This document shows positions 1-64,000 of a stretch of 64,000 nucleotides of DNA, piece by piece. Each line of letters begins with the position of its first letter. Positions within the stretch are counted from its first letter, which is position 1. This stretch comes from a virus. Position numbers and translations under genes: made by a program. Location of the stretch: positions 1-64,000 of the IMG/VR virus record IMGVR_UViG_3300045118_000377; one strand, 5' to 3'. A model generated the notes under the pieces. It did no database searches and was not told the origin of the DNA. It saw only the letters and a program-made list of their open reading frames with translations.

Positions 1-1080
1 GTTGGCCGACGGCTTGACCTTCCAGCAGACGGCAGGACGGTCGGGGTCTCCCTGGAAGTTGAGGCTGCGCTCGCCCAGGGGCTTGTCTCGCCTGTAGATC
101 ACAAACCCCTCGTAGCCGTGCTCGTCAAGCTGGGCCATGGCGTCTTCGTAGCTGCCTTCGAACGCCACGATCCCCATGATGTTGTCGCAGTCCATGAACC
201 CGACCTGCTGCCCGGCGGGCAGGACGGGGTCCTCCCAGCCCTCGTGAAGGGCCTCGATGAACTCGATCCAGGAGCTGCAGTTGCTCGAGAACTCCATCCG
301 CGCCCCCTTCCAGTAGGGGTTGCGGTAGACGTACGCCTGGACGAGGCCTAGCTGCTTCTGCTTGCGCAGCGCCTCCTCCGGCAGGCTGTTGGCGATCTGC
401 TGCATCATGCTGAAGTCCTTCTTGCCGCGGCCGTTGCCCATGAAGAACTCGGCGAGGAAGATCGACTCCGGCGGTAGAAGCGCGTCGAACTCCTCGACCA
501 GGTGTGGGAACTGGTCGTTGCAGACCTTCATCTTGCCGCGGCTCTGGATCCAGACCTTGTCGTGCTTGTCCTTGCTCACGACGTAGCCCATGCCGTTGAC
601 CTTGATCGTCCAGACGATCTTGGGACCTCCGATGATCTCCGCCTCCTCCGCCAGCATGTTGAGCAGGATGCCGTGGTCGATGGAGTTCACGGGCTTGGAG
701 AAGCACAGGTTCTGCGGAAGCGGCCCGTCGAAGTTCACCTCTTGGCCAGTCTGGTACTTGGAGATCTCGGCCTCGGCGCTGGCCTTCATCCAGCCGCTGA
801 GCTCGTTCAAGAGCTTGTAGCCCTCGCGGGCCTTCTTGCTGATGTCCCGGATGACCTGGTCCCTGGCCGACTGCTTGGCATCGACGTAGCCCTTGGTGCC
901 GGGCTTGCCCTTCGGGCCTGGCGTGTCGCGGGTCTCCCGCATCTTGCCGTTCTGCACGCCCCACTGGGTCACGACCTCTTCGCCCTCGACCCATGAGCGC
1001 CAGATCCTCCATCCATCCTTCCCTTGTTGTCTCATTTCTATGAAACAACTTTTTGGATCACTCATCTTATGTTTGGTCAT
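1..1080 (-). CDS. WGR-domain ATP-dependent polynucleotide ligase (3' end outside window)
   Basis: The visible 360 residues start at the ATG at 1080, which has GGAGAAGG just upstream and overlaps the preceding endonuclease gene by 14 nt. An ATG at 1065 is an alternative start. Residues 24-90 look like a WGR domain (GWRIW, TQWGVQNGK, then a KKAREGY helix). A nucleotidyltransferase domain follows: motif I K160-V-N-G163, SRGK at 180-183, LAEF at 209-212, YEGFVIY at 323-329 and WKVK at 353-356, which are motifs I, Ia, III, IV and V of covalent nucleotidyltransferases. The enzyme should adenylylate its lysine and seal nicks. Motif I is KxNG rather than the KxDG usual in DNA ligases; T4 RNA ligase 2 has KxHG, so an RNA or mixed substrate is possible. 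The OB-fold end lies beyond the window. Confidence 0.8.
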   Translation of the reverse strand, partial: MTKHKMSDPKSCFIEMRQQGKDGWRIWRSWVEGEEVVTQWGVQNGKMRETRDTPGPKGKPGTKGYVDAKQSARDQVIRDISKKAREGYKLLNELSGWMKASAEAEISKYQTGQEVNFDGPLPQNLCFSKPVNSIDHGILLNMLAEEAEIIGGPKIVWTIKVNGMGYVVSKDKHDKVWIQSRGKMKVCNDQFPHLVEEFDALLPPESIFLAEFFMGNGRGKKDFSMMQQIANSLPEEALRKQKQLGLVQAYVYRNPYWKGARMEFSSNCSSWIEFIEALHEGWEDPVLPAGQQVGFMDCDNIMGIVAFEGSYEDAMAQLDEHGYEGFVIYRRDKPLGERSLNFQGDPDRPAVCWKVKPSAN

Positions 1081-1600
1081 CTGATCCTTCTCCTGGGAGA
1101 TTGAGCGCGGCGAAAGCTCCATATAACTCACGCGCAGCAGCATCATAAGCTTTTGCTGCAGCAAGCTCGTCCTCGAATAGTCCGAGGTATCTGGGTGTCG
1201 GTGCTGTGATCTGAGCCGCCCATTTGCGTGCTGCTTTGTGCCAGTACACGCCGTGGAATCTAGATGATCCTACCCGTTTGTGGATCCTGTTACGCTGATT
1301 TTGTGTGTGGGTAGCTGCTCTGAGATTCTGCCTCTGATTGTTCAAACCGTCCCCATCCTTGTGATCCACTTGGTCGACTTGACCAAGTAGAGCGCGATGC
1401 ATGTAGACCGTCTTCCTGGATCCATTCACATCCTTGGTTGCTGTGCGCACAGCATACCAAGTAGACCTTCCACGAACAGCGCGCCATTTGTAGTTGATCA
1501 ATTTATCGTAGTCTTCATCATTCACAAGAGCGACCTGTCCTTGTGTCAGGGGAATCTTTCGCACAGGTTCTCCTTTCACGAAGTCAACTTCTGGTTTCAT
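1067..1600 (-). CDS. HNH-AP2 homing endonuclease
   Basis: This is a free-standing homing endonuclease, expected to cut DNA at a specific site and spread its own gene. The family-typical opening IPLTQGQVALVNDEDY is followed by YMHRALLG and VDHKDGDGLNNQRQNLR (HNH core with D-H and N-x-R), then a C-terminal AP2/ERF-like DNA-binding domain (GVYWHKAARKWAAQI, AAKAYDAAARELYG). The ATG at 1600 has AAGGA 4 nt upstream. A GTG at 1564 with GGAGA upstream would begin exactly where the family usually starts, and a TTG at 1648 is also in frame. It lies directly upstream of, and overlaps, the ligase gene. Its DNA looks less GC-rich than its neighbours, as expected of an invading gene. Confidence 0.88.
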   Translation of the reverse strand: MKPEVDFVKGEPVRKIPLTQGQVALVNDEDYDKLINYKWRAVRGRSTWYAVRTATKDVNGSRKTVYMHRALLGQVDQVDHKDGDGLNNQRQNLRAATHTQNQRNRIHKRVGSSRFHGVYWHKAARKWAAQITAPTPRYLGLFEDELAAAKAYDAAARELYGAFAALNLPGEGSDDQT

Positions 1601-1686
1601 GAAGTCCTTATACCCGTGCCCGGCAGGTTCTTGCAATCCGATCTTCAAGCTAAGAAGAGCGCGTAGTGCTGCTCTTCGTCCGGGCG

Positions 1687-2037
1687 CTACAGCTCATAGC
1701 CATATCCCTGCGGCGGGTCCTCGTAGAAACACTCAACGATCTCTTCTACAGCCACTGGGATACCACTTCGCTTGTGCCGATCGCAGCAGTACTGCCATCG
1801 CTTGTACGCGCGCGCGATGCGCGCGTACCACACGTCGAAGTCCGGGTGGGTGTCAGCGTACGCGCCACCCGCGGCCGCGAACCCCAGCTCCTGCAACTCT
1901 CCCATCTCTAGGGGAACGTTCCTCATGAGGAACGTTCCGATGGCGGCCAAGATCTCCATCTGGCCGCGGTTGCTCGCTTGCTTGGCGATCTCCTGGAAGA
2001 ACCGTTTGACTGGGTCGGCATTCCTCTTCTTAGCCAT
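1687..2037 (-). CDS. Small protein of unknown function
   Basis: The 116-residue product is not recognised. It is basic at the N-terminus (MAKKRN), has a predicted helical first half (QEIAKQASNRGQMEILAAI) and an aromatic second half with WYARIARAYKRWQYCCDRH and a tyrosine-rich tail. The start is well supported: AAGAAAGGAG lies 7 nt before the ATG, and a phage-type promoter sits immediately upstream (2065-2093), so the gene is probably transcribed alone. Between its stop and the downstream endonuclease start is a short gap of about 40-85 nt without clear features. Confidence 0.75.
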   Translation of the reverse strand: MAKKRNADPVKRFFQEIAKQASNRGQMEILAAIGTFLMRNVPLEMGELQELGFAAAGGAYADTHPDFDVWYARIARAYKRWQYCCDRHKRSGIPVAVEEIVECFYEDPPQGYGYEL

Positions 2038-2064
2038 AAACGATCTCCTTTCTTGGTTACTGAT

Positions 2065-2093
2065 CTTATCCCCTACGGGTGATCGGTTTTGCA
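2065..2093 (-). promoter_or_regulatory. Phage-type promoter for the gene at 1687-2037
   Basis: Read on the minus strand: TGCAAA (2093-2088), 17-nt spacer containing CGATC, then GATAAG (2070-2065). It is followed by the leader AACCAAGAAAGGAG and the start codon. The same layout recurs upstream of 14086, 15237 and 15329, which is why it is called a promoter. Confidence 0.65.
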
Positions 2094-2094
2094 G

Positions 2095-2119
2095 CTAAAA
2101 AGAGCCCGTTGCGGGCTCT
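2095..2119 (-). terminator. Rho-independent terminator, leftward
   Basis: A perfect 8-bp stem (AGAGCCCG / CGGGCTCT) with a 3-nt loop is followed on the minus strand by a T-run. It would end leftward transcription arriving from the 3605-6460 operon and the repeat field. It lies immediately before the next promoter, so the downstream gene is insulated. Confidence 0.75.
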
Positions 2120-3604
2120 AGTACAGGTAGGTTGGGTGACCAGTGCTGGTCGGCGCGATCGATTTCGTCGATCGGCCAGCAGCGTATCGCGCGAGCGGGT
2201 TACAGCTTGTCAGCCGGCGCGGGAAGGCGTGGCCATCGTCGCGACTGGACCAGTCTCGTCAGATGACACGACCCGAGGCGTACTGATCCTGCTTGTCACC
2301 AGACTTGGATCACGTAGTGATGGCTCGTCTGGTGGAAGGCGCAGAGCGGCATCGGCCCGCATTGTCATTCGGCTTGCGGATCGAAAGGGCAGCTCCGGGG
2401 TAGGGTTGTCGCCGGGCTTGCAGAGTCCGGTAGGGGCGCAGCTTGTCAGCTGTTGTGTTGGGACGGCCGTACTGTCACGCGAACTGTCTGAGGAGAGGCC
2501 GTCACTCGGTAGGGTGGTCCAGGGAAAGCATCGGCATGTCACATGCCGCGATCCGAGAGGTCGTGAGTGGTGCTAGCTTGTCACTTGACAAGGATCGTCG
2601 CGCGATGAGTGGACTCGTCGTTCGTAGCGAGAAGGATGAGTACGGTCTGGTGCGAAACGTCGCTCGGCAGGGGTGACCGGGAGGCAGGGTTGCCAGAGCT
2701 TGTCGAATGAGCGAACTGCGTGGAGTTGGGTTGCGATGTCTCGGGGCAGGGATGGGTTCCCGCACGATCTGGACGCGGTGCAGCTTGTCAGCTGGATCGT
2801 TAGGGCTGGTACGTCACTTGGCAAGAGCTCGTCGATTGCGATGGCTCGAGCCGAATGATCGCGTAGGGACAAGAGTCGGCTCGTCGCTGGGCCTGAGTGG
2901 AGCGCCGAGACCGGTGAAGGGTAGTCGTGCGGATAGGACAGTCTTTGAACGTCGGCAGGCCAGATCCGAGCAGACTGGTCTTGTCGCTCGACGCGTCACG
3001 GTGCGGCATGCAAAGCCACGTCATTTGCAGTGTGCAGCGAGGAGAAGCGATCCGTCGATCGACTAGGTCAGGGAGACGTGTCATCGGGGTCAGCAGGCCA
3101 CGAGAAAGCTCGTCGCACGGGCAGATACGGTACATGAAGACGCAGCTGGACTCGTCGACCGCGGCGGGAAGGCTTGCCCGAAAGGACAAGGCAGTAGGCT
3201 CGGGTAGTCATCTGACCTGGTATGCTCAATGAGGTCGCATGCAGCGACCCGCTTCGATCACGACTCGACTCGTCACATGGCCCGCAACGCCAAGGGTCGC
3301 TATGCACAAGCTCGTCGCGCGGTAGAGAAAGGTTCAAGCTGATCCAACACGTCCGCTGTCGAGGGTTGGCGAACCTAGTCCCGTGATACGGCTTGTGATG
3401 TCACGCTCAGACATGGCTCGTCGTGCGGCTCACGTCGATCTCGCGTGGACCAGTCGCAGGAATTGGTGGGGAGCGATGCAACTGATCTTGGCGGCGGGTA
3501 GTCGGCAGAATCGATCGGTCCAAGGAGGAATAGTCGGTGGTTGCGAGAAGAGCGGGAGGGTCGCTGGTACTGAGATCGTTAGAGGTTCGGCTTGTCTACC
3601 TGCC
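2120..3604 (+). repeat. Non-coding field of degenerate direct repeats (core RCTYGTCR)
   Basis: No reading frame here looks like a real protein. The octamer [AG]CTYGTC[AG] occurs at 2205, 2291, 2441, 2576, 2613, 2698, 2783, 2827, 2879, 3108, 3150, 3268, 3310 and 3416, always on the plus strand. Weaker variants such as TCTCGTCA (2254), GCTCGTCT (2323), CATTGTCA (2360) and GCATGTCA (2534) fill some gaps. About 0.2 copies would be expected by chance. Gaps of 37-52 nt and about 85 nt are frequent, suggesting a loose period near 42 nt. Some cores sit in small inverted repeats (CAGCTTGTCAGCTG). It may be an iteron-like origin, a partition or packaging region, or a protein-binding array; the function is not known. 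Confidence 0.6.
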
Positions 3605-3862
3605 CTAGCGATCAGGTTCCTTCAGCGACTCTCCCCAGGTGAGAACCTCGGCTGGTAGGGCCGTGGCGCTCACGTCCCATTTGGCTCCTTCGTCCAACCG
3701 CGGCATGGCCAGCAGGAGGTCGGAGATACGATTCTCCACCACCCGCTGGCTGGGAATGTTCTCGCCCATCGGCGCTCGCACGTAGACCCGTATGCAGATG
3801 TCGTAGTGGCCGGCGTCCCCGACGTACCGTGCGGGGACATCACCATCAGGTCGGGTCTTCAT
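3605..3862 (-). CDS. Unknown small protein, last gene of leftward operon
   Basis: The 85-residue product is not recognised. It contains a beta-like stretch (YDICIRVYVRAP) and a C-terminal SATALPAEVLTWGESLKEPDR typical of small alternating-strand phage proteins. The ATG at 3862 follows GGAGAAGGCAC and overlaps the end of the preceding gene by 17 nt, so translation is probably coupled. Downstream lies the long repeat field, and the first strong terminator is at 2119-2095. Confidence 0.75.
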   Translation of the reverse strand: MKTRPDGDVPARYVGDAGHYDICIRVYVRAPMGENIPSQRVVENRISDLLLAMPRLDEGAKWDVSATALPAEVLTWGESLKEPDR

Positions 3863-4316
3863 GTGCCTTCTCCAGCTTTTTGGCAGCCTCCACCACCGCG
3901 TCCCAGGTGTTGCCTCCCTCTATGCCATTGGCGCTGATGGCCAACCACCAGCCACCAAACTCGCCCGCGCGGGGTTTGGAACACGTGCCGGCTCCGGTCA
4001 TGGTGAAGATCTGCGTCGGTCGGAAGCGGCGAAGGAACGCCTGGACGAACCAGATCAGGTGATTCTCATCGAACTGATCCTCCGCATACAGGTGCAGCCG
4101 TTTGTGCTTGGTGTCATTGTAGATAGACCACTCGAAGTTCGGCCAGTTGTCCAGCGCGTCGGGCTCGAGGTCGACCTCGAGCCCTAGGGCGTCGTAGACC
4201 TTCATCACCTCCTCATCGGTCTCGGTGGGCATCCGGAGGATCTCGTTGACCCACTTGTCTTCGCGCTTCTTGATCTTGTCGATGACTTCGCTGAATTGGG
4301 AATAGCTGTCAGCCAT
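3846..4316 (-). CDS. Unknown protein
   Basis: The 156-residue product is not recognised. It has an acidic, helical N-terminus (FSEVIDKIKKREDKW), then a mixed domain with WSIYNDTKHKRLHLYAEDQF and HLIWFVQAFLRRFRPTQIFTMTGAGTC. The later part (FGGWWLAISANGIE, then a helical tail) suggests a compact alpha/beta fold. A GGGAGAAG site precedes the ATG. The gene overlaps its upstream neighbour by 8 nt and its downstream neighbour by 17 nt, in keeping with an operon of coupled genes. Confidence 0.78.
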   Translation of the reverse strand: MADSYSQFSEVIDKIKKREDKWVNEILRMPTETDEEVMKVYDALGLEVDLEPDALDNWPNFEWSIYNDTKHKRLHLYAEDQFDENHLIWFVQAFLRRFRPTQIFTMTGAGTCSKPRAGEFGGWWLAISANGIEGGNTWDAVVEAAKKLEKAHEDPT

Positions 4317-4650
4317 CGGTCTTCTCCCTCTCTGGATGTCCGACCCAGCCGGCAGGGTCTTCCTGGGCGCAGTCGGAGAACGGGCAGGTCTCGTCCGGGC
4401 AGCGGCCGTCCTTCAAGGACGCCCCGCACCTGGCGCAATGGATCTCCTGCAGGAGTTTGATGTCGTCGTTGGTCGTGCCGTCCGGCATGTCGTGCAGACT
4501 GACCCACACCCACGCCTGGACGTAGAGCCCGTCGTCGGGCGGGTCGGCGATGGAGAACTTGGTCTCATCGTCGATCTCGATGTCGCCATCCTCTTGGTAC
4601 TTGGATCGAGCGACATCGATCACGGTCTGTTTCAGCTCGTCCTTGGTCAT
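4309..4650 (-). CDS. Zinc-ribbon-like small protein
   Basis: The 113-residue protein has an N-terminal alpha/beta part (ELKQTVIDVARSKY; acidic IEIDDETKF; YVQAWVWVSL) followed by four to six cysteines arranged CARCG ... CPDETCPFSDC. This resembles a treble-clef or zinc-ribbon site. The function is unknown; a role in nucleic-acid or protein binding is only an inference. The start follows an unusually long GGAGGAGGAGGAGG ribosome-binding site lying inside the end of the preceding gene, so it is likely well translated. Confidence 0.75.
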   Translation of the reverse strand: MTKDELKQTVIDVARSKYQEDGDIEIDDETKFSIADPPDDGLYVQAWVWVSLHDMPDGTTNDDIKLLQEIHCARCGASLKDGRCPDETCPFSDCAQEDPAGWVGHPEREKTDG

Positions 4651-4862
4651 GACCTCCTCCTCCTCCGGAGTTTGCGCACATGGTGAATCACGTTGTCACG
4701 GGTGAACTCCATGTCCTCCTCGAGCAGCTCCATGATCTCGTTGTGCATTCGCTGTCGTCCCTCACGGAAGCCGCGCATGAAGGAGTCGGCATCGAAACGT
4801 CCCAACAGCTTCTCCACGCCCGTGAGGAAGTCCTGACGGCTCATGACTCTGGACTTGGGCAT
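4647..4862 (-). CDS. Small helical basic-tailed protein
   Basis: The 71-residue product is probably all helical (FLTGVEKLLGRFDADSFMRGF, MHNEIMELLEEDMEF) and ends in a strongly basic tail, KLRRRRRS. The function is not recognised; nucleic-acid binding is possible from the tail. Its ATG overlaps the stop of the upstream gene (TGATG arrangement), and its own stop overlaps the next ATG, so it is fully embedded in the operon. Confidence 0.72.
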   Translation of the reverse strand: MPKSRVMSRQDFLTGVEKLLGRFDADSFMRGFREGRQRMHNEIMELLEEDMEFTRDNVIHHVRKLRRRRRS

Positions 4863-5137
4863 CAGTCGCTCTCCGGCTCGGGCTCCGGCCCCACGCGGTC
4901 GTAGGGCTCTTGGGACTCCTCCTCCTCCTCATCCTCGTCCACGTCCACGTTGCTCTTCAGGGTCGACTCGATGGAGTCGAGGTCGTAGCCCTGGCTGAGC
5001 AAGTAGTCGATCTGCGCGGTCGTGCCGGAGTTGTTGATGTCGGTCGCCTCATTCGACTTCATGTCGTGGACCTCGCCATCCAGCGCATCACTCAGGTGGT
5101 GCTTCTCGGCGTAGGCGATCAGCTGTTCGCGGGTCAT
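4862..5137 (-). CDS. Acidic small protein
   Basis: The 91-residue product is unrecognised. It opens MTREQLIAYAEKHHLSDAL, has a middle region with a GYDLDSIESTL helix, and ends in a very acidic tail (DVDEDEEEEESQEPYD and a Glu-Pro run). Highly acidic phage proteins sometimes mimic DNA, but nothing else supports that here. AAGGAGG precedes the ATG, and the coding sequence overlaps both neighbours. Confidence 0.75.
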   Translation of the reverse strand: MTREQLIAYAEKHHLSDALDGEVHDMKSNEATDINNSGTTAQIDYLLSQGYDLDSIESTLKSNVDVDEDEEEEESQEPYDRVGPEPEPESD

Positions 5138-5376
5138 GTGCCCTCCTTCTCGTCGATGTCAGCGCGCGAGATGCGGTTGGGATTGAAGTAGACGTTGACG
5201 TAGACGATGTTCCTCCAGGTGCCGTCGGAGGCCGGCTCCATCTCGTGGATCTCTGGCAGGGCCGCCTGCAACGTCTTCAGAGCTTCGTCCTCGCTGTCGG
5301 CCTCGACCTCCGCGCAGAAGCCGACCGGCCCGTCATCCGAGTCTCCCAGGCTGAAGTGGTACCTAGCCTTCGGCAT
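5134..5376 (-). CDS. Unknown small protein
   Basis: The 80-residue product reads as one small alpha/beta domain: ARYHFSLGDSDDGPVGFCAEVEA, then a helix DEALKTLQAALPEIHEM, then NIVYVNVYFNP. It resembles the many small 'DEAL'-helix phage domains of unknown role. The ATG follows an AGGTG site and overlaps the preceding gene by 14 nt. Confidence 0.74.
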   Translation of the reverse strand: MPKARYHFSLGDSDDGPVGFCAEVEADSEDEALKTLQAALPEIHEMEPASDGTWRNIVYVNVYFNPNRISRADIDEKEGT

Positions 5377-5602
5377 AGCTGCACCTGATATCGACCTCGT
5401 TGTCGTTCTCGTCGAACACCGGGCCGTCCCAGATGAACATCAGCGGCCGGCTATGCTCGTCGTCCACCGTGAACGGGTGGTCCTCCTGGTTGAGCCGGTT
5501 GCACTCCGGTGTGAAGATGGCGAGCAGCGCCTCGACGTTCGCAGCCTCGATGATGACCGAGCCGGGATGGCAGATGTCCCCCATCAGTCTGTACTTGGGC
5601 AT
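5363..5602 (-). CDS. Unknown small protein
   Basis: The 79-residue product begins MPKYRLMGDICHPGSVIIEA and continues with a helix (NVEALLAIFTPECNRL) and a strand-rich end (PLMFIWDGPVFDENDNEVDI). It is similar in plan to the next gene downstream (strand, helix, strand), so the two may be distant paralogues; that is an inference. A GAGGAG site is placed 7 nt before the ATG, and the gap from the upstream RAMP-like gene is 3 nt. Confidence 0.74.
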   Translation of the reverse strand: MPKYRLMGDICHPGSVIIEAANVEALLAIFTPECNRLNQEDHPFTVDDEHSRPLMFIWDGPVFDENDNEVDIRCSYAEG

Positions 5603-5605
5603 GGG

Positions 5606-6460
5606 CTACTCCTCTGCCTCGGCATCCGCCTTCTTGCCCTTGCCGGCCGTGCGCGCCTTCTTCTCGTAGATCGGGGTCTCGACCTTGGCCGTCTGCTTCA
5701 TGCCCACGATCTCCACGCGCCCGAAGCCCTGGCTGCGGCTCGCGCCCCACCCGTTGTCCTGGCAGAGGGTGAGGAAGAAGACGAGGTCCTTCTCGCTGAC
5801 CTTCACGGTGTTGCCGGATGCCGCGCGCCGGAGCTCGAACTTGAACTCGGCACCGGGGGCCACGTACTCGTGGATCTTGATGGTGGAGCGCGGACCCTGC
5901 GGGCCGGTGATGTGGGCGACCATGGTCTCGGTGCCATCGGGCCCCTTCAGGATCTTGCCGTCGCGGTAGAAGAAGATGGCGTCGGGGTGATCGATGCCGC
6001 GGGCGAACATCGCGTGCTGGATGACCTGCTTGGAACCCCAGTCGCTGACGGTCTTGCCCAGGGTCGTGGCAGCCTCACGCAATCCGGCCTTGATCTGCCT
6101 GCTCTCCACGAAGATGGCCCCGCGGAAGGGCTCGAGCGTCGGGTCCTGCGCGATGCGGTCGTCGTCCACGACCTTGAACACGCACGTGCTCTTGTCGCTG
6201 GCGGCCTCGGTCTCGACCGCCGGGTCCTTGGTGGCGGCCTCCGCGATGCGAGCCTTGGCGGCGTCCACCACCTCCTGGGTGACCAGCCCCTTGCGGGCGC
6301 GGGCCTCGAGCATGGCGAGCTCGGCCTCGGCGTTCTTGGGCCAGCCGGCGAGCATCTTGTTCGCCGTCTGGCAGGTGATGACCCACTTCTCGTAGAGCTG
6401 GTCGGCCCCGTACTTCTTCATGAGCTCCTGGAAGCTGTTGACTGGTCCGGTCTTGTCCAT
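5606..6460 (-). CDS. RAMP/Cas7-like protein of unknown function (first gene of operon)
   Basis: The 284-residue protein opens the leftward operon. After a helical N-terminal part (residues 1-80) come FRGAIFVESRQIKAGLREA (112-130), RSTIKIHEYVAPGAEFKFEL (191-210) and the glycine-rich loop GWGASRSQGFGRVEI (237-251). This order (a LreA-type helix, a charged strand, 'pG..f.f.l' and a G-rich loop before the last strand) resembles RAMP-fold proteins such as Cas7. Similar stand-alone proteins are found in phages and integrative elements outside CRISPR loci. The tail is Lys/Ala/Glu-rich. No CRISPR array or cas genes lie nearby. The start has AAGGAG 7 nt upstream. RNA binding is an inference only. Confidence 0.6.
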   Translation of the reverse strand: MDKTGPVNSFQELMKKYGADQLYEKWVITCQTANKMLAGWPKNAEAELAMLEARARKGLVTQEVVDAAKARIAEAATKDPAVETEAASDKSTCVFKVVDDDRIAQDPTLEPFRGAIFVESRQIKAGLREAATTLGKTVSDWGSKQVIQHAMFARGIDHPDAIFFYRDGKILKGPDGTETMVAHITGPQGPRSTIKIHEYVAPGAEFKFELRRAASGNTVKVSEKDLVFFLTLCQDNGWGASRSQGFGRVEIVGMKQTAKVETPIYEKKARTAGKGKKADAEAEE

Positions 6461-6510
6461 GACACACTCCTTGTTGTGCGACCTCAGTCGCTGAATGGGG
6501 ATCTGAAGGA

Positions 6511-6540
6511 CTTATATCAACGATCCGAGTGGAATTCGTA
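6511..6540 (-). promoter_or_regulatory. Likely promoter of the leftward operon
   Basis: On the minus strand a TATAAG box (6516-6511) lies 17-18 nt from TACGAA/ACGAAT, with GGATCG between them. It resembles the TGCAAA...ATAAG promoters near 15280 but with a poorer upstream box. It would drive the RAMP-like gene and the seven genes after it. Confidence 0.42.
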
Positions 6541-6542
6541 GC

Positions 6543-6572
6543 CCGAAAGGACTGCGATTTCCTTGGGATAAG
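6543..6572 (+). promoter_or_regulatory. Likely promoter of the rightward small-gene operon
   Basis: CCGAAA (6543-6548), an 18-nt spacer containing GCGAT, then GATAAG (6567-6572) and AAACTACAAGGAGG leading to the ATG at 6592. The -10-like box, short leader and strong Shine-Dalgarno match the other phage-type promoters in the window. Together with 6511-6540 it makes this a divergent control region. Confidence 0.52.
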
Positions 6573-6591
6573 AAACTACAAGGAGGTCAAC

Positions 6592-6807
6592 ATGGCTTTG
6601 ATCGAGATCTTCGTGGGCATGCCGTTGGACAACTTCCAGCGCCTGGCCAAGACCGACAAGAAGGCGGCCGCGGTCGCGTTGAAGGACGAGCTCAAATCGT
6701 TCAACGCCTACCTCGAGAGTCAGCGGATGGATCCGATGGGGCGCATCGAGGAGTCGATCGTCCGCGAGTACATCGGCTGGAAGCTGATGGAGCGAAAGGA
6801 TGGCTGA
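6592..6807 (+). CDS. Small unknown protein, first gene of rightward operon
   Basis: The 71-residue product starts MALIEIFVGMPLDNF; the start is fixed by AAGGAGG 6 nt upstream, rather than an earlier in-frame start at 6529 that would lie inside the promoter. It is mostly helical (DKKAAAVALKDELKSFNAYLE). The function is unknown. It overlaps the next gene by 8 nt and heads a run of sixteen coupled genes up to 11296. Confidence 0.75.
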   Translation: MALIEIFVGMPLDNFQRLAKTDKKAAAVALKDELKSFNAYLESQRMDPMGRIEESIVREYIGWKLMERKDG

Positions 6808-7027
6808 TCCACGATGGGTACTGGGAAACTCTCTGCGCGATCTGGAAAGCGACATCAACGATTGCGAACGGATCGTCGCCAACGGCGGACGTCCAAGCTA
6901 CGACCTGCTGGGGACGCTTCGGGTCAATCTCGAGGTGTCCGAGGGCAATCTGAACGTGGCGACATCCAGTCAAGCGATCCAGTTCGACGAGCTTCAAAAG
7001 CGCGCCAGGCAGATCCTAAAGAAATAG
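6800..7027 (+). CDS. Small helical protein, unknown
   Basis: The 75-residue product is predicted helical, with two coiled-coil-like stretches (LRDLESDINDCERIVANG; LGTLRVNLEVSEGNLNVAT) and a basic end (KRARQILKK). It resembles the small antiparallel hairpin proteins common in phage early regions, but no family is recognised. The ATG lies within the end of the upstream gene. Confidence 0.7.
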   Translation: MADPRWVLGNSLRDLESDINDCERIVANGGRPSYDLLGTLRVNLEVSEGNLNVATSSQAIQFDELQKRARQILKK

Positions 7028-7035
7028 ACCTGGTG

Positions 7036-7188
7036 ATGAAGATCGCTCCCGATGGCTGGTTCGACGCGCGTGACATCGGCGTGCCGAAGACCAGGCTCAT
7101 CGAGCTGGCCAAGGCCCACCCCGACATGCTCGAGTCCCATCGGGACCAGGCCAACATCTACTTCAAGGTGAGACGATGCCGAGACTGA
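7036..7188 (+). CDS. Short unknown protein
   Basis: The 50-residue product reads DGWFDARDIGVPKTRLIELAK followed by DQANIYFKVRRC, consistent with a tiny winged-helix or HTH-like fold. An adjacent in-frame GTG at 7033 is an alternative start. It sits between two well-supported genes in the same operon and overlaps the next one by 13 nt. The ribosome-binding site is weak, so it probably depends on coupling. Confidence 0.6.
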   Translation: MKIAPDGWFDARDIGVPKTRLIELAKAHPDMLESHRDQANIYFKVRRCRD

Positions 7189-7496
7189 AGAAGTTCAGCC
7201 GCAAGCGACTGATGGAAGTGCTACAACGCCTTGATCGTTTCAGGGTGTTCGCCAACGTCAACGTCATCGCTCGGGAGAGTGAGAACTCGCCGCCCATGGT
7301 GGAGATGGAGCTGCAGAAGCTCGTGCAGGAGGAGAAGGCCGTTGCCATCAAGATCGCAGCCTACCATCCAGAGACCGGTGAGCTGGGTGAGGAGACCTGT
7401 TATCGACTTGGCGTGCCGGTCAAGCCGAGGATGTCGGACATCTACATGCGGATCATAGATGAAGAGGACGCCAAGAAGAGGAAGAGGAGACGCTGA
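7176..7496 (+). CDS. Possible winged-helix-like small protein
   Basis: The 106-residue product has a basic N-terminus (MPRLKKFSRKRLMEVLQRL), then NVIARESENSPPMVEMELQKL. That pattern (a helix, then a helix that reads across S-P-P) resembles a winged helix-turn-helix. A strand pair (AVAIKIAAYH, CYRLGVPVK) and a lysine/arginine tail (DAKKRKRRR) follow. DNA binding is plausible but unproven. It is coupled to both neighbours. Confidence 0.65.
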   Translation: MPRLKKFSRKRLMEVLQRLDRFRVFANVNVIARESENSPPMVEMELQKLVQEEKAVAIKIAAYHPETGELGEETCYRLGVPVKPRMSDIYMRIIDEEDAKKRKRRR

Positions 7497-7678
7497 TGGC
7501 GCGGATGAGCAGAAAGAAGATGGTCGAGCGGATCATTGAGGGGCACGTGGAGGAGATCAGCGAGTGGGCGCTGAGAGACCTGGACTCCTTGCGTGCCTGG
7601 CTCACAGAGGTCCTCGGTCTCAGGGCCATGGACGTCCGCACTTTGCAGGAGGAGTTCGGCTCCTACTTGGAGGAGTGA
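7496..7678 (+). CDS. Short helical protein, unknown
   Basis: The 60-residue product (KKMVERIIEGHVEEISEWALRD ... LRAWLTEVLGL ... LQEEFGSYLEE) is helical and amphipathic. It starts one base before the end of the upstream stop codon (TGATGG arrangement) and shares its last base with the next gene. No family is recognised. Confidence 0.7.
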   Translation: MARMSRKKMVERIIEGHVEEISEWALRDLDSLRAWLTEVLGLRAMDVRTLQEEFGSYLEE

Positions 7679-8031
7679 TGCACTCGTCGCCGCGTCAGGG
7701 AACAGGCAAGGGCTGGTTGCGCGAGTGGGAAGACGAACAAGAGCTCACCAGGGAAGAGCAGAAGGAAGCCGACAGGCTGAAGCGGATAGAGGACGCGCAG
7801 ACAGCTCAGATCCTCGAGGACATCCGCATGATCCGATTGGAGGAAGAGCACCAGGAGGAGAAGCGCAAGAGCGACCTGCTCTCCGCCAAGGGGTACTTGA
7901 AGGACTGCGGCTGGTCGGACGCCGCGATCTGGGCGCTCTCGGACGACGAGGTGCTGGAGGCGGCCGAGACCGAAGCCGTGTACGCGGAGGAGGTCTACGA
8001 CTTCTACGGCGATGAGGGAGACCCCCGATGA
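7678..8031 (+). CDS. Charged coiled-coil protein, unknown
   Basis: The 117-residue product starts at the ATG overlapping the previous TGA. Residues 15-65 are very rich in Glu, Lys and Arg and should form a long helix or coiled coil (RLEEEHQEEKRKSDLL). The C-terminal part (GYLKDCGWSDAAIWALSDDEVLEAAETEAVYAEE) looks like a small helical domain. Its function is unknown. The gene ends 4 nt into the next one. Confidence 0.7.
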   Translation: MHSSPRQGTGKGWLREWEDEQELTREEQKEADRLKRIEDAQTAQILEDIRMIRLEEEHQEEKRKSDLLSAKGYLKDCGWSDAAIWALSDDEVLEAAETEAVYAEEVYDFYGDEGDPR

Positions 8032-8234
8032 CCGTCAAGGAGATCTTAGAAATCGTGGGTCGCAAGAGGGACGGAGACCCGGTGAGAGCGGCAGCGGCCG
8101 TTGCCGACTTCTGTCGCTTTCGACTCGGCCTGAACTACCGCCAGACGTTTGAGATCGTTCAACGTGTTCTGCCGGACATGTCGATGCCTGAGTGGGACGC
8201 GCTGCTCTACGAAGCCGATTGGGAGGGACCATGA
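8028..8234 (+). CDS. Small unknown protein
   Basis: The 68-residue product (MTVKEILEIVGRKRDGDPVRAA...) is helical with FCRFRLGLNYRQTFEIVQRVLP, reminiscent of a compact helix bundle. The ATG sits in an ATGA overlap with the preceding stop, a sign of coupled translation, and the end overlaps the next gene by 4 nt. No function is assigned. Confidence 0.7.
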   Translation: MTVKEILEIVGRKRDGDPVRAAAAVADFCRFRLGLNYRQTFEIVQRVLPDMSMPEWDALLYEADWEGP

Positions 8235-8509
8235 GTGACGACTTCAAGCGGGTGGGCATCGCGCTCACTGAGCCGAGAGGACCTACCGGGAGAAGGGACG
8301 AGTACGGGATCTTCAGGTTGTCCGAGGCCTACGGGCACAAGATCGACCCACCTGCTCTCTACGTTCGGTATGAGGGCTACCGCGAGCAGAGAGAGGACGG
8401 TGAGGCGATGGTCGGGCTGCCTTTGGGCGGCCCGAACTGGCGGCCGCAGCCGTTGAGGGACTTCCACCCTGGAGCATACGAGATCGTGAGGTTCTTCGAT
8501 GAAAGTTGA
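8231..8509 (+). CDS. Unknown protein
   Basis: The 92-residue product begins MSDDFKRVGIALTEPRGPTG at an ATG after GGGAGGGACC. An earlier in-frame start at 8192 would overlap the upstream gene more deeply and is not favoured. It contains DEYGIFRLSEAYGHKIDPPALYV and ends YEIVRFFDES. Prolines and glycines suggest an irregular beta protein. The family is not recognised. Confidence 0.7.
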   Translation: MSDDFKRVGIALTEPRGPTGRRDEYGIFRLSEAYGHKIDPPALYVRYEGYREQREDGEAMVGLPLGGPNWRPQPLRDFHPGAYEIVRFFDES

Positions 8510-8882
8510 AGCTGGCATGGCCCATTTGATCCAGCACTGGCTGGACATGGGGGAGCGTATACCGGACGTGAAAGATGACGTGCTGCAGAGCTACACTGAG
8601 GACTTGGGGGATGGCTACCAGGCCGACATCAAGATCTGCAACGGCGACGGCCCCTGGATCGATGCGGTCCTGTTCAAGGACGGGCATGAGGTCCAGACGC
8701 TCGAGCCCGGCTTTCACTTCCTGGGGCACTACGAGTTCCAGCACGGAGATCGCAAATTCGTGGTCGAGGTCGATACCGACTACGTCTGCCCGCATGGTGT
8801 CCGCGGCCCATGCAATGCGTGCGATGTGGCCGGGGACTTGGCCTACGATGCCTGGCGTGAGGATCAGAGGAAGGACTTCTGA
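8499..8882 (+). CDS. Unknown protein with C-terminal Cys motif
   Basis: The 127-residue product has a strand-rich central region (YQADIKICNGDGPWIDAVLF; HYEFQHGDRKFVVEVDTDY) and a C-terminal CPHGVRGPCNACD motif that could bind a metal. It starts with MKVEAG inside the end of the previous gene and finishes one base into the next. The function is unknown. Confidence 0.72.
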   Translation: MKVEAGMAHLIQHWLDMGERIPDVKDDVLQSYTEDLGDGYQADIKICNGDGPWIDAVLFKDGHEVQTLEPGFHFLGHYEFQHGDRKFVVEVDTDYVCPHGVRGPCNACDVAGDLAYDAWREDQRKDF

Positions 8883-9157
8883 TGGTCGACTTGACGCCGG
8901 ACGAACGACAGTTCCTCACCAGTCCCTACCAATCGTTCTGGGGTGTTCACGTCTCGAGCGTGTGCCACCGTCCAGAGCTCTGGTCTCTCATCAAGAAAGG
9001 GCTGATCGTGCTGGAGGACCAGCAGCGCGTACCAGCCAAGAACAAGCCCAGCTTCTTCCTGGTGCTCACAGAGGCCGGGAAGGCTGCGTGGAGGGAGATC
9101 AATGACCACAATGAGATTCACCAAGGAGGCGGGAAGCTCGGTAGCCATGAGCATTGA
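8882..9157 (+). CDS. Winged-helix-like small protein
   Basis: The 91-residue product (DLTPDERQFLTSPYQSFW ... ELWSLIKKGLIVLEDQQRVPAKNKPSFFLVLTEAGKAAWREI) fits the last helix and wing of winged-helix proteins: 'L..kGLi.......... ..LT..G'. It may therefore bind DNA or be a degenerate version of that fold. Its 3' end overlaps the next gene by up to 56 nt if that gene starts at 9102. Confidence 0.65.
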   Translation: MVDLTPDERQFLTSPYQSFWGVHVSSVCHRPELWSLIKKGLIVLEDQQRVPAKNKPSFFLVLTEAGKAAWREINDHNEIHQGGGKLGSHEH

Positions 9158-9374
9158 GGGCGAGGACCCGGCCCTTCTGATCGGTGATGGGCCTCCTGAT
9201 GATGTGCGCCTGCCCCCAGAGCTTGGTGGACACATCGAGCGCGTGAAGGAGAGCTTCATGGGCCCCTGCCCTCATTGTCGGCAGAACGTGCGCCACCTGG
9301 TCTTGGAGAGCTGCTCGGTCGCTGAGTGCGTGCAGTTCTTCTGGTATCGCCGCCGGGAGGACAACGACCAATGA
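9102..9374 (+). CDS. Small protein with CPHC knuckle
   Basis: The 90-residue product contains GPCPHCRQNVRHLVLESCSVAEC, a zinc-knuckle-like pair. The ATG at 9102 has GGAG 4 nt before it, but an internal ATG at 9147 would shorten the overlap with the previous gene. The upstream 15 residues are not obviously conserved, so the start is uncertain. The function is unknown. Confidence 0.62.
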   Translation: MTTMRFTKEAGSSVAMSIEGEDPALLIGDGPPDDVRLPPELGGHIERVKESFMGPCPHCRQNVRHLVLESCSVAECVQFFWYRRREDNDQ

Positions 9375-9535
9375 GAACCTGCCACTGCCCACTTTGCGGT
9401 GGGCCTCCCATGATCCTGGGTGCTCTAGGCAACCTCCTCTGGATGCGTTGCCGAGACTGCGGGATCGACTTCAATCGCAAGCAGCGGCCGAGGAGGAAGC
9501 GTGTGCGGAAGCCGGAGGCGGAAGATGGTCGGTGA
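9371..9535 (+). CDS. Tiny zinc-ribbon protein
   Basis: The 54-residue product has two Cys pairs, C-H-C-P-L-C-G near the N-terminus and C-R-D-C-G about 20 residues later, followed by a basic tail (RKQRPRRKRVRK). This is a classic single zinc ribbon. It could bind nucleic acid or a polymerase subunit, but the partner is unknown. ATGA overlap with the upstream stop fixes the start at 9371. Confidence 0.72.
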   Translation: MRTCHCPLCGGPPMILGALGNLLWMRCRDCGIDFNRKQRPRRKRVRKPEAEDGR

Positions 9536-9800
9536 CAAGGCACCTTTCACCTACCAGAAGAACTTCGAGTTCATTGTCAATCTGCGCATTTCCTCACAGC
9601 ATCCTATGGACGGCGTGACCCTGGATACGGTGATGGATCAGATCCGCGTGAACCTTACGCATAGTGACACGATCACGGATGTCTCCGTGGTGCGGGTCGA
9701 ACAAGCCCCCAGCCGGTTGAGCGTGCTCATCGAGCGACTGGCGGTGCTTCAGAACGTGCTCGGTGAGCTGAAAGAGGAGATCAAAGGATGCGGCCGTTGA
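9525..9800 (+). CDS. Small unknown protein
   Basis: The 91-residue product starts MVGDKAPFTYQKNFEFIV at an ATG preceded by GGAGGCGG. The plan is strand-helix-strand-helix: NFEFIVNLRISS, LDTVMDQIRVNL, DVSVVRVEQ and a C-terminal amphipathic helix LSVLIERLAVLQNVLGELKEE. This looks like a small ferredoxin-like fold with a coiled tail. No function is recognised. Confidence 0.72.
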   Translation: MVGDKAPFTYQKNFEFIVNLRISSQHPMDGVTLDTVMDQIRVNLTHSDTITDVSVVRVEQAPSRLSVLIERLAVLQNVLGELKEEIKGCGR

Positions 9801-10300
9801 CACCGACACAGAAGGCAGTCGGGACGAACACGTACTTCATCCGCGCGCAGATCTGGTTCCCGGACGGTTCTGCCATCAAGGCCGAGATCCCCTGGGTCGA
9901 CCAGCTGACGGGCAAGCGCCTGACCGATGAGATCGTCGAGGCTATGAAGAAGCCGGAGAAGAAGACGGCCGAGGAGTGGGAGGAGGAGGCGCGCAAGGGT
10001 CTGGAGGAGAAGGCCGCGGCCAAGAAGCTCGAGCGCGCGTTCCGCTGCCTGCCGATCGTGAAGGACGTCGACTGGGTCCAACAGCCCAGCAGTCGGCCGA
10101 TGCGGGGCATCATCGACAACGCCAGGGACATCACGTTCTCGCGAGAGCTGAAGCTCGAGGAGCTGGAGATCGCGAAGAAGTACCTGGCTATCGACGCCTA
10201 CCGCCGTGGCAAAGGCTGGACGGGCGTGTCCGGCTATCGGACGGAGGACAGGCCGGCCTTCGTCTACAGATTCACCACGACCTGGGATTCCAGTGACTGA
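9788..10300 (+). CDS. Unknown protein
   Basis: The 170-residue product begins MRPLTPTQKAVGTNTYFIRA, has a beta segment with IWFPDGSAIKAEIPW, then a charged helix (EKKTAEEWEEEARKGLEEKAA) and a mixed C-terminal region ending YRTEDRPAFVYRFTTTWDSSD. The helical insert would separate two small domains. No family is recognised. It overlaps both neighbours by a few bases. Confidence 0.72.
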   Translation: MRPLTPTQKAVGTNTYFIRAQIWFPDGSAIKAEIPWVDQLTGKRLTDEIVEAMKKPEKKTAEEWEEEARKGLEEKAAAKKLERAFRCLPIVKDVDWVQQPSSRPMRGIIDNARDITFSRELKLEELEIAKKYLAIDAYRRGKGWTGVSGYRTEDRPAFVYRFTTTWDSSD

Positions 10301-10961
10301 TCTCAAACACATCCTGAAGGGCATGAGCGACGAGCAGATCTTGGCGCTGCTGGAGGAGCAGTATGCCGACTACGAGCGCCTGGGCGCAGTAGACGATGAG
10401 GGGAAGCTCATCGAGGCCGACTACTTCGCCAGGGTGATGGCAGAGGCATTCGTCTCTGCCAGCGCCCTCAATCCGAAACTCACCCTTCCCAAGTTCTGTT
10501 CACGGATAGCGGAGGAGACGATGAAGGAGAAGGTCAAGGCCCGGCAGTACTGGGCCGTCAGACACAACGGCGACAACGGCGACCTGATCTTGGGCCGCGT
10601 GAAGAGCGTCCGTACCACCGGCGAGGTGGTGCTGACGAACCTGCTCACGGGCAAACTCTCGACCAAGAAGATCAATGTCCTGCTCGTACGGAACAAGCGC
10701 ATCAAGAAAGAGCAGGCCGACGTGATCCTCGACATCTACCAGAGGAAAGGCCGACCGGCCGCCAGAGCCGAGGCCGTGAGGATGAAGTCTCCCTACGAGC
10801 CACGGCAGGAACAGTTGCCGCTGCGGGACGGGAACGCGATGGCGGCGGCCGAACTCAACAGGAACCTGGAACAGCTGGTGCAGGAGATCAATCTCAAGAT
10901 GCAGCTGGTGATCGCAGAGTTCACGTCCAAGCTGCTCGATCTCGTGAAGGCATCGTTATGA
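10293..10961 (+). CDS. Unknown protein with helical C-terminus
   Basis: The 222-residue product starts at a GTG that overlaps the previous stop; an ATG at 10323 is an alternative start. After a helical start (DEQILALLEEQYADYERLG), a short strand-rich core (ARQYWAVRHNGDNGDLILGRVKSV; TGEVVLTNLLTGKL) resembles a small SH3-like barrel. The last 60 residues form an amphipathic helix (LNRNLEQLVQEINLKMQLVIAE). The function is unknown. Confidence 0.7.
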   Translation: MTDLKHILKGMSDEQILALLEEQYADYERLGAVDDEGKLIEADYFARVMAEAFVSASALNPKLTLPKFCSRIAEETMKEKVKARQYWAVRHNGDNGDLILGRVKSVRTTGEVVLTNLLTGKLSTKKINVLLVRNKRIKKEQADVILDIYQRKGRPAARAEAVRMKSPYEPRQEQLPLRDGNAMAAAELNRNLEQLVQEINLKMQLVIAEFTSKLLDLVKASL

Positions 10962-11296
10962 AGATGATGCCCGGACAGAAGCCCTACACCATGGAGCAGG
11001 CATCCAAGCTGCAGGAGATGCTGTCGGACGCCTGCGACGCGGAGGACGAGATCGACCTGGACGAGCTCGAGCGGTCGGCGGACGCCTACCGGATGACCGA
11101 GGTCCGTGTTGCAGTCAGCCGGTTCGACAGGGCGACCTGCGTGCGAGTACTCGAGTCGATCTCCATCCAGTGCTACGACCACGAGGACGTCGCGACCCTG
11201 CGAACGGCCGTCATCACCAACGTCGAAGACGGGACGCTCAGTCCCAAGGACCTGCTGGCGGAAGGAGAAGTTGGAGGAGGCTCAGAAAGGGCTTGA
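10958..11296 (+). CDS. Unknown helical protein, last gene of operon
   Basis: The 112-residue product is helical (MEQASKLQEMLSDACDAEDEIDLDELERSADAY; EVRVAVSRFDRATCVRVLESI). It closes the run of coupled genes that began at 6592; its ATG lies in an ATGA overlap with the previous stop. After it comes a structured non-coding stretch. The function is unknown. Confidence 0.7.
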   Translation: MKMMPGQKPYTMEQASKLQEMLSDACDAEDEIDLDELERSADAYRMTEVRVAVSRFDRATCVRVLESISIQCYDHEDVATLRTAVITNVEDGTLSPKDLLAEGEVGGGSERA

Positions 11297-11458
11297 CCTC
11301 GGCCCTCGATCGGAGTGATCCTGGGGCCTGCGAATCGAGACTGTTCGGTGCCGAACGCCACTCGAGGGACGACATGACACGCTAACACACGATCGGGATA
11401 GAGCAGCCGCTGGTGGTGGGCACCCACCTGAGCCGCCGGCTGATCGAGTCCTCCTGTT

Positions 11459-11480
11459 GCCCGGCCAGGTACTGCCGGGC
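11459..11480 (+). terminator. 7-bp hairpin, possible terminator or processing signal
   Basis: GCCCGGC and GCCGGGC are separated by an 8-nt loop and followed by GTTTGCTG, a weak T-run. It lies just before the tRNA-like structure, so it could end the small-gene operon or mark a processing site. Confidence 0.35.
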
Positions 11481-11486
11481 GTTTGC

Positions 11487-11557
11487 TGCGGGTAAGTGAA
11501 CCAGCGTCACGGTGGATTCATAATCCACAGAGCCAGGGGCAGCACCTGGACCCGCTA
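11487..11557 (+). tRNA. tRNA-Met(CAU)-like cloverleaf with unusual loops
   Basis: A full cloverleaf can be drawn. The acceptor stem is TGCGGGT (11487-11493) with ACCCGCT (11550-11556), six pairs plus an unpaired 1-72 position. The D stem is GTGA/TCAC, the anticodon stem GTGGA/TCCAC with the 7-nt loop TTCATAA (anticodon CAU, T33 correct), and the T stem CCAGG/CCTGG with a 7-nt loop. The discriminator is A and no CCA is encoded. The T loop is GGCAGCA instead of TTCRANY and the D loop lacks GG, so the usual elbow contacts are missing. The 1-72 mismatch recalls initiator tRNA. It could instead be a tRNA-like regulatory RNA. Confidence 0.45.
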
Positions 11558-11710
11558 ACGGGCCGATGACGATCGGCGGTCAATCCATAATAGGGCCACG
11601 GGGACGCCCGGATGATGGGGGCCCATAGGATCGAAGTGACGCCGACCTGCACCCCATCGTGGGCGGCGTCGTTCTTGCTCCGGCCGGAGCGAAACCAAGC
11701 GGAGGAGATC

Positions 11711-12100
11711 ATGGCAACGAAGAAGGCCGAGAAGAAGTCGAACGGGGAGCCGAAGAAGGGGCTGAGCGCGAAGGATCGCAAGGCGCTCGAGAAGAAGCGC
11801 GACCAGCTCTACAGCGTGAGGGACGCCAACGAAGACCTGCCGTACGACATGGTCGACACGGTCAACTCGCTCAGCGACAAGAAAGATCTGAAGTCGCTCA
11901 AGACCGTCCTCAAGACCGTGGGGGTCGACGGCACCAAGTTCCTCGCGGCCATCGACAAGCTTCAGGCCGAGTGGAAGGCCCTCAACGTGAAGATGGACAA
12001 GGCGTCCAAGGCCGCGGAGAAGGAGATCGACAAGCTCGACAAGCAGCTCGGGAAGGACGAGCCCGACAAGCCCTCGCTCAACCCCACCTTCTCGTTCTAG
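11711..12100 (+). CDS. Lysine-rich helical protein, unknown
   Basis: The 129-residue product begins MATKKAEKKSNGEPKKG after GGAGGAGATC. It is very rich in Lys, Asp and Ala and almost entirely helical (KALEKKRDQLYSV; LKSLKTVLKTVGVDGTKFL; KASKAAEKEIDKLDKQLGKDE). This fits a small histone-like or coiled-coil protein, but no specific family is recognised. It is isolated between non-coding stretches and so may have its own promoter, which is not evident. Confidence 0.72.
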   Translation: MATKKAEKKSNGEPKKGLSAKDRKALEKKRDQLYSVRDANEDLPYDMVDTVNSLSDKKDLKSLKTVLKTVGVDGTKFLAAIDKLQAEWKALNVKMDKASKAAEKEIDKLDKQLGKDEPDKPSLNPTFSF

Positions 12101-12533
12101 CCCACCCGCCAGCACCCTATCCTATGCGTCCGGCTGCCCCAGGGCGGGCCGCAGGCGGTACGGGAGCCCCCCTGAGTAGCAGTCCGGGCCCCGAGCGCTC
12201 CTGCGGCCGCCTGGGCGGCCTGGCGGCTGTCCTGGAGTGTGTCATTTTTCCCACATACTGGATGTAGGCCGTGTGGCGCTGTATCCGGTATCACTGGTCG
12301 CGCTGTCGGATTGTTCTTGGCATCGGAATAGTCGTTTTTGATTGACTTCCACGTTCAGATCGATCATTGGTGGGGTATGACGTTCAAGAACTACTCGCCA
12401 ACATTGCGCGCGTGGATCAGGAACCATGCGCACGGTGCTTCGCCGGGCGGCTGACCTCCTGAGTCAGCCATGATGCCGAGACGGCCGCCCAGGAACTTCC
12501 TGTGGCGGCTTTGTTGTATCTGGAGATTGGATC
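12101..12533 (+). other. Intergenic stretch of 433 nt with hairpins
   Basis: No convincing gene is seen. A GC-rich inverted repeat (GGCCGCC/GGCGGCC, near 12210) followed by a T-run near 12243 may terminate the gene at 11711. A 25-codon frame at 12377-12454 (MTFKNYSPTLRAW...) has a GGTGGGG site and could be a tiny peptide. Its stop lies in a GGCTGAC/GTCAGCC hairpin at 12449-12469, next to GC-rich sequence. Confidence 0.4.
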
Positions 12534-12928
12534 GTGGGTTGGAAACATAGACTGTCGGATCTGGATCTCAAGTCTATGACCGCGACCTGTGCAGTTTGTG
12601 GCCGGGCACGAGAATCAGATTCAGAGACGGTGGCTCCAGCCGACCAAGGTGTGCGACCAGGGACAGCAACTGGCGTAGCCAACGAGGAGTTGATCATACG
12701 CACTTGCGTTGGGTGCGTGCTCGCGAAGAGATGGTCAGACTGCAACATGGGCGGTGCGCCATCTGTGACAAGAAGAAGGTGTTGGTGCTTGACCATGATC
12801 ATGTTACCGGAAAGATCCGTAACGCTGTCTGCTACTCTTGCAACATGATCTTGGGCAGTATCGAGACCGCGATGAGCAAGGACTTGCTGTCTGCTTTCTT
12901 GGACTACATCGCTTGTCACAAAGATTGA
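12534..12928 (+). pseudogene. Endonuclease VII-type gene broken by a -1 frameshift
   Basis: The first frame (GTG at 12534, GGAG upstream) reads KHRLSDLDLKSMTATCAVCG, the usual opening of endonuclease VII-family homing nucleases. It then loses meaning. From about 12600 a second frame continues the domain: RIRFRDGGSSRPRC, then GRCAICDKKKVLVLDHDHVT and CYSCNMILGS, the zinc/HNH core. Adding one base to the C-run of TGTGGCCGGGC would join the two frames into one protein. Either the gene is decayed, the sequence has an error, or a frameshift is used. It is inserted in a non-coding patch. Confidence 0.75.
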
Positions 12929-12938
12929 GGAGATCGAG

Positions 12939-13160
12939 ATGCGAACCAGCGCGATGAGAGTGACCAAGACCAAGACCGAGGGCCGGGTCGTGTGTCAGTG
13001 CGGCGCGGTCCTGTCTCTCGTCCAGCCGGCGCAGAAGGAGAGCGCGGAGGTCGAGGAGCGTGATCCGTCCACCAGTGGGCAGATCATCATCCACGACGAG
13101 CATCTCCGTGACCAGCTGGAGAAGGTGCTCGGCTTCCGGCCGTACTCCTTCGGTCGCTGA
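12939..13160 (+). CDS. Small protein with CxC motif
   Basis: The 73-residue product reads MRTSAMRVTKTKTEGRVVCQCGAVL and later GQIIIHDEHLRDQLEKVLGF. A single C-Q-C pair is seen, not a complete zinc site. GAGGAG lies 7 nt before the ATG. The gene follows the broken endonuclease by 10 nt and is followed by a terminator. The function is unknown. Confidence 0.65.
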   Translation: MRTSAMRVTKTKTEGRVVCQCGAVLSLVQPAQKESAEVEERDPSTSGQIIIHDEHLRDQLEKVLGFRPYSFGR

Positions 13161-13173
13161 TCTCCAACTCCTA

Positions 13174-13197
13174 CCCAGCGCGCGCCCGCGCGCTGGG
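13174..13197 (+). terminator. Strong GC hairpin, probable terminator
   Basis: CCCAGCGCGC and GCGCGCTGGG make a perfect 10-bp stem with a GCCC loop, followed by GTTCCTGTTG. It sits just after the stop at 13160. The T-run is weak, so the strength is uncertain. Confidence 0.55.
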
Positions 13198-13220
13198 GTT
13201 CCTGTTGCCTGAGTGAGACC

Positions 13221-13646
13221 ATGCTGAACTTGACCCTTGCGTTCATGAAGGACAACGACGAGCGACCTTACTCGTGGGTGGACCTCTGCATCGAGCTCGC
13301 AGACCAGGTCATGCACTGGACGGAACGACGCGGCCTGAAGGTCGAGCCCATCACGATCGAACCGCTGGATGGCAAGTACCTGTTCTCCCCCGTAGGGGAG
13401 GGTTGGGCACTCCACCAGGTGATCTTGTGTGGAGGCAAGGTCCACGACATGTACGTGGAGGAGCCGATCGCTCTCGGGCCGTACCTGGAGGTGATGTTCC
13501 CCGGGCAGCGCCTGCGCGTGGAGTATCCCGACCGTGACCCCGTTGGTCTGCACGAGCTGACGAAGCCGGTCGCGATCTACGATATCTGGAAGGATGGCGT
13601 GCTCGAGCTACGTGTTGACACCGACAGCCTGCCCGCGGTAGCCTAG
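13221..13646 (+). CDS. Unknown protein
   Basis: The 141-residue product begins MLNLTLAFMKDNDERPYSWVDLC and contains a strand-rich core (ITIEPLDGKYLFSPVGEGW; HQVILCGGKVHDMYVEEPI; YLEVMFPGQRLRVEY). A beta-barrel-like domain is likely, but no family is recognised. It lies between two terminators and so forms its own transcription unit. Confidence 0.7.
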   Translation: MLNLTLAFMKDNDERPYSWVDLCIELADQVMHWTERRGLKVEPITIEPLDGKYLFSPVGEGWALHQVILCGGKVHDMYVEEPIALGPYLEVMFPGQRLRVEYPDRDPVGLHELTKPVAIYDIWKDGVLELRVDTDSLPAVA

Positions 13647-13675
13647 AACTCTCGATGCTCGTGCTCCTTCCTGGC

Positions 13676-13707
13676 GGCCCTCGGGTGATCCCGAGGGCCA
13701 TTTTTTT
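13676..13707 (+). terminator. Rho-independent terminator, rightward
   Basis: GGCCCTCGGG and CCCGAGGGCC form a perfect 10-bp stem with a TGAT loop, followed by A and seven T residues. It ends the unit of the gene at 13221-13646 before the convergent gene at 13754. Confidence 0.92.
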
Positions 13708-13753
13708 ACGATCAAGCTAAGAACAACTGGAATGGGATGGCCAGAACATCGGC

Positions 13754-14086
13754 CTAGCGGAAGAACCTGCGGAGGTAGGTGAGCGTGGCGGCGAGCACCG
13801 CTTCGAAGCAACCGCCCACCAGCTGGCCGTCGAAGGAGAGCTGGTAGTAGCGGTCGTAGCGGCGGACGATGCAGACCATCTCGTCCGCCACCTTGATGAC
13901 CAGACGGTGGCAGTCTGGGTCGATCAGCTGGGCCTCGACCGTGACGTTCTCGTTCACGTCGCGGACGAGCTGGTCGTCGAACTCCAACTGCTCCAGGATC
14001 GCCTTCCAGTCGACGTGCTGGAGGTCTGGTGCCGCACCCCAGAGCTCTCTGAGCTTAGGTCCCTGCACCAACTGCATGGTGATCAT
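13754..14086 (-). CDS. Unknown protein
   Basis: The 110-residue product (MITMQLVQGPKLRELWGAAPD...) has a helix-rich first third, a central strand region (NVTVEAQLIDPDCHRLVIKVADEMVCIVRRYDRYYQLSFDG) and a C-terminal helix. The family is not recognised. AAGGAAGGAG precedes the ATG, and a phage-type promoter lies 25-60 nt upstream. Confidence 0.72.
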   Translation of the reverse strand: MITMQLVQGPKLRELWGAAPDLQHVDWKAILEQLEFDDQLVRDVNENVTVEAQLIDPDCHRLVIKVADEMVCIVRRYDRYYQLSFDGQLVGGCFEAVLAATLTYLRRFFR

Positions 14087-14112
14087 AATGATCTCCTTCC
14101 TTGGTTACCGTT

Positions 14113-14142
14113 CTTATCCCTAGGAAGGTGATCGATTTTTCA
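14113..14142 (-). promoter_or_regulatory. Phage-type promoter for the gene at 13754-14086
   Basis: On the minus strand: TGAAAA (14142-14137), an 18-nt spacer with CGATC two bases after the first box, GATAAG (14118-14113), then AACGGTAACCAAGGAAGGAG. The leader is almost the same as that of the promoter at 2065-2093. Confidence 0.65.
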
Positions 14143-14275
14143 GCTAAAGTGAGATCCCACGGCCTGGGTCGGTCGCGGCTGTGGGTCTTCTGAGGGTGAC
14201 CACACCCCCGGCCCGCGGCGGCCGCCTGCACACCGTGGGGTCTCGGTGCGCACCTGTCCATGGGTGGACGTGGTT

Positions 14276-14304
14276 CTTATCTCTTGCGGAGTACAATTTT
14301 TGCG
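14276..14304 (-). promoter_or_regulatory. Second leftward promoter-like site
   Basis: On the minus strand: CGCAAA (14304-14299), a 17-nt spacer, GATAAG (14281-14276), then AACCACG. It lacks CGATC and has no gene directly behind it; transcription would cross about 130 nt of GC-rich hairpins before the next promoter at 14142. Confidence 0.45.
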
Positions 14305-14317
14305 TTTAGGATATGTC

Positions 14318-14803
14318 ATGAGAAAAAAGGTCAACATCAAGAGGATTTCGCGCTATTGGCGCAGCGTGGAGGAGCGGCTGGGCAAAGATGAAGTGGCGCG
14401 AAGAAAGACCCGACTTCGTAGAAGAAAGGCCGCAGAAAAACGTGGCCGTAAGATATGCGCAAAGTGCGGTAGGTCCAGGAATACTTCGGGCGATCACAAC
14501 GTATACTGCAACCAATGCCTTAGTGAGTACCAGAAGGAATACAAGAGGGCCTACAGACTGAGGAAGTATGGGTTGGATGTTGCTTCTTACAATCTCCTTA
14601 TGGAGTCTCAGAATGGGGGTTGTGCTATCTGTGGCGGAGGCCCTCGTGGGCGATGTAAGTACTTATCGGTGGATCACGATCATTCTACCGGGAAAGTGCG
14701 TGGGCTTCTCTGCAGTCGGTGCAACAGTATCTTGAGTCTTCTGGGCGACGATATCAAGGCACCGATGCTGAGTAAGATCATTGAGTATTTGGGAGCAAGC
14801 TAA
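14318..14803 (+). CDS. Endonuclease VII-family homing endonuclease
   Basis: The 161-residue protein has a very basic N-terminus (MRKKVNIKRISRYW; RRKTRLRRRK) and a zinc site (CAKCG ... CNQC). The endonuclease VII core is KYGLDVASYNLLMESQNGGC, CAICGGGP, LSVDHDHSTGKVRGLLC and CSRCNSILSLLGDD. It should cut DNA using the D-H-D-H/N motif with zinc held by the CxxC pairs, and it likely spreads itself as a free-standing mobile gene. The ATG at 14318 is used because earlier frame extension crosses non-coding DNA. Its DNA is more AT-rich than its neighbours. Confidence 0.85.
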   Translation: MRKKVNIKRISRYWRSVEERLGKDEVARRKTRLRRRKAAEKRGRKICAKCGRSRNTSGDHNVYCNQCLSEYQKEYKRAYRLRKYGLDVASYNLLMESQNGGCAICGGGPRGRCKYLSVDHDHSTGKVRGLLCSRCNSILSLLGDDIKAPMLSKIIEYLGAS

Positions 14804-14804
14804 C

Positions 14805-14848
14805 GGGGGAATTTCACCCCCTCCGGTCAGACCTTGCGGCCTGACCGG
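14805..14848 (+). terminator. Two hairpins between convergent genes, likely bidirectional terminator
   Basis: GGGGG/CCCCC (14805-14821) and CCGGTCAG/CTGACCGG (14823-14848) follow the stop of the endonuclease gene and reach into the last codons of the opposing gene. They probably separate two head-on transcripts. T-runs are short. Confidence 0.45.
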
Positions 14849-15237
14849 CTCGGCGTCCTCTTGATCTCCTCCATCCGCTCAGCTGCAGAACGGACGAGGA
14901 TCTCGAGCTGAGCCCGCAGTTGGTCCTTGTTCAATCTCTTCTCCGAGGCTTTCTTGATCGCCTCGGCGAAGGTGATGAACTCGACCTCCGCCTTAGTCAG
15001 GACGAGGACCTCTCCGCCACTGAGGCGGACCAAACTGTGGTGGATACGGATCTCTCCGTCCTCTCCGACGAAGTCGGAGAGGTCGACGACATACTTCTGT
15101 CCGTCGACCTCCACCTCCACCGTCTTTCCGATCTCGGTAAGCGCTTGTATCGTCTTACCGAGGCCGAACCCTTTGGCGATCGCCGGGCCCACCACGGTCC
15201 CGATGACAGCCAAGACCACCATCGTTTCAAGGATCAT
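14827..15237 (-). CDS. Small membrane-anchored protein, unknown
   Basis: The 136-residue product starts MILETMVVLAVIGTVVGPAI, one N-terminal membrane anchor or signal anchor (about residues 3-24). A soluble part follows: TVEVEVDGQKYVVDLSDFVG with beta strands, and a helical basic tail (RLNKDQLRAQLEILVRSAAERMEEIKR). It may face the periplasm or cytoplasm; the sequence does not say which. The ATG at 15237 has AAAGGAGG upstream, and the palindromic promoter lies just beyond. Confidence 0.75.
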   Translation of the reverse strand: MILETMVVLAVIGTVVGPAIAKGFGLGKTIQALTEIGKTVEVEVDGQKYVVDLSDFVGEDGEIRIHHSLVRLSGGEVLVLTKAEVEFITFAEAIKKASEKRLNKDQLRAQLEILVRSAAERMEEIKRTPSRSGRKV

Positions 15238-15262
15238 AATACCTCCTTTCTTGGTCATGTTT

Positions 15263-15301
15263 CTTATAACCTGCAAAAACGATCGGTTTGCAGGTAATAA
15301 G
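15263..15301. promoter_or_regulatory. Palindromic divergent promoter pair
   Basis: A 27-nt near-palindrome (15269-15295: ACCTGCAAA ... CGATCG ... TTTGCAGGT) carries one TGCAAA box on each strand. Rightward: TGCAAA (15272-15277), 18-nt spacer, AATAAG (15296-15301). Leftward: TGCAAA (15292-15287), 18-nt spacer, TATAAG (15268-15263). The two promoters overlap completely and cannot fire together. Both leaders end in AAGAAAGGAG before their start codons. Confidence 0.7.
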
Positions 15302-15328
15302 AGATCCAATCAAGAAAGGAGATAGTTC

Positions 15329-15541
15329 ATGGGTGAGAAGAAGCGTTTGGCCATGGAGATGCAGGAGATGGCGGGCTGCTTGCGGCGTGCGGGCGTCAAC
15401 TTCATCATCGCGGTGGACCTTGGTCGGAAGGGCAAGGTTCACAACGTGATGGTGGAGATGGAGTCGCAGGACCACCACCACACTCTGGATCTACTGTGCG
15501 GGATCCTGGAGGTATGGTGGGACGGCAGCCACAAGAAGTAG
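15329..15541 (+). CDS. Small unknown protein
   Basis: The 70-residue product (MGEKKRLAMEMQEMAGCLRR ... VNFIIAVDLGRKGKVHNVMVEME) reads helix, strand, strand and a C-terminal LDLLCGILEVWWDG helix. AAGAAAGGAG is 7 nt before the ATG, and the rightward half of the palindromic promoter drives it. The function is unknown. Confidence 0.75.
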   Translation: MGEKKRLAMEMQEMAGCLRRAGVNFIIAVDLGRKGKVHNVMVEMESQDHHHTLDLLCGILEVWWDGSHKK

Positions 15542-15543
15542 GG

Positions 15544-15588
15544 CAGATCCAACTAAGAAAGGAGGTGCGAGAGCGCGCTTGCGCTCTC
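15544..15588 (+). terminator. Orphan copy of the promoter leader plus hairpin
   Basis: The segment repeats the leader seen at 15302 (AGATCCAA..AAGAAAGGAG), without a start codon behind it, and runs into GAGAGCGC/GCGCTCTC with a GCTT loop (15569-15588). The hairpin may terminate the gene at 15329; the leader copy suggests a past duplication. Confidence 0.4.
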
Positions 15589-15600
15589 ATTAGCTAGATC

Positions 15601-15629
15601 TTGGATTTTCTTAGCCTCCCTGTGATAAG
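15601..15629 (+). promoter_or_regulatory. Possible promoter of the tail gene block
   Basis: TTGGAT (15601-15606), a 17-nt spacer, then GATAAG (15624-15629), 26 nt before the ATG at 15655. The -10 box matches the phage-type set, whereas the -35 resembles an ordinary host promoter. Confidence 0.4.
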
Positions 15630-15654
15630 CTACGACAGCCGCGCGGGAGCACCG

Positions 15655-18600
15655 ATGCCGATCACCAGTACCCAGATGGCAGGACTGGTCGGCGGTCAGC
15701 AGGCCATGTTCGGCAACATGGCCACGTACGCCGCTCAGATCAGTCCATTCGCACCACAGGGCATGGCCCCGACCTACACCAATCCGATGGCGGGTGCCGA
15801 TTTCCCGGCTGCAGGATACGCCCCAGGTCAGGCCGACTACATGCAGGGAGCCGCTCAAGCCCCTGGAATGATCGGGGCGGCCGCGGCGTTCGGGGCTCCT
15901 GCTCTTGGGCTTGCCGGGATGGCGATTGGTGGACCAGTCGGTGGCATGCTCGATCCCATGACCGGTGCTATGCGTGGCCTCGGCCGTGGGGTGGGGTGGA
16001 AGTCTGGAGCGGGGTGGGGCGCGAATCTCGGCCGTGTGATGAGCAGCGGTATCGGCGGCATAGCTCGAGGCATTGGGCTCGGTGCGATCGGCGCACTGCC
16101 AGGCTTGGCCATCTCTGGAGCGATCCAGTATGCCGGCGGGCAGATGATGGAGGGTGCGGAAGAGCGCAACCAGACTCTACGCTTCCTCCAGCAGAATTTC
16201 CGATTCGCGAATCCCCAAGCGCGCGGAGGATTCGGTTTCCGCCAAGAGGAACAGGAGGGCATCCACCGCACGATAGCCGAGATGGGAGGTCAGATCGGGA
16301 CTACCGTCCGTGAGATGCAGGGCATCATGGGTGGCGCGGCGCGCATGGGTGTGTTTCAGGGCGTGCGCGATGCGAAGGAGTTCCAGGCCAAGTTCAAGGA
16401 GACTGTCGGCGCGCTGACGGAGATCGCAAAGACATTCAACACGACTCTGAACGAAGCCATGCCGATGTTTGGTGAGGCCCGACGTCAGGGCTTCTGGACT
16501 CCACAAGACATCACCCGTCATGCGCAGTCGATCCGACAGGTCCAGGCCACCACCGGCATGAGCGCACATCAGGCTCAGCAGTACACCGGCGCGATGGCCC
16601 AGGTCGTTCAGGGGATCGGAGGGACGCTGCAGCAGGGATCGAACCTTGGGGCGCGCATGCTCGGTCAGGCGGGCGCGGCAGCGTTCGCCGGCAGCATGAC
16701 CGATCAACAGCTGCAGAACGCGGGCTTCGGTACCGGCACCCAGGGCGTGGGGAACTTCGCCATGTTCATGGGGCAAGCGAACGCTCGCTTCGCTTCCTCC
16801 CGCGTCGGGCGCTGGGCACTGGCCGCCATGATGAACCGCAGCGGCGACATCGATCCCGAACTCATGCAGCGGTTCTCCCGTGGTGAGATGGGGGTCGGTG
16901 AACTCCAGCGGCGAGCAGAACGCAATGTCGGTGGGCCTGGAACAACCGGTCGTCCGGGGGGCGCAGAGCAGTTCTTGATGAACGAGGAAGAGCTCCGCGG
17001 TCAGTTCGCGGAGCAAGGAGGTGCGGAGGGGTTCGTTCGCAGGATGGCTGGCAGCAACCTGTGGGGGACGGACTCCCGTTCCCAGCTCATCACCAGAAGG
17101 ATGATCCAGCGCTTCCTCGGTGGCGACCGCAGGCAAGCCGACATGATCGCTCAGCGGATGCGTGACATGCCGCGTATCCTTGCCACGCAAGCTGCCCAGA
17201 CCGAGCAGCAAGCCGATATGATCCAGCGGCAGCAGCAGAGCTCGATGGACGACACGTGGCAAGGCATCACACGCAAGGTAGGTCAGTGGTGGCGGCAGAC
17301 CGTGACCGATCCCCTCAAGGAGTTCGGGGCGAACCTGGGCGCGGAGTGGAGTAGGGCGTGGCAAAGCATCAGTGAGAAGGTGTGGGGAGGCGGCGCTCGT
17401 CCTACCATCTCCGGCGGTGCGATCAGAGGATGGGTTGCGGCAGCTACTTCTGGAAATATGGCCACCCTGCGTCATCAGTTCGGAACGCGCGGTCTGACCG
17501 AGCAGGTCATGGGGCGTCCCTTGACTGGCATGGCGGGCGTCCAGAACGAAGACACGATGAGGCAGCTGGGGATTGGGGCTGCTGGCATCGGGATGACGGG
17601 CGGCTTGTTCAGCCGACCAGAGATGCGTTACGGGGCCGCCGACATCAGGCGTGGTGAGGCCCTTGCTGGTGCCAGCCGCGGCGAAGTGTCGCTGGAGGAG
17701 GCCCGCGCGATGGGCTACGGCAGCACCGGAGACTGGCAGGCGCAGAAAGAGGGAGCGGCCGGTCGACAGTACCGTGAGTTCCTCCAGAGCAATGCCGCCC
17801 TGCGGATAGCAGATACAGCGAAGTCCCTGGGGGGTCTCCCTGGTCAGGACCGGATGAAGATCCAGAGGCAGATGCAGCTTGCCTACTTGCAATCAGGTGC
17901 TGCTGGGGCCGACATCCAGAAGGCGGTCAGCACCGGCGATCAGGGTCAGAATCTGGCTCGCATGCTCTCGTACATGAACGCAGAAGATCGACGCGGCAGG
18001 ACCGGAGATGCTGGTCTTGCTGGCCCTGGTGGGGGTCTGTCCGGGCTCCGTGGTCGTGAGCTTATGGAGCGGATCGAGCAGATTCATGAGGGCGCGGCCA
18101 TCATGTTGGGAGGCGGACCCGGTGGAATTCCAGGAACCACCAGGGTCACTGGAGCAGCGATCAAGGAACTCGCAGATCACCCGGATACTGCGGATGCCTT
18201 GAAGCTGATGCACGATGCTCAGACGGAGAGAGACCCAAAGAAGGCGTCGGAGCTGAAGGCCGAGGCGCTCAGGAAGCTCAATCAGGCTGGCAACAACAAT
18301 GAGAACGGTCTGTCAGAGTCTGCGCGTAAGGCCTTGCTTGAGCTGGGTAGCGGCAGTGCTATGGGCAATGTGGTTGCCGGGACTCTCGGCGCTGCCAGGA
18401 AAGTTCAAGACTCCGAGGCCATAAAAGGGATCCATGAAGGCCGTATGCAACGCCTGCGCGGTCGACTTGGTGAAGAGGGCACCAAGAGACTGAACGATCT
18501 GTCCAACAAGACCAAGCTTGGCAAGGCCATCACTGCCTACATGGGAGGGGCGGGGGGTGCAGAAGAACGATATGAGGCCCTCAAAAAGATCGCCGAGGAA

Positions 18601-19239
18601 GCTCGAACGGATCCTAAAGCCGCGGCCAGGGCGTTGGACATGCTCAGCAAGGCGGGGTCAGGTGCGGGTGCAGAGGAGATGATCCAGACCATCATGGGCG
18701 CGCAGGAATCGGGCCGGATCCGGGACATGGGAGAGCGGGAAGAAGCGGCAGCCGCTACCGGCAAGGGTGCGGCTGCCGGCAAGGCGCGCGGTCAGATGCA
18801 GCAGTTCCTCGGGTACATGGGGATCAGCGGCAAGGATACCCGTGGATTCGCCGCCGCCATGGTCTCTGGTACGATGAGCAAGGAGACCAAGGATCGCATC
18901 GAGTCGAAGCTGCGTGAGCAGCTTGGGTGGAAGTCGGAAGACATCAAGGAGTTTTTGAAGGACGCGCAGGGTGGCTTGACGACCAAGGAGAAGACGAAGT
19001 GGGCAAATCGCTTCGAAGCAGGACGGGGGATCTCGGTCAACGACCCGGAGGTTGCTGCGCGAAGGGCCAAGTTCGAGGAGTCCATGCGGACGGTGACGGG
19101 ACGGGAGACGAAGACCGAGAGCCTACTGCAGCAGCAGCTTCGAGTGCTCGAGGACATCAAGGCCGGTGTTTCAGAGAACAAGACCGGCCAGCCAGCCAGC
19201 TCTGAACCGGGCGGCGGCGGGCCTCCTAAGAAGAAGTAG
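15655..19239 (+). CDS. Probable tape-measure protein
   Basis: The 1194-residue protein begins MPITSTQMAGLVGGQQAM after GGGAG. It is rich in Gly, Ala, Met and Gln; glycine-rich hydrophobic stretches lie at about 70-100 and 130-165 (GIARGIGLGAIGALPGLAIS). The rest is a long helical, coiled part with many RQQ and EEA runs (QMADMIQRQQQSS-type) and a Lys/Gly/Pro-rich end. Great length, helical repeats, membrane-like patches and position at the head of the tail genes fit a tape measure. That protein sets tail length and may form a channel in the host membrane. No enzymatic domain was seen. Other large helical virion proteins cannot be excluded. Confidence 0.7.
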   Translation: MPITSTQMAGLVGGQQAMFGNMATYAAQISPFAPQGMAPTYTNPMAGADFPAAGYAPGQADYMQGAAQAPGMIGAAAAFGAPALGLAGMAIGGPVGGMLDPMTGAMRGLGRGVGWKSGAGWGANLGRVMSSGIGGIARGIGLGAIGALPGLAISGAIQYAGGQMMEGAEERNQTLRFLQQNFRFANPQARGGFGFRQEEQEGIHRTIAEMGGQIGTTVREMQGIMGGAARMGVFQGVRDAKEFQAKFKETVGALTEIAKTFNTTLNEAMPMFGEARRQGFWTPQDITRHAQSIRQVQATTGMSAHQAQQYTGAMAQVVQGIGGTLQQGSNLGARMLGQAGAAAFAGSMTDQQLQNAGFGTGTQGVGNFAMFMGQANARFASSRVGRWALAAMMNRSGDIDPELMQRFSRGEMGVGELQRRAERNVGGPGTTGRPGGAEQFLMNEEELRGQFAEQGGAEGFVRRMAGSNLWGTDSRSQLITRRMIQRFLGGDRRQADMIAQRMRDMPRILATQAAQTEQQADMIQRQQQSSMDDTWQGITRKVGQWWRQTVTDPLKEFGANLGAEWSRAWQSISEKVWGGGARPTISGGAIRGWVAAATSGNMATLRHQFGTRGLTEQVMGRPLTGMAGVQNEDTMRQLGIGAAGIGMTGGLFSRPEMRYGAADIRRGEALAGASRGEVSLEEARAMGYGSTGDWQAQKEGAAGRQYREFLQSNAALRIADTAKSLGGLPGQDRMKIQRQMQLAYLQSGAAGADIQKAVSTGDQGQNLARMLSYMNAEDRRGRTGDAGLAGPGGGLSGLRGRELMERIEQIHEGAAIMLGGGPGGIPGTTRVTGAAIKELADHPDTADALKLMHDAQTERDPKKASELKAEALRKLNQAGNNNENGLSESARKALLELGSGSAMGNVVAGTLGAARKVQDSEAIKGIHEGRMQRLRGRLGEEGTKRLNDLSNKTKLGKAITAYMGGAGGAEERYEALKKIAEEARTDPKAAARALDMLSKAGSGAGAEEMIQTIMGAQESGRIRDMGEREEAAAATGKGAAAGKARGQMQQFLGYMGISGKDTRGFAAAMVSGTMSKETKDRIESKLREQLGWKSEDIKEFLKDAQGGLTTKEKTKWANRFEAGRGISVNDPEVAARRAKFEESMRTVTGRETKTESLLQQQLRVLEDIKAGVSENKTGQPASSEPGGGGPPKKK

Positions 19240-19246
19240 GTGATCG

Positions 19247-19492
19247 ATGTCCAGGATCCAGGGAGTAGGAACCAACGCCACGCCCAAGAGGGCCACTGCC
19301 ATCGTTCGCTACCCCATGCGAGATGGCAGGACGCTCACGGTCTACATCCGAGACACGATCGTCGTGGAGGACCCGTACTTGAAGTTGGTCAAGGCCAAAC
19401 TCTACTCCGTCCGTACTGGCAACCCGTTCATGGCCGACATGACGGACAGGACGATCAAGGACTCGTTGATCAAGGTCAACATCCAGATCTGA
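19247..19492 (+). CDS. Small tail-region protein
   Basis: The 81-residue product (ATAIVRYPMRDGRTLTVYIRDTIVVEDPYLKLVKAKLY) is mostly beta strand. It starts 7 nt after the tape measure and ends 7 nt before the next structural gene, so it is a virion or assembly protein by position. No family is recognised. Confidence 0.7.
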   Translation: MSRIQGVGTNATPKRATAIVRYPMRDGRTLTVYIRDTIVVEDPYLKLVKAKLYSVRTGNPFMADMTDRTIKDSLIKVNIQI

Positions 19493-19499
19493 GGAAACG

Positions 19500-20849
19500 A
19501 TGGCCGTTTTCATTGAGATCCAGGCGGACAAGTTCAAGACCATCATCGACTCGCTTGCCATGCAGCGGCCGCGGTTCGAGAACGTGCGCCGTCCCTTCCG
19601 TGGCATCGAGATCAAGGAGGACACCTACGCCGTCCTGAAGGTCATTCGCGCCAGCGGCAAGGAGATCCCACTCTTCGACGCCGGTGCCCGTCTCAACGGC
19701 TATAGCGGAGATCACAACACGCCGGAGGACTGGGCAGATCCCGACTACCAGCAGAAGGCCTCGTTCCCATCGGAAGGATGCACGTTCAACTACTCCAACT
19801 TCATCGCGCAGCAGGTGATCGATTCCAGGCAGGAGAAGAGCCAGGTCGTGGAGACCTTCGGCGAGCCCTACATCTTCTTCTTCGGAGAGAAGCCGCGCAT
19901 CCTCCAGGTGCAGGGCGTCCTGTTCAACACGTTCGACTTCAACTGGAAGGCGGAGTTCCTACGCAACTACGAGAAGTGGTTGCGCGGCACGCGCCTGGTC
20001 GAGGAGAACGCGCGCACGTACTTCTACTACGGCGATCAGATCGTGGAAGGGTACATGCTCAACGCCCAGGTCGTAGACACGGCCGACAACCCCTATCACG
20101 TGTCGTTCATGTTCAATCTGTTCGTCACGGCACACACCTACCTCGGAGTCATTGACAACACCGGCATGTATCCGATCTCTGCCAACGTCCAGATTCCACC
20201 GGACACGCTCACGGACAAGGCCAACTTCAACGAGAAGATCCGTCAGCTCCGTGAACAGGCGGCGGCCATCGGGCCGTCCCAGCTCCAGAGCAGCATCGAG
20301 GACGTGCGGCTGGCAGCGATCGAGAACGCCAACTACGTGACAGGCAAGGCTGCCTTGCATGGGGCCATCATCAAGGGCCTGGCTGACTTCGAGGCCACGA
20401 CCAAGAAGTTCTTGGACAACGTCAAGACCTACTTCTACGGCCGCCGCACGATAGTCCCTACAGGTCTGGCTGGGGCCGAGGGGTTCGTTGGAGACGCGCT
20501 GAAAGCGAACGAAGCCACGTTCGCGGGCGAACCCATCCAGCGTGAGTTGCCGTTGAGGAGCCGCATCAGCGACAACTTCGACGAGTACGTCGGCGACTTC
20601 GGTATGCCTGGCGTCTTCGACCAGGATGCGATCGATGCCGCTATCGAGGCCAATGCCATGTACGACAAGGACATGTACGAGGCCAGCCTTCGGCTGCAGC
20701 TTGCCAGCATGGGAGTAGACGTGTCGGATCCCAATGTTCTGCAGAAGCTGCGGTCTGAAGCCACCAACACGATCGTGGCACTGGCCGGAACCGTGGACTT
20801 CGTGGCCGGTATGGGAAGAGGCATCGCTGAGATCACAGGGATCGGATAA
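19500..20849 (+). CDS. Tail/baseplate structural protein
   Basis: The 449-residue protein has a first half with GEPYIFFFGEKPRILQVQGVL and the aromatic run YGDQIVEGYMLNAQVV ... YHVSFMFNLFVTAHTYLG. This resembles the beta domain of tail proteins that sit under the tape measure and bind the hub. The second half is helical (ASMGVDVSDPNVLQKL). It shares one base with the hub-like gene. The exact role (distal tail, LysM-like connector) is inferred from position. Confidence 0.6.
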   Translation: MAVFIEIQADKFKTIIDSLAMQRPRFENVRRPFRGIEIKEDTYAVLKVIRASGKEIPLFDAGARLNGYSGDHNTPEDWADPDYQQKASFPSEGCTFNYSNFIAQQVIDSRQEKSQVVETFGEPYIFFFGEKPRILQVQGVLFNTFDFNWKAEFLRNYEKWLRGTRLVEENARTYFYYGDQIVEGYMLNAQVVDTADNPYHVSFMFNLFVTAHTYLGVIDNTGMYPISANVQIPPDTLTDKANFNEKIRQLREQAAAIGPSQLQSSIEDVRLAAIENANYVTGKAALHGAIIKGLADFEATTKKFLDNVKTYFYGRRTIVPTGLAGAEGFVGDALKANEATFAGEPIQRELPLRSRISDNFDEYVGDFGMPGVFDQDAIDAAIEANAMYDKDMYEASLRLQLASMGVDVSDPNVLQKLRSEATNTIVALAGTVDFVAGMGRGIAEITGIG

Positions 20850-23800
20850 TGGCACAGGGCCACCCTCTACACCTGCGGCTGTTCCTCGAGGGCGTGGAGG
20901 TCCCCGTGGTCAGCGCGCAGATCCAAATCGCGGCCAACACACCTGCCTCGGCTTCGATTCAGGTGATCGCGACCGACAAGGTGCTGGACCTTCTGCCTCG
21001 CACGGTCGTCCACCTCTTCTTCTACGACTACGTGGAGGCTGGCAACACCGCGCTCGAGCGCGACCCGGCGAGCAGGGTCTACGATGCGACGGGAGAAGAG
21101 GTGCTGGACTACAACGACCAGGACTTCTTCAACAGCCGCTACAAGCTGCTGTTCATGGGCGAGATGTTCTCGATCGAGTTCCAGAAGACCAGTCTCTCCC
21201 GTGCGGTCGTGCTCCAGTGCAGCGACTTCTCCAACTACTGGGACACGACCTACCAGTACAACTTCGGCGGTAGTCTCTTCGGCGGTCGCAAGGAGGCAGC
21301 CTTCATCGGGGCCAACAGCAACTTCTTCACTGGCATCCTGGGACATGGGACCGGGACGATCAGTGCCTTGCTCAACTCGCGTTCGGTGAACTTCCCCGAG
21401 CTCCGCGGGCTGCTGGCTGGCGTCGTGCGCATGCTCGAGGCCATCGGAGGCAGCTACTACGGGAAGAACGCATTCCGTGGGTGCAACGACTTCACCTCGA
21501 TCGCCGAGCTGCGACTGAAGATCTTGCAGCAGATCACTGCGGCTGAGAAGGACACCAGCACAGCCAAGCTGTTCGCTCGCAAAGCGTTCAACATGTGGAT
21601 GAACCGGCAGAGCGGCAGCCTCGGGAAGCTCGTCACCTTTCGTGGGCTCGTGAAGTTGATGTTCGACTTCATCTTCCACGAGGTCTATCCGTGCCCGGCT
21701 GCCAAGTACGTCCCGGCCACGGCGAAGGAGGAGAAAAGGAAGACCTCGGTTCCTCTCTCGCAGTCGAACACGTACAAGGGCTTCTTGGGGACGGTGAAGA
21801 CCACCTACGGCAAGGTCGACTGGGCGTTTTCCCAGCTGAAGGCTTGGCACAGCTACAACGATCAGCCGGAGGATATCCAGCAGGAAGGGATGAAGAGATA
21901 TCAGATCGCTTTCATGTACGCCGAGAAGGCGGTCAACACGATGTACACGCTGGGCATGACCCAGCCGGCCAGCGCATCGACGGGCATCGCAAAAGAGATC
22001 TCTACGATCCACGTCAACATCAAGCTCATCGGTGGCCTGCAGATGCACAAGGGCTTCAGTAGCCGCGGCTGGAAGGTCAACACTTCCTACTTCGACTACA
22101 CGCAGGTCACGAACCGGTACGACGAGTGCATCTCCGCGTTCAAGAGGCTGCTTGGGCTGAGGCAATCTGGATCGAAGAAGGTCACGGTCAACATGCAGGC
22201 GCGGGTCAACAATCAGATCTTCAGACCCGACATCTTCTACGCGCCGCCGCCTCGGTGCAACGTGCTGTTCCCTGAGACCTACGACAACTTCGCCTTCGGC
22301 CGTCAGTACATGCGAGAGGTCTCCCGGCTCGAGCTCCAGACGCACAACGAGCTTCTGGGCAATGATGCGCTCTTCAACGGCTTCTACTACGCGCCCGACA
22401 TCGAGGATGTTCGCCGCGGCGTGAAGCTGAGCAGCCGGCGCTTTGCTCAGTTGATCATGGACCACGAGCTCTACACCGGCATCATCCCGATGTTCGAGAA
22501 CATGAGCGAGGCGAACATCTTCTCGATGGCGTCGGGGAAGAGCGTGAAGGAAGGAGAGAAGGTCGGCTTCGCTCAGCGAGCGGTCAACCACCAGTACTTC
22601 AAGTACCGCTTCCAGTCACGTTCGATGGAAGCCGGCGGGCGCTTCAATCCCTATTTCGTACCCGGCTTCCCGTCGTTGATCATTGACAAGCCCATGGACG
22701 TGGCCCGTCTCCAGATCGCGGCCATGCCTCTCGACGAGCAGTTCAAGGCTCTGAGCCTGAAGGTCGATCCCAAGGAGAAGGTCACCAGATCCCAGATCTT
22801 GCAGCAGTTGGTCAGCCCGCAGTACTTGGGTGTGTGCGCGAGCCTGGTCCATTCCGTCACGCAGGATGGCGGCCGAACCCAGTACCAGTTCATGCACGCG
22901 CGGGTCCATCGAGAGAGCACCGAATTCCTGGGTGTGGACAAGGTCACGGTGTCCAGGGTGCTTGGATCGGCTTCGCGACCGACTGTGGTGGCCGCCCCCG
23001 AAGTGATGATGCCGAAAGCCGGAAGTAGGGGCCCGAAGAACGGAACGATCACGTCTGTGAAGGACGTGACCAAGTCCTTCAAGGGCAAGATCTTGCCGGT
23101 GCTGGGCACTGGCGTCAGAGCGGCCGTTGGGAGCGAGATGCCGAGGTACATGTTCAAGTACTTCAGCGAGAACAAGGTCCCCTACACACCAAAGCCTGGC
23201 CAGTCCAGCCTGGACGCTCCGACGGTAGAGCTCAAGGCCTACAGCATCGTGGAAGCCTTCAGTCGTCGGTACAAGGAGAAGGTAGATCTGCCGATCGAAG
23301 AAGCCATCAAGGCTCCGTGGATCTGGCCGGGGTGGTGCAACCCGCAGATCAATGAGACCTACATGCAGTTCTTCGGGACCACTTCTATCACCGACGTCGC
23401 GGGTGTGAACGCGGCCAATGAGAAGTCGTTCTTCCTTGCAGAGGACGATGTCCAGGTCGTGATGGAAGAGGAGGCGCTCGTCACCAAGGGTACCGGGACC
23501 AAGAAGAAGGCATCCAAGCCGAAGCCACAAGACGTGCGACTGGCAGAGGAGCAGGCGGCCAAGCAGTATCAGAAGACCGTGCTGCTTGCGGACACCGAAC
23601 GCACGGTTGAGAACTCGGTAGACTTCCTCGTTCGGGCCTATAGCTTCGTGAAGGTCAACAACGCTGATGTTGGAGACTTCCTACGTTCGTATGGATGGCG
23701 TCCGATCGCCACCATCATCGACATCATGGGAAGTGCTGACTTGGAGATCAAGAAGGTCACGAAGAAGATCAAGAAGACTGCACGTCAGAGAGTGGTGAAG

Positions 23801-24187
23801 CAGAAGGCGGGTCGCAAGCAGATCGATGTGGCCGGAGGATACGACATCACGACTAGAGATGCGAACGGGAAGGTCATCGGCAAAGAGCATGTGGGTGGCG
23901 TTCCGATCTATCTCGTCACTGAGGCCGTTTACGGTACGCGCTTCATCACGCGAACGGTGGATCAGACCGGCTACGAGGTCAACGGCAAGGAGGGCTTCCA
24001 CAGCCGTGCGTTCGGCGACGTCGCGGACCTGTTCGGACTCGTGAGTCCCACAGTTCAGCAGGTGCTCAAGCTCGACAAGCAGGGCAAGCGCAAGGTTGCC
24101 GAGCGTCTGGACGTACGGAAGCGTCGCCGGGAGGTCGTCCGCAACTACGTGGAGGAGCTGACCGGTTCTCGAGGACTTCTCGGATGA
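20849..24187 (+). CDS. Baseplate hub-like protein (gp27/late-control-D type)
   Basis: The 1112-residue protein starts with LHLRLFLEGVEVPVVSAQIQ and SASIQVIATDKVLDLLPRTV, typical of the first barrel of gp27/VgrG-type hub proteins ('f.l.v.G.e.p...... ..... .sf.i'). A large insert with YKLLFMGEMFSIEF continues the barrel theme. Long mixed regions follow, including RYMFKYFSEN and a lysine-rich linker (KKKASKPKPQD). The C-terminal third is basic. It is much longer than gp27 (about 390 residues), so extra domains are fused. It probably forms the centre of the baseplate and passes DNA into the cell. Confidence 0.6.
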   Translation: MAQGHPLHLRLFLEGVEVPVVSAQIQIAANTPASASIQVIATDKVLDLLPRTVVHLFFYDYVEAGNTALERDPASRVYDATGEEVLDYNDQDFFNSRYKLLFMGEMFSIEFQKTSLSRAVVLQCSDFSNYWDTTYQYNFGGSLFGGRKEAAFIGANSNFFTGILGHGTGTISALLNSRSVNFPELRGLLAGVVRMLEAIGGSYYGKNAFRGCNDFTSIAELRLKILQQITAAEKDTSTAKLFARKAFNMWMNRQSGSLGKLVTFRGLVKLMFDFIFHEVYPCPAAKYVPATAKEEKRKTSVPLSQSNTYKGFLGTVKTTYGKVDWAFSQLKAWHSYNDQPEDIQQEGMKRYQIAFMYAEKAVNTMYTLGMTQPASASTGIAKEISTIHVNIKLIGGLQMHKGFSSRGWKVNTSYFDYTQVTNRYDECISAFKRLLGLRQSGSKKVTVNMQARVNNQIFRPDIFYAPPPRCNVLFPETYDNFAFGRQYMREVSRLELQTHNELLGNDALFNGFYYAPDIEDVRRGVKLSSRRFAQLIMDHELYTGIIPMFENMSEANIFSMASGKSVKEGEKVGFAQRAVNHQYFKYRFQSRSMEAGGRFNPYFVPGFPSLIIDKPMDVARLQIAAMPLDEQFKALSLKVDPKEKVTRSQILQQLVSPQYLGVCASLVHSVTQDGGRTQYQFMHARVHRESTEFLGVDKVTVSRVLGSASRPTVVAAPEVMMPKAGSRGPKNGTITSVKDVTKSFKGKILPVLGTGVRAAVGSEMPRYMFKYFSENKVPYTPKPGQSSLDAPTVELKAYSIVEAFSRRYKEKVDLPIEEAIKAPWIWPGWCNPQINETYMQFFGTTSITDVAGVNAANEKSFFLAEDDVQVVMEEEALVTKGTGTKKKASKPKPQDVRLAEEQAAKQYQKTVLLADTERTVENSVDFLVRAYSFVKVNNADVGDFLRSYGWRPIATIIDIMGSADLEIKKVTKKIKKTARQRVVKQKAGRKQIDVAGGYDITTRDANGKVIGKEHVGGVPIYLVTEAVYGTRFITRTVDQTGYEVNGKEGFHSRAFGDVADLFGLVSPTVQQVLKLDKQGKRKVAERLDVRKRRREVVRNYVEELTGSRGLLG

Positions 24188-24191
24188 TCCC

Positions 24192-24221
24192 TTGCCACCG
24201 CGGGTGGTAGAGAGGTAGACT
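24192..24221 (+). promoter_or_regulatory. Sigma70-like promoter for the 24228 block
   Basis: TTGCCA (24192-24197), 18-nt spacer, TAGACT (24216-24221), only 6 nt before the ATG at 24228. A transcript from here would be nearly leaderless. CCACC/GGTGG inside the spacer could also be a small hairpin. Confidence 0.35.
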
Positions 24222-24227
24222 CGGCCC

Positions 24228-25037
24228 ATGAAACCCCAGATCTTGTTGGGCGTTCTCGGCATGATGGAGAAGGTGGCGGTCTCGAAGCTCATGGCTTCCC
24301 ACACCCAGATCCGCAGGGGCCGACGTCCGTACCGGGTCGACACTCTCCTGAAGCGGAAGGAGCGCGAGGCGGACATCCCCGAGTTCCTCAAGGACGTGCC
24401 TGAGAAGACCGCGGCCAAGGACTACGGCCCAGGCGGCAAGTGGATCCACGACCGCGCCCACAGGATCATGGAGGACAGTCCTGAGACGCCCAAGTCCGTG
24501 GCCTACGCTACTGCCACACAGCAGGCACACAAGGTCGGCAAGAGCCCGAAGGACTTCCGCACGCGCGAGGGCGTGCATGAGGCCAAGATGAAGTACGACG
24601 CCCCCAAGAGCGAGTACCAGAAGACCGCAGGTGTCGAGAAGCAGAAGCGCTTCGCCGAGTTGATCCGAGAAGCCATGAAGGGCGGTATGACCTTCGAACA
24701 GGCGTCCAAGAAGCTCGCGAGGGGCGGATCCAAGGCACTGGCCCCGAGCGCCCCGAAGTCCTCGGCGCTGCATGCGTTCGAGGACGCGCAGAAGGTCGTC
24801 ACGGGTTCAGCGAAACTGGCTGGGTTCTTCGACGAGCTGAACAAGATCAAGACCGCGGGCGTCGGAGTGGATCTGCGCATGCTGACCAAGAGCGGCGTGA
24901 CCAAGATCCACATGCCGAACGAAGAAAGTCTGGAGCAGGCCAAGCAAAAGCTCGAGCGTACCCAACGTGTCGGGGCCGATCTCAAGGTCAAGCCGCCGGA
25001 CCCGAACATCAGAGCGGTCGCCACGAAGACCAAGTGA
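24228..25037 (+). CDS. Virion-like protein with conserved GGKWIHDRAHRI domain and DELxK motif
   Basis: The 269-residue product carries DYGPGGKWIHDRAHRIMED and ETPKSVAYATATQQAHKVGK (about 66-105), a helical module that I recall from large environmental phages, usually within structural proteins. Later GFFDELNKI (about residues 201-209) matches the motif found in the next two genes and in the 37158 protein. The N-terminus (LLGVLGMMEKVAVSKLM) is hydrophobic and helical. Lys and Ala are abundant. Its function is unknown; head-internal or scaffolding roles are guesses. Confidence 0.6.
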   Translation: MKPQILLGVLGMMEKVAVSKLMASHTQIRRGRRPYRVDTLLKRKEREADIPEFLKDVPEKTAAKDYGPGGKWIHDRAHRIMEDSPETPKSVAYATATQQAHKVGKSPKDFRTREGVHEAKMKYDAPKSEYQKTAGVEKQKRFAELIREAMKGGMTFEQASKKLARGGSKALAPSAPKSSALHAFEDAQKVVTGSAKLAGFFDELNKIKTAGVGVDLRMLTKSGVTKIHMPNEESLEQAKQKLERTQRVGADLKVKPPDPNIRAVATKTK

Positions 25038-25045
25038 GGTGTTCG

Positions 25046-25567
25046 ATGAAGTACCATAATCGTGATCAGTTCCTGGGAGTCATGAAGAAGATGGCGGCAG
25101 AGTCTCAGCTCGAGCAGAACGTCACGACCTCCGGTGCGCAGCCGAGTCCACCTCCCAAGAAGGAGGGTCCGTCGACTCAGACGGCCAGCCCACCCTCGAT
25201 CTTGATGGAGGGAGTCAACGAGAAGAGCACGCCCGGCGCTCAGGCGGAGATGAAGCCGGCCATCGAGCAGCCGGATGAGGTCAAGCCGACCTCTCCGTTC
25301 AAGTTCCGTGGCCCGGACGAGAGCATGTCGCAGGAGGCCGAGGAGCGCGCGAAGGCCGACGCCAGCGGCAGCCTGGCCGAGGACTTCGAGAACTTCGTCG
25401 AGGGCAAGCGCAAGACCCAGGCGGAGCTCAAGTCGCTCCTCGACAGCTACGGCGGCCAGAGCGCGGCCTCCAGTGAGCAGGCCAAGATCAGCGCGGCCCG
25501 TGAACACGGCTTCCTGGATGAGCTGCAGAAGATCGCGCTCAAGGCCGAGACCGTGCGGGGTAGGTAG
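25046..25567 (+). CDS. Proline/glutamine-rich protein with C-terminal FLDELQKIA
   Basis: The 173-residue product is low-complexity (Pro, Gln, Ser, Glu rich) between an N-terminal helix (QFLGVMKKMAAES) and a C-terminal GFLDELQKIALKAE. The two ends look like two versions of one hydrophobic-charged helix. The middle is probably disordered. A GAGGTG site precedes the ATG; a start at 25034 is less likely. It sits between other motif carriers, so a shared destination such as the prohead is likely. Confidence 0.68.
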   Translation: MKYHNRDQFLGVMKKMAAESQLEQNVTTSGAQPSPPPKKEGPSTQTASPPSILMEGVNEKSTPGAQAEMKPAIEQPDEVKPTSPFKFRGPDESMSQEAEERAKADASGSLAEDFENFVEGKRKTQAELKSLLDSYGGQSAASSEQAKISAAREHGFLDELQKIALKAETVRGR

Positions 25568-25568
25568 C

Positions 25569-25982
25569 ATGGCCATCCACGACTTCGAGCTTGTGAAGAT
25601 CGCGTTCCTGGACGAGCTCCGGAAGATGGCAGCCAGCATGCTGCTCCGCCGTGCTCTCCCGGGCGCGGCAGTAGGTGCAGCAGCCGGTGCGCTGACGGCC
25701 AGCCCAGAGCTGGGTGAGAGTCGCCTCGAGCAGGCGCTCAACTACGGACTGGGTGGGGCCGCGCTCACCGCCGGTGGCGGGAAGCTGCTCGAGCACCAGG
25801 CGCTGAAGCGTGGCCGGCGTGAGCTGCTCGGCCAGTACAAGCGAGGTCTGAAGAAGCTGCATGGTCTGCCTCTGGGACGGGCGGAAGCGTCCATGGCCAA
25901 GGGGCAGTTGCAGCAGAACGTCAGGAGTGCTGGGTCCGAGTTCGAGCAACGGGTTCGATCGACGCCTTTCTTTGGTGTGTGA
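25569..25982 (+). CDS. Small protein with N-terminal AFLDELRKMA and glycine-rich hydrophobic segment
   Basis: The 137-residue product opens MAIHDFELVKIAFLDELRKM, then has PGAAVGAAAGALTASPELG, a Gly/Ala-rich membrane-like stretch, and a second one, GLGGAALTAGGGKLLEH. A basic helical tail follows. The FLDEL motif is at residues 13-17. It starts 2 nt after the previous stop and is followed by the sigma factor gene after 3 nt. The function is unknown. Confidence 0.7.
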   Translation: MAIHDFELVKIAFLDELRKMAASMLLRRALPGAAVGAAAGALTASPELGESRLEQALNYGLGGAALTAGGGKLLEHQALKRGRRELLGQYKRGLKKLHGLPLGRAEASMAKGQLQQNVRSAGSEFEQRVRSTPFFGV

Positions 25983-25985
25983 TCG

Positions 25986-26810
25986 ATGAACGCCATCGAC
26001 CTGGCACTCGAGGCGCTTGACGAGGTCGGACTCCAGAAGGAGTCGTTCGCCGCGCCCAAGCCTCCGGCTCCTCCCAAGCCACCGCAGCCACTTCAGCCCA
26101 GTCTCTCTGGTCGCCAGCAGCGCGAGATCGAGATGTGGCACCACTGGAACAACAACGGCCGCCAGCCGGCGCACCTGCAGCCGCTGGTCGAGTCGTTGCA
26201 GCCGTTGGTGAAGAAGAGGCTCAACATCTTCGAGAACCGAGAGCGAGACATCCCTCCGGCCGCCATCAGAGCCGAGTTCCAGGACCAGTTGGTCAGTGCG
26301 CTCGAAACCTACGATCCAACTCGCGGCACCAAGCTCAACACGTATATCAGCGACCGGCTGATGAAGGCCAACCGCTTCGTCACGACCTACCAGAATCCGG
26401 CGCGCATCGTCGAACCACGCACGTACATGATCACGAAGATGCGCGGGGCCGAGGACTTCTTGCACCAGGAGCTGCGTCGACCGCCGACAGCGATGGAGCT
26501 GGCGGAGCACATGCAGGTCCCCACGCAACAGGTGGAGCTCTTGAAGAAGGAACTGAGGAAGGCGGTCCCCACTGGTCAGTTCGAAGCCGACCCCGCGGGC
26601 TTCACGCCGTCGAAGACCAACGAGCTGTTGCGCCTCATCCCCTACGAGCTGACCCCGGAAGAGAACTCGGTGTTCGAGCACGTCTACGGAACCGGCGGCA
26701 AGCCTCAACTCGGGACGGGTGACATCGCGAAACGGCTCAACATGAGCGCGCCGAAGGTGTCTCGGATCAAGTCCGCGATCGCGGAGAAGATGAAGCGCTA
26801 TGGCGGGTAA
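25986..26810 (+). CDS. Phage RNA polymerase sigma factor (sigma70 family)
   Basis: The 274-residue protein has recognisable sigma regions. Region 2 lies around 95-140 (FQDQLVSALETYDPTRGTKL, then NTYISDRLM), region 3 around 160-190 (RRPPTAMELAEHMQV), and region 4 around 221-271, with a helix-turn-helix (LGTGDIAKRLNMSAPKVSRI). The first 40 residues are unlike other sigmas: a helix ALEALDEVGLQKES and a proline-rich linker. It should direct host RNA polymerase to phage promoters, perhaps the TGCAAA/ATAAG class. It is encoded between virion-like genes rather than among regulators, so packaging in the virion is possible. Confidence 0.85.
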   Translation: MNAIDLALEALDEVGLQKESFAAPKPPAPPKPPQPLQPSLSGRQQREIEMWHHWNNNGRQPAHLQPLVESLQPLVKKRLNIFENRERDIPPAAIRAEFQDQLVSALETYDPTRGTKLNTYISDRLMKANRFVTTYQNPARIVEPRTYMITKMRGAEDFLHQELRRPPTAMELAEHMQVPTQQVELLKKELRKAVPTGQFEADPAGFTPSKTNELLRLIPYELTPEENSVFEHVYGTGGKPQLGTGDIAKRLNMSAPKVSRIKSAIAEKMKRYGG

Positions 26811-27018
26811 CAAGGCAGAACGCGACGCTCGCCTGGATGCGCTCAAAGCAGCCGTGGACGAGTGGGGCAAGAAGGAGAAGAAGCGGTACGAGGACGAGGC
26901 CAAGTTCCTGCAGTCGGTGATCGACGGTCACACGGGGGCGGGGAAGACGGCCAGTGCCAACGCCAGCAAGTCGGCGGCCTATTGCGTGGACAAGATCAGC
27001 CAGTTCCTGGAAGGGTAG
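26800..27018 (+). CDS. Small helical protein
   Basis: The 72-residue product is a charged helix (ERDARLDALKAAVDEWGKKEKKRYEDEAKFLQSVI) followed by a Ser/Ala-rich end (KTASANASKSAAYCVDKISQFLEG). It overlaps the sigma factor gene by 11 nt and might be its partner, for example an anti-sigma or chaperone, but only position suggests this. Confidence 0.65.
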   Translation: MAGNKAERDARLDALKAAVDEWGKKEKKRYEDEAKFLQSVIDGHTGAGKTASANASKSAAYCVDKISQFLEG

Positions 27019-27050
27019 AAAGTCGGTACTCACCGGGGTCTGTAGTACCG

Positions 27051-27056
27051 TAGAAT
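27051..27056 (+). promoter_or_regulatory. TAGAAT box before the fibre genes (weak promoter call)
   Basis: TAGAAT lies 14 nt before the ATG at 27071, in the only gap between the sigma block and the fibre genes. No good -35 is seen at the right distance. The similar boxes before 24228 and 49924 make a promoter worth considering. Confidence 0.28.
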
Positions 27057-27070
27057 GTGGGTAATGAACC

Positions 27071-27364
27071 ATGGCTGTCACAGCTCGTCTTCGGGACATC
27101 GCCGCGTTGAAGACCCGAGAAGGGATCTCCCTTCTCGGGATCAAGGACGGCGTCAATGTCATGTTCACGACACCGGAGCCATTTGTCCAGAACCCAAACT
27201 TGAACATCAAGGTCTATCTGAACGGTCAGCGACTCTGGAATGGGGCGGGCAACGACTACACGGTGTCAGAGAGCGGCGGACCGGGAACTGGCTATGATAC
27301 GGTTGTGCTGGCAGTGCCGCCGAAGGGCTTTGAAAATCTGATCGCGGACTACCGAGTCCCGTAA
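27071..27364 (+). CDS. Small tail-fibre-region structural protein
   Basis: The 97-residue product is a compact beta protein (INVMFTTPEPF-like segment, LNIKVYLNGQRLWNGAGNDY, DTVVLAVPPKGF). The 'v.LNG.rl..g..nDY.v' pattern is common in phage virion proteins and repeats at the end of the next gene. It is probably a tail decoration or fibre-base domain. Confidence 0.68.
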   Translation: MAVTARLRDIAALKTREGISLLGIKDGVNVMFTTPEPFVQNPNLNIKVYLNGQRLWNGAGNDYTVSESGGPGTGYDTVVLAVPPKGFENLIADYRVP

Positions 27365-27381
27365 GCTACAGGAGATTCACA

Positions 27382-29343
27382 ATGGGTCGCAGCATCTTCA
27401 GGCAGGACACGCAGGTCAGGAAGTCGGTGACGTACTCCTCGGCCACCTTGCCGAGCCTGGCCAACTACCAGACCAACCCCGTCAGCTTGGAAGACGACAT
27501 GAACGTCCTCCGTTCTGCGCACCATCTGGTGCTCAAGAACCAGGCGGGGAACTGGTACGACGATCTCAACGTGCCTTCGGCGCTGGAAACAGGTGTCAAG
27601 AGAGGCGTCAACGATCTCAACACCGCTCTCCACGCGGTCGAGAAGAAGCGTGTCCTCCGCGATGTCTGGAAGCTCACGGACATCTACCCCGGTCTCGACC
27701 TGGCGATCCTTCTGGTCAACGACCTGAAGGCCAAGTACGAGGCGCATCGCGTCCTGATCGCCGGCAGTGTCCACGGGGCGGCGGACAACACCAACGCGGT
27801 CACGGCTCCCAACGCGACCAGTCTCGCCACGGCCAACACGTTGGCGAACGACATCAAGACTCAGTACAACGCTCACCGTGTCCTCACCACGGGCGGTGTC
27901 CACGGAGCGGCGGATACGACCAACGTCGTCACCTCGGCGAACGCGACCGATCTCGCCACTCTGATCACCCTCGTCAATGAGATGAGGACGGACTACGAGG
28001 CGCACCGAGTCCTCACTTCTGGGGGAGTCCACGGGGCCTCGGACACCACGAACACGATCTCTGCCCTGGCGGTGGGTTCGACTACACAGGTTCACGTCCT
28101 GACGGCGGCTCAGCTTCCGACCCAGACCACGGCAGCCATTGGCGCTGTCACGACGCTGGGTACGGTCGCTGCGACGGCGACCACCTTCGGCACGGCTGGG
28201 TTGGATGAGGTGGTTGGTTCGACAGCTGTGTCTCCAAAGAACCTGATGCCGCTCGTCGACGCCGACAACCACCTCGATCCGATCATGATTGGCGGCAAGC
28301 AGCTCTTTGGTCTGTTCCAGACAGAGAGTGCCACCGATGGGTCCACCATGACGGGGACCACGCCAAACCGAGCGCAGATCTCGTTTGTGGTGCGCAACAA
28401 CACGGGTGATGATCTGGAGCTGGCAACGGTTCCAGTCACTCAGGGATTCAACTTCGCGTCTCGCGAGCGAGTGAGGCTCGAAGATCTCAACGAGCAAGAC
28501 TTCCTCAAGGGAGTCATCATCGAGTTCCCGTCGGCAACTACCGTCACTCGTCAGGTCGCCTACAACAACCAGGGTGTCACTCCGGTCGAGATGGGCACCA
28601 ACTCCTATCTTGATCTGGCAACCGGCCTCGAGTGGGATATCCGCGATAACCTCAATGCGATCCTGCTCAAGGTCTTGGAAGGATCCGCAGGTGGAACCAG
28701 CGAGGTCCAGGTTGCAGCCGATGTCGATGTGTTCAACATCGATGCGGTGCTGAACGACTTCCTCAATGGCATCAAGGTAGACACCGGAGCGGCGGGTACC
28801 ACAATCCAGATCGGTATGACTGCCAACCAGATCGATTCCGGTGGCGTTCTCAAGGTCGCTTCTGGAGGAGGAGCCGATCTGTCCCTGGCGGCGGCTCTCG
28901 AGCTGAACCTTACGGACTCCTACCGAGGAGGTTCCACCTGGAGCCTTGCGGACGGTATCAACTTGGCCGCCAGCTCAGCTGAGTGGTCTGCTTTCGAGAC
29001 TGCGTTCGGTGAGGTCTCCCTCATGAACGCCATCGTGCAGGCCAAGAGCGCTGCCTACCGTCGGCGTGTCTTTGCTGTGGCTACTGCGAATGTCAACGCT
29101 GACAATGACATCAGCGGCCCAGCCAACGACAACAACCTTGATGCCAACCTCGGAGATCTGTCCGCCGGCACCTTCACCGATGACTACGATCTGTACCTCA
29201 ATGGGCAGTACCTTCGCCCCGGTGCCAACTTCTCCGCGAACCACGACTTCTACCCCGGTACCTCTCTGGCTAACGGACAGATTCGGTTCGAGTTCAAGAT
29301 GCACACGGGCGATCAGCTTTGCTTGATCGACCGCACAGCTTAG
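27382..29343 (+). CDS. Tail fibre-like protein with tandem 43-residue repeats
   Basis: The 653-residue protein carries three repeats (YEAHRVLIAGSVHGAADNTN, YNAHRVLTTGGVHGAADTTN, YEAHRVLTSGGVHGASDTTN), typical of phage structural proteins. A long Thr/Ala/Asn-rich beta region follows. It ends with DDYDLYLNGQYLRPGANFS, the same 'yLNGq.l' domain as its upstream neighbour. An elongated trimeric fibre or collar protein fits. A strong hairpin follows the stop, so this is the end of a transcription unit. Confidence 0.68.
   Translation: MGRSIFRQDTQVRKSVTYSSATLPSLANYQTNPVSLEDDMNVLRSAHHLVLKNQAGNWYDDLNVPSALETGVKRGVNDLNTALHAVEKKRVLRDVWKLTDIYPGLDLAILLVNDLKAKYEAHRVLIAGSVHGAADNTNAVTAPNATSLATANTLANDIKTQYNAHRVLTTGGVHGAADTTNVVTSANATDLATLITLVNEMRTDYEAHRVLTSGGVHGASDTTNTISALAVGSTTQVHVLTAAQLPTQTTAAIGAVTTLGTVAATATTFGTAGLDEVVGSTAVSPKNLMPLVDADNHLDPIMIGGKQLFGLFQTESATDGSTMTGTTPNRAQISFVVRNNTGDDLELATVPVTQGFNFASRERVRLEDLNEQDFLKGVIIEFPSATTVTRQVAYNNQGVTPVEMGTNSYLDLATGLEWDIRDNLNAILLKVLEGSAGGTSEVQVAADVDVFNIDAVLNDFLNGIKVDTGAAGTTIQIGMTANQIDSGGVLKVASGGGADLSLAAALELNLTDSYRGGSTWSLADGINLAASSAEWSAFETAFGEVSLMNAIVQAKSAAYRRRVFAVATANVNADNDISGPANDNNLDANLGDLSAGTFTDDYDLYLNGQYLRPGANFSANHDFYPGTSLANGQIRFEFKMHTGDQLCLIDRTA
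27712..28070 (+). repeat. Tandem repeats of 129 nt inside the fibre gene
   Basis: Units begin at 27712, 27841 and 27970, exactly 129 nt (43 codons) apart; the third is partial. Each encodes LxN(D/E)-K/R-xxYxAHRVL...GVHGA.D.TN. The DNA has diverged while the protein pattern is kept, so the repeat is old and selected. Confidence 0.85.
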
Positions 29344-29353
29344 TAGTGAGCTG

Positions 29354-29383
29354 AAGAGGGGGAGGAGTGATCCTCCCCCTCTT
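29354..29383 (+). terminator. Perfect 13-bp hairpin, terminator
   Basis: AAGAGGGGGAGGA and TCCTCCCCCTCTT pair without mismatch around a GTGA loop, followed by CTGTGT. It stands 11 nt after the fibre stop and before the AAAGGAG of the next gene, so it probably limits read-through or protects the mRNA end. Confidence 0.75.
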
Positions 29384-29403
29384 CTGTGTAAAGGAGATGA
29401 CCT

Positions 29404-29994
29404 GTGAGCCTGGTGGACAAGATTGAGATCAAGAGAGGCACAGTAACGTCGATTGGAGTGAAGATCGAAGAAATGCTCGATGGAGCAGAGAGAAAGGCCC
29501 ACGAAACAGGTGGAGCCAAGAAGGCCATGCAAGCACATGTCAAGAATCTTCTTGGCATTGTGGCTGCAGTGGATGCTGAGGTGGAGAAGTCGATTCCTGA
29601 TCTTCCGACAGCACAGTTGATCAAGACCTGGTTGTCGAGGTGTGTAGTAGCTACAGAAAACCTGGCTGGTCACCTGGCCAACGTTGAGATGCAGGCGCTC
29701 GGAGAGGCTGTTGGGTACAAAGCTGTTCACGATCACATTCAAAAGGTCGTGAAAGAGATCGATGATGGGAAAGAGAACTTCCTCAAAGCAATAGAGGAAG
29801 GAAGGATAGTCCTGGAAGAGGACGGAGAAGCTAAAGCAACCGGGACAGGTCCAAGACCTCCGGGAGTGAGGCCAGCCCCTTCGATTGCCCAGCAGAGGAA
29901 GGCTGAGGAGTCTGTTCTAGAATCCAAAACCGAAGGTGAGTCAGTCGTGGCCATGGTGATAGGCAACAAAAAGGACAGAAGAAGGAAGAAGTAG
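29404..29994 (+). CDS. Helical structural protein
   Basis: The 196-residue product uses a GTG start with AAAGGAG upstream. It is helical throughout (VDKIEIKRGTVTSIGVKIEEM; AKKAMQAHVKNLLGIVAAVDAEVEKSI; IQKVVKEIDDGKENFLKAIEE), with a Pro-rich then very basic tail (GNKKDRRRKK). It is placed between fibre genes. It may be an assembly chaperone or coiled-coil connector; no family is recognised. Confidence 0.7.
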   Translation: MSLVDKIEIKRGTVTSIGVKIEEMLDGAERKAHETGGAKKAMQAHVKNLLGIVAAVDAEVEKSIPDLPTAQLIKTWLSRCVVATENLAGHLANVEMQALGEAVGYKAVHDHIQKVVKEIDDGKENFLKAIEEGRIVLEEDGEAKATGTGPRPPGVRPAPSIAQQRKAEESVLESKTEGESVVAMVIGNKKDRRRKK

Positions 29995-30455
29995 TGCCAC
30001 AGACACCGGACAGGCACCCTGGTGCCATGATTGAGGATGATGAGATCATCCTCAAAGAGACCTCTGGCGATCCCACAGAAATAGGTGGGATTCGTCACGT
30101 TGGCGGGGCCTTCCGCATGAAGGACTCCACGGGGGTTTTCGATCCGCGTTCTGGTGGGGGAGGGATTACCGAGTCGCAGCACGAGGTGCTCGACACGCTG
30201 GTCCACGACATTGATGAGACCAGCTACGACGAAGTGATCTACTCCGGTAATCGCATCTCGCAGTACATCACCTGGACCAGCGCGGCGAAGCTTCTGAAGA
30301 TCCGTGAAGAGCAGTACACCTATGGCTCCGGCGGCAAGATCTCGCAGGTGGTGACGACGCAGTACGACGGGGCCGGGGTTGTGAAGATGACGATGACTGA
30401 AACCTACACATACTCCGGGAACAAGGTGAGCAGCATCACCAGGACGAAGACCTAA
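29994..30455 (+). CDS. Small virion protein, beta-rich end
   Basis: The 153-residue product starts at a GTG just overlapping the previous stop. A 'GGIRHVGGAFRMKDSTGVFDP' region and a helix are followed by repeating strands (YDEVIYSGNRISQYITW; EEQYTYGSGGKISQVVTTQYDG; YTYSGNKVSSITRTKT). These look like the YSGN-type repeats of phage fibre-associated proteins. It overlaps the next fibre gene by one base. Confidence 0.68.
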   Translation: MPQTPDRHPGAMIEDDEIILKETSGDPTEIGGIRHVGGAFRMKDSTGVFDPRSGGGGITESQHEVLDTLVHDIDETSYDEVIYSGNRISQYITWTSAAKLLKIREEQYTYGSGGKISQVVTTQYDGAGVVKMTMTETYTYSGNKVSSITRTKT

Positions 30456-32269
30456 TGCCAATCGTTCAGATCATCATCGACGACAGCACCAGCAAGATCA
30501 TCACCGGCAGCTACGAATTCGACCGTGCTGGCGGTGGAACGCTGGTCATCCCGTCGGGCTCTTCCTTCCCCGAGACCCCAGCAGCGAAGGAGCTGTTCTG
30601 GCGTACGGACGAGGGCCGGCTCTACCGGCGCAGCGACGCCAACGATGCGTGGGTGGCGGTTGTCTCCGCGGTCGCTGCACATCACGCGAGTCACGAGTCT
30701 GGCGGATCGGATGTGGTGGCCCACCAGAATTTAAGCGGAGCTGGAACAAACACGCACGCGCAGCTCGACACGCACGTGGCGTCAATCAGCAACCCGCACG
30801 CGACCACCGCATTTCAGGTTGGTGCTCCTCCGACAAGCAGAGCCGTCAACACGAGCAACGGTCTCCAGGGGGGTGGTGACCTATCCGCAGACCGAGTGAT
30901 CAGCCCAGTCTACGGATCGGCGGTCAACACCGTATGCCAGGGCAACGATTCACGGTTGTCCGATGCAAGAACGCCCACAGCGCACGCTTCGACGCACAAG
31001 GGAGATGGAGCCGACGCCATAGCGATCGCAACCACGAGCGTTGCGGGGCTGGAAAGCGCAGCGGACAAGACCAAGCTCGACGGCATTGCGGCCGGAGCCA
31101 CGAACACCCCGCTATCCAGTACACCCCCGATTGACGTCACTAAGACCGCTGCGTCCGCTGGTACGGCAGCAGAGGCCGCTCGCCAAGATCACAAGCACGA
31201 TATCGCAACCGCCGCCCCAGGGACGACGACTTTCGGCTCGGCGAGCGAAGGAACTGCGACTTCCTTAGCACGAAGCGACCACGCTCATACGCTGACAGCC
31301 CCAAGCGCTCCAGCAGACGTGACCAAAGCCGCAGCCTCGGCAGGATCTAGCGCCAATGTGGCTCGCCAGGACCACAAGCACGATGTGAGCACAGCGGCTG
31401 CCGGAGCCGCGATGCCCGGTGACTCCGCTGCGGAGGGAGCAGCGACTTCTCTAGCCCGCAGCGATCACCGACACTCGCTGCCTGCTTTCGGATCGGGAGC
31501 AGGGACATTCTGCCAGGGCAACGACAGTCGGCTCTCTGATGCACGAATACCTACGGCGCACAAGACCAGCCATGAGCCTGGTGGGTCGGACGCAATGGCA
31601 GTTGACGCCGCTGCCGGGACGGGCTCGCTGCGTACTCTCGGGACTTCGGCGACCGCTGCATGCGCTGGGAACGACAGTCGACTCTCAGATAGCCGTACTC
31701 CGACAGCACACGCAGCCTCTCACAAGAGTGGCGGCTCAGACGCGATCAAACTCGATGAGCTGGCTGCTCCGACTGATGTGACGACGCTGGACGCCTCCGT
31801 GTCGGCTCATGGGCTGTTGCCCAAGCTGGGAGGTGGGACCTCCAACTATCTCAGAGCTGATGGGACATGGGCAACCCCGTCAGGTAGTGGTGGGGTGTTT
31901 GGTTCTAACCCACAGCAAGCGGCGAGTGATGGAATATCCACAACGACCAGCAGCACTTTCCAAGACAAGACTACCCTCACCACTGGTGCGCTGACCGGGA
32001 CCTACCGAGTGGCGTTCTCGTGCGAGATCATGATCGGAGCGGCCAACGCCAGATACCAGTGTAGACTGTATAACAGCACGGACGCTACGGAACTATGTTT
32101 CGATGAACAGCGCCCGTCAGCGGTGAGTATGTACACGACCGTGTCTGGCTTCGTCTACGTGACATTCGCTGGAGCAGCCAAGACGTTCAAGATCCAGTTT
32201 GCAAGTCAGAACAACTTCACTACCGTCACGATTCGTAGGGCTAGGATCGAATTCTGGAGGGTAAGCTAA
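30455..32269 (+). CDS. Long tail fibre with HxH repeats and C-terminal receptor-binding-like domain
   Basis: The 604-residue protein repeats GNDSRLSDARTPTAH, ARQDHKHD and ARSDHAHTL, the pattern of long phage fibres. Their HxH motifs coordinate metal ions along a trimeric needle. The N-terminus (MPIVQIIIDDSTSKIITGSY) would attach to the tail. The last 130 residues (GVFGSNPQQAASDG..., YRVAFSCEIMIGAAN, GFVYVTFAGAAKTFKIQF) look like a C1q/TNF-type jelly roll, probably the host-binding tip. It is coupled with the next gene by ATGA overlap. Confidence 0.8.
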   Translation: MPIVQIIIDDSTSKIITGSYEFDRAGGGTLVIPSGSSFPETPAAKELFWRTDEGRLYRRSDANDAWVAVVSAVAAHHASHESGGSDVVAHQNLSGAGTNTHAQLDTHVASISNPHATTAFQVGAPPTSRAVNTSNGLQGGGDLSADRVISPVYGSAVNTVCQGNDSRLSDARTPTAHASTHKGDGADAIAIATTSVAGLESAADKTKLDGIAAGATNTPLSSTPPIDVTKTAASAGTAAEAARQDHKHDIATAAPGTTTFGSASEGTATSLARSDHAHTLTAPSAPADVTKAAASAGSSANVARQDHKHDVSTAAAGAAMPGDSAAEGAATSLARSDHRHSLPAFGSGAGTFCQGNDSRLSDARIPTAHKTSHEPGGSDAMAVDAAAGTGSLRTLGTSATAACAGNDSRLSDSRTPTAHAASHKSGGSDAIKLDELAAPTDVTTLDASVSAHGLLPKLGGGTSNYLRADGTWATPSGSGGVFGSNPQQAASDGISTTTSSTFQDKTTLTTGALTGTYRVAFSCEIMIGAANARYQCRLYNSTDATELCFDEQRPSAVSMYTTVSGFVYVTFAGAAKTFKIQFASQNNFTTVTIRRARIEFWRVS

Positions 32270-33387
32270 TGAGCGCAACCAAGTACACCTACTCAATCCA
32301 GAGCGACTTCCCAAACCACATCGTGGCCACGGACAGACTCGCGCAAGAGATCAGAGCAAGCGCCATCATCACGGCTCTCGATGGGATCAACACGTCCGGT
32401 GACGTATGCGACATCTGGTTCAAGGGTTCGCTGTCGCAAGGAGACGAGACGATTCTTGCTGGACTCGTAGCGGCGCACCAAGGTCAGCCCCTGCCAGAGA
32501 ATACAACCACACTGATCAGCACAGGCAAAAACACGAGCGACGGCTCCCCGATCTTCGCGTACAAGAAACCGGACGCACCGAAGCTCACGTTCATCACCAG
32601 CAACTGGTGCGACCGTACGACCTGGTACAGCTCGTCGGTCTATGTCGAGGATGAGGTCGCTACCGATTCCGGCGACCATACGACCTACAACCTCGCCCAC
32701 CCGGATGTGATCGACACCTACCACGGCAAGATCAGCTTCGAGGACTTTCTGAAGGACAGTCAGGGGCGCAGCTACCGCGTGGCTGTGAAGGTCGACGACG
32801 TGGCGAAGGTCGAGCGCGACCCGCATGTCGGTAGCGGTGGCGACTTCACCGTGAACTACGCCGACGGCAAGATCGTGTTCCTCTCCGCTCTCCAGGGAAC
32901 CGAGGTGGTGAAGGTCACGCACCACTACGCCAACGGCAGCACCTTCGTCGTCGCGCCTATCACAGGCAAGGTGCTCATGATCGAGACGGTAGAGGTCCAG
33001 TGCTCGGACGACCTGGAGATGCTCGACACGTTCGTCTTCCAAGCCTACGGCCTGGTGGACGTCTTCGCGCCCTGGATCATGCTGCCACCCTACAACATCC
33101 CCAGCGGGACCAAGATCCCCCTCGGGAATGCGTTGAAGTACAAGACCATCCAAGACATCGTCAACGACAGCAACCACAGCTACCCCGCGTACCCCGCTCT
33201 CGGCGGCGCGGGATGGAGAGGGACGCAGAAGCCGTCTTGGATCTTCGCCTGGAACTACGACGTGGGCTCGACGATGCTGCGGTCGAGCTACGGAATGGAG
33301 ATCAGGATCTCGCTCGAGCATGACACTAAGTGTGGCGGGACCTACGCGACAGCAACCCTCTATTGTACCAGCGGGGATGAATCGTGA
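32269..33387 (+). CDS. Tail structural protein
   Basis: The 372-residue protein begins YTYSIQSDFPNHIVATDRLAQ and reads 'ei.as.i..aL..I..sgd.cdI.fk..Ls..de..L', a conserved opening of phage virion proteins near fibres. The middle has KLTFITSNWCDRTTWYSSSV and strand-rich segments. The end is again beta. No enzyme motif is seen. It overlaps the neighbours by 1 and 4 nt. Confidence 0.65.
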   Translation: MSATKYTYSIQSDFPNHIVATDRLAQEIRASAIITALDGINTSGDVCDIWFKGSLSQGDETILAGLVAAHQGQPLPENTTTLISTGKNTSDGSPIFAYKKPDAPKLTFITSNWCDRTTWYSSSVYVEDEVATDSGDHTTYNLAHPDVIDTYHGKISFEDFLKDSQGRSYRVAVKVDDVAKVERDPHVGSGGDFTVNYADGKIVFLSALQGTEVVKVTHHYANGSTFVVAPITGKVLMIETVEVQCSDDLEMLDTFVFQAYGLVDVFAPWIMLPPYNIPSGTKIPLGNALKYKTIQDIVNDSNHSYPAYPALGGAGWRGTQKPSWIFAWNYDVGSTMLRSSYGMEIRISLEHDTKCGGTYATATLYCTSGDES

Positions 33388-33719
33388 CCGGACAACTTCC
33401 CAAGATCACCATCGCACCGATGTTTGATCTGTGGTCGATCATCCACTTCGGATTCTGGGCGTTCATCTCCAGCTCCGTGGGCGCAACGTGGGAGCCGCCG
33501 CTCTGGGTGCATCTGCTCTACACGCTCATCGGCAGCTACGTGTGGGAGGGGATCGAATTCCCTCTTCAGCGGAAGTACCCAGCGCGGTGGAGCTACCGGC
33601 TGGAGAGCTGGCAGAACAGCTTCATCGGCGATCCGATCTCCAACCTGCTCGGTGCCGCTTTCGGCTGGTTCGTGGTGGCGTACTACAGAGAGCACTACTG
33701 GATCTGGAGGAAGCGGTGA
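33384..33719 (+). CDS. Membrane protein, three helices
   Basis: The 111-residue product (GTG start in ATGA/GTGA-type overlap) has three hydrophobic segments: FDLWSIIHFGFWAFISSSVG, WVHLLYTLIGSYVWEGIEF and ISNLLGAAFGWFVVAYY. Between them are LQRKYPARWSYRLESWQNSF and positively charged ends. It could be a holin or an unrelated inner-membrane protein. It is directly followed by a papain-like hydrolase candidate, as in many lysis cassettes. Confidence 0.65.
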   Translation: MTGQLPKITIAPMFDLWSIIHFGFWAFISSSVGATWEPPLWVHLLYTLIGSYVWEGIEFPLQRKYPARWSYRLESWQNSFIGDPISNLLGAAFGWFVVAYYREHYWIWRKR

Positions 33720-34366
33720 GCCGTGACCCAAAGGCGACTCATTGTACGGATCCTCTGGGAGTGCCCGTGGTGCGGGAAGATCTGGACAAAGAGGCCGTTA
33801 CCCCGGTCGAAGTGCCCATGCTGTCGTGCAACTGTGGAGGAAAGGGGCTGGGTATCACGATCGGATTCTCTACCACCAACAAGCTCATCTCGAGAATCAT
33901 CCGGTGGATCACCAGAGGGAAGGTGAGTCACTCCTGGGTCGCCTACGACGACTTCACGCTTGGCTTGCGCATGGTCTTGCAGGCCGAGGCCTGGGGCTTC
34001 GAAGTACGGCCGTGGGCGAGGTGGTGCAGAGAGAACATCTGGGTGGCGGAGTTCCGTTTGATCAACGGGGCTCAGCACTCAGCGCTCCGCAAGAGAGCGA
34101 GGGAGATCGGGGAGAAGTACGACTACAAGTCGGCCATCGTGGCGGGGGTAATCTCCTGGTTCCGCAGGTGGGTGAGGGCGAAGTTCAGCTTCCGCTCGCA
34201 CAGAACTCCTGGGAAACTGATGTGCAGTGAAGCAGTGGTGAGGTTCTTGAAGGACGCCGGGTGTCAAGCTGTGAGAAACTTGGACGAGGAGCTGACGTCT
34301 CCCGCGGAACTCTACGACATCGTTCGGTGCTCCACGGAATTCACTGCGGTGAAACGTGAGAGGTGA
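33716..34366 (+). CDS. Permuted papain-like (NlpC/P60-related) hydrolase
   Basis: The 216-residue product contains KVSHSWVAYDD with a likely catalytic His, MVLQAEAWGFEVRPWARW, then GKLMCSEAVVRFLKDAG with a Cys, the order seen in permuted NlpC/P60-like proteases and amidases. A GTG at 33716 with GGAGGA just before it overlaps the previous stop and is the preferred start. An ATG at 33821 is an alternative that would leave room for a separate zinc-ribbon frame. It could cleave peptidoglycan peptides or host proteins; as the third gene of the group, an endolysin role is possible. Confidence 0.55.
   Translation: MSRDPKATHCTDPLGVPVVREDLDKEAVTPVEVPMLSCNCGGKGLGITIGFSTTNKLISRIIRWITRGKVSHSWVAYDDFTLGLRMVLQAEAWGFEVRPWARWCRENIWVAEFRLINGAQHSALRKRAREIGEKYDYKSAIVAGVISWFRRWVRAKFSFRSHRTPGKLMCSEAVVRFLKDAGCQAVRNLDEELTSPAELYDIVRCSTEFTAVKRER
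33723..33926 (+). CDS. Alternative overlapping frame encoding a zinc ribbon
   Basis: A 67-codon frame, GTG at 33723, overlaps the start of the papain-like gene. It reads WECPWCGKIWTKRPLPR then KCPCC, two CxxC knuckles 14 residues apart, a textbook zinc ribbon that is unlikely by chance. If real, the hydrolase would begin at about 33821. Alternatively the two frames once formed one protein and were split by an indel. The tail after the ribbon looks like random sequence. Confidence 0.35.
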   Translation: MTQRRLIVRILWECPWCGKIWTKRPLPRSKCPCCRATVEERGWVSRSDSLPPTSSSRESSGGSPEGR

Positions 34367-34369
34367 CCA

Positions 34370-34696
34370 ATGTCTGGATCGTATGCTGCGGTACTTCCTT
34401 TCCCGGCGCATGCTAGGGAGATGGAGACTCGGCACGAAGCGGTTGACGAAGACATCCCTACCATCGACGATGTGATCTGCTACCTGCGATGGAAGCACCC
34501 AGAGATGGTAGAGACCCTCGACGACAGGATGAAACACCAGCACGAGATGGTGCTCGAGATCCTCATGAAGAAGGGGGTGTCTCCTCGTGATCTGATGCGC
34601 ATGACTCCCGGTGAAGCGAACGCGCTCGACGACCTGGAGTTGCGCCTCTGCTACCACGTCTTGAGAGACATCGCCTACATCGACTCCTTGCGGTAG
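34370..34696 (+). CDS. Unknown small protein
   Basis: The 108-residue product (MSGSYAAVLPFPAHAREMET...) is mainly helical (DDVICYLRWKHPEMVETL; HQHEMVLEILMKKGVSPRDLM). It sits between the papain-like gene and a membrane protein. No motif is recognised, and no role in lysis can be shown. Confidence 0.62.
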   Translation: MSGSYAAVLPFPAHAREMETRHEAVDEDIPTIDDVICYLRWKHPEMVETLDDRMKHQHEMVLEILMKKGVSPRDLMRMTPGEANALDDLELRLCYHVLRDIAYIDSLR

Positions 34697-34704
34697 AATG
34701 GGAC

Positions 34705-35016
34705 ATGGACCCCACTGTAGTCAAAACCCTCATCAACCTAGGCACCTACGGGCCGCTGGGTATCATGGCAGCTGTGGGATTCATGCTGTTCCTCCTGGAG
34801 CGCAAGAAGACCTCTGAGCTGACTTCCAAGCTGCTGGAGTTCGCTCAGGCTAGCGTGAAGGCTGATGCTGAGCATACTAAGGCGATGGAGGCGCTGGGCA
34901 AACTCTATGACATCAGCGTCGATTCCATGGCAGCTTTGAACAACAACACTGCCACTCTTGGGACGATCAAGGATGCCCTTGGTCGGTTGGAGTCGAAGAA
35001 TGAGCGCAAAAGATGA
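34705..35016 (+). CDS. Single-span membrane protein with coiled coil
   Basis: The 103-residue product has one N-terminal membrane segment (YGPLGIMAAVGFMLFLL, about 15-31) followed by a long charged helix (ERKKTSELTSKLLEFAQASV ... TLGTIKDALGRLES). This plan fits small phage membrane proteins such as holin accessory or inner-membrane spanin-like proteins. The GGTAGAAT box near 34692-34699 just upstream may be promoter sequence. Confidence 0.6.
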   Translation: MDPTVVKTLINLGTYGPLGIMAAVGFMLFLLERKKTSELTSKLLEFAQASVKADAEHTKAMEALGKLYDISVDSMAALNNNTATLGTIKDALGRLESKNERKR

Positions 35017-35380
35017 TCCTACGTCGTTGGGGCTGGTTCTGGTGGAGATGGGGGTGATCACGGAGGACCAGCTGCGGGAAGCGGTCGAGCGGCAAGAGAA
35101 CTCGACGCTGGAGCAGCTGCTGGGTGCGGTCTTGGTCCACGAGGGGTTCTGCAAGAAAGAGGACATCGAAGCCGCGATCTCCGCCCAGGAGAGTATGCGC
35201 AGAGGCAAGAAGGTCCAGCACGCGATGGCCGTCGCCGACCTTGCCATCTATCGAAAGAAGACGAACGGGGCGCGTGACCGGGCGATAGCCAGCGGCGCAC
35301 GTCTGGTGCGCACGGCCAGTGGTTCTGGCTTCCAGGCGGTCACGCCGGAGCTGCTGGCCAAAGGCACCGGAGATCGGTAG
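35000..35380 (+). CDS. GspE N-terminal-like (MshEN-type) domain protein
   Basis: The 126-residue product begins MSAKDDPTSLGLVLVEMGVI and reads LGLVLVEMGVITEDQLREAVERQ then LLGAVLVHEGFCKKEDIEAAI. This is the tandem 'LG..Lve.G.i...ql..Al..Q' pattern of the N-terminal domain of type II secretion ATPases, which in some bacteria binds c-di-GMP. It is rare in phages. A basic tail follows. It could be a nucleotide sensor or a protein adaptor. The start at 35000 has GGAG upstream and overlaps the previous gene. Confidence 0.6.
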   Translation: MSAKDDPTSLGLVLVEMGVITEDQLREAVERQENSTLEQLLGAVLVHEGFCKKEDIEAAISAQESMRRGKKVQHAMAVADLAIYRKKTNGARDRAIASGARLVRTASGSGFQAVTPELLAKGTGDR

Positions 35381-35389
35381 TATCCTCTC

Positions 35390-35929
35390 ATGGCCGTACC
35401 TGCCACAGTCGGGACGGCGGTCCCTATCGCCATGATCCTGGAAGACGGGAACGAGTCTCAGTTCCCGCAGGCGGAGATCTACAACGGCGGCTCTTTCCCT
35501 CTCTCTGTGTTGAACCTCGTCCACAAGGGCCGTGGCAGGTACGAAGCAAACTGGACACCTCCGATCGCTGGTGTGTTCGCGGCCATCTTCATCGTGTACT
35601 CTGACTCGGCTCACACGATCGAGAACATCGTCTACACGCGGGAGATCGAGCAGATCTTCGCGACGGCCAGCAACGTGGACGACCTCGCGGCCAAGATCGC
35701 CAGGGTGCTGGGGTTGCTGCATGAGAACTCCTACATCGACAACACGACCTTTGACGCTTTCGGGCAGCTGCTGACCTGCCGCATTCGGCTGTTCGACTCC
35801 AAGGCGCACGTGGAGCTCGCCACCGATGGTGGAACCGAGACCCTCGGTCTGATCGCCACCTACTCTATGGAAGCCGACTACGAGGCGGCTGGCCGGCTGA
35901 AGACCTACCGGTACAAGAGGGTCGGATGA
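35390..35929 (+). CDS. Tail-region structural protein
   Basis: The 179-residue product has a beta-rich first half (GTAVPIAMILEDGNESQFPQA; VHKGRGRYEANWTPPIAGVFA; IFIVYSDSAHTIEN) that fits an Ig-like fold used in virion proteins. A helix (VDDLAAKIARVLGLLHEN) follows, then a strand-rich end (TCRIRLFDSKAHVEL). It overlaps the next gene by 4 nt. No enzyme motif is seen. Confidence 0.65.
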   Translation: MAVPATVGTAVPIAMILEDGNESQFPQAEIYNGGSFPLSVLNLVHKGRGRYEANWTPPIAGVFAAIFIVYSDSAHTIENIVYTREIEQIFATASNVDDLAAKIARVLGLLHENSYIDNTTFDAFGQLLTCRIRLFDSKAHVELATDGGTETLGLIATYSMEADYEAAGRLKTYRYKRVG

Positions 35930-36225
35930 GCCTCTGCGCGACAGCTCTCGTGACCAGGGGCTACATCTGTTGCGACATCACGCAGAACCAGATGGTCTCG
36001 TGTGACAAGCCCGAGTTCGTCGGCTTCGTGGAGGTCCGGCCCAAGATCAGGTGGGTGGAGGGACAGCAGCCTCCCAGTACACCCGTGCCCTCGATGACCA
36101 GCGCCCAGGAGCTGCGGCCGCGGATGGTCGGCAAGGCGGACCCAGCGCCTACCACTGTCTCTGGGCCCAAGCAGGTGTCGGCTCAGGAGCTGAAGCCCAA
36201 GATCGTCAAGGCCGAGGAGGAGTAG
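35926..36225 (+). CDS. Short protein with repeated SAQEL..K/RPK/RMV motif
   Basis: The 99-residue product has an N-terminal CATALVTRGYICCDIT with cysteines. A proline-rich part carries two copies of SAQEL(R/K)P(R/K)(M/I)V, one at about residues 58-67 and one near 84. Such short repeats may be peptide-docking tags. The function is unknown. Confidence 0.62.
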   Translation: MSLCATALVTRGYICCDITQNQMVSCDKPEFVGFVEVRPKIRWVEGQQPPSTPVPSMTSAQELRPRMVGKADPAPTTVSGPKQVSAQELKPKIVKAEEE

Positions 36226-36226
36226 C

Positions 36227-37177
36227 GTGGCCACCATCAAGATCAAGATCTACGTCTCCGAGCTGGCCAACGTCATGACGTTGTACGACAAGATCTCCGT
36301 GCAACGATCGACGACCGCTCCTCCGTCCACTACCGAGGACGACCTCACAGCCAACTCATCGGCACCAGCGACTCTCGTCGGCTCGCTCGAGGGACCGTAC
36401 CTCCTCAACGGCAAGACCCTGACGTTCAAGGTCAACGGCACGCAGGTCTCCGTGACCTTCACGTACGCCGACCCGGTCGCGATCACCCAGGTCGTGGATG
36501 CCGTGAACGCGGCGCTCGCGGCCGCGGGCCTGGGTGCGACAGCCGATGCCTACGGCGGCAAGCTGCGGATCAGGACCACTTCCAACGGCACGCAGTTCAC
36601 GTTGGAGATCATTAGCGGTTCTGCTGTCACGGTTCTGGGGTTCACTGCCGGGCAGAAGGCGCACGGCCTCGCCGCTCACATCACGCTGGTCGTTGGCACG
36701 ACCCAGTATGAGTTCGACGACGGCAGCGGGCTGGCCTCCTACTACTACCGATCTCGCTTCTTCAACACCGCCAATGGTACCTACAGCGCGTGGAGCGACT
36801 GGATCCAGGGAACGACTGGAGCCGCCATCCCGTCGGCCGATCTCATCATCGGAAAGGTCAAGCTGGCCGATCTGGATGGGAAGGCACTTCCGAACCGTGT
36901 GATCACCATCGGCAACGCCATGGAGCCCAGCAAGGCGGATGGGTACGGGATCTTCGGGGCGGCGATCACGCTGGAGACTGACGGCACGGGGCAGGCTGAG
37001 ACAACGCTTGTGAAGGGATCGCTGGTGGATGTAATCTTCAATGGTACTTCCATCGTCCGGCGAATCCGGGTGCCGTCATCGGGGACTGAGTTCGACCTCC
37101 TGGACGACTCGCTGGTAGTGGGAGACGAGTTCGAAATCCAGGTGCCGGACATCCCCTATGCCCCTCGGAGATCGTAA
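36227..37177 (+). CDS. Baseplate/tail protein with flagellar hook-IN-like domain
   Basis: The 316-residue product (GTG start) contains LNGKTLTFKVNGTQVSVTF, VVDAVNAALAAAGLGATADA and LRIRTTSNGTQFTLEIIS with VLGFTAG. This is the pattern of the 'Hook_IN' domain: '.L.i.vdG......it.....t...v...iNa...g..a....g.l.l.s......i.i......a...lG'. The end is beta-rich (VIFNGTSIVRRIRVP). Related units occur in the 41538, 45411 and 49924 proteins, so a common building block decorates the baseplate. Confidence 0.65.
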   Translation: MATIKIKIYVSELANVMTLYDKISVQRSTTAPPSTTEDDLTANSSAPATLVGSLEGPYLLNGKTLTFKVNGTQVSVTFTYADPVAITQVVDAVNAALAAAGLGATADAYGGKLRIRTTSNGTQFTLEIISGSAVTVLGFTAGQKAHGLAAHITLVVGTTQYEFDDGSGLASYYYRSRFFNTANGTYSAWSDWIQGTTGAAIPSADLIIGKVKLADLDGKALPNRVITIGNAMEPSKADGYGIFGAAITLETDGTGQAETTLVKGSLVDVIFNGTSIVRRIRVPSSGTEFDLLDDSLVVGDEFEIQVPDIPYAPRRS

Positions 37178-39809
37178 GACAGGGCGGTTGCTTCCAGCCA
37201 AGGGCGAATTCGCTCCAGGCATTCCGAAATCAAGAACGATCAGACCTCTGCCGCCGGTGCCGCGCGGCCAGCCCCAGCAGTGGGAGCTCGCCACTCAGCT
37301 CCACCACGCAGAGAAGGCCGGTCCGCACACCGACCTCCGCCTGGTAGATCCCGAAGGCCACGCCCACAGCTGGGTGCTGCCCGACACCGGCCTCCCAAAA
37401 CCGGGTGAAAAATTCTACCTCCCGCAGGTCGAGACCCACACGCGGGAGTACGCCGCGCGCAAGGGCGAGTTCGAGCTGCCGGCTGGCTATGGCAAAGGGA
37501 CCGTGACCGGCTCGGGCCTGCGCCCGGTAGACGTCCATTACAGTGAGCCTGGAAAGCTCCGTTTCAGCCTGTTGGAAGGCAAAAACCCTCAAGATTACAT
37601 ACTGGTACGGTCACCCAAGGGGTGGGTTATCCACAACTTTTCACCGACAGCGGAAGCGGGTGTGCGTGGATCGAAGGGTTTCGCCATCCCGCAGGCGAAG
37701 CCAGCGTACAAGGAAAAGCCAACAACTTCGGTGGAGTTCGACGACCCGAGGGTGATCCATCAGGCCAAGATCGACGGCGCGCACGTGACCGTCCACATCC
37801 CGAACAAGGACAGCCAGGTCCGGGTGTTCTCCTACCGCCCGACCGAGGCTGGGACCGGGGTCATCGAGCATACCCACAAGTTGCCCTCGTACCACACGCT
37901 GCGTGCCCCTGGGAGCCTCGCTGGCACCGTTCTCCGCGGTGAGGCATGGGCGGCAGGCCCGGACGGCAAGGCGCTGCCAGCGGAGCGTATAGGCGGCCTC
38001 CTGAACGCGGGCGTGGCCCGTTCCAGAGAGCTCCAGCAGGAGCATGGCCCCCTACGCCTGTCGGTCTTTGACGTGGTGCGGCACAAGGGCAAGCTCATGG
38101 AGAACGCCCCCTACGCCGAGAAGCTCGAGGTGCTCCGGCAGGTGGCGAAGGAGATGCCCCAGCTCGAGCTCCCGCCCACGGCCGAGACGCCGGAGGAGAA
38201 GCTCAAGCTCTTCACTCGCATCCAGGAAGGGAAGGAGCCGGTCACCCGAGAGGGGATCGTGGCCTGGCATCTGGACCGGCCACTGCCAACCAAGATCAAG
38301 TTCCGACCTGATGTTGATGCCGAGGTCGTGGGAGTGTTTCCAGGTAAGGGGAAGCACGAAGGACGAGCCGGTGGGCTGGTGGTGAAGCTGCCGGGGTCCG
38401 AGGCTACCACGAGAGTTGGAACTGGCTTCTCCGATCAGATGCGCAAGGAGCTGTGGGAGAGACAGCACGAGATCGTGGGGCGCGTGGCGCGTGTGGCGAC
38501 TCAGCAGGTGTTCCCGAGCGGCAAGATGCGGGCACCGGCGTTCAAGGACTTCCACACGGAGAAGGGCAAGATCGCTTCGGGCAGGCACAGAGTCGAACAT
38601 CTCACTACGGATGAAGAGAAGCTGGAAGCTGCTAAGTTGCAAGAAGGGATCGGTTTCGGACTTGGCCCGATCAAGCCATTGCATCCCAAGTGGGAGTATT
38701 ACGGCATTCGTAGTGACGACAACAAGCTGGTTGCTGTGAGCCGAGTCAACAAAGAGCCGTTGAAGGAGTGGGAAGGTTCAAAGGACTACGAGCAGATCGC
38801 TCGGCACAGGCCGGATGTATCTATCTCGGCCACTACCGTCCACCCGGAACATCGCAGGAAGGGCATGGCAAAAGCTCTCCGAGCTCACGTCCAGGATCGA
38901 TACAACACGATCATATCTGGTACCGGGGCAGAGTCAGACCTACCAGCTATGTCTAGGATCTTGGAGCAACAGGGGTTCGAGCCTATTTGGCACCGTGGGG
39001 CGAACACGCAGTACGTGTGGAAGAAGCAGGCAATGCTCGAGGCCCTAAAGGATGAACTGAACAAGGTCGCGGCTCCTGATATCAGCCCCGCGCAAGAAGT
39101 GGTTCCAGACCCTGCTCAAGATCGCCCATCGCTTGTTGGCGGCATCGCTGCGACTGGCGGCGGCACGTTGCTGGCGGCCGATATGAGAAAGCGGTTGCTT
39201 GGCGAGAAAGTAATCTACCACGGCACACATTCGGATGAAGCCGCAAAAGGGATCATGGAGCATGGGCTCCAACCTTCGTACGGTGGCACGGGGGCAGCGA
39301 AGCTGACGCCAAACTATGTAGCGCGTAGCAAAGGAAAGGTGCACGTCACGGGCGTTAAGCCTGTTGCGATGATGTTCCGATCGTTCGACCCAGAGACCTA
39401 TCGTCGTGAGGGTTACGATATCGGACACCTCGTGCGCGGGAACTTGCCTGGGGCACCAGGCACGGTGGTCAAAGCGCGCATCCCGATGTCCCTTTGGGAC
39501 AAGTTAGAGATCGATCCAGACATGCTGGGACATACCCCGCAGAACGAACTTCAAGAGGCCATGATCAAGGAGATCGGAGCTCGTGGGGCGCACCCCATCG
39601 AGTCGAAGTACATCAGTGGGGGCCGTGGCAGTATCAGTCGAATCCCCGAAAAGATCGTGGAACTCGGGAGGGAGTTGCCTGGCTATGTCAAGAGACACCC
39701 TCTGCGTTTCGGGGTTGGAGCGCTTGGAACAGCCGGGGGTCTCTATCTTGCCGGCAGGGGAATAGGATCTCTGCGTAGAAGATTCTCCACGCCTACTGAG
39801 GAAGGATAG
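37158..39809 (+). CDS. Multidomain protein: LigD-type 3'-phosphoesterase, ATP-dependent DNA ligase, GNAT-like domain, DELxK motif and ADP-ribosyltransferase-like domain
   Basis: The 883-residue protein shows, in order: a LigD 3'-phosphoesterase-like domain (about 40-160: HH at 49-50, HTDLRL 57-62, HSWVLP 70-75, PAGYGKGTV 108-116); an ATP-dependent DNA ligase (K204-I-D-G207, LRGEAW 259-264, FDVV 304-307, EGIVAW 365-370, K379-x-K381, then an OB-like part to about 470); a GNAT-like acetyltransferase (about 513-620, VHPEHRRKGMAKAL 561-574); the motif LEALKDELNKVAA (627-639); an ADP-ribosyltransferase-like part (VIYHGTHSDEA 685-695, EHGL 701-704); and a hydrophobic glycine-rich end (851-869). It likely repairs DNA ends and may modify a partner. 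It overlaps the preceding baseplate gene by 20 nt, which makes a virion link plausible. Confidence 0.75.
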   Translation: MPLGDRKTGRLLPAKGEFAPGIPKSRTIRPLPPVPRGQPQQWELATQLHHAEKAGPHTDLRLVDPEGHAHSWVLPDTGLPKPGEKFYLPQVETHTREYAARKGEFELPAGYGKGTVTGSGLRPVDVHYSEPGKLRFSLLEGKNPQDYILVRSPKGWVIHNFSPTAEAGVRGSKGFAIPQAKPAYKEKPTTSVEFDDPRVIHQAKIDGAHVTVHIPNKDSQVRVFSYRPTEAGTGVIEHTHKLPSYHTLRAPGSLAGTVLRGEAWAAGPDGKALPAERIGGLLNAGVARSRELQQEHGPLRLSVFDVVRHKGKLMENAPYAEKLEVLRQVAKEMPQLELPPTAETPEEKLKLFTRIQEGKEPVTREGIVAWHLDRPLPTKIKFRPDVDAEVVGVFPGKGKHEGRAGGLVVKLPGSEATTRVGTGFSDQMRKELWERQHEIVGRVARVATQQVFPSGKMRAPAFKDFHTEKGKIASGRHRVEHLTTDEEKLEAAKLQEGIGFGLGPIKPLHPKWEYYGIRSDDNKLVAVSRVNKEPLKEWEGSKDYEQIARHRPDVSISATTVHPEHRRKGMAKALRAHVQDRYNTIISGTGAESDLPAMSRILEQQGFEPIWHRGANTQYVWKKQAMLEALKDELNKVAAPDISPAQEVVPDPAQDRPSLVGGIAATGGGTLLAADMRKRLLGEKVIYHGTHSDEAAKGIMEHGLQPSYGGTGAAKLTPNYVARSKGKVHVTGVKPVAMMFRSFDPETYRREGYDIGHLVRGNLPGAPGTVVKARIPMSLWDKLEIDPDMLGHTPQNELQEAMIKEIGARGAHPIESKYISGGRGSISRIPEKIVELGRELPGYVKRHPLRFGVGALGTAGGLYLAGRGIGSLRRRFSTPTEEG

Positions 39810-39813
39810 GCTA

Positions 39814-40743
39814 ATGGCCGTCACTGTCAGAGTGTTCGTGGTCGACGAGCAGATTCCAACCCCGTCCCCGATCGAGAACGTGCTGGTGCGGGTGTTCGAT
39901 TCCACAGGTGTGGTCTTCATCACGCAAGATCTGACGGACGCGAACGGCATCGCGGACTTCACGCTTGATGGGGACGACCCGCCGGTCGACTACCAGGTCC
40001 GGCTCTCGAAGACCGGTGTCGCCTTCGACGGACTGCTGGGAGACGACAGCAAGAGCCCACAGCTCATTTCCGTCTACGATCCTCCCGGCTCCGCTCCATC
40101 TGGTACCAACGACTTCCAGGTCAAGGGGCAGACCTACCATCGGCCGGCCGCGACCAACCCTCGCCTGTGCCGTGCCAGCGGGTTCTTCAAACGCGGTGAT
40201 GGGCAGCCGTATCCTTGGCTTGACCTCATGTTCGTTCCCACGTTCAAGCCCACGATCGTGGATGGTGATGGTGTGATCGCCAGCACAGTCACCGGTCGTA
40301 CGGATGCCGACGGCTACTTCGAGATCGATCTCTACCGAAACGGTATCTACCACGTCACGATGGAGGGGCTGGAAGACGTACCGCGTGAGGTGGTCGTGCC
40401 GGACTTGTCGTCGATCAACATCATCGACCTGCTCTTCCCGGTGGTGGCCAAGGTCGAATTCGACGTCCCGTCCGTCAGCCTGGCCGTCGGCGAGTTCGCG
40501 GAAGTCTTCCCAACGATCACGGCGTCTGACGGGCACGTCCTGGAAGGGGCAGCGGTAGCTGACGTCCTCTACGCCATCGCAGACACGGTCGTGGCCAGCG
40601 TGCAGGCGAAGACCGACAGACTCGTCATCCAGGGAGCAGCGGCGGGCTCGACAGAGCTGAACGTCGAGCGCGCTGACACGTCAATCGTGCTGATCCCCGA
40701 CACGGGCATCACCTACACGCCACTCCCTATCACCGTTTCATGA
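39814..40743 (+). CDS. Structural protein with Ig-like and carboxypeptidase-regulatory-like domains
   Basis: The 309-residue protein has repeated beta domains: an N-terminal VRVFVVDEQIPTPSPIENVL with DANGIADFTLDG (a CarboxypepD_reg-like pattern), a second with GRTDADGYFEIDLYRNG, and a C-terminal VSLAVGEFAEVFPTITASDG that resembles a BIG2-like Ig domain. Such domains decorate tails and baseplates and bind carbohydrate surfaces. The stop codon overlaps the next start. Confidence 0.72.
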   Translation: MAVTVRVFVVDEQIPTPSPIENVLVRVFDSTGVVFITQDLTDANGIADFTLDGDDPPVDYQVRLSKTGVAFDGLLGDDSKSPQLISVYDPPGSAPSGTNDFQVKGQTYHRPAATNPRLCRASGFFKRGDGQPYPWLDLMFVPTFKPTIVDGDGVIASTVTGRTDADGYFEIDLYRNGIYHVTMEGLEDVPREVVVPDLSSINIIDLLFPVVAKVEFDVPSVSLAVGEFAEVFPTITASDGHVLEGAAVADVLYAIADTVVASVQAKTDRLVIQGAAAGSTELNVERADTSIVLIPDTGITYTPLPITVS

Positions 40744-41066
40744 TCGCTGTGGCCCCTATCCTCCTGGACCTCGAGCCGGACGAGGGATTCCGTCCGTGCA
40801 CTCAGGATGGAGAAGGGGAGCGTCTGCTGCTGGCGTCTATCATCAGGAGGGCGGCGTTCGACATCGTGCTCTATCGCAACGCCCCGCGCCTGGTAGATCG
40901 CCTGGTTGGTGTCGGTGCGTACATGTGGATGTTCAAATCGGAGCACAATCACTTCACGTCGTTCTTGAACATCTGCGAGCTGTTGAACCAAGACCCGGAA
41001 TGGATCCGAGAGGAGACGTTGAAGCTCAAGAAGTCCGACGTCAAGAAGTATGATAGGATCCGTTGA
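40740..41066 (+). CDS. Small baseplate-region protein, unknown
   Basis: The 108-residue product (LLDLEPDEGFRPCTQDGEGE ... RRAAFDIVLYRNAPRLVDRL ... HNHFTSFLNICELLNQDPEWI) is mainly helical and not recognised. Its C-terminal part (helix ending with KKSDVKKYDRIR) resembles small adaptor proteins. It sits between structural genes and precedes the HNH gene. Confidence 0.62.
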   Translation: MIAVAPILLDLEPDEGFRPCTQDGEGERLLLASIIRRAAFDIVLYRNAPRLVDRLVGVGAYMWMFKSEHNHFTSFLNICELLNQDPEWIREETLKLKKSDVKKYDRIR

Positions 41067-41079
41067 GAATCGAGGAAAC

Positions 41080-41526
41080 GTGAAGAAACGCTGCACACAC
41101 TGTGAGAAGAAGAAACTGTTGGATCAATATCATAATGATCATAACAGTGCCGATGGCAAGAGGAGTGTGTGCAGGGAGTGTGTTAATGAGTACCAGAGAT
41201 CGCATTACGCAGCGGGTACTCCATCTGCTAAGAAAAAGAATGCGTACCGGAGAGAGTGGCGTGTGCGCATGCGCAAAGAAGTATTGCGACATTACGAAAA
41301 TGCTTGCGCCTGTTGCGGAGAAGATCGATATGAGTTCTTAGCTATCGATCACATTAAGAAGGGGGGAAATAGGCATCGCAAGGAGGTAAAAACAACACAC
41401 CTGGACTACTGGCTGTGGATGAACGACTTCCCTCCGGGATTCCGGATCCTCTGCCACAACTGTAATTCGGCTATCGGATTCTACGGATACTGCCCCCACG
41501 AACGAGAACGTGGATCTCACAACTGA
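41080..41526 (+). CDS. HNH homing endonuclease
   Basis: The 148-residue product has an N-terminal zinc site (CTHCEKKK ... CRECVNEY), a basic helix and the core ACACCGEDRYEFLAIDHIKK with CHNCNSAIG, typical of phage HNH endonucleases with a structural zinc. The chosen start is the GTG at 41080 after GAGGAAAC; an ATG at 41050 overlapping the upstream gene is possible. The gene sits between two plus-strand structural genes and is less GC-rich than them, so it was probably inserted. The gap to the next gene is 11 nt. Confidence 0.85.
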   Translation: MKKRCTHCEKKKLLDQYHNDHNSADGKRSVCRECVNEYQRSHYAAGTPSAKKKNAYRREWRVRMRKEVLRHYENACACCGEDRYEFLAIDHIKKGGNRHRKEVKTTHLDYWLWMNDFPPGFRILCHNCNSAIGFYGYCPHERERGSHN

Positions 41527-41537
41527 GTGGTGCGAAG

Positions 41538-44378
41538 ATGGCGAACTTCACGCAAGAAGAGATCGATGCCGCGGTCAAGAAGTTCATCCGTACGGACGTT
41601 CGCACTACCAGGGATCCACTCGGACCAAGGGACGCAGACCAGGTCTTTGCGGAGGTCATAGAGTTCGTCTCCAGCGGGCTGGTCTTCGACACGAACTCCA
41701 TCTTCTACCTCATCTACCTGGCCAAGAACCGGGTCAATCAGGACCTGAACTCTGCGCTGTCCGTGTTGGAAGACCTGGAGCAGGCCATCAATGAGGTAGG
41801 ACGGTACACCACGAAGGTCACCCGTACGTCGCTGCTGTCGGATGCGGCTTCCGCGCTTCTGGAAGCGGACAGGCTGATCTCGCAGAAGAAGACCATTGCC
41901 TCTCCGCAGTTCGCGCGCTACGAGAACGCGCTTGATCAATTCGTAGAAGCCTCGCTCGCACCCAACATCAGGAACCTCGTGGGGTCCTACCCAGAGACCT
42001 ATGAAGTCGTGCGGCCTCCGCAGGCGGCACAGACTGCCATCAAGTCCGACATCATCTCCTTGCGTAGCTACCACACGACAATCCTCGCGGAGGCCGAGCA
42101 GCTGTCCGTGGCGCTCACCGAGTTCCTGGCCCAGAACCTGCCGATCCTGGCCATCCAGAACTCGGTGAAGAAGGTACAAACGGACCTGAAGTCGTTGCAG
42201 AAGGAGTTCGATGGCAGCACTGAGGCCGAAGCCATCGAGATGACCAGAGATGCGTACCTACGCATCACGGCCGGTAGGTCTGTGATCACCAATCTCGTTA
42301 CCATGCGTGACCCGACGACATATCGCATGCGGGGCTCGGACTCGACTGCCGATCGTGCGCAGGCCGCTGTTGGGTCATCCAACACACCGGGGCAGGTGAC
42401 GACGAGCAAGAGCGCGCCCTACAAGGTCGTCCCTGGATCAAGCGATCAACTGAGCCTGAAACTTGACGGGACGACTATCGTTCCCATCACACTGGTCCCT
42501 CCGGACCCCGCGAAGATCGCTGGATCGAACTCGGACCAGTCCTCATTTCAGATCACGGAATCGACTCGTGCGAAGCTCACAAGTTCGTTGGTCGATCCCT
42601 ATATCGTGCCGGCTGGTCCGGGGAATGTGTTCGACGTCTACGTCGATGGTGTGGGATACCGAGTGACCCTGACTTCTGGGAGTCGTACAGCTGCTGAGGT
42701 AGCAGCCGAAGTGATGACGGCGACCAGGATTGACGGGTCACCTGGGGTGTTCTCGGACGTGGCTGAAGCTACCTTTGTTGCCAAGACCCTTGGCATCCAG
42801 CGGAACAGCTACGGCCAAGGGTCGATCGTAATAGGCAGCCAGTCGGTCAACTCAGCCCTTGGCTTCACCGACAACCAGACTGCTTCAGGTACGACCGCCA
42901 ACAACATCCTTCGCCTGATGGTGGACGACGAGCTCGAGGTCTTGGCGACCCTGACTGCGGGCAGCAGGACAGCCGCGCAGGTGGCGTCCGACATCACGGC
43001 CGCTGCTTCAACGCGCATCTTGGGCGGGACCGTGACGTTGGGCACTGCTGATGGCGTGACGATCTCGTCCAAGAAGTACGGAGCTCAGTCTAGGATTCAG
43101 GTGAAGCCAGACAGCGACGTGCATCGAGCAGCAATGACGGTGCTGGGGTTCATCGAGGGCCAGAGCGCGCACTCAACAGATCTCAGCCTGGAGAGTCTGT
43201 ACTCGACCTTGAACGCGGTCTCTGGCATCCAGCCAACTCGGTCCTCCACGCTCCTGGCTTCCGGCGTTGGTGGGGTGGCCACGCTTTCAGGATCGAACTA
43301 CATTCTCCAACTGCCGACTGGCTCTATCCCAAGCGGGTTCACGATCAATGACGTGCTCTTCATCAAGGCCGGCGAAAACGCTGGCTACTACCACGTGTCG
43401 TCCTTCACCAGCAGTCCGGCGGCCATCACCGTGGACAGGCCATTCGCTGCCGTCAGTGGTGACGCGGCGCAGAACCAGAGCTGGGAGCTGCGCAGAGATC
43501 TGATCACCATCGCCACCACTACGACCGACCTGACCTCTTCGTTGGAAGTGCAGAGTGGAACGGCGAACGGCGCGCTGGGCCTGACAACTGGCATCAATCG
43601 AGGTACGACGTCGGGGGTCAAGGTGATGGAGGCAGGCAAGGCGCTGAGCTTCTCTAGGAACAGTGTCGTTGCTGGTGATCTTCTCAACATCCCGTCCGCG
43701 AGCCAACGCACCATCACGGAGGTGTCGCAGAACGGGTATCAGATCGAAGTCACGCCGGAGGTGTCGAACAACCTGACCGGTCAGCTCTACTACATCGAAG
43801 GAGCGGCTCCGAAAGCCTACTCGATCTTCATCGCCGGCCTACTAGAGTGGCTGGCCGACATCGGAGCGTCCGTCTTCAAGTCCGACATCCTGGACCTCGA
43901 GCGAAAGCTCAACCCCTTGCTCTACAACATGCACCCCACGACCGGCATGGTGAATGACGCCATGAACTCGGTCCTGTCGCTGAAGGGGTTCTACACCGAC
44001 CTTCAGGCTGTGTTCGACGCCTACGTCGTGTTGAGGGTATCTCTTGTGGACAGCATGTTGGACATGCTCTTGCAGAAAGGGATGCGTCGCGGGCACGATC
44101 TCCTACTGCTCGGCCAGTTCGAGGACTTCTTCTCTGTCAATCGTGACACCGCCTCCTACGGCGGGAACATGATGGAGAAGATGCGGAAGGTGGTGCAGAA
44201 CGACGTCCCGGCAAGCCGCGGTCTGGACGGCGGGCAAGATGGCTCGCAACTGACAGCATCATTCGAGGACATCGACTACAATCGCGACTACTCGGACGGT
44301 GACGACGAGAAGGCGATCGCAGAAACCGACGACATCCCCGAGCCGGATGTGGACGATCAGATCTTGAGTGGTGTCTGA
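41538..44378 (+). CDS. Large baseplate protein with hook-IN-like repeats
   Basis: The 946-residue protein starts with a helical region of about 270 residues (VIEFVSSGLVF, LEDLEQAINEVGRYTTKVTR). Tandem beta domains follow with DVYVDGVGYRVTLTSGSRTA and LRLMVDDELEVLATLTAGSRTA, each ending in SALGFTDNQTA or VLGFIEGQSA; these resemble the hook-IN domain of flagellar and phage hub proteins. The last 200 residues are helical (LLEWLADIGASVFKSDILDLERKL; DAYVVLRVSLVDSMLDMLLQ) and end in an acidic tail. A baseplate wedge or hub role is inferred. Confidence 0.65.
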   Translation: MANFTQEEIDAAVKKFIRTDVRTTRDPLGPRDADQVFAEVIEFVSSGLVFDTNSIFYLIYLAKNRVNQDLNSALSVLEDLEQAINEVGRYTTKVTRTSLLSDAASALLEADRLISQKKTIASPQFARYENALDQFVEASLAPNIRNLVGSYPETYEVVRPPQAAQTAIKSDIISLRSYHTTILAEAEQLSVALTEFLAQNLPILAIQNSVKKVQTDLKSLQKEFDGSTEAEAIEMTRDAYLRITAGRSVITNLVTMRDPTTYRMRGSDSTADRAQAAVGSSNTPGQVTTSKSAPYKVVPGSSDQLSLKLDGTTIVPITLVPPDPAKIAGSNSDQSSFQITESTRAKLTSSLVDPYIVPAGPGNVFDVYVDGVGYRVTLTSGSRTAAEVAAEVMTATRIDGSPGVFSDVAEATFVAKTLGIQRNSYGQGSIVIGSQSVNSALGFTDNQTASGTTANNILRLMVDDELEVLATLTAGSRTAAQVASDITAAASTRILGGTVTLGTADGVTISSKKYGAQSRIQVKPDSDVHRAAMTVLGFIEGQSAHSTDLSLESLYSTLNAVSGIQPTRSSTLLASGVGGVATLSGSNYILQLPTGSIPSGFTINDVLFIKAGENAGYYHVSSFTSSPAAITVDRPFAAVSGDAAQNQSWELRRDLITIATTTTDLTSSLEVQSGTANGALGLTTGINRGTTSGVKVMEAGKALSFSRNSVVAGDLLNIPSASQRTITEVSQNGYQIEVTPEVSNNLTGQLYYIEGAAPKAYSIFIAGLLEWLADIGASVFKSDILDLERKLNPLLYNMHPTTGMVNDAMNSVLSLKGFYTDLQAVFDAYVVLRVSLVDSMLDMLLQKGMRRGHDLLLLGQFEDFFSVNRDTASYGGNMMEKMRKVVQNDVPASRGLDGGQDGSQLTASFEDIDYNRDYSDGDDEKAIAETDDIPEPDVDDQILSGV

Positions 44379-44746
44379 TGCCGAAAGCGCCGCCAAAGCC
44401 AAACGCCCCACAGGTCACGAAGACCAAGCTCAGCTTGCAGCTTCGTGAGATCTTGGGCGCTGCGTACGCCTTTGTGCAGGGCCGACAGTTCACGGAGACC
44501 GTTTCAACCGTGACGTTGGAAGTCCTGATGAAGGATCAAATCGACGACATCAAGGGCACGCCGAAGGTACCTGGGAGGTTGAACAAAATCGCAGAGATCG
44601 ATAAGATCGTCACGGACACCACGAAAGCCGTGGAGGAAGTGAAGAAGGTGCCCCCAGAAACCTTCGCCGCGGCCGTGAAGGATGCTACGCAGAGCGAGTC
44701 CGCGAACGTCAACACGCCCGAGGACCCGGGAGAGGCTGAGGGATAG
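44378..44746 (+). CDS. Small baseplate-region protein
   Basis: The 122-residue product opens with a proline-rich stretch (PKAPPKPNAPQVTKT), then a helix (LSLQLREILGAAYAFVQG), and ends in an acidic, disordered tail. It shares one base with the previous structural gene and precedes the gp25-like gene by 1 nt, so it is probably an accessory baseplate protein. No family is recognised. Confidence 0.62.
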   Translation: MPKAPPKPNAPQVTKTKLSLQLREILGAAYAFVQGRQFTETVSTVTLEVLMKDQIDDIKGTPKVPGRLNKIAEIDKIVTDTTKAVEEVKKVPPETFAAAVKDATQSESANVNTPEDPGEAEG

Positions 44747-44747
44747 C

Positions 44748-45401
44748 ATGGCTGACATTCAGGTCACCTATCTTCGAGACATCGTGAACGTCCTCTCCGT
44801 GACGAATGTCGTGGGGTCAGATCCTAGAACTCTGGACGTGCGTGGACCGGACTTCAGCAGCGTCGTCAAGGTCGAGGTCAACGAGATTGAGGCACCCAGC
44901 TACGTGGTCATGAGCAAGACACGTCTGTTGGTCCAGGTGCCCGATTCCATGCAGAACGAGCTGATCAGGTCGGTCAACGTCCTCAGCAGCAGGATGACGG
45001 CCACCGACCGAAGCCAGGTGTACTTCGAGCTCACCGACCGACCCCAGAAGGTCACCGGCATCCAGAAGCTCGTCCAGACCTTCCTGCTCTTCCTCATGCG
45101 GACCCCGGGGTCTGATGCGTGGGCTCCAAACACTGGCGGCGGCGTCCAACGCCTGGTGGGTTCGAACTTCTCGAAGAACGCAACCGGAGGTATCACGGCG
45201 GCGTTCACGCTGGCAGTCAGCAGGGTGCGAACGCAGATCATCTCCAGGCAAGCCAGGGATTCGAGGCTGAACACGGACGAGAAGCTGGCCGCGGCCAATG
45301 TCCTCAGTGCGATCTTCAGCGCGCAGCAGACGGCGCTGCTGGCTCGTGTGGAGCTCATCTCCCAGTCCGGCAAACGTGCTATCGTCGGCGTCAACTTGTA
45401 G
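44748..45401 (+). CDS. Baseplate wedge protein, gp25-like C-terminus
   Basis: The 217-residue protein has an N-terminal beta part (DIQVTYLRDIVNVLSVTNVV; LDVRGPDFSSVVKVEVNEIE) like an IPT/TIG fold. The helical C-terminal region reads SRVRTQIISRQARDSRLNTDEKLAAANVL then LLARVELISQSGKRAIV. The C-terminal part resembles the gp25/W family ('.....i...q......dekL..a.v..i......... ..v.l.s..G'). Position just before the baseplate J gene supports this. It would join wedge and sheath. Confidence 0.6.
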   Translation: MADIQVTYLRDIVNVLSVTNVVGSDPRTLDVRGPDFSSVVKVEVNEIEAPSYVVMSKTRLLVQVPDSMQNELIRSVNVLSSRMTATDRSQVYFELTDRPQKVTGIQKLVQTFLLFLMRTPGSDAWAPNTGGGVQRLVGSNFSKNATGGITAAFTLAVSRVRTQIISRQARDSRLNTDEKLAAANVLSAIFSAQQTALLARVELISQSGKRAIVGVNL

Positions 45402-45410
45402 GAGCGGCCA

Positions 45411-48400
45411 ATGTCCGGTTCCGTCGATCTGAAGACATTCCTCGAGGAGAGGTTCCTCGCGTACGATCCCGACACCGATCTCTCGGAGGGCTCTCCTGCA
45501 CAGCTGACGGTCATCGACCCGACCGTCCGCCGATTCCAGCCGGACCCGTTCGAGATGGACCTGCCGACGTTCATCAAGACCCGCCTGCGGCAGGAGTTCC
45601 CGAACCTCCAGGCTGAGGATGGTGACGCTCTGGCTGACTTCCTGGTCAAGCCAATGGAGGCCCTGCTGGACCCGTTCGTCAGAGAGGTCCAGTTCCTCCG
45701 CAACAACCAGAGCCTGGCCTACCCCGAGCTCCTGGCACCGGATGAGGCCGACTCGCTGATGGGCAACCTCTTCGTCCGCCGATCGCGCGGGAAGAAGTCG
45801 GTCGGAAGCGTTCGTGCGTACTTCAGCGCCCCGACGGCCTTGACGATCTCCGTGGGGAACAGTTGCTACACGGCCGATGGGTTGAACTTCATTCCCTCGA
45901 GCCCGCAGTCGATCTCGGCCGAGGCCATGCTCTTCAACCAATCCGGGAATCTCTTCTACTTCGACATCGCGTTGGAGGCCGAAACTGAGGGGGACGAATA
46001 CAACATCGAGGCTGGGTCGATCGTGGGTATCACCAACGTGCCGTCGGCCGTGCGCGTCACCAACCTCCGGAAGTTCTCGGACGGCGAGCCGGAAGAGACC
46101 ACGATCGGCTACGTCGAGCGCGGAGAGACCAGTCTGACCGAGAGGTCGATGGTCATCCCGCGCGGAGTGCTGGCCCGGCTCTTCGATGTCTTCGGAGACA
46201 TCCAGCACCTCCAGGTGGTCGGGTTCAACGACCCCGAGATGCAGAGAGACATCCTGACGGGCGGCGGTCTTGGTTCGATCGTCCACTACTCCGCGACCGG
46301 ATTCACCCAGGACGATGGGAACGGCGACACGTACTCCAACGTGTTCGAGGACAACTCTGCCGATTTCATCACGCTCCTTGGCCCCATAGGCGATGTGAAG
46401 AACTTCACGTTGTCTGTGGCCGGAGTCGACTACAGCATCACGCGGGTCATCAATGCCAACGCCGTCTGGATCACCAATCTGGATGGTACGGCTTCGACCC
46501 TCTCCGACACGCTCTCGAACGTGGCCTACTACATCCGGAAGAACGAGCTGACGCTGTCTTCCATCCCCGGTGGCGTGGTATTCCCGATCGGTCCCAACGG
46601 GGAGATCGTGATCGAGGGCAACGAAGTCCACATCGGCGGGTGTTCGGACTTCTTTCTTCGCGGCCTGACGGCGGAGGACGCAGATCAGGTGGTCAAAGAG
46701 ATCAGCGACGAACAGCCGCTGACCGAAGGGAAGGATCTGAGCGTCGTCATCGCCGGGCTGCCGGAGGACATCGTTCGGGTTGGTCTCGCCAGCACCGACT
46801 TCATCACCAAGGGAGTGAAGGTTGGTCACTCTCTCGTGATAGAAGGAGCGGGCGTGGCTGTGGCAGGCAGCTACCAGATCATCAAGGTGGCACCCAGAGG
46901 GACTGGTGTGACGGAGTCCAGGGAGCTGCAGGTTGAGCCGGCCCCGTCGTCTTCGTTCTCGAATCTGTCCTACAAGATCGTGGACGAGCTGGACATCAAC
47001 CTGAATGAGCCGAAGAACATGCGTGAGACCGGCTCAGATCTGAAGGCCGTCATGGGCAGTCGCCAGGTCAGCACGGTCTCCGAGGTCGACTTCCTGGCGG
47101 TCGGCGGGCAGGTCGGCGACACACTACGGGTGACCAGCGATTCTGCCAACGCCGGTGACTACGGCGTGCAGCAGATCACCGGCACTGGCAACAAGCTCAT
47201 GGTCTTGGATGGCGAGTTGCGCCGGACGTCCGACTCCGAGCCTTGGCAGCTGTTCAACAAGCAAGCCGGCATCCAGCTGCCGCTCTTGCGTATCAAGACC
47301 ATCGATCTGCTGGATTCGTCGTTGAACCCCACGGGCGAGACCCTTCCCTACGCGGACCCAGTGGACATCCAGTCGTCGGCGTTCTCCAACGCCGGTGTCG
47401 GTCTGAAGAAGGCTGTGGCGGATGCCAAAGTGGGGATCATCGGAACGGTCGACCTCAGTGGCGGGGCATCGGCGCTCAACGGGAAGCAGATTCAGATCTC
47501 CGTCAACAACGCACCGGCGATACCCGTCAACTTCTCCGGTGTGACCACGCTGCAGACGGCCGTAGACCAGATCAACGCCATCACCGGACTCAGCGGTATC
47601 GCTCAGGTCTACACCATCGGAGCGGCGCAATACCTGGCGATCAGATCTACTACCCGATGGCTGCAGGTGACGCCCTACGGCTCCGCCAACAGCACACTGG
47701 GTTTGTCCACGAGCGTGTCTGAGGACAGTCGGCAGGTGACGAGCACGAGCGTGTCGGACTGGACGCAGTTCGGAATCGAGGTGTTCAGCGACTCGGTCTA
47801 CGTCATGTCCGGAGACAACATCGGCTTCTGGTGGCTGGAGTATCTGGCCGCCGATCGTCTCCTCATCGCGCAGGTGGACGACGCCGGTCGCGTCGTCTTC
47901 CCACTGCCTAGCGTCAACACCTCCATTCGCATCGGGAGCCGATCGTTCGGGAAGGTGCGCTGCTACTTCCTCGAGCCAACTTCCTTCGAGGTCCGCGGCA
48001 GCTACCGGAAGGCCGCCAGGCGCACCTCTGTGCATCAGGCGAATGCCGCTCTCGGCACGATCACGGCGGATGAGGAGCAGCGCACGGAGTTCACGCTCGA
48101 CGTCAACGGCGACGGTGTGAGCCTCAAGAACTTCTTCCCCGATCCCGAGCTCCACTTCCAACTGCTGCCAGTGACATCGGAAGACGTACCGAACAACCTC
48201 GTGGTGGACCTCGCTGGATTGGGCACCCGCGTCGTGGAGAGCGTGCAGGATGCCGGCTCCATGCCGACTGGTCCGGGCATGTACTCGAGGGACGCAAAGA
48301 TCGATTTCCTGCTTCGAGAGGTGCTGCCGGGTGACATCCTGGAGATCACCTACCAGCCTATTCAGGGCACGGTGAACATCTCCGCCAGCTCGTTCCCCTA

Positions 48401-49508
48401 CACGCCCACTCCCAACGTCCTGGCCGGCAAGAGCCTGACGTTCTCGTTGGAGAACGGGCCCGACAAGACCATCACCTTCGATGACCAGGTCGATGGGCCC
48501 ACGAAGTTGGTGGCCGAGATCAACGCCCAGCTGGGGGCCACCATCGCGTTCGTGGAGGACACTGGTTCTGCTCAGTACCTGCGGTTCGAGGCCGACTTCC
48601 CTGTGATCCTCCGCTCCTCCCATCCGACCACTCTGACGACCCTGGGGCTGACAGCGGGCAATAACGACGCCAAGGCCAAGGGAGAGTACAAGGTCCTAGA
48701 CGTCGGGTGGATCTCGGGAGCAACTTCCAACCACTGCCGCATGACGCTCGATACGACGTTCGTGGCTGGTCAGGTGGGACCTTCCCAGCACTTCACGATC
48801 AAGCGGCCCGGTGTCCAGCGTGTCAGCTCCACGGAGATGGCGGAGAACAAGGAGGGGGCGCTCTACTACGCCGACATCGAGCTGGTCTCGGACGGGGTGG
48901 GTGACGAGTTCAACATCGATCCCGATCTCCAGCTGACCGCGGAGAGGTACAAGTCCGACGGCTACCATCTCTACACCGAGGATGAGAACCTCAGCTTCTC
49001 GACCTCGGAGAAGCTGCACATGGTCGTGGGGCGTCGCATGCTCTCGGTCGGCTCCACCGACACGCCGGCCAACATGCGCCAGCTCAGTCTGTCGAACATC
49101 CAGCTCAACTACGAGCGGTCGCCGCTGGTGGAGCAGGTCCAGAACTTCGCGCAGTCGGAGCTAGACCGCGTGCTGACAGCCAGCATCCTGGTGCGGCACC
49201 TCCAGCCCCACTTCGTCCAGGTCGTGGTGAACTACAGTGGTGGATCGCTGGAAGACGTGGTGGTCTCCGACATCGAAGATCTCATCAACGGCCTACTGCC
49301 GGACGAGGCACTCGAAGCCTCAGCCATCGGCGAGATACCCCGCCGCCGTGGGGCGACCAGTGTGGAGATGCCAATCACTGTCATAGGGATCGTCCACTAC
49401 AAGGATCGAAAGGTGCGGGCCGTGAGGTCCAAGAACTCGATCACTGCCGGCCGTCTCGCTACCTTCATGCCGGACGTGTTGGACGTGACTCGAGCCGGAA
49501 CTGCCTAG
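45411..49508 (+). CDS. Baseplate J-like protein (gp6-type), very long
   Basis: The 1365-residue protein has the J-family pattern: DLSEGSPAQLTVIDPTVRRF, FLVKPMEALLDPFVREVQFL, then GNSCYTADGLNFIPSSP and DEYNIEAGSIVGITNVPSAV followed by GEPEETTIGYVERG. The last stretch matches the J motif 'G.e.NI.a..i..i......v..v.N.....GG...Et'. The C-terminal half has several hook-IN-like beta modules (GKQIQISVNNAPAIPVNF; GKSLTFSLENGPDKTITF). J proteins are usually about 300-500 residues, so this one carries large extra domains. It forms the baseplate wedge. Confidence 0.8.
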   Translation: MSGSVDLKTFLEERFLAYDPDTDLSEGSPAQLTVIDPTVRRFQPDPFEMDLPTFIKTRLRQEFPNLQAEDGDALADFLVKPMEALLDPFVREVQFLRNNQSLAYPELLAPDEADSLMGNLFVRRSRGKKSVGSVRAYFSAPTALTISVGNSCYTADGLNFIPSSPQSISAEAMLFNQSGNLFYFDIALEAETEGDEYNIEAGSIVGITNVPSAVRVTNLRKFSDGEPEETTIGYVERGETSLTERSMVIPRGVLARLFDVFGDIQHLQVVGFNDPEMQRDILTGGGLGSIVHYSATGFTQDDGNGDTYSNVFEDNSADFITLLGPIGDVKNFTLSVAGVDYSITRVINANAVWITNLDGTASTLSDTLSNVAYYIRKNELTLSSIPGGVVFPIGPNGEIVIEGNEVHIGGCSDFFLRGLTAEDADQVVKEISDEQPLTEGKDLSVVIAGLPEDIVRVGLASTDFITKGVKVGHSLVIEGAGVAVAGSYQIIKVAPRGTGVTESRELQVEPAPSSSFSNLSYKIVDELDINLNEPKNMRETGSDLKAVMGSRQVSTVSEVDFLAVGGQVGDTLRVTSDSANAGDYGVQQITGTGNKLMVLDGELRRTSDSEPWQLFNKQAGIQLPLLRIKTIDLLDSSLNPTGETLPYADPVDIQSSAFSNAGVGLKKAVADAKVGIIGTVDLSGGASALNGKQIQISVNNAPAIPVNFSGVTTLQTAVDQINAITGLSGIAQVYTIGAAQYLAIRSTTRWLQVTPYGSANSTLGLSTSVSEDSRQVTSTSVSDWTQFGIEVFSDSVYVMSGDNIGFWWLEYLAADRLLIAQVDDAGRVVFPLPSVNTSIRIGSRSFGKVRCYFLEPTSFEVRGSYRKAARRTSVHQANAALGTITADEEQRTEFTLDVNGDGVSLKNFFPDPELHFQLLPVTSEDVPNNLVVDLAGLGTRVVESVQDAGSMPTGPGMYSRDAKIDFLLREVLPGDILEITYQPIQGTVNISASSFPYTPTPNVLAGKSLTFSLENGPDKTITFDDQVDGPTKLVAEINAQLGATIAFVEDTGSAQYLRFEADFPVILRSSHPTTLTTLGLTAGNNDAKAKGEYKVLDVGWISGATSNHCRMTLDTTFVAGQVGPSQHFTIKRPGVQRVSSTEMAENKEGALYYADIELVSDGVGDEFNIDPDLQLTAERYKSDGYHLYTEDENLSFSTSEKLHMVVGRRMLSVGSTDTPANMRQLSLSNIQLNYERSPLVEQVQNFAQSELDRVLTASILVRHLQPHFVQVVVNYSGGSLEDVVVSDIEDLINGLLPDEALEASAIGEIPRRRGATSVEMPITVIGIVHYKDRKVRAVRSKNSITAGRLATFMPDVLDVTRAGTA

Positions 49509-49819
49509 TCCTCCGTCTTCAGGATTGGAAGCGCCGGCTCTACCGCCTGAGCCAGGTTTCCCAGCTTGACGATCATGCCGTTGTGGGGATTGAACTGGCA
49601 GCCACAGGCCAGGCACTCGAGGTAGAACTTCGGGAGTATCTCGCCCTTCTGCCACATCGTGCGGAAGTCTCCGATCTTCCTGCAACTTCCTCCGCAGCGT
49701 GGACAAGTCTGCACGGCGTAAAATCTCTCGCGTTCCGACGCTGCCGGGGTGAGAATGTCCTCGTGCCCTTCGAGCAACTTGGCTGTGATCTCTGGCGACA
49801 ATAGGAGAAGGTGTCTCAC
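49505..49819 (-). CDS. Zinc-ribbon protein on the opposite strand
   Basis: The 104-residue product (GTG start at 49819) has LLLLSPEITAKLLEGHEDIL, a short helix, and two knuckles, CPRCGGSC and CLACGCQF, about 27 residues apart, a zinc ribbon. The start is uncertain because the ribosome-binding site is weak. It is the only leftward gene in about 48 kb of rightward genes, and its stop overlaps the end of the J gene by 4 nt. It might be a late regulator or a relic. A lone TTG further upstream extends the frame. Confidence 0.6.
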   Translation of the reverse strand: MRHLLLLSPEITAKLLEGHEDILTPAASERERFYAVQTCPRCGGSCRKIGDFRTMWQKGEILPKFYLECLACGCQFNPHNGMIVKLGNLAQAVEPALPILKTED

Positions 49820-49859
49820 GGCAATCAGGATAGACCAACAGCGCCGTCTTTTCAATGCG

Positions 49860-49889
49860 TTGACGCCAGACAGATCACTGGAGTAGAAT
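49860..49889 (+). promoter_or_regulatory. Sigma70-type promoter of the fibre block
   Basis: TTGACG (49860-49865), an 18-nt spacer, then TAGAAT (49884-49889), each one base from the bacterial consensus. It lies in the 104-nt gap between the minus-strand gene and the ATG at 49924, so it would drive the tail-fibre genes to the right, independently of the baseplate unit. Confidence 0.65.
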
Positions 49890-49923
49890 CCTTGGGAATC
49901 CAGACCTTGAAGAGGTGATCCAA

Positions 49924-51951
49924 ATGAATCTTCGAGCTCACGGAGTGCTGGGCATCGAGGGTCGCATTCGTATCGTGAAACACGACGTTCGAGGCCTTCA
50001 GGGCAGTGGGCCCGGCGGAGCCGTGGAGTACGAAGACCTCTGGGAGCATCTGCCTGACGGCACACGGAGGAGTCGCTACCCAGAGAGGGTCACAGAGGAC
50101 CGAGAGATCCGCAACAAGTTCACTCGTCGTGGACTTGGGTATCTCATGTACTGCGCCTTCTGGTCCAATTCTGGATCTGCGCAGTCAAAGCAGCCGTCCG
50201 AGATCCTCGCCAACTGGAGCACGAACCCGTTCTTGGCGTTCATGCTGTTCGGCGATGATGGTGCGGTTCCCAGCCGACGCGGTGATGCGAAGGTCCTGTG
50301 GGCCGAGAGCGATGGGTCGTCGGACGACAAGATCCCAGGCAACCCACCAGGGTCCGGCACCGTAGCCTATGGGCGGCGTGGGATCTTGCTGTCGGCGACG
50401 ACCGGCATCTTCAAGCGCGTCCAGCTCCGTTATCCGAACGCCTCTCCGGACTACGAATACAACGAGATGACGTTCTTCGCCCAGGCCAACAGCCCCGCGG
50501 TCGAGACCACGGATGTCGGCCTGGACAACTTCGTGGCGAAGAGCATCGGCCTCTCCGCCGACGTCGCCTGCGGCTACAACGAAGCCAACCCCTTCATCGG
50601 CACGCGCGCCGTCATCGGGCAGCTGCCCTCGATCTTCGGGGCGCTGACCACAGGAGCCAAGGCCGGCAACCTCTCCGATCGCGTGTACAAGCACGAGAAC
50701 TTCACCTACGGTGATGGGAGCGCGCTCGGTCTAGGATCGGCGACCGCGCTGCACAAGTTCGTGCTAGGCGAGACCATCGCGAATGGGCTTCCGGGCTACA
50801 TCGCCTCGTCCGAGATCGCCGATGTCAACCTCTGGAGTTCTCCGGCTCCGGAGAACATCACGTTCAACAACACAGACAAGACGATCTTGCTCGGCACTGG
50901 AACCCCGTTCGTGGCCGCTACGCACACGCGCAAGACCATCACGACCGACGCGGCTCTGAACCCAGGCCCCTTCACGATCAAGAGGGTCATCAACAACAAC
51001 AAGGTGGAGGTGTTCGAAGCCGTCGTGGCCGAGGGTCCGGTGAGCAAGACACTCAACATCCTCACGCGCACTACGGGAGACAAGGCGTTCGACGGGCGGG
51101 TCGACAACGAGATGTGGGTGAGCAAGAACGCGGAGGACGGCGATACACCAGGGGCAATCATTCAGGGCGAGAAGTACGTCTCCAACGATGTGGCAGGTCC
51201 GCACTACATCGGCAGGATCTGGGCGAAGGACGACGCGAGGACCATCAGGGGGGTCAGGATCGTCTTCCCGAAGGGCAGCATTCGGGACTTCTGCCCGAAG
51301 TTCTTCACGATCCAGACTCTGAATGCGCTACATGAGTTCGGCGGAGATCCTCAGCCCTTCCACGCCAACGACTGGACGACGAAGTTGGACTATTCTGCGT
51401 CCGATCAGTCGAACAACATCTTCAACAACGGCGAGTACGGCTACGAGTACACGTTCACGACAGCAGTCCCCACGTGTGGGATCAAGATCTCTGGCATCGT
51501 GCCAGTAGACACCGCCCGAAAAGTGGAGATCGCCGAACTCTACGTCTTCGAGGACATGCCGTCGAAGACGATCGATTCCACCAACAACAAGCTCCGGCTG
51601 TCGGTGGATGGAGGGTCCAGCTACAAGACGTTCACGATCCCCAACGTCGCCGCGACAACCAGCACGCAGACCCTGGCCGACGCCATCAATCAGGCTCTCT
51701 ACGGTTGGGGGTTGGAGGCCTACCGATCGGCATTCGGCTTCGTCGTCGTACGTGGAACGGTCGCCGGCAACTACAGCCAAGTCCACTTGGACACGGTCGC
51801 CAACGCGATCAACTCGCTGCTGGGGATACCAACGGCGGGTCTGCCGAAGGGGTACACGGGTGTCACCCAGCCGTTCACAAAGGCGGCGGCCGACGCCGTG
51901 ACCTTCATCTACACCCAGCGCATGGGTGGCAACTTCCCGAAGCCGGCGTAA
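49924..51951 (+). CDS. Tail fibre/adhesin-like protein
   Basis: The 675-residue protein opens MNLRAHGVLGIEGRIRIVKH and continues with FTRRGLGYLMYCAFWSNSGS, a beta-rich core with many Asp/Asn (LDYSASDQSNNIFNNG), and a final segment (LRLSVDGGSSYKTFTIPNVA, TLADAINQALYGWGLEAY, NSLLGIPTAGLP) matching the hook-IN-like unit of the baseplate proteins. It is a fibre or baseplate connector by context. AGGTGATC precedes the ATG; a GTG at 49915 is in frame. Confidence 0.68.
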   Translation: MNLRAHGVLGIEGRIRIVKHDVRGLQGSGPGGAVEYEDLWEHLPDGTRRSRYPERVTEDREIRNKFTRRGLGYLMYCAFWSNSGSAQSKQPSEILANWSTNPFLAFMLFGDDGAVPSRRGDAKVLWAESDGSSDDKIPGNPPGSGTVAYGRRGILLSATTGIFKRVQLRYPNASPDYEYNEMTFFAQANSPAVETTDVGLDNFVAKSIGLSADVACGYNEANPFIGTRAVIGQLPSIFGALTTGAKAGNLSDRVYKHENFTYGDGSALGLGSATALHKFVLGETIANGLPGYIASSEIADVNLWSSPAPENITFNNTDKTILLGTGTPFVAATHTRKTITTDAALNPGPFTIKRVINNNKVEVFEAVVAEGPVSKTLNILTRTTGDKAFDGRVDNEMWVSKNAEDGDTPGAIIQGEKYVSNDVAGPHYIGRIWAKDDARTIRGVRIVFPKGSIRDFCPKFFTIQTLNALHEFGGDPQPFHANDWTTKLDYSASDQSNNIFNNGEYGYEYTFTTAVPTCGIKISGIVPVDTARKVEIAELYVFEDMPSKTIDSTNNKLRLSVDGGSSYKTFTIPNVAATTSTQTLADAINQALYGWGLEAYRSAFGFVVVRGTVAGNYSQVHLDTVANAINSLLGIPTAGLPKGYTGVTQPFTKAAADAVTFIYTQRMGGNFPKPA

Positions 51952-51961
51952 GGAGCTGATC

Positions 51962-52627
51962 ATGCAAGGACGTTTCGATCTTCAGATGCTCCACACCCCA
52001 GGCCTGACACAGGATCTTCTGGATGCCGTGCGCAGGGAGGGGGGAGACGCGGCTGTCATGGAGTACCTCCAGCGGTTCCCTGTGGATGGCCAATGGGCCA
52101 TGGACAACCTCATCTTCAAGACCGCGCCCAGCTATTTCTACTACCAGGCGCTCAGCAACCCCGGCCATTACTTCACTACTGGCTACGGCTGGAACGCGCC
52201 GACGCTCTTCGCATGGATCGCGCTGACGCAGACCTCGACCGAGCCCTCCTATACGGGAGAGGTCTACACTCTCGACTTTGGGTGGGACAGCACGCCCGAT
52301 ATGGTTGGTGGGACCAGTTCGCACAAGGTCTTCATCAACAACTGCATCATCAGTCCGGACTTCAAAAGCGATCCGAATGGCCGCGAGGCCATCTACGCCA
52401 AGCTCAAGTGGCTGTACCTGCCGGGCGAAGCCACACACTCAAGTATCAGGAGCGTGACCTACTACTCCTCCTGCCGTCTGGATTACACGACCAGCAACTT
52501 CTCGGTTGGTCATGGTCGTACGGGGAGAGTCAGGATCAAGGACAGTGGCGGCAACCCGGTCACGATCAACAAGGCCAGCAACAAGAGCCTTTTGGTCGAG
52601 TACACGTTCACGATGCCGTCGCTCTAG
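51962..52627 (+). CDS. Tail-fibre-region protein
   Basis: The 221-residue protein begins MQGRFDLQMLHTPGLTQDLL and is mostly beta after residue 40 (TAPSYFYYQALSNPG; TGEVYTLDFGWDSTPD; SVTYYSSCRLDYTTSNF; LLVEYTFTMPSL). It resembles a single jelly-roll fibre domain. It sits between fibre genes, with AAGGAGCTGATC before its ATG. Confidence 0.68.
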   Translation: MQGRFDLQMLHTPGLTQDLLDAVRREGGDAAVMEYLQRFPVDGQWAMDNLIFKTAPSYFYYQALSNPGHYFTTGYGWNAPTLFAWIALTQTSTEPSYTGEVYTLDFGWDSTPDMVGGTSSHKVFINNCIISPDFKSDPNGREAIYAKLKWLYLPGEATHSSIRSVTYYSSCRLDYTTSNFSVGHGRTGRVRIKDSGGNPVTINKASNKSLLVEYTFTMPSL

Positions 52628-52635
52628 GAGGCAGC

Positions 52636-52884
52636 ATGTGGTACTTCACGAAGAAGGCCGACAGCGACCAGCGCCCTGTCCTCGAGATGGCAGAGTCCGA
52701 ATCCGAGGCCAATGCCGCGCGGCAAGCACTGTCTGAGGCGGACCCACTGGCTGTCTTGGGTAGCGTGTTCGAGGAGACGCACGACTACCAGTTCAGCTTT
52801 CCACGGATCTGCGGCGTGGTGTCACTCAGCGATGGGTCGGAAGAGCTGGTCTGGACCGATGGAGTCCGTACCCCCAAGACGTAG
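52636..52884 (+). CDS. Small fibre-region protein
   Basis: The 82-residue product (MWYFTKKADSDQRPVLEMAE ... ANAARQALSEADPLAVLGSVFEETHDY ... FPRICGVVSLSDGSEELVW) has a helical middle and beta end. The start follows AGGAGGCAGC. It may be a chaperone or cap of the neighbouring fibre; no family is recognised. Confidence 0.68.
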   Translation: MWYFTKKADSDQRPVLEMAESESEANAARQALSEADPLAVLGSVFEETHDYQFSFPRICGVVSLSDGSEELVWTDGVRTPKT

Positions 52885-52893
52885 GAGCTCAAC

Positions 52894-54006
52894 GTGTCGA
52901 TTCCCAGTGCCAGGGCTGGAGCCGAGCAGGCGTGGGCACACACGTCCTTGCCGAAGACCGTGACGCTCGAGGGCGATGCTGTCAGCGACCTTCCGATCCG
53001 TCAGTGGAAGTGGACCATGCTGTACGTCCCGCCAGGAAGCGTGGCGGCGACGGGTGTGAACGGCAACTTCTCCAACGGCGTGTCGACCTCCCAGAACCCG
53101 TCCTTCGTCTGTGACGTCGACGGCTGCTACGTCCTGCAGCTCGAGGCCCGCAACGAGGAAGGTTGGAGCATCCCTCTTTCTGACAAGGAGCTGTGCCAGA
53201 CTGCGATCTACATCCTGACGGATAAGCTGGGCATCCGACTGCCGGGGGCGTTCCTCTGGCGATACGACGGCGACCTCAATCAGTCCCTGTTGGACCTGGA
53301 GGCCGCCATCGGGACCAGCAGTGTGGACTCTACGGCTCTGCACAAGGCCGTGGCAGGTGAGCTCGCCGCCATGACGGAGAAGAACCCGTCTATCGGGAAC
53401 GACCTGCTGCTCCTCGAAGATAGCGCCGCGGGGTACGCCAAGAAGAAGATCAAGGTCAGCAGCCTGACCGGCATCGTGGACACCACGGCGCTGCACAAGG
53501 TGACCGAGGGCGAGATCAACGCCATGACTGCGAAGGCCTCTCCGGTCGCCGCAGATCTTGTGGTCATCGAGGACTCGGCTGCGTCCTGGGCGAAGAAGAA
53601 GGTCACAGTCGGCAACCTGCCGCAGAGGTGGTCTACCTACAAGCAAGACACTGAGTACTCGCACGCCGGAATCACATTCGACCCCAAGTTCACCTTCAGG
53701 GTCGTTCGTGACTCTAACAAGGCACCAACATCCTGGAGGATCGTTGTTAGCATGCGCGCCACCAACTCGTATGGTGGTCGCGCGGAAGTCCGGGTGCGTG
53801 CAACCGGTTCTGGTGGGACCGATTTGGTGACGATCACTTCCCTCACGGGAAACACCGAACGGGTCTACTCCGGTGTCATCACGATCAACCCAACCAATGA
53901 GCCACAGGACGAAGTCATCACCGTAGAAGTGGCTCTGAGGATCGACACCAGCGGGGACACCGCCTACATGAAGTTCTTCGAATTCTTCTCCATTGCCGGG
54001 GGCTAG
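52894..54006 (+). CDS. Tail fibre with two 51-residue repeats
   Basis: The 370-residue protein (GTG start) has an Ig/PKD-like N-terminus, KTVTLEGDAVSDLPIRQWKW and YVLQLEARNEEGWS. Two tandem repeats follow (DSTALHKAVAGELAAMTEKN ... EDSAAGYAKKKIKVSSL; DTTALHKVTEGEINAMTAKA ... EDSAASWAKKKVTVGNL). This 'ALHK..GEi.aMT.K..p...D...iEDSA..wAKKKv.vgnL' module is common in phage fibres just before the receptor-binding domain, which here is the beta-rich end (YSGVITINPTNEP). Confidence 0.75.
   Translation: MSIPSARAGAEQAWAHTSLPKTVTLEGDAVSDLPIRQWKWTMLYVPPGSVAATGVNGNFSNGVSTSQNPSFVCDVDGCYVLQLEARNEEGWSIPLSDKELCQTAIYILTDKLGIRLPGAFLWRYDGDLNQSLLDLEAAIGTSSVDSTALHKAVAGELAAMTEKNPSIGNDLLLLEDSAAGYAKKKIKVSSLTGIVDTTALHKVTEGEINAMTAKASPVAADLVVIEDSAASWAKKKVTVGNLPQRWSTYKQDTEYSHAGITFDPKFTFRVVRDSNKAPTSWRIVVSMRATNSYGGRAEVRVRATGSGGTDLVTITSLTGNTERVYSGVITINPTNEPQDEVITVEVALRIDTSGDTAYMKFFEFFSIAGG
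53323..53628 (+). repeat. Two 153-nt fibre repeats
   Basis: Units begin at 53323 and 53476, exactly 153 nt (51 codons) apart. Each encodes VD(S/T)TALHK ... EDSAA ... AKKK(I/V). They mark the fibre shaft connector of the gene at 52894. Confidence 0.85.
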
Positions 54007-54008
54007 CT

Positions 54009-54866
54009 GTGAATGTGGCGACCCTCTGCGATAGGAGATACTGCGTAGAGGGAGTCGTCTGCGCGCAATCGGCCTCCACTCAGGGAGCAGACCTCGTCTT
54101 CATCCTTTGTTTGGATCGCGAGACCCGGGACGTCGCGGGACGCCTACTGGATTCCAAGGGGCCGGTGATCATTCCAGTTCGGGACTTGGAGGACTACTAC
54201 CCGGTCCTACGTGAGCTGCGCTCCCAGCGGGATTGGAAGAGCTACGTCGCCGCGCTGAAGCCGTTCTACCTTGGCTACCTCCTGGAGTTCTTCGGGATCG
54301 AGGTCGTGGCCATGGTCGACTCCGACATGTTCTTCTGGGGACCAGTGGCAGAGATCGACCGGGTCATGGGAGACGCTGGCATCCTGGTGATCGACAGAGA
54401 GCTCGACCCGCCGCCGAGGTGCGGCTGGTTCAACGACGGCTTTGTGGTCGCCCGTCCTTCCGGTCTGCCATTCGTGCGCTGGTGGCAAGAGCGCTGCACG
54501 GAGTGGTGCCAGTGGATGACCGATGGGGGAGGAGATCGATTCGGGGCCGAGGGGTACTTGAACGTCCTCCATGACCAACCAGGTATCTTCCCGTTCGCAA
54601 AGTGGGTTCAGCATTCGGGGATCAACCTAGCTCCGTGGAACGCCAGGTGGCACCGTCTGAACGATGGCGACCAGGGCTTCACCGTTGACGACGAGTTCCC
54701 CCTGATCTGCTACCACTACCGGGACTTCCAGGACTTCAGACAGACGTTCTGGGAGGAGGCACCGATCGCAAAAGAGTACTTGGACGCCCTGTACCGGCCC
54801 TACTACGATCGACTGAGAGAAGTCGCTGCACTGATCGAGGAAGCCGGGCTCAAGCCGGTCGACTAG
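54009..54866 (+). CDS. Glycosyltransferase-like protein (GT-A fold)
   Basis: The 285-residue product (GTG start) has ADLVFILCLDRETRDVAGRL, YLLEFFGIEVVAMVDSDMFFWGP with a DxD-type D-S-D metal site, then GWFNDGFVVARPSGLPFVRWW and FPLICYHYRDFQ. This is the pattern of nucleotide-sugar glycosyltransferases of the GT-A fold. It probably transfers a sugar from a nucleotide donor onto a virion protein, DNA or host molecule; the acceptor is unknown. No signal peptide is seen, so it acts in the cytoplasm. It sits among fibre genes, starting 3 nt after the fibre stop, which hints at glycosylation of fibres. Confidence 0.75.
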   Translation: MNVATLCDRRYCVEGVVCAQSASTQGADLVFILCLDRETRDVAGRLLDSKGPVIIPVRDLEDYYPVLRELRSQRDWKSYVAALKPFYLGYLLEFFGIEVVAMVDSDMFFWGPVAEIDRVMGDAGILVIDRELDPPPRCGWFNDGFVVARPSGLPFVRWWQERCTEWCQWMTDGGGDRFGAEGYLNVLHDQPGIFPFAKWVQHSGINLAPWNARWHRLNDGDQGFTVDDEFPLICYHYRDFQDFRQTFWEEAPIAKEYLDALYRPYYDRLREVAALIEEAGLKPVD

Positions 54867-54876
54867 GAGGTCGTTG

Positions 54877-57177
54877 ATGTCCGCCGGGTTCCTTCAGCGC
54901 TTCTACTCCGCCTTCCCCGGCGGAACCATGCAACAGCTTCTCGGGAACGGGACCATCACCGAGGCTGGAGGAGTTCTAACAGTCACCACGCCCGCGAGCG
55001 TGGATTGCGATTGGTGGGGATCGTCTCCGGCCAATGCGCCTATCGCCTATCAGTCAGTTCATGACCGCATAACTGCCTTCGATGGCGTGTTGAAATTCGA
55101 GGCGCGGTGCTATCAGTTCTCAGCGCTGGCCAATACCGAGATGTGGGCTGTGGTCTGGGTGGATCGGTCGACGGCCTACCTGCTTTGTTATGGTAACGGC
55201 AGCCTGTACGTCAATAGATTCTACGGCGGGTCTAACTCGACGGTGACTTCTAGCACGGCCGTTGCCAGCCCTACCACCAGTCCTCACACATACAGGATCT
55301 ACTGGAACCCCACGTCTCGGCCTCTCTTCATTCAAGAGTCCGATGGTACCAATTTTGTGATCAATGCCAACGAGATCCAATTCTGGTATCGCATCGGTGA
55401 TGGCGGCACCTGGACTCAGAAGTACGCACGCTCTATGGAGTTCACGAACGCACTCCGGTTCGGAGTGGGCTGCAAGAACTGGAGCACGTTCCCCGCGAAT
55501 TCTAGCCTGTGGAGCTATGCAGGCATCTATCAGTGGGATGCCACAGCCCAGAAGTTCGTCCCGTCCAAGAAGGACGTGCAGCTGACGAACACGCAAGCTG
55601 ATCCTCTGGAGGTCCTGGCGCTAGAGGATCGAGCCGTCCGGCTCACTGAGAGTGGCTACCCTGCCTTCGACTCGCCGGACGGGCTTGGCGGCCCGGTCGT
55701 TTTGGAAGGAGAGCAGTCGCAGTCGCGCGTCGCGTTCGAGGACAGCGCGCAGATCTTGGACGCCGGAGGCCAGCGCCTAGGATTCATGCCGGACGTTATG
55801 GGTGGCGGGCTTTCCCTCGACGACGTGCTGGCTCTCGAGGACGCGGTCACCTACTACCTGTCGCCCGACGCCGAGTTCAGCACCATCACGCAAGACACCG
55901 ACCTCCACTACCACTTCACCCAGCCCAAGCCCTACATCGCTGTCCCCTACGACACCACGGGAGAGGCGTGGGCGAATCCGACCACGACCGGATTCACGGG
56001 CTACGCGCGCAACGGCTACCGATACACCAACGGTGTACAAGACGCAGGCCCGGTTTCAGCTCCTTGGAGGACCGAAGCATCCGGATCCAACCGCAGTTCA
56101 AGAGGGGATTTCCCGGTCAGAGCGCTGATCGTAGCCACGCGATTGGAGCTTGTGATCTTCGACATGGACTCGTTCAACGGCACGCCGTCCACCCTCCGCA
56201 TGTGGATGCGTTTCTTGTTGGGCAACAGCAGCTCCGACTTCTACGCGCTAGGTCGTGGGCTTGACACCATTCGATCGGTGAGCATGGCCAACGGCTTGCT
56301 GGCAGTCGGTACGCAGGACACTGGATGGGAACCGGGTCGTCTGCACACGATCGACTTCCGCGCGAACACGCCGGCCACGACATTCAGCCTCGTGGGGAAC
56401 GACGGCCAGTGGATAGGACAGGGTACCAAGACCATCGTCGATCGGAACACGAACACCATCTGGTTGTCATCGGGCAGCTACCGGATCACTCTGTCTCAGC
56501 TCCACAGCCTCTCGATGCTGGTTGAAGGCACCTCGACGCACATCGCGATCTCCGGCGAAGACCCGACTCCCAACGTCGTCTCGTTCTCTGGCAACACCGT
56601 GAGCGCCGTGGCTGTGGCAGCGGGCGCGGACATCGGCTCTTCCAACGCCGGGGACACGAGGCAGGTGTACTTTGACGACGTCGGATGGCTGTGGTTCTCG
56701 ATCGGCAGCCGACTCTACCGCAACTGCCACGACTGGAGGCACGGGTACATCTGGCCTGATAAGAGCGATCTCCGTCAAGGGACGGTCGATATCGGGTACA
56801 CGATCACGAAGATCGTGGCGGCCAAGAACAACGTCTACTGTGCGACGGAGAAGGGCGTCTTCAGCGTGTCCAAGGGATCGCTGTCCAACTACCTCGCCTA
56901 CACCATTGTCGGCGGTGGGGGTGGTGGACGTTTGAACGCGCCGCCTGCCGGGGAGATCTTGGTGGGCACAGCGCCTGTCATCAGCGCGCTCAGGTCTTAC
57001 ACCTTGCTCCAGGGCATCACCGTCGTTCCGTACCTGGTGGTTGGGACCTTGTACTCTGGGGGCGGTGACGGGGGGTTCACCCTCATCCGAATGTTCGATG
57101 ACGTCGTGATCAAATCGCTGATCGTACCCAACCTCATTGAGCCCGGCACGTACATCGCGACCGTGATGATGGCCTGA
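54877..57177 (+). CDS. Large tail adhesin-like protein, paralogue A
   Basis: The 766-residue product has a lectin/jelly-roll N-terminus (FLQRFYSAFPGGTMQQLLGN, AYQSVHDRITAFDGVLKFEA, YRIYWNPTSRPLFIQESDG). A linker carries repeated VLALED units, then comes a beta-propeller-like C-terminus (TRLELVIFDMDSFNGTPSTL; DIGYTITKIVAAKNNVYCAT; YTLLQGITVVPYLVVGTL). AGGAGGTCGTTG fixes the start. It shows the same plan as the next gene, so the pair arose by duplication. Confidence 0.72.
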   Translation: MSAGFLQRFYSAFPGGTMQQLLGNGTITEAGGVLTVTTPASVDCDWWGSSPANAPIAYQSVHDRITAFDGVLKFEARCYQFSALANTEMWAVVWVDRSTAYLLCYGNGSLYVNRFYGGSNSTVTSSTAVASPTTSPHTYRIYWNPTSRPLFIQESDGTNFVINANEIQFWYRIGDGGTWTQKYARSMEFTNALRFGVGCKNWSTFPANSSLWSYAGIYQWDATAQKFVPSKKDVQLTNTQADPLEVLALEDRAVRLTESGYPAFDSPDGLGGPVVLEGEQSQSRVAFEDSAQILDAGGQRLGFMPDVMGGGLSLDDVLALEDAVTYYLSPDAEFSTITQDTDLHYHFTQPKPYIAVPYDTTGEAWANPTTTGFTGYARNGYRYTNGVQDAGPVSAPWRTEASGSNRSSRGDFPVRALIVATRLELVIFDMDSFNGTPSTLRMWMRFLLGNSSSDFYALGRGLDTIRSVSMANGLLAVGTQDTGWEPGRLHTIDFRANTPATTFSLVGNDGQWIGQGTKTIVDRNTNTIWLSSGSYRITLSQLHSLSMLVEGTSTHIAISGEDPTPNVVSFSGNTVSAVAVAAGADIGSSNAGDTRQVYFDDVGWLWFSIGSRLYRNCHDWRHGYIWPDKSDLRQGTVDIGYTITKIVAAKNNVYCATEKGVFSVSKGSLSNYLAYTIVGGGGGGRLNAPPAGEILVGTAPVISALRSYTLLQGITVVPYLVVGTLYSGGGDGGFTLIRMFDDVVIKSLIVPNLIEPGTYIATVMMA

Positions 57178-57179
57178 CC

Positions 57180-60029
57180 ATGGCACTGATCACCACATAC
57201 CAAGATCTGTTCCCCAGCTCCACGATCATGAAGCAGTACGCCGGCAATGGCACTGTGAGTGTGCCTGGTGCCGGTGACGCGCGCCTAGTCGCACCGAACG
57301 GCGCGAACTGCAACTATGATCAGAACAACCAGTCCGCCCCGTGCCTCTACGAGAACATCTCCCAGCTGCGTCAGCTCGCCTCGCCAGCGATGATGCTGCT
57401 AGTTGAGACCAAGCTCAGCAGCCTTACGGGAACGACGACCCAGCGTTTCGCGGACTTGTTCTTCGGCACTGCTCCGCAGTCGATTTCTGGCGTGTCGAAC
57501 TACTCCTACCAGCTTGGATTCTACAAGGGTGAGGGCAAGATCATCTGCGACTACTACTACCCCGGTGGTGCCGCACGTCTCTTCACCTCTGGGGCGGTTT
57601 CAGATCCATCCAGTAACCACATCTATCGGATCTACTGGAACACCGGCAAGATCGCGTACGTTCCTGAGACCGGCACGGTAGTCCTGCCAGACTATTTGGC
57701 GTTCATCTACTCCGTGGACAACGGCACGACGTGGGTGGCGCTCGGCACGCGGGCGAGAGACTTCGATCTCAACACGGCGTTCGCCGGTATCGTGCTGAGA
57801 AAGTGGGAGACGTCTGCTGTCAACGCGCAAGCGGACTTCAGCTACTTCGTGGCCAAGCAGCTCAACCCCGCTGACGTGGTGATGGCACCAGATCTTAGCG
57901 GGGCCAAGGAGACCAGGCTTGCTCTCGAGGACGCGGCCTCCACGTTGGGTGAGGGAGGTCCAGAGCGCTTCGATGTGCTGGGTACCAAGGACGCGGTCGT
58001 GCTGCCGTCGACCGACGTCGTTGGCCTGGAAGATGGTCTGGTTCTTCCATCGGTCGGTGGGCCGAAGCCGCGCTACGACTTCCCTCAGATCAACGAGGAC
58101 CCGTCCTTCAGCGACGTCATCGGGTTGGAAGACGGGTTCTTTGTCCAGATCGACGAGACCGACTACATCAAGGGCAAGTACGACGCTGACGGCAAGGAGC
58201 TTCTCGCGGGCGCAAACGCCAGGCACGTCTTCTACTACGATGCGACCCTCGATCCCTGGCACACGCACGGAGCGGGGCACTACGGAGCGGGGCGAGACGG
58301 CAAGCTCTACTACGACGGGGTAGAGTGCGGCCCAGGGGACTTCGGGACCGTCGCTGGTGGGTTTCGGCGCACGGCCTGGGCCTTCCCCGATGGCTTCTTG
58401 GACAGAGATCTGATCGCAAAAGCTGCGCAGATAACGATGCCAGCAGATGGCACCCTGCGCTTCACTGTGAACACGAACGGCACGGACATCGCTAGTTCCT
58501 TGCGCTGGTTCTTCACCGGCGACTTCGACGTCCAGGTCGACTACAACATTGTGTCGAATGGCTCCGGGCCGACAGACGGCGGCATAGTGATCCAGGCGGT
58601 CATGGACTGGAACAACTACACCTACGCCCGACGCAGAATGTTCGGCAGCGGCAACCCAAATTGGGACAAGGACGTTCGGAATAACGGCAGTTGGGGCAGC
58701 TACGCCTCGGTTGGTGGGGCCACTGCTTCTGGGAAGTTGAGGATCACCCGTGTTGGGAGCACGGTCACGTCCTACTACTGGACCGGATCGGCGTGGGCGG
58801 CGATTGGTAGCGGCTCTGCGATGACCTACAACCGACCGATGCTCATCGATCTCGGGTTCTGGTTCAATAGCACACCCACCGGGACAGTGTTCGAGTTCAG
58901 CAACTTTACGATCAATAGCGGCACAACCACGAACCTGATCGGGTGGGCCAGGGAGGCGGCGGGCACCTACCGTGGGTCTCTGGCGGAGTTTCCGCAGCAT
59001 GCTCTGATCGCTTGTACGGAGCCGAACATTGACATCATTGACGCTGACACCAACAAGCTCTGGGCGAGCTTCCGTGGTGCAGCCAACAACATGGTGTGGG
59101 GTCCGGCTAGCTGGGGGTATGTGCGTCAGGCGGTGATGAAGGACGGCGTGCTGATGGTCGCCCTCCCATCGAGCGGAGGGTATGGGCTCTGGATCGATTT
59201 CACCACAGACTGGGCTCGTTCAGCGCAGGAAGGCGGCGGAGGCGCGTTCTACAACCCAGAGTTGTCCACCAACATGTGGCCTATTTGGTCGCCGAGTGGA
59301 AGCGTCGCAGTCCGGAATAGTGGCAGGAACTATCAGGGGCCGTACGCCAACTGGGTGCTCCAGAGCTATTACGTTTACTGGTGCGATCTCCTGCATGACT
59401 CCGGTTATCAGTACCGCCTGTTCGCCACAGCGGCCGGTATCACTCTCCAGCGCTGGCAGCGCTGGAAGTTCCAAGGCGCTAACGACGCTCACCTCGACAC
59501 TCCCTACAAAGGCGTGTCCATGCAGACTGGGACCATGCGCTGGGCACAGTTCCAGCCGTCAACCCGTGACCTGCTGTACCACGATCGGTCGTCCCTCTAC
59601 ATCACCCACTTCGCCGCGTGGAATGCGATCATTTCAGGTGGTGGCGGCACGTGGGTGGAAAATCACACCTACACCCTCTCTGGGACGATTGACGAGGGCG
59701 ACCGCGCACTGGCCCAGGACGCGATGGTGGTGGACGGGAACTACCTCTACTACGCCCGCAAGGAGGGTGTGTACAGGATGGATCTGACCACCGGCACATC
59801 GGTGCTCCTGTACGGCATCGTCGGTTCTGGAGCAACGCACGAGATCCTTCCCACATCCCGCGCGGTGATCTCCGTGGCCTACGGTGTCGACAACTCCGTT
59901 CCCATCCTCCTGGTGGGCATGACCTACCCCGACCTCAGTGTGGCTGTGAATCTGAACACCAACGTGCTCTACTGGAAGGGTCGTCTGGATGACAGCCACA
60001 CACCCTACTCCATGGCGGTGGGAGCATGA
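57180..60029 (+). CDS. Large tail adhesin-like protein, paralogue B
   Basis: The 949-residue protein opens MALITTYQDLFPSSTIMKQY and has the same lectin-like start (HIYRIYWNTGKIAYVPETGT), LED linker (RLALEDAAS, VVGLEDGLV, VIGLEDGFF) and propeller-like end as paralogue A. An additional jelly-roll-like domain is inserted (FTGDFDVQVDYNIVSNG; VTSYYWTGSAWAAIGSG). The C-terminus repeats VDGNYLYYARKEGVYRMDLT. Its start follows the previous stop by two bases, so the genes are coupled. It is probably a host-surface binding protein. Confidence 0.72.
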   Translation: MALITTYQDLFPSSTIMKQYAGNGTVSVPGAGDARLVAPNGANCNYDQNNQSAPCLYENISQLRQLASPAMMLLVETKLSSLTGTTTQRFADLFFGTAPQSISGVSNYSYQLGFYKGEGKIICDYYYPGGAARLFTSGAVSDPSSNHIYRIYWNTGKIAYVPETGTVVLPDYLAFIYSVDNGTTWVALGTRARDFDLNTAFAGIVLRKWETSAVNAQADFSYFVAKQLNPADVVMAPDLSGAKETRLALEDAASTLGEGGPERFDVLGTKDAVVLPSTDVVGLEDGLVLPSVGGPKPRYDFPQINEDPSFSDVIGLEDGFFVQIDETDYIKGKYDADGKELLAGANARHVFYYDATLDPWHTHGAGHYGAGRDGKLYYDGVECGPGDFGTVAGGFRRTAWAFPDGFLDRDLIAKAAQITMPADGTLRFTVNTNGTDIASSLRWFFTGDFDVQVDYNIVSNGSGPTDGGIVIQAVMDWNNYTYARRRMFGSGNPNWDKDVRNNGSWGSYASVGGATASGKLRITRVGSTVTSYYWTGSAWAAIGSGSAMTYNRPMLIDLGFWFNSTPTGTVFEFSNFTINSGTTTNLIGWAREAAGTYRGSLAEFPQHALIACTEPNIDIIDADTNKLWASFRGAANNMVWGPASWGYVRQAVMKDGVLMVALPSSGGYGLWIDFTTDWARSAQEGGGGAFYNPELSTNMWPIWSPSGSVAVRNSGRNYQGPYANWVLQSYYVYWCDLLHDSGYQYRLFATAAGITLQRWQRWKFQGANDAHLDTPYKGVSMQTGTMRWAQFQPSTRDLLYHDRSSLYITHFAAWNAIISGGGGTWVENHTYTLSGTIDEGDRALAQDAMVVDGNYLYYARKEGVYRMDLTTGTSVLLYGIVGSGATHEILPTSRAVISVAYGVDNSVPILLVGMTYPDLSVAVNLNTNVLYWKGRLDDSHTPYSMAVGA

Positions 60030-61540
60030 GTCGCACGCTGTTCACGGGCATCGGGTGGGCGGTCGAGAAGCAGACGATCGCTGCCGGCACCACGCTCACA
60101 GGCCCGGTCCTCGTGAGCGCTGTCAGCACGTCCCCCAACAGCGTCCGCCTGACCTTCGACCGCGCGTTGCAGCTCGAGTACCGAATGCACGTGCCGCCCG
60201 GCGGCTACCGGGCCAAGACCTTGGACATCTCCAGCTACAGGATCGCGAAAGTGGTTGGCGGTGCGCCGCTGACCATAGTTCGCACGGTCTGGGTGGACAG
60301 CACGCATGTCGATCTCCTCACCGAGAACCAGGAGGCGGTGAGCTATCGAGTGACGACCGTTGCCGGCGGCGTCATGGACTTCTGGGGCAACCTGATCACC
60401 GAGCAGACGGCCGACTTCACGGGCTTGTTGAAGTCCGACTACACCACGCCCTCGACTCTGCGCGCGTTCACCTCCGGTTACCCCGGCATGCAGGAGGACA
60501 CTCCAAGCGAGATCTACCCAGATCTCGAAGCTCCGTACCTGCAGAACCTCAACCCTGGCAGCGGCACCATCGACAAGGACCCTGCAGGCAACATCTACCT
60601 CGAGATCAGAGACGACGACGAAGGGGTCAACCTTTCGACGGTCAACATCTGGATCGATGGCACGCTTGCCTACAACGGCAGCACGTTCCTGGCTCCGTAC
60701 AACGGGCCAGGGTCAGCGGTTGTGCTTGTTGGACCGGCGTACCAGTTCACGATCGATCCAACGTTCACCTTCCCCGAGTTCCACGTCGTACTGGTGCACG
60801 TCCATGCCAGAGATCTGGCAGCGATACCCAACGAGCTCGATGGCGCGTACTCGTTCAGAACGTGGGACCACACGGCCCCGTTCGTGGACGCTCATTCGCC
60901 GACCGGCACAGGAATCAGCCAGAACACGCTCGTCACGTTCTCCGTGGATGAGACTTCCGGGTCTGGGGTCGATCTTTCCAGCATGAACGTGCTCATCGAT
61001 GGGGCCGCCGCCATCATCGGTGGTGTGCTCCGTCCTGGTTTCGATGGGCCCTTCAGCGCCATCGTGGCCCACGGCCTGGGGTACAACGTCACGATCCAGA
61101 AGACGACTCCATACCCGTCGTACGACTATGCCACGATCAACGTCTATGCCGAGGACAATGAGGGCAACGGCATGACGTACATCTGGAACTTCCGGGTGGA
61201 GGACTACCTTGGCCCGCTGGTGGAGCCGCTCTACCCATTGGCTGACGATGTCGATGTTCCGGCCAACAGCAACATCTCGCTCAAGATCTCGGATCTTGAA
61301 TCCGTGATAGCGAATTCGATCAGGGTCAACATCGATACCGGGATGGGGTTCGAGCCGGTCTTCGACTGGACTCGAAGCCCCAAGTTCTATCCCGGCTGGG
61401 ATGGTCCGGGTTCGACCTTCAGCGTTGGAGGGGGCGAGTACACCATAGTGATAGATCCCGTGACCGATTTCACGGTAGCCTCTCTTGTACAGGTTGAGGT
61501 GCTTGCCACCGACCCGACTGGCAACCCTGCGAGACTCTGA
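60026..61540 (+). CDS. Protein with Ig-like (Big-type) domains
   Basis: The 504-residue product has repeated beta domains: an N-terminal VSAVSTSPNSVRLTFDRALQ with DISSYRI..V, and later APYLQNLNPGSGTIDKDPAG, DHTAPFVDAHSPTGTGISQN and YLGPLVEPLYPLADDVDVPA with 'i...i.D...gv....i...idg'. These are Big_5-like Ig repeats found in phage tails and cell-surface adhesins. Ig domains usually add weak carbohydrate binding. Confidence 0.7.
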   Translation: MSRTLFTGIGWAVEKQTIAAGTTLTGPVLVSAVSTSPNSVRLTFDRALQLEYRMHVPPGGYRAKTLDISSYRIAKVVGGAPLTIVRTVWVDSTHVDLLTENQEAVSYRVTTVAGGVMDFWGNLITEQTADFTGLLKSDYTTPSTLRAFTSGYPGMQEDTPSEIYPDLEAPYLQNLNPGSGTIDKDPAGNIYLEIRDDDEGVNLSTVNIWIDGTLAYNGSTFLAPYNGPGSAVVLVGPAYQFTIDPTFTFPEFHVVLVHVHARDLAAIPNELDGAYSFRTWDHTAPFVDAHSPTGTGISQNTLVTFSVDETSGSGVDLSSMNVLIDGAAAIIGGVLRPGFDGPFSAIVAHGLGYNVTIQKTTPYPSYDYATINVYAEDNEGNGMTYIWNFRVEDYLGPLVEPLYPLADDVDVPANSNISLKISDLESVIANSIRVNIDTGMGFEPVFDWTRSPKFYPGWDGPGSTFSVGGGEYTIVIDPVTDFTVASLVQVEVLATDPTGNPARL

Positions 61541-64000
61541 TGGCGATCTACTCCTTCGTAACCACGCTCGTCACTCCGGTCAGCGATGAATTCGACTGCA
61601 TGGACTTCAACCCGGGGTCCATCAGCCAGATCTTGTTGTTCTCCGAAGCCGAGATCAGCCGTGGGACGCCTTGGATCACGATCGACAGCGGAGAGCTGGC
61701 CATCCTGAGTGATGACGGCATCGCCAGCATCTTTCGGTACGAACTACCCATCGGACAGCAGTTCACGTTCGAGTTCCAGTTCCGGCCGGTCGCGCTTCCT
61801 ACGAACCTGGACGCGCTGGACAAGAGCAGGTTCTTCGTCGCGGCGTTCGACAACCAGGACAACGCCGGAGGTCTCCTGATCTCCCAGAGCGGCCTGGCCA
61901 TCGTCTCCCAGTTCGGCAACGCCGTGATGCCGATCGCCGGCAGTCAGCACATCATCGAGGAGGGGACCAGCCCCTACACCGTCCGGATGGTGGTCGACGG
62001 CGTGACCAACATCATGGATCTCTACATCACGAAGACCTCGGAGCTGACCACCCTCGGGCACCAGCTGCGGTACACGAGCGCCGCGCCAGTGAGCCCGAGC
62101 TCGGTCATCAGCTCCGTGCGCATAGAGATCGTGGGCCAGGGAGCCCACCCGGTGCATGGGCACTTCCGCTCGCTTCGGTGTGCCTGCAATGCTCTGCGCA
62201 TCCCAAACCGTCGACCGATCGCTGATACCGGCCGTGACCAGACGGCTGTGATGGGGTCCGTCATCCGCCTGGACGGGACCGAGAGCTACGATCCCGAAGG
62301 CTCGCAGCTGACCTACAAGTGGTCACTGATCGGCACGCCCGATCAATCGGACTACGTGCAGAGGGACTCTGGCGGCTTCACGACGGACGATGGGGACACC
62401 GATGGGTTCACCGACGTTTTCCAGCAGGCCGGAGATCCGTGGAGCGCCGCGAACTCCCCAAGCCTTCAGCCGGGAGACGTCCTGATCGTTGATGACACCC
62501 AGTACGTGGTGTCGTCCTACGGGTGGGCGTACAACACCAGCACCAGCAAATGGGATCGAAGCGTCGGGTTCGACCCCAGTCGGTTGGTGGTCACGACCGA
62601 GACCATTCCCGATGACCTGGTTGCTGTCAGCTGGTCGCTGTTCTTCCAGAGCACGTTCTTCGACAACCGCACGCTCCCACAGCCGGCGTTCGTACCGGAC
62701 GTCCATGGGCTCTACACCCTGCAGTTGGTGGTGAACGACGGGTCGTTGGACAGCCTACCGGCCGAGGGCCTGGTGAACATCACCGACAGCAACGTCCCGT
62801 TCGGGGTCGTGCCGGACGTGAACTTCATCTGGGACTACCTCTCTGACGCCTGGAACCTGTACGACGATCGAGACCCAGTCACTGTCATGTGGTCGGGTTT
62901 TGCTCAGGCCGCGGCGAACTTGCTACTGACGGCCTGGCAGCACGACTACGGCAAGAGCCTGGTGGATGTCCAACGCACGTTCCAGCGCCGCTGGTTGAAC
63001 TACAGCTTCTTGCTCGATGAGCCGCCGACAGAGCGCGCCGACGTCAAGCTCCACATCCTCCGAGGAGTAATCTCGTCCAAAGTAGAGGACTCGATCACGT
63101 TCACCAGTCCCGTCTACCTCAAGATCTCAAGAAACGGCGGAGACCTGGTGCGTGTCGATCTCACGGGCACGATGACGAAGGAAGAGATCGTGGACGCCAT
63201 CAACGTGGCGTTCGGCGATCAGGCGGTTGAGAACCCCATCGCGTCGCTGGCCCATAACGTCGATGGCATCCTCTATGGTGGGCCCTACGGTGCCCAATAC
63301 GGCATCCTCAGCTACATCGACTCCTGGTGGCTGGTGCTGGGGAACTCTGAGCTCATCGTGGTGAGCAAGGACGGGACGGCGAACTCCTACTTCGGTTGGG
63401 GCTCGACCTACGATACGCAGAACGAGCTCACGGGACCGAGTTGCACGACCGCGCCTCCCCGCGGATTCTCCGTGCCCGGCACCCCGGTGCTGAGCTTCAT
63501 GGATGAGGGCGTGCTGCACGGGGACCTCCTGGTCCTGGGCGAGGTCGGGGAGAAGGGGACAGGCTACCAGGTCAGCAAGGCCGTTCGACATCAGGCGCTC
63601 ACCACGATCTCCGACATCAAGAACTGGACGGGGAACTGGTGGGTGCCATCGACCGTGACCTCAACGTACACGGACTTCACCAGGCAGTTGGTGGAGACCG
63701 GTGACATCGCGCGGTTCGATGTCCGTGTGCCTGGAGCCCCGGACTCGGTCGAGATCCTGTGTGAAGTCCGGGGAGTTGACGGCAAGGTGCTGGGATTCGA
63801 CGCCCGCCCGTTGCTCGAGGCCACGGCCGGAAACGTAGAAGACTACGAGATCACTTTCATGGGCGTGAGGCGCGTGTCCAACATCCCGGTCGACGCGCTC
63901 GTGGTGAGGATCCCGCGACTGCAAGAGATCATTCTGGACCCGACCGTGTGGTGGGACCAGAACTCTGACTACGTGCTGGAGGTCGATGCCAACGGCGTGA
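61540..64000 (+). CDS. Large adhesin-like protein with PKD-type domain (3' end outside window)
   Basis: Starting at the ATG overlapping the previous TGA, the frame stays open to the end of the window (820 codons seen). The first 200 residues look like a LamG/jelly-roll domain (FTFEFQFRPVALPTNLDALD). A PKD-like domain follows (RPIADTGRDQTAVMGSVIRL, LDGTESYDPEGSQLTYKWSL), then LYTLQLVVNDGSLDSLPA. A mixed part follows (VTVMWSGFAQAAANLLLTAW) and more beta domains. It is likely a very long fibre or wall-binding protein. Its end is not known. Confidence 0.75.
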   Translation, partial: MAIYSFVTTLVTPVSDEFDCMDFNPGSISQILLFSEAEISRGTPWITIDSGELAILSDDGIASIFRYELPIGQQFTFEFQFRPVALPTNLDALDKSRFFVAAFDNQDNAGGLLISQSGLAIVSQFGNAVMPIAGSQHIIEEGTSPYTVRMVVDGVTNIMDLYITKTSELTTLGHQLRYTSAAPVSPSSVISSVRIEIVGQGAHPVHGHFRSLRCACNALRIPNRRPIADTGRDQTAVMGSVIRLDGTESYDPEGSQLTYKWSLIGTPDQSDYVQRDSGGFTTDDGDTDGFTDVFQQAGDPWSAANSPSLQPGDVLIVDDTQYVVSSYGWAYNTSTSKWDRSVGFDPSRLVVTTETIPDDLVAVSWSLFFQSTFFDNRTLPQPAFVPDVHGLYTLQLVVNDGSLDSLPAEGLVNITDSNVPFGVVPDVNFIWDYLSDAWNLYDDRDPVTVMWSGFAQAAANLLLTAWQHDYGKSLVDVQRTFQRRWLNYSFLLDEPPTERADVKLHILRGVISSKVEDSITFTSPVYLKISRNGGDLVRVDLTGTMTKEEIVDAINVAFGDQAVENPIASLAHNVDGILYGGPYGAQYGILSYIDSWWLVLGNSELIVVSKDGTANSYFGWGSTYDTQNELTGPSCTTAPPRGFSVPGTPVLSFMDEGVLHGDLLVLGEVGEKGTGYQVSKAVRHQALTTISDIKNWTGNWWVPSTVTSTYTDFTRQLVETGDIARFDVRVPGAPDSVEILCEVRGVDGKVLGFDARPLLEATAGNVEDYEITFMGVRRVSNIPVDALVVRIPRLQEIILDPTVWWDQNSDYVLEVDANGV

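Follow-up and report, generated by a model that had tools for sequence, protein, structure and literature searches.

A Five-Nucleotide Lattice in a Phage Non-Coding Region Probably Encodes an RNA Scaffold for a Cas7-like Protein

Results

A long non-coding gap in the window, by which we mean the whole 64-kb stretch of viral DNA that was analysed, is written in a five-nucleotide register, and the same operon encodes a protein with a predicted Cas7 fold. The explanation that we consider probable is that the ~1.45-kb untranslated RNA read from this gap serves as a scaffold on which the Cas7-like protein, acting independently of CRISPR, polymerises. Both the register of the lattice and the protein partner are inferred with good support, and together they look like an undescribed kind of RNA-protein system.

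A five-nucleotide register in the gap

The original prediction had drawn attention to 14 RCTYGTCR octamers in this gap. All 14 positions proved exact and all lie on the + strand: positions 2126–3604 contain 14 matches on the + strand and 0 on the − strand, compared with 0.52 ± 0.71 (maximum 4) in 1000 dinucleotide-preserving shuffles, so the excess is real, although the earlier expectation of 0.2 was slightly low. The remainder of the window holds 36 matches, both strands counted. The gap is indeed non-coding, with a 3-base periodicity of 0.4–1.3 across 2001–3800 (genome median, 5.6). Its recurring spacings are also real and follow a rule; distances from one GTC to the next are mostly 7+5n (37, 42, 27 and 32 nt), and the spacing is much more even than chance (CV 0.49 versus 0.89 ± 0.12). 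The octamer is the junction of a pentamer and a heptamer, and is the strongest part of a 5-nt lattice. The presence of this element agrees with the expectation that so long a gap amid packed genes has a role.

From 2131 to about 3600, the + strand consists of pentamers GNNNN interrupted by heptamers GTCRNNN, with an anchor base that is G in 86% of pentamers and A in 12%. G is enriched around GTC at −25, −20, −15, −10, −5, 0, +7, +12, +17, +22 and +27, a set of peaks that denotes a 5-nt lattice whose step lengthens to 7 nt at GTC. Between 2165 and 3600, the 224 pentamer anchors comprise 192 G, 27 A, 2 C and 3 T (purines, 219/224), GTC is present in 40 of 45 heptamers, and insertions amount to 7 bases. 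The parse is almost continuous over 2131–3600.

We described the lattice by a hidden Markov model with two units, the pentamer GNNNN and the heptamer GTCNNNN, training on one half of the region and scoring the other. The two halves scored +72.8 and +64.3 nats, compared with −32 ± 7 and −42 ± 7 for dinucleotide shuffles; the cross-validated score is thus ~15 SD above the shuffles, and the reverse complement scored negative. The posterior gave a segment at 2131–3576 (mean 0.99) and no other in positions 1–8000. Among 15,930 scanning windows from this genome and 13 relatives, the lattice region was the sole one to score, the best other value being −1.7. These relatives were obtained through DNA polymerase and, because the window's 1–9 kb is unaligned in them, they serve as lattice-negative controls and not as tests of conservation. 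T7-type primase sites, which contain GTC, were considered and rejected, as they leave the 5-nt anchors unexplained.

A large structured RNA was among the roles proposed for the gap at the outset. RNA is the best-supported of those options, but base-paired structure is not: local folding of both strands gave z-scores no better than controls, and scans of the region against Rfam at gathering and relaxed thresholds found no match, with no covariance-model match to the large RNAs GOLLD, ROOL and OLE. The lattice RNA resembles GOLLD, ROOL and OLE in being long, untranslated and borne by a phage or bacterium, and it ends in a terminator; those RNAs, however, have a conserved base-paired structure, which was not detected here, and the letters between lattice anchors are unconserved. 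A large base-paired RNA of this type is the least probable of the readings we considered. A repeat search of the region returned short degenerate families only; the fixed elements are GTC and single anchors, not identical repeats with spacers.

Gene context and transcript

The coordinates of the lattice and its operon are collected in Table 1. Since the flanking genes lie on the − strand, the predicted transcript carries one C per 5 nt together with YGAC marks, in the layout 5′-(NNNNC)n NNNYGAC (NNNNC)n..., and the YGAC or GAC mark recurs at intervals of 27–42 nt. The RAMP-like gene belongs to this leftward operon too, ~2 kb upstream of the lattice. Among the lattices compared, a terminator was detected in the window's alone.

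Table 1. Features of the lattice operon in the window.
Feature	Position	Strand	Remarks
Next downstream gene, 116 aa	1687..2037	−	No assigned function; own ribosome-binding site past the terminator
Intrinsic-terminator-like hairpin	2101..2119	−	AGAGCCCG-CAA-CGGGCTCT + TTTTT; 3′ end of minus-strand transcript
Lattice RNA region	2131..3600	− (transcript)	From HMM parse
Small co-directional ORFs between RAMP gene and lattice	3605..5602	−	No assigned function; 3605-3862, 3846-4316, 4309-4650, 4647-4862, 4862-5137, 5134-5376, 5363-5602
RAMP-like protein, predicted Cas7 fold, 284 aa	5606..6460	−	Putative lattice partner; C-terminal Gly-rich loop GWGASRSQGFGRVEIV

The transcript strand is C-rich and G-poorer, lies between co-directional genes and, in several phages, is upstream of late genes, features that would also suit a transcription-control leader whose C-rich untranslated RNA recruits Rho and is protected by a RAMP coat (antitermination). 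However, rut sites load Rho without any strict 5-nt register or GAC heptamers and do not have to extend over 4 kb, and we regard such a leader as very unlikely.

Ten ORFs of the window's 1–6.5 kb were scanned against PHROG and Pfam, and neither these nor the scanned neighbours of three other lattices matched cas10, cas5, cas6, cas1 or cas2. A Nop domain was likewise not matched among scanned neighbours, nor was an initiator or ParB family among genes near the lattice. The window's 1–6 kb gave no blastn match in INPHARED phages, and no close relatives were found via the proteins at 3846–4316 and 5606–6460 and the ligase.

An HNH endonuclease with an AP2 domain (1067–1648, −) separates the lattice operon from a DNA ligase-like ORF at the contig end (1–1164, −); a second match to ATP-dependent DNA ligase lies at 37158–39809 (+). 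Across 15.6–33 kb and 41–61 kb of the window, most of the large + strand ORFs tested (≤1365 aa) lack a PHROG match, and the structural module of this phage is, as judged by sequence, very divergent. At another locus, L010, one ORF with an Endonuclease VII match also matches UvsX-like and helicase proteins (859–2997, −; genome 80.9–83.0 kb), and a helicase ORF contains an internal HNH match (11996–14293, −; genome 92.0–94.3 kb). Relatives align to parts of these two ORFs only, and both are possibly inteins or fusions.

Recurrence in other phages

Two exact-pattern scans of IMG/VR, with matches filtered by the lattice model and by sequence uniqueness, found the lattice in at least about a dozen other phage groups, at lengths of 0.6–4 kb and with unrelated inter-anchor sequence. 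Among the matches listed are L195/L306 (units 27 and 32), L161, L285/L267/L276, L252, L272/L227/L264, L243, L286, L259, L266, L311 and L298/L275 (4 kb), as well as weaker lattices at L124, L240 and L160. Slash-joined loci such as L195/L306 carry identical lattices, and L319, found later, is identical to L227. All of these relatives were found by patterns or proteins derived from the window element, in contigs that are incomplete; the lattices reach far past the matched search pattern. Their anchors are 82–96% G and the remaining four positions are close to background composition, with some lattices preferring G right after the anchor. Tandem coding repeats of 12, 15 and 33 nt produced false positives (L105, L131, L141, L163, L165, L180 and L187), which were removed through HMM extent and sequence uniqueness.

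The longest lattice, ~4 kb, is found in phages of ~50% GC (L298:4000-8100 and L275:3200-7200). Its special step is 8 nt, not 7, and in one of these genomes (G017) the RAMP gene is ~19 kb from the L298 lattice. A weak lattice-like region without a detected RAMP gene, on a 38-kb contig (L160:7080-7750), is possibly a diverged member or a fragment.

Wherever orientation was callable, which excludes L298/L275, the flanking genes are co-directional and are coded on the strand opposite the G strand, and the RNA therefore carries NNNNC and NNNYGAC. This orientation bears on whether the lattice is instead a double-stranded DNA site (an origin, centromere or packaging site), in which a protein would contact a G once per half-turn of the helix (5.25 bp) along 1.5 kb. 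Steps in the window average close to 5.25, the period 5.25 gives the strongest G signal, and some lattices lie directly upstream of the terminase operon. However, other phages average ~5.4 per step (units 27 and 32), which is off the DNA helix, and an exact half-turn period, suggested by the window alone and not kept in other phages, was rejected. Lattice orientation also tracks local transcription, but the lattice may share the strand of the structural genes, as in one genome (G000), or lie opposite to it, as in another (G015). The partner has a predicted RNA-binding fold and is not an initiator, ParB or terminase. Unlike an iteron origin or centromere, the lattice has single bases as anchors, not conserved repeat units. 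We therefore judge a DNA site to be very unlikely, and the iteron origin, centromere-like site and packaging site of the original prediction each go without support.

Co-occurrence of lattice and RAMP gene

Every strong-lattice genome examined encodes one ~220–300 aa family, of which the protein at 5606–6460 is the window's member. A profile of this family searched against 228 contigs retrieved 19 ORFs, all in lattice contigs or in L182, a RAMP contig with a weak lattice signal only. Because this profile was built from lattice neighbours, independent weight rests on protein-first and whole-contig searches. When 9 further contigs were searched whole, the RAMP gene was found in 7 of them with E ≤ 1e-36; it was absent from L160 (38-kb contig) and L113 (10.6-kb contig), whose lattices are weak or partial. 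In the protein-first search of viral contigs, a lattice adjoins the RAMP gene in 9/9, including L319, which the pattern had missed. The same approach revealed a lattice variant directly after the RAMP gene of Microcystis phage Mae-JY09 (lattice at about 38464–38860, RAMP protein WWT39994; score 0.2, where controls average −34 with an SD of 9) and, just upstream of RAMP genes, lattices in Streptacidiphilus carbonis NBRC 100919 (score 20) and in Actinomadura sp. KC216 (~320 nt at the contig end, score −2.6). A scan of genome contigs with alignment A2 gave no match. Contigs that hold both always have the C-lattice RNA on the coding strand of the RAMP gene.

In the Streptacidiphilus carbonis lattice, near-identical repeat copies flank a stretch of N (L330:7486-7780), which reflects an assembly gap or masking. 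In L243, a second, shorter RAMP-like paralogue (2937–3404, +; E 7e-7), counted among the 19 ORFs retrieved by the family profile, lacks most of the Gly-rich loop and lies directly upstream of the full-length gene. Many lattice phages also carry, beside the RAMP gene, a conserved family of ~200 aa with the motif ARFFERHP..VPILSMTREELLVAAE, which has no Pfam or NCBIfam match. Its members include L161:6900-7499(-), L285:5615-6265(-), L252:6582-7184(-), L272:4282-5091(-) and L286:6000-6644(-), with others in L321, L240 and L182; it was not found in the window's phage.

Predicted fold of the RAMP-like protein

AlphaFold2, given 15 homologues, modelled the protein with a pLDDT of 80.7 and a pTM of 0.72. 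The top 50 Foldseek matches in the PDB are all chains of type III/VII CRISPR effectors (probability 0.95–1.00, E 1e-5 to 6e-4), with modest TM-scores of 0.32–0.41 by query length. On this model, the protein is predicted to belong to the Cas7/RAMP superfamily and to have the RRM-like RAMP fold common with Cas7. A motif near its C terminus, GxGAxRSxGxG, is kept in the 15 homologues, and the Gly-rich loop matches that of Csm4 at a marginal E of 0.008–0.01, the NCBIfam Csm4 match being below cut-off. No curated Cas7 family model passed; Pfam and NCBIfam scores were far under their cut-offs (Cas6_C 13.6 of 23, Csm3 14.2 of 90). Among viral predicted structures, one named match comes from Siphoviridae sp. 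ctcMb1, where it is annotated as a "Cas system-associated RAMP superfamily protein". Viral RAMPs that stand alone have thus been annotated before; a partnership with a lattice was not described in the papers searched on phage Cas7 with long RNA, on solitary RAMPs and on Mae-JY09.

Letters between the anchors

L161 and L285 have RAMP genes that are 83% identical and downstream flanks that are 95% identical as far as the lattice boundary, but their lattices cannot be aligned with each other. This divergence may have arisen by neutral drift, since the lattice would belong with the 83% block if recombination had broken the sequence at that boundary. Some lattices contain internal partial duplications. 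One GTC-delimited module is common to L285:3584-3625 and L227:5849-5890 (= L319), lattices that are otherwise unrelated, with an N4 agreement of 19/20 against a maximum of 17 in 30 shuffles.

Such turnover of inter-anchor content, the whole module common to unrelated lattices, and a layout like a handle followed by a repeated-subunit spacer would fit a guide array, in which 30–100 GAC-delimited modules act as crRNA-like guides that pair through four of every five letters while the protein holds the anchor C. The RNA would then be an RNA-guided weapon or regulator, and the phage would have a CRISPR-independent programmable system of Cas7-fold filaments with dozens of guide modules, aimed at nucleic acids of the host or of rival elements and rapidly rewritten. 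However, anchor-masked windows matched their own phage genomes no better than shuffles did, a fixed C in every 5 nt is hard to square with guides copied from targets, and neither cas1/2 nor Cas6 nor a nuclease was identified as a partner. We consider a guide array, and the programmable system it implies, unlikely.

Discussion

Our proposal is that the region is read leftward as an untranslated RNA within an operon that also encodes the RAMP-like protein. One RAMP subunit would bind each NNNNC, reading the C, at ~270 anchor points in the window RNA. The YGAC heptamer, every 27–42 nt, would add 2 nt and mark a cap or restart, so that each module spans 7+5n nt. On this RNA the protein would polymerise, either as one long helical ribonucleoprotein filament or as modules of 4–8 subunits strung together. 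Such an arrangement would resemble a type III crRNA, with its 5′ handle and repeated-subunit layout, but with 5-nt instead of 6-nt steps; YGAC may resemble the end of some type III 5′ handles. The use of this RNA is most likely counter-defence, as a decoy copying class 1 CRISPR backbones, a view that we hold weakly and favour since the inter-anchor letters can vary freely. Scaffold and decoy fit these free letters, whereas a guide array fits the turnover and the shared module, and we weakly rank decoy or scaffold above guide array.

Preferred bases every 3 or 5 nt set a protein-RNA register in the TMV assembly origin, potexvirus coat protein and TRAP RNA. The folds of these proteins are unrelated, and none of these systems is known from a phage in combination with a kilobase lattice and heptamer marks.

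Among known systems, class 1 Cas7 proteins line RNA periodically, kinking or flipping every sixth nucleotide (PMC11127173). The partner described here shares with the type III/VII backbone subunits (Csm3, Cmr4, Cas7) a predicted Cas7 fold with a Gly-rich loop, and the lattice shares with RNA in those complexes a periodic register and a handle-like mark followed by n equal steps. Unlike theirs, its step is 5 nt and not 6 (PMC11127173), its anchor base is fixed in the sequence, and its RNA is 0.6–4 kb long, without repeats or spacers and without Cas10 or other cas genes identified nearby. Racrs are also phage non-coding RNAs, and for RacrIF1, one of these RNA-based anti-CRISPRs, the estimate is a filament of 8–9 Cas7f along the RNA (PMC10651486). 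Racrs, however, are solitary copies of host CRISPR repeats and use host Cas proteins (PMC10651486), whereas a lattice phage brings its own protein of predicted Cas7 fold, and the lattice RNA matched none of the CRISPR-DR families in Rfam. TIGR-Tas similarly pairs a phage-borne tandem RNA array, with units of ~36 nt, with a dedicated protein (PMC12045711). Tas has a Nop domain, unlike the Cas7-fold lattice partner, and TIGR units have conserved edge and loop repeats, two spacers and a fixed length (PMC12045711), whereas the lattice fixes nothing but single anchors and GAC, and its units differ in length by steps of 5.

As these data illustrate, a conserved element may escape BLAST, Rfam and repeat finders and still be marked by sparse sequence patterns that cannot be aligned. 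In unrelated phages, the register of a filament protein seems to be written into the genome itself, one base in five, over 0.6–4 kb. If this is true, a Cas7-fold protein would have a role outside CRISPR, with a long RNA of its own and a 5-nt step, which to our knowledge is not found in class 1 effectors. The system may prove to be a CRISPR decoy of a new kind, a novel RNA-guided system or a novel biological polymer.
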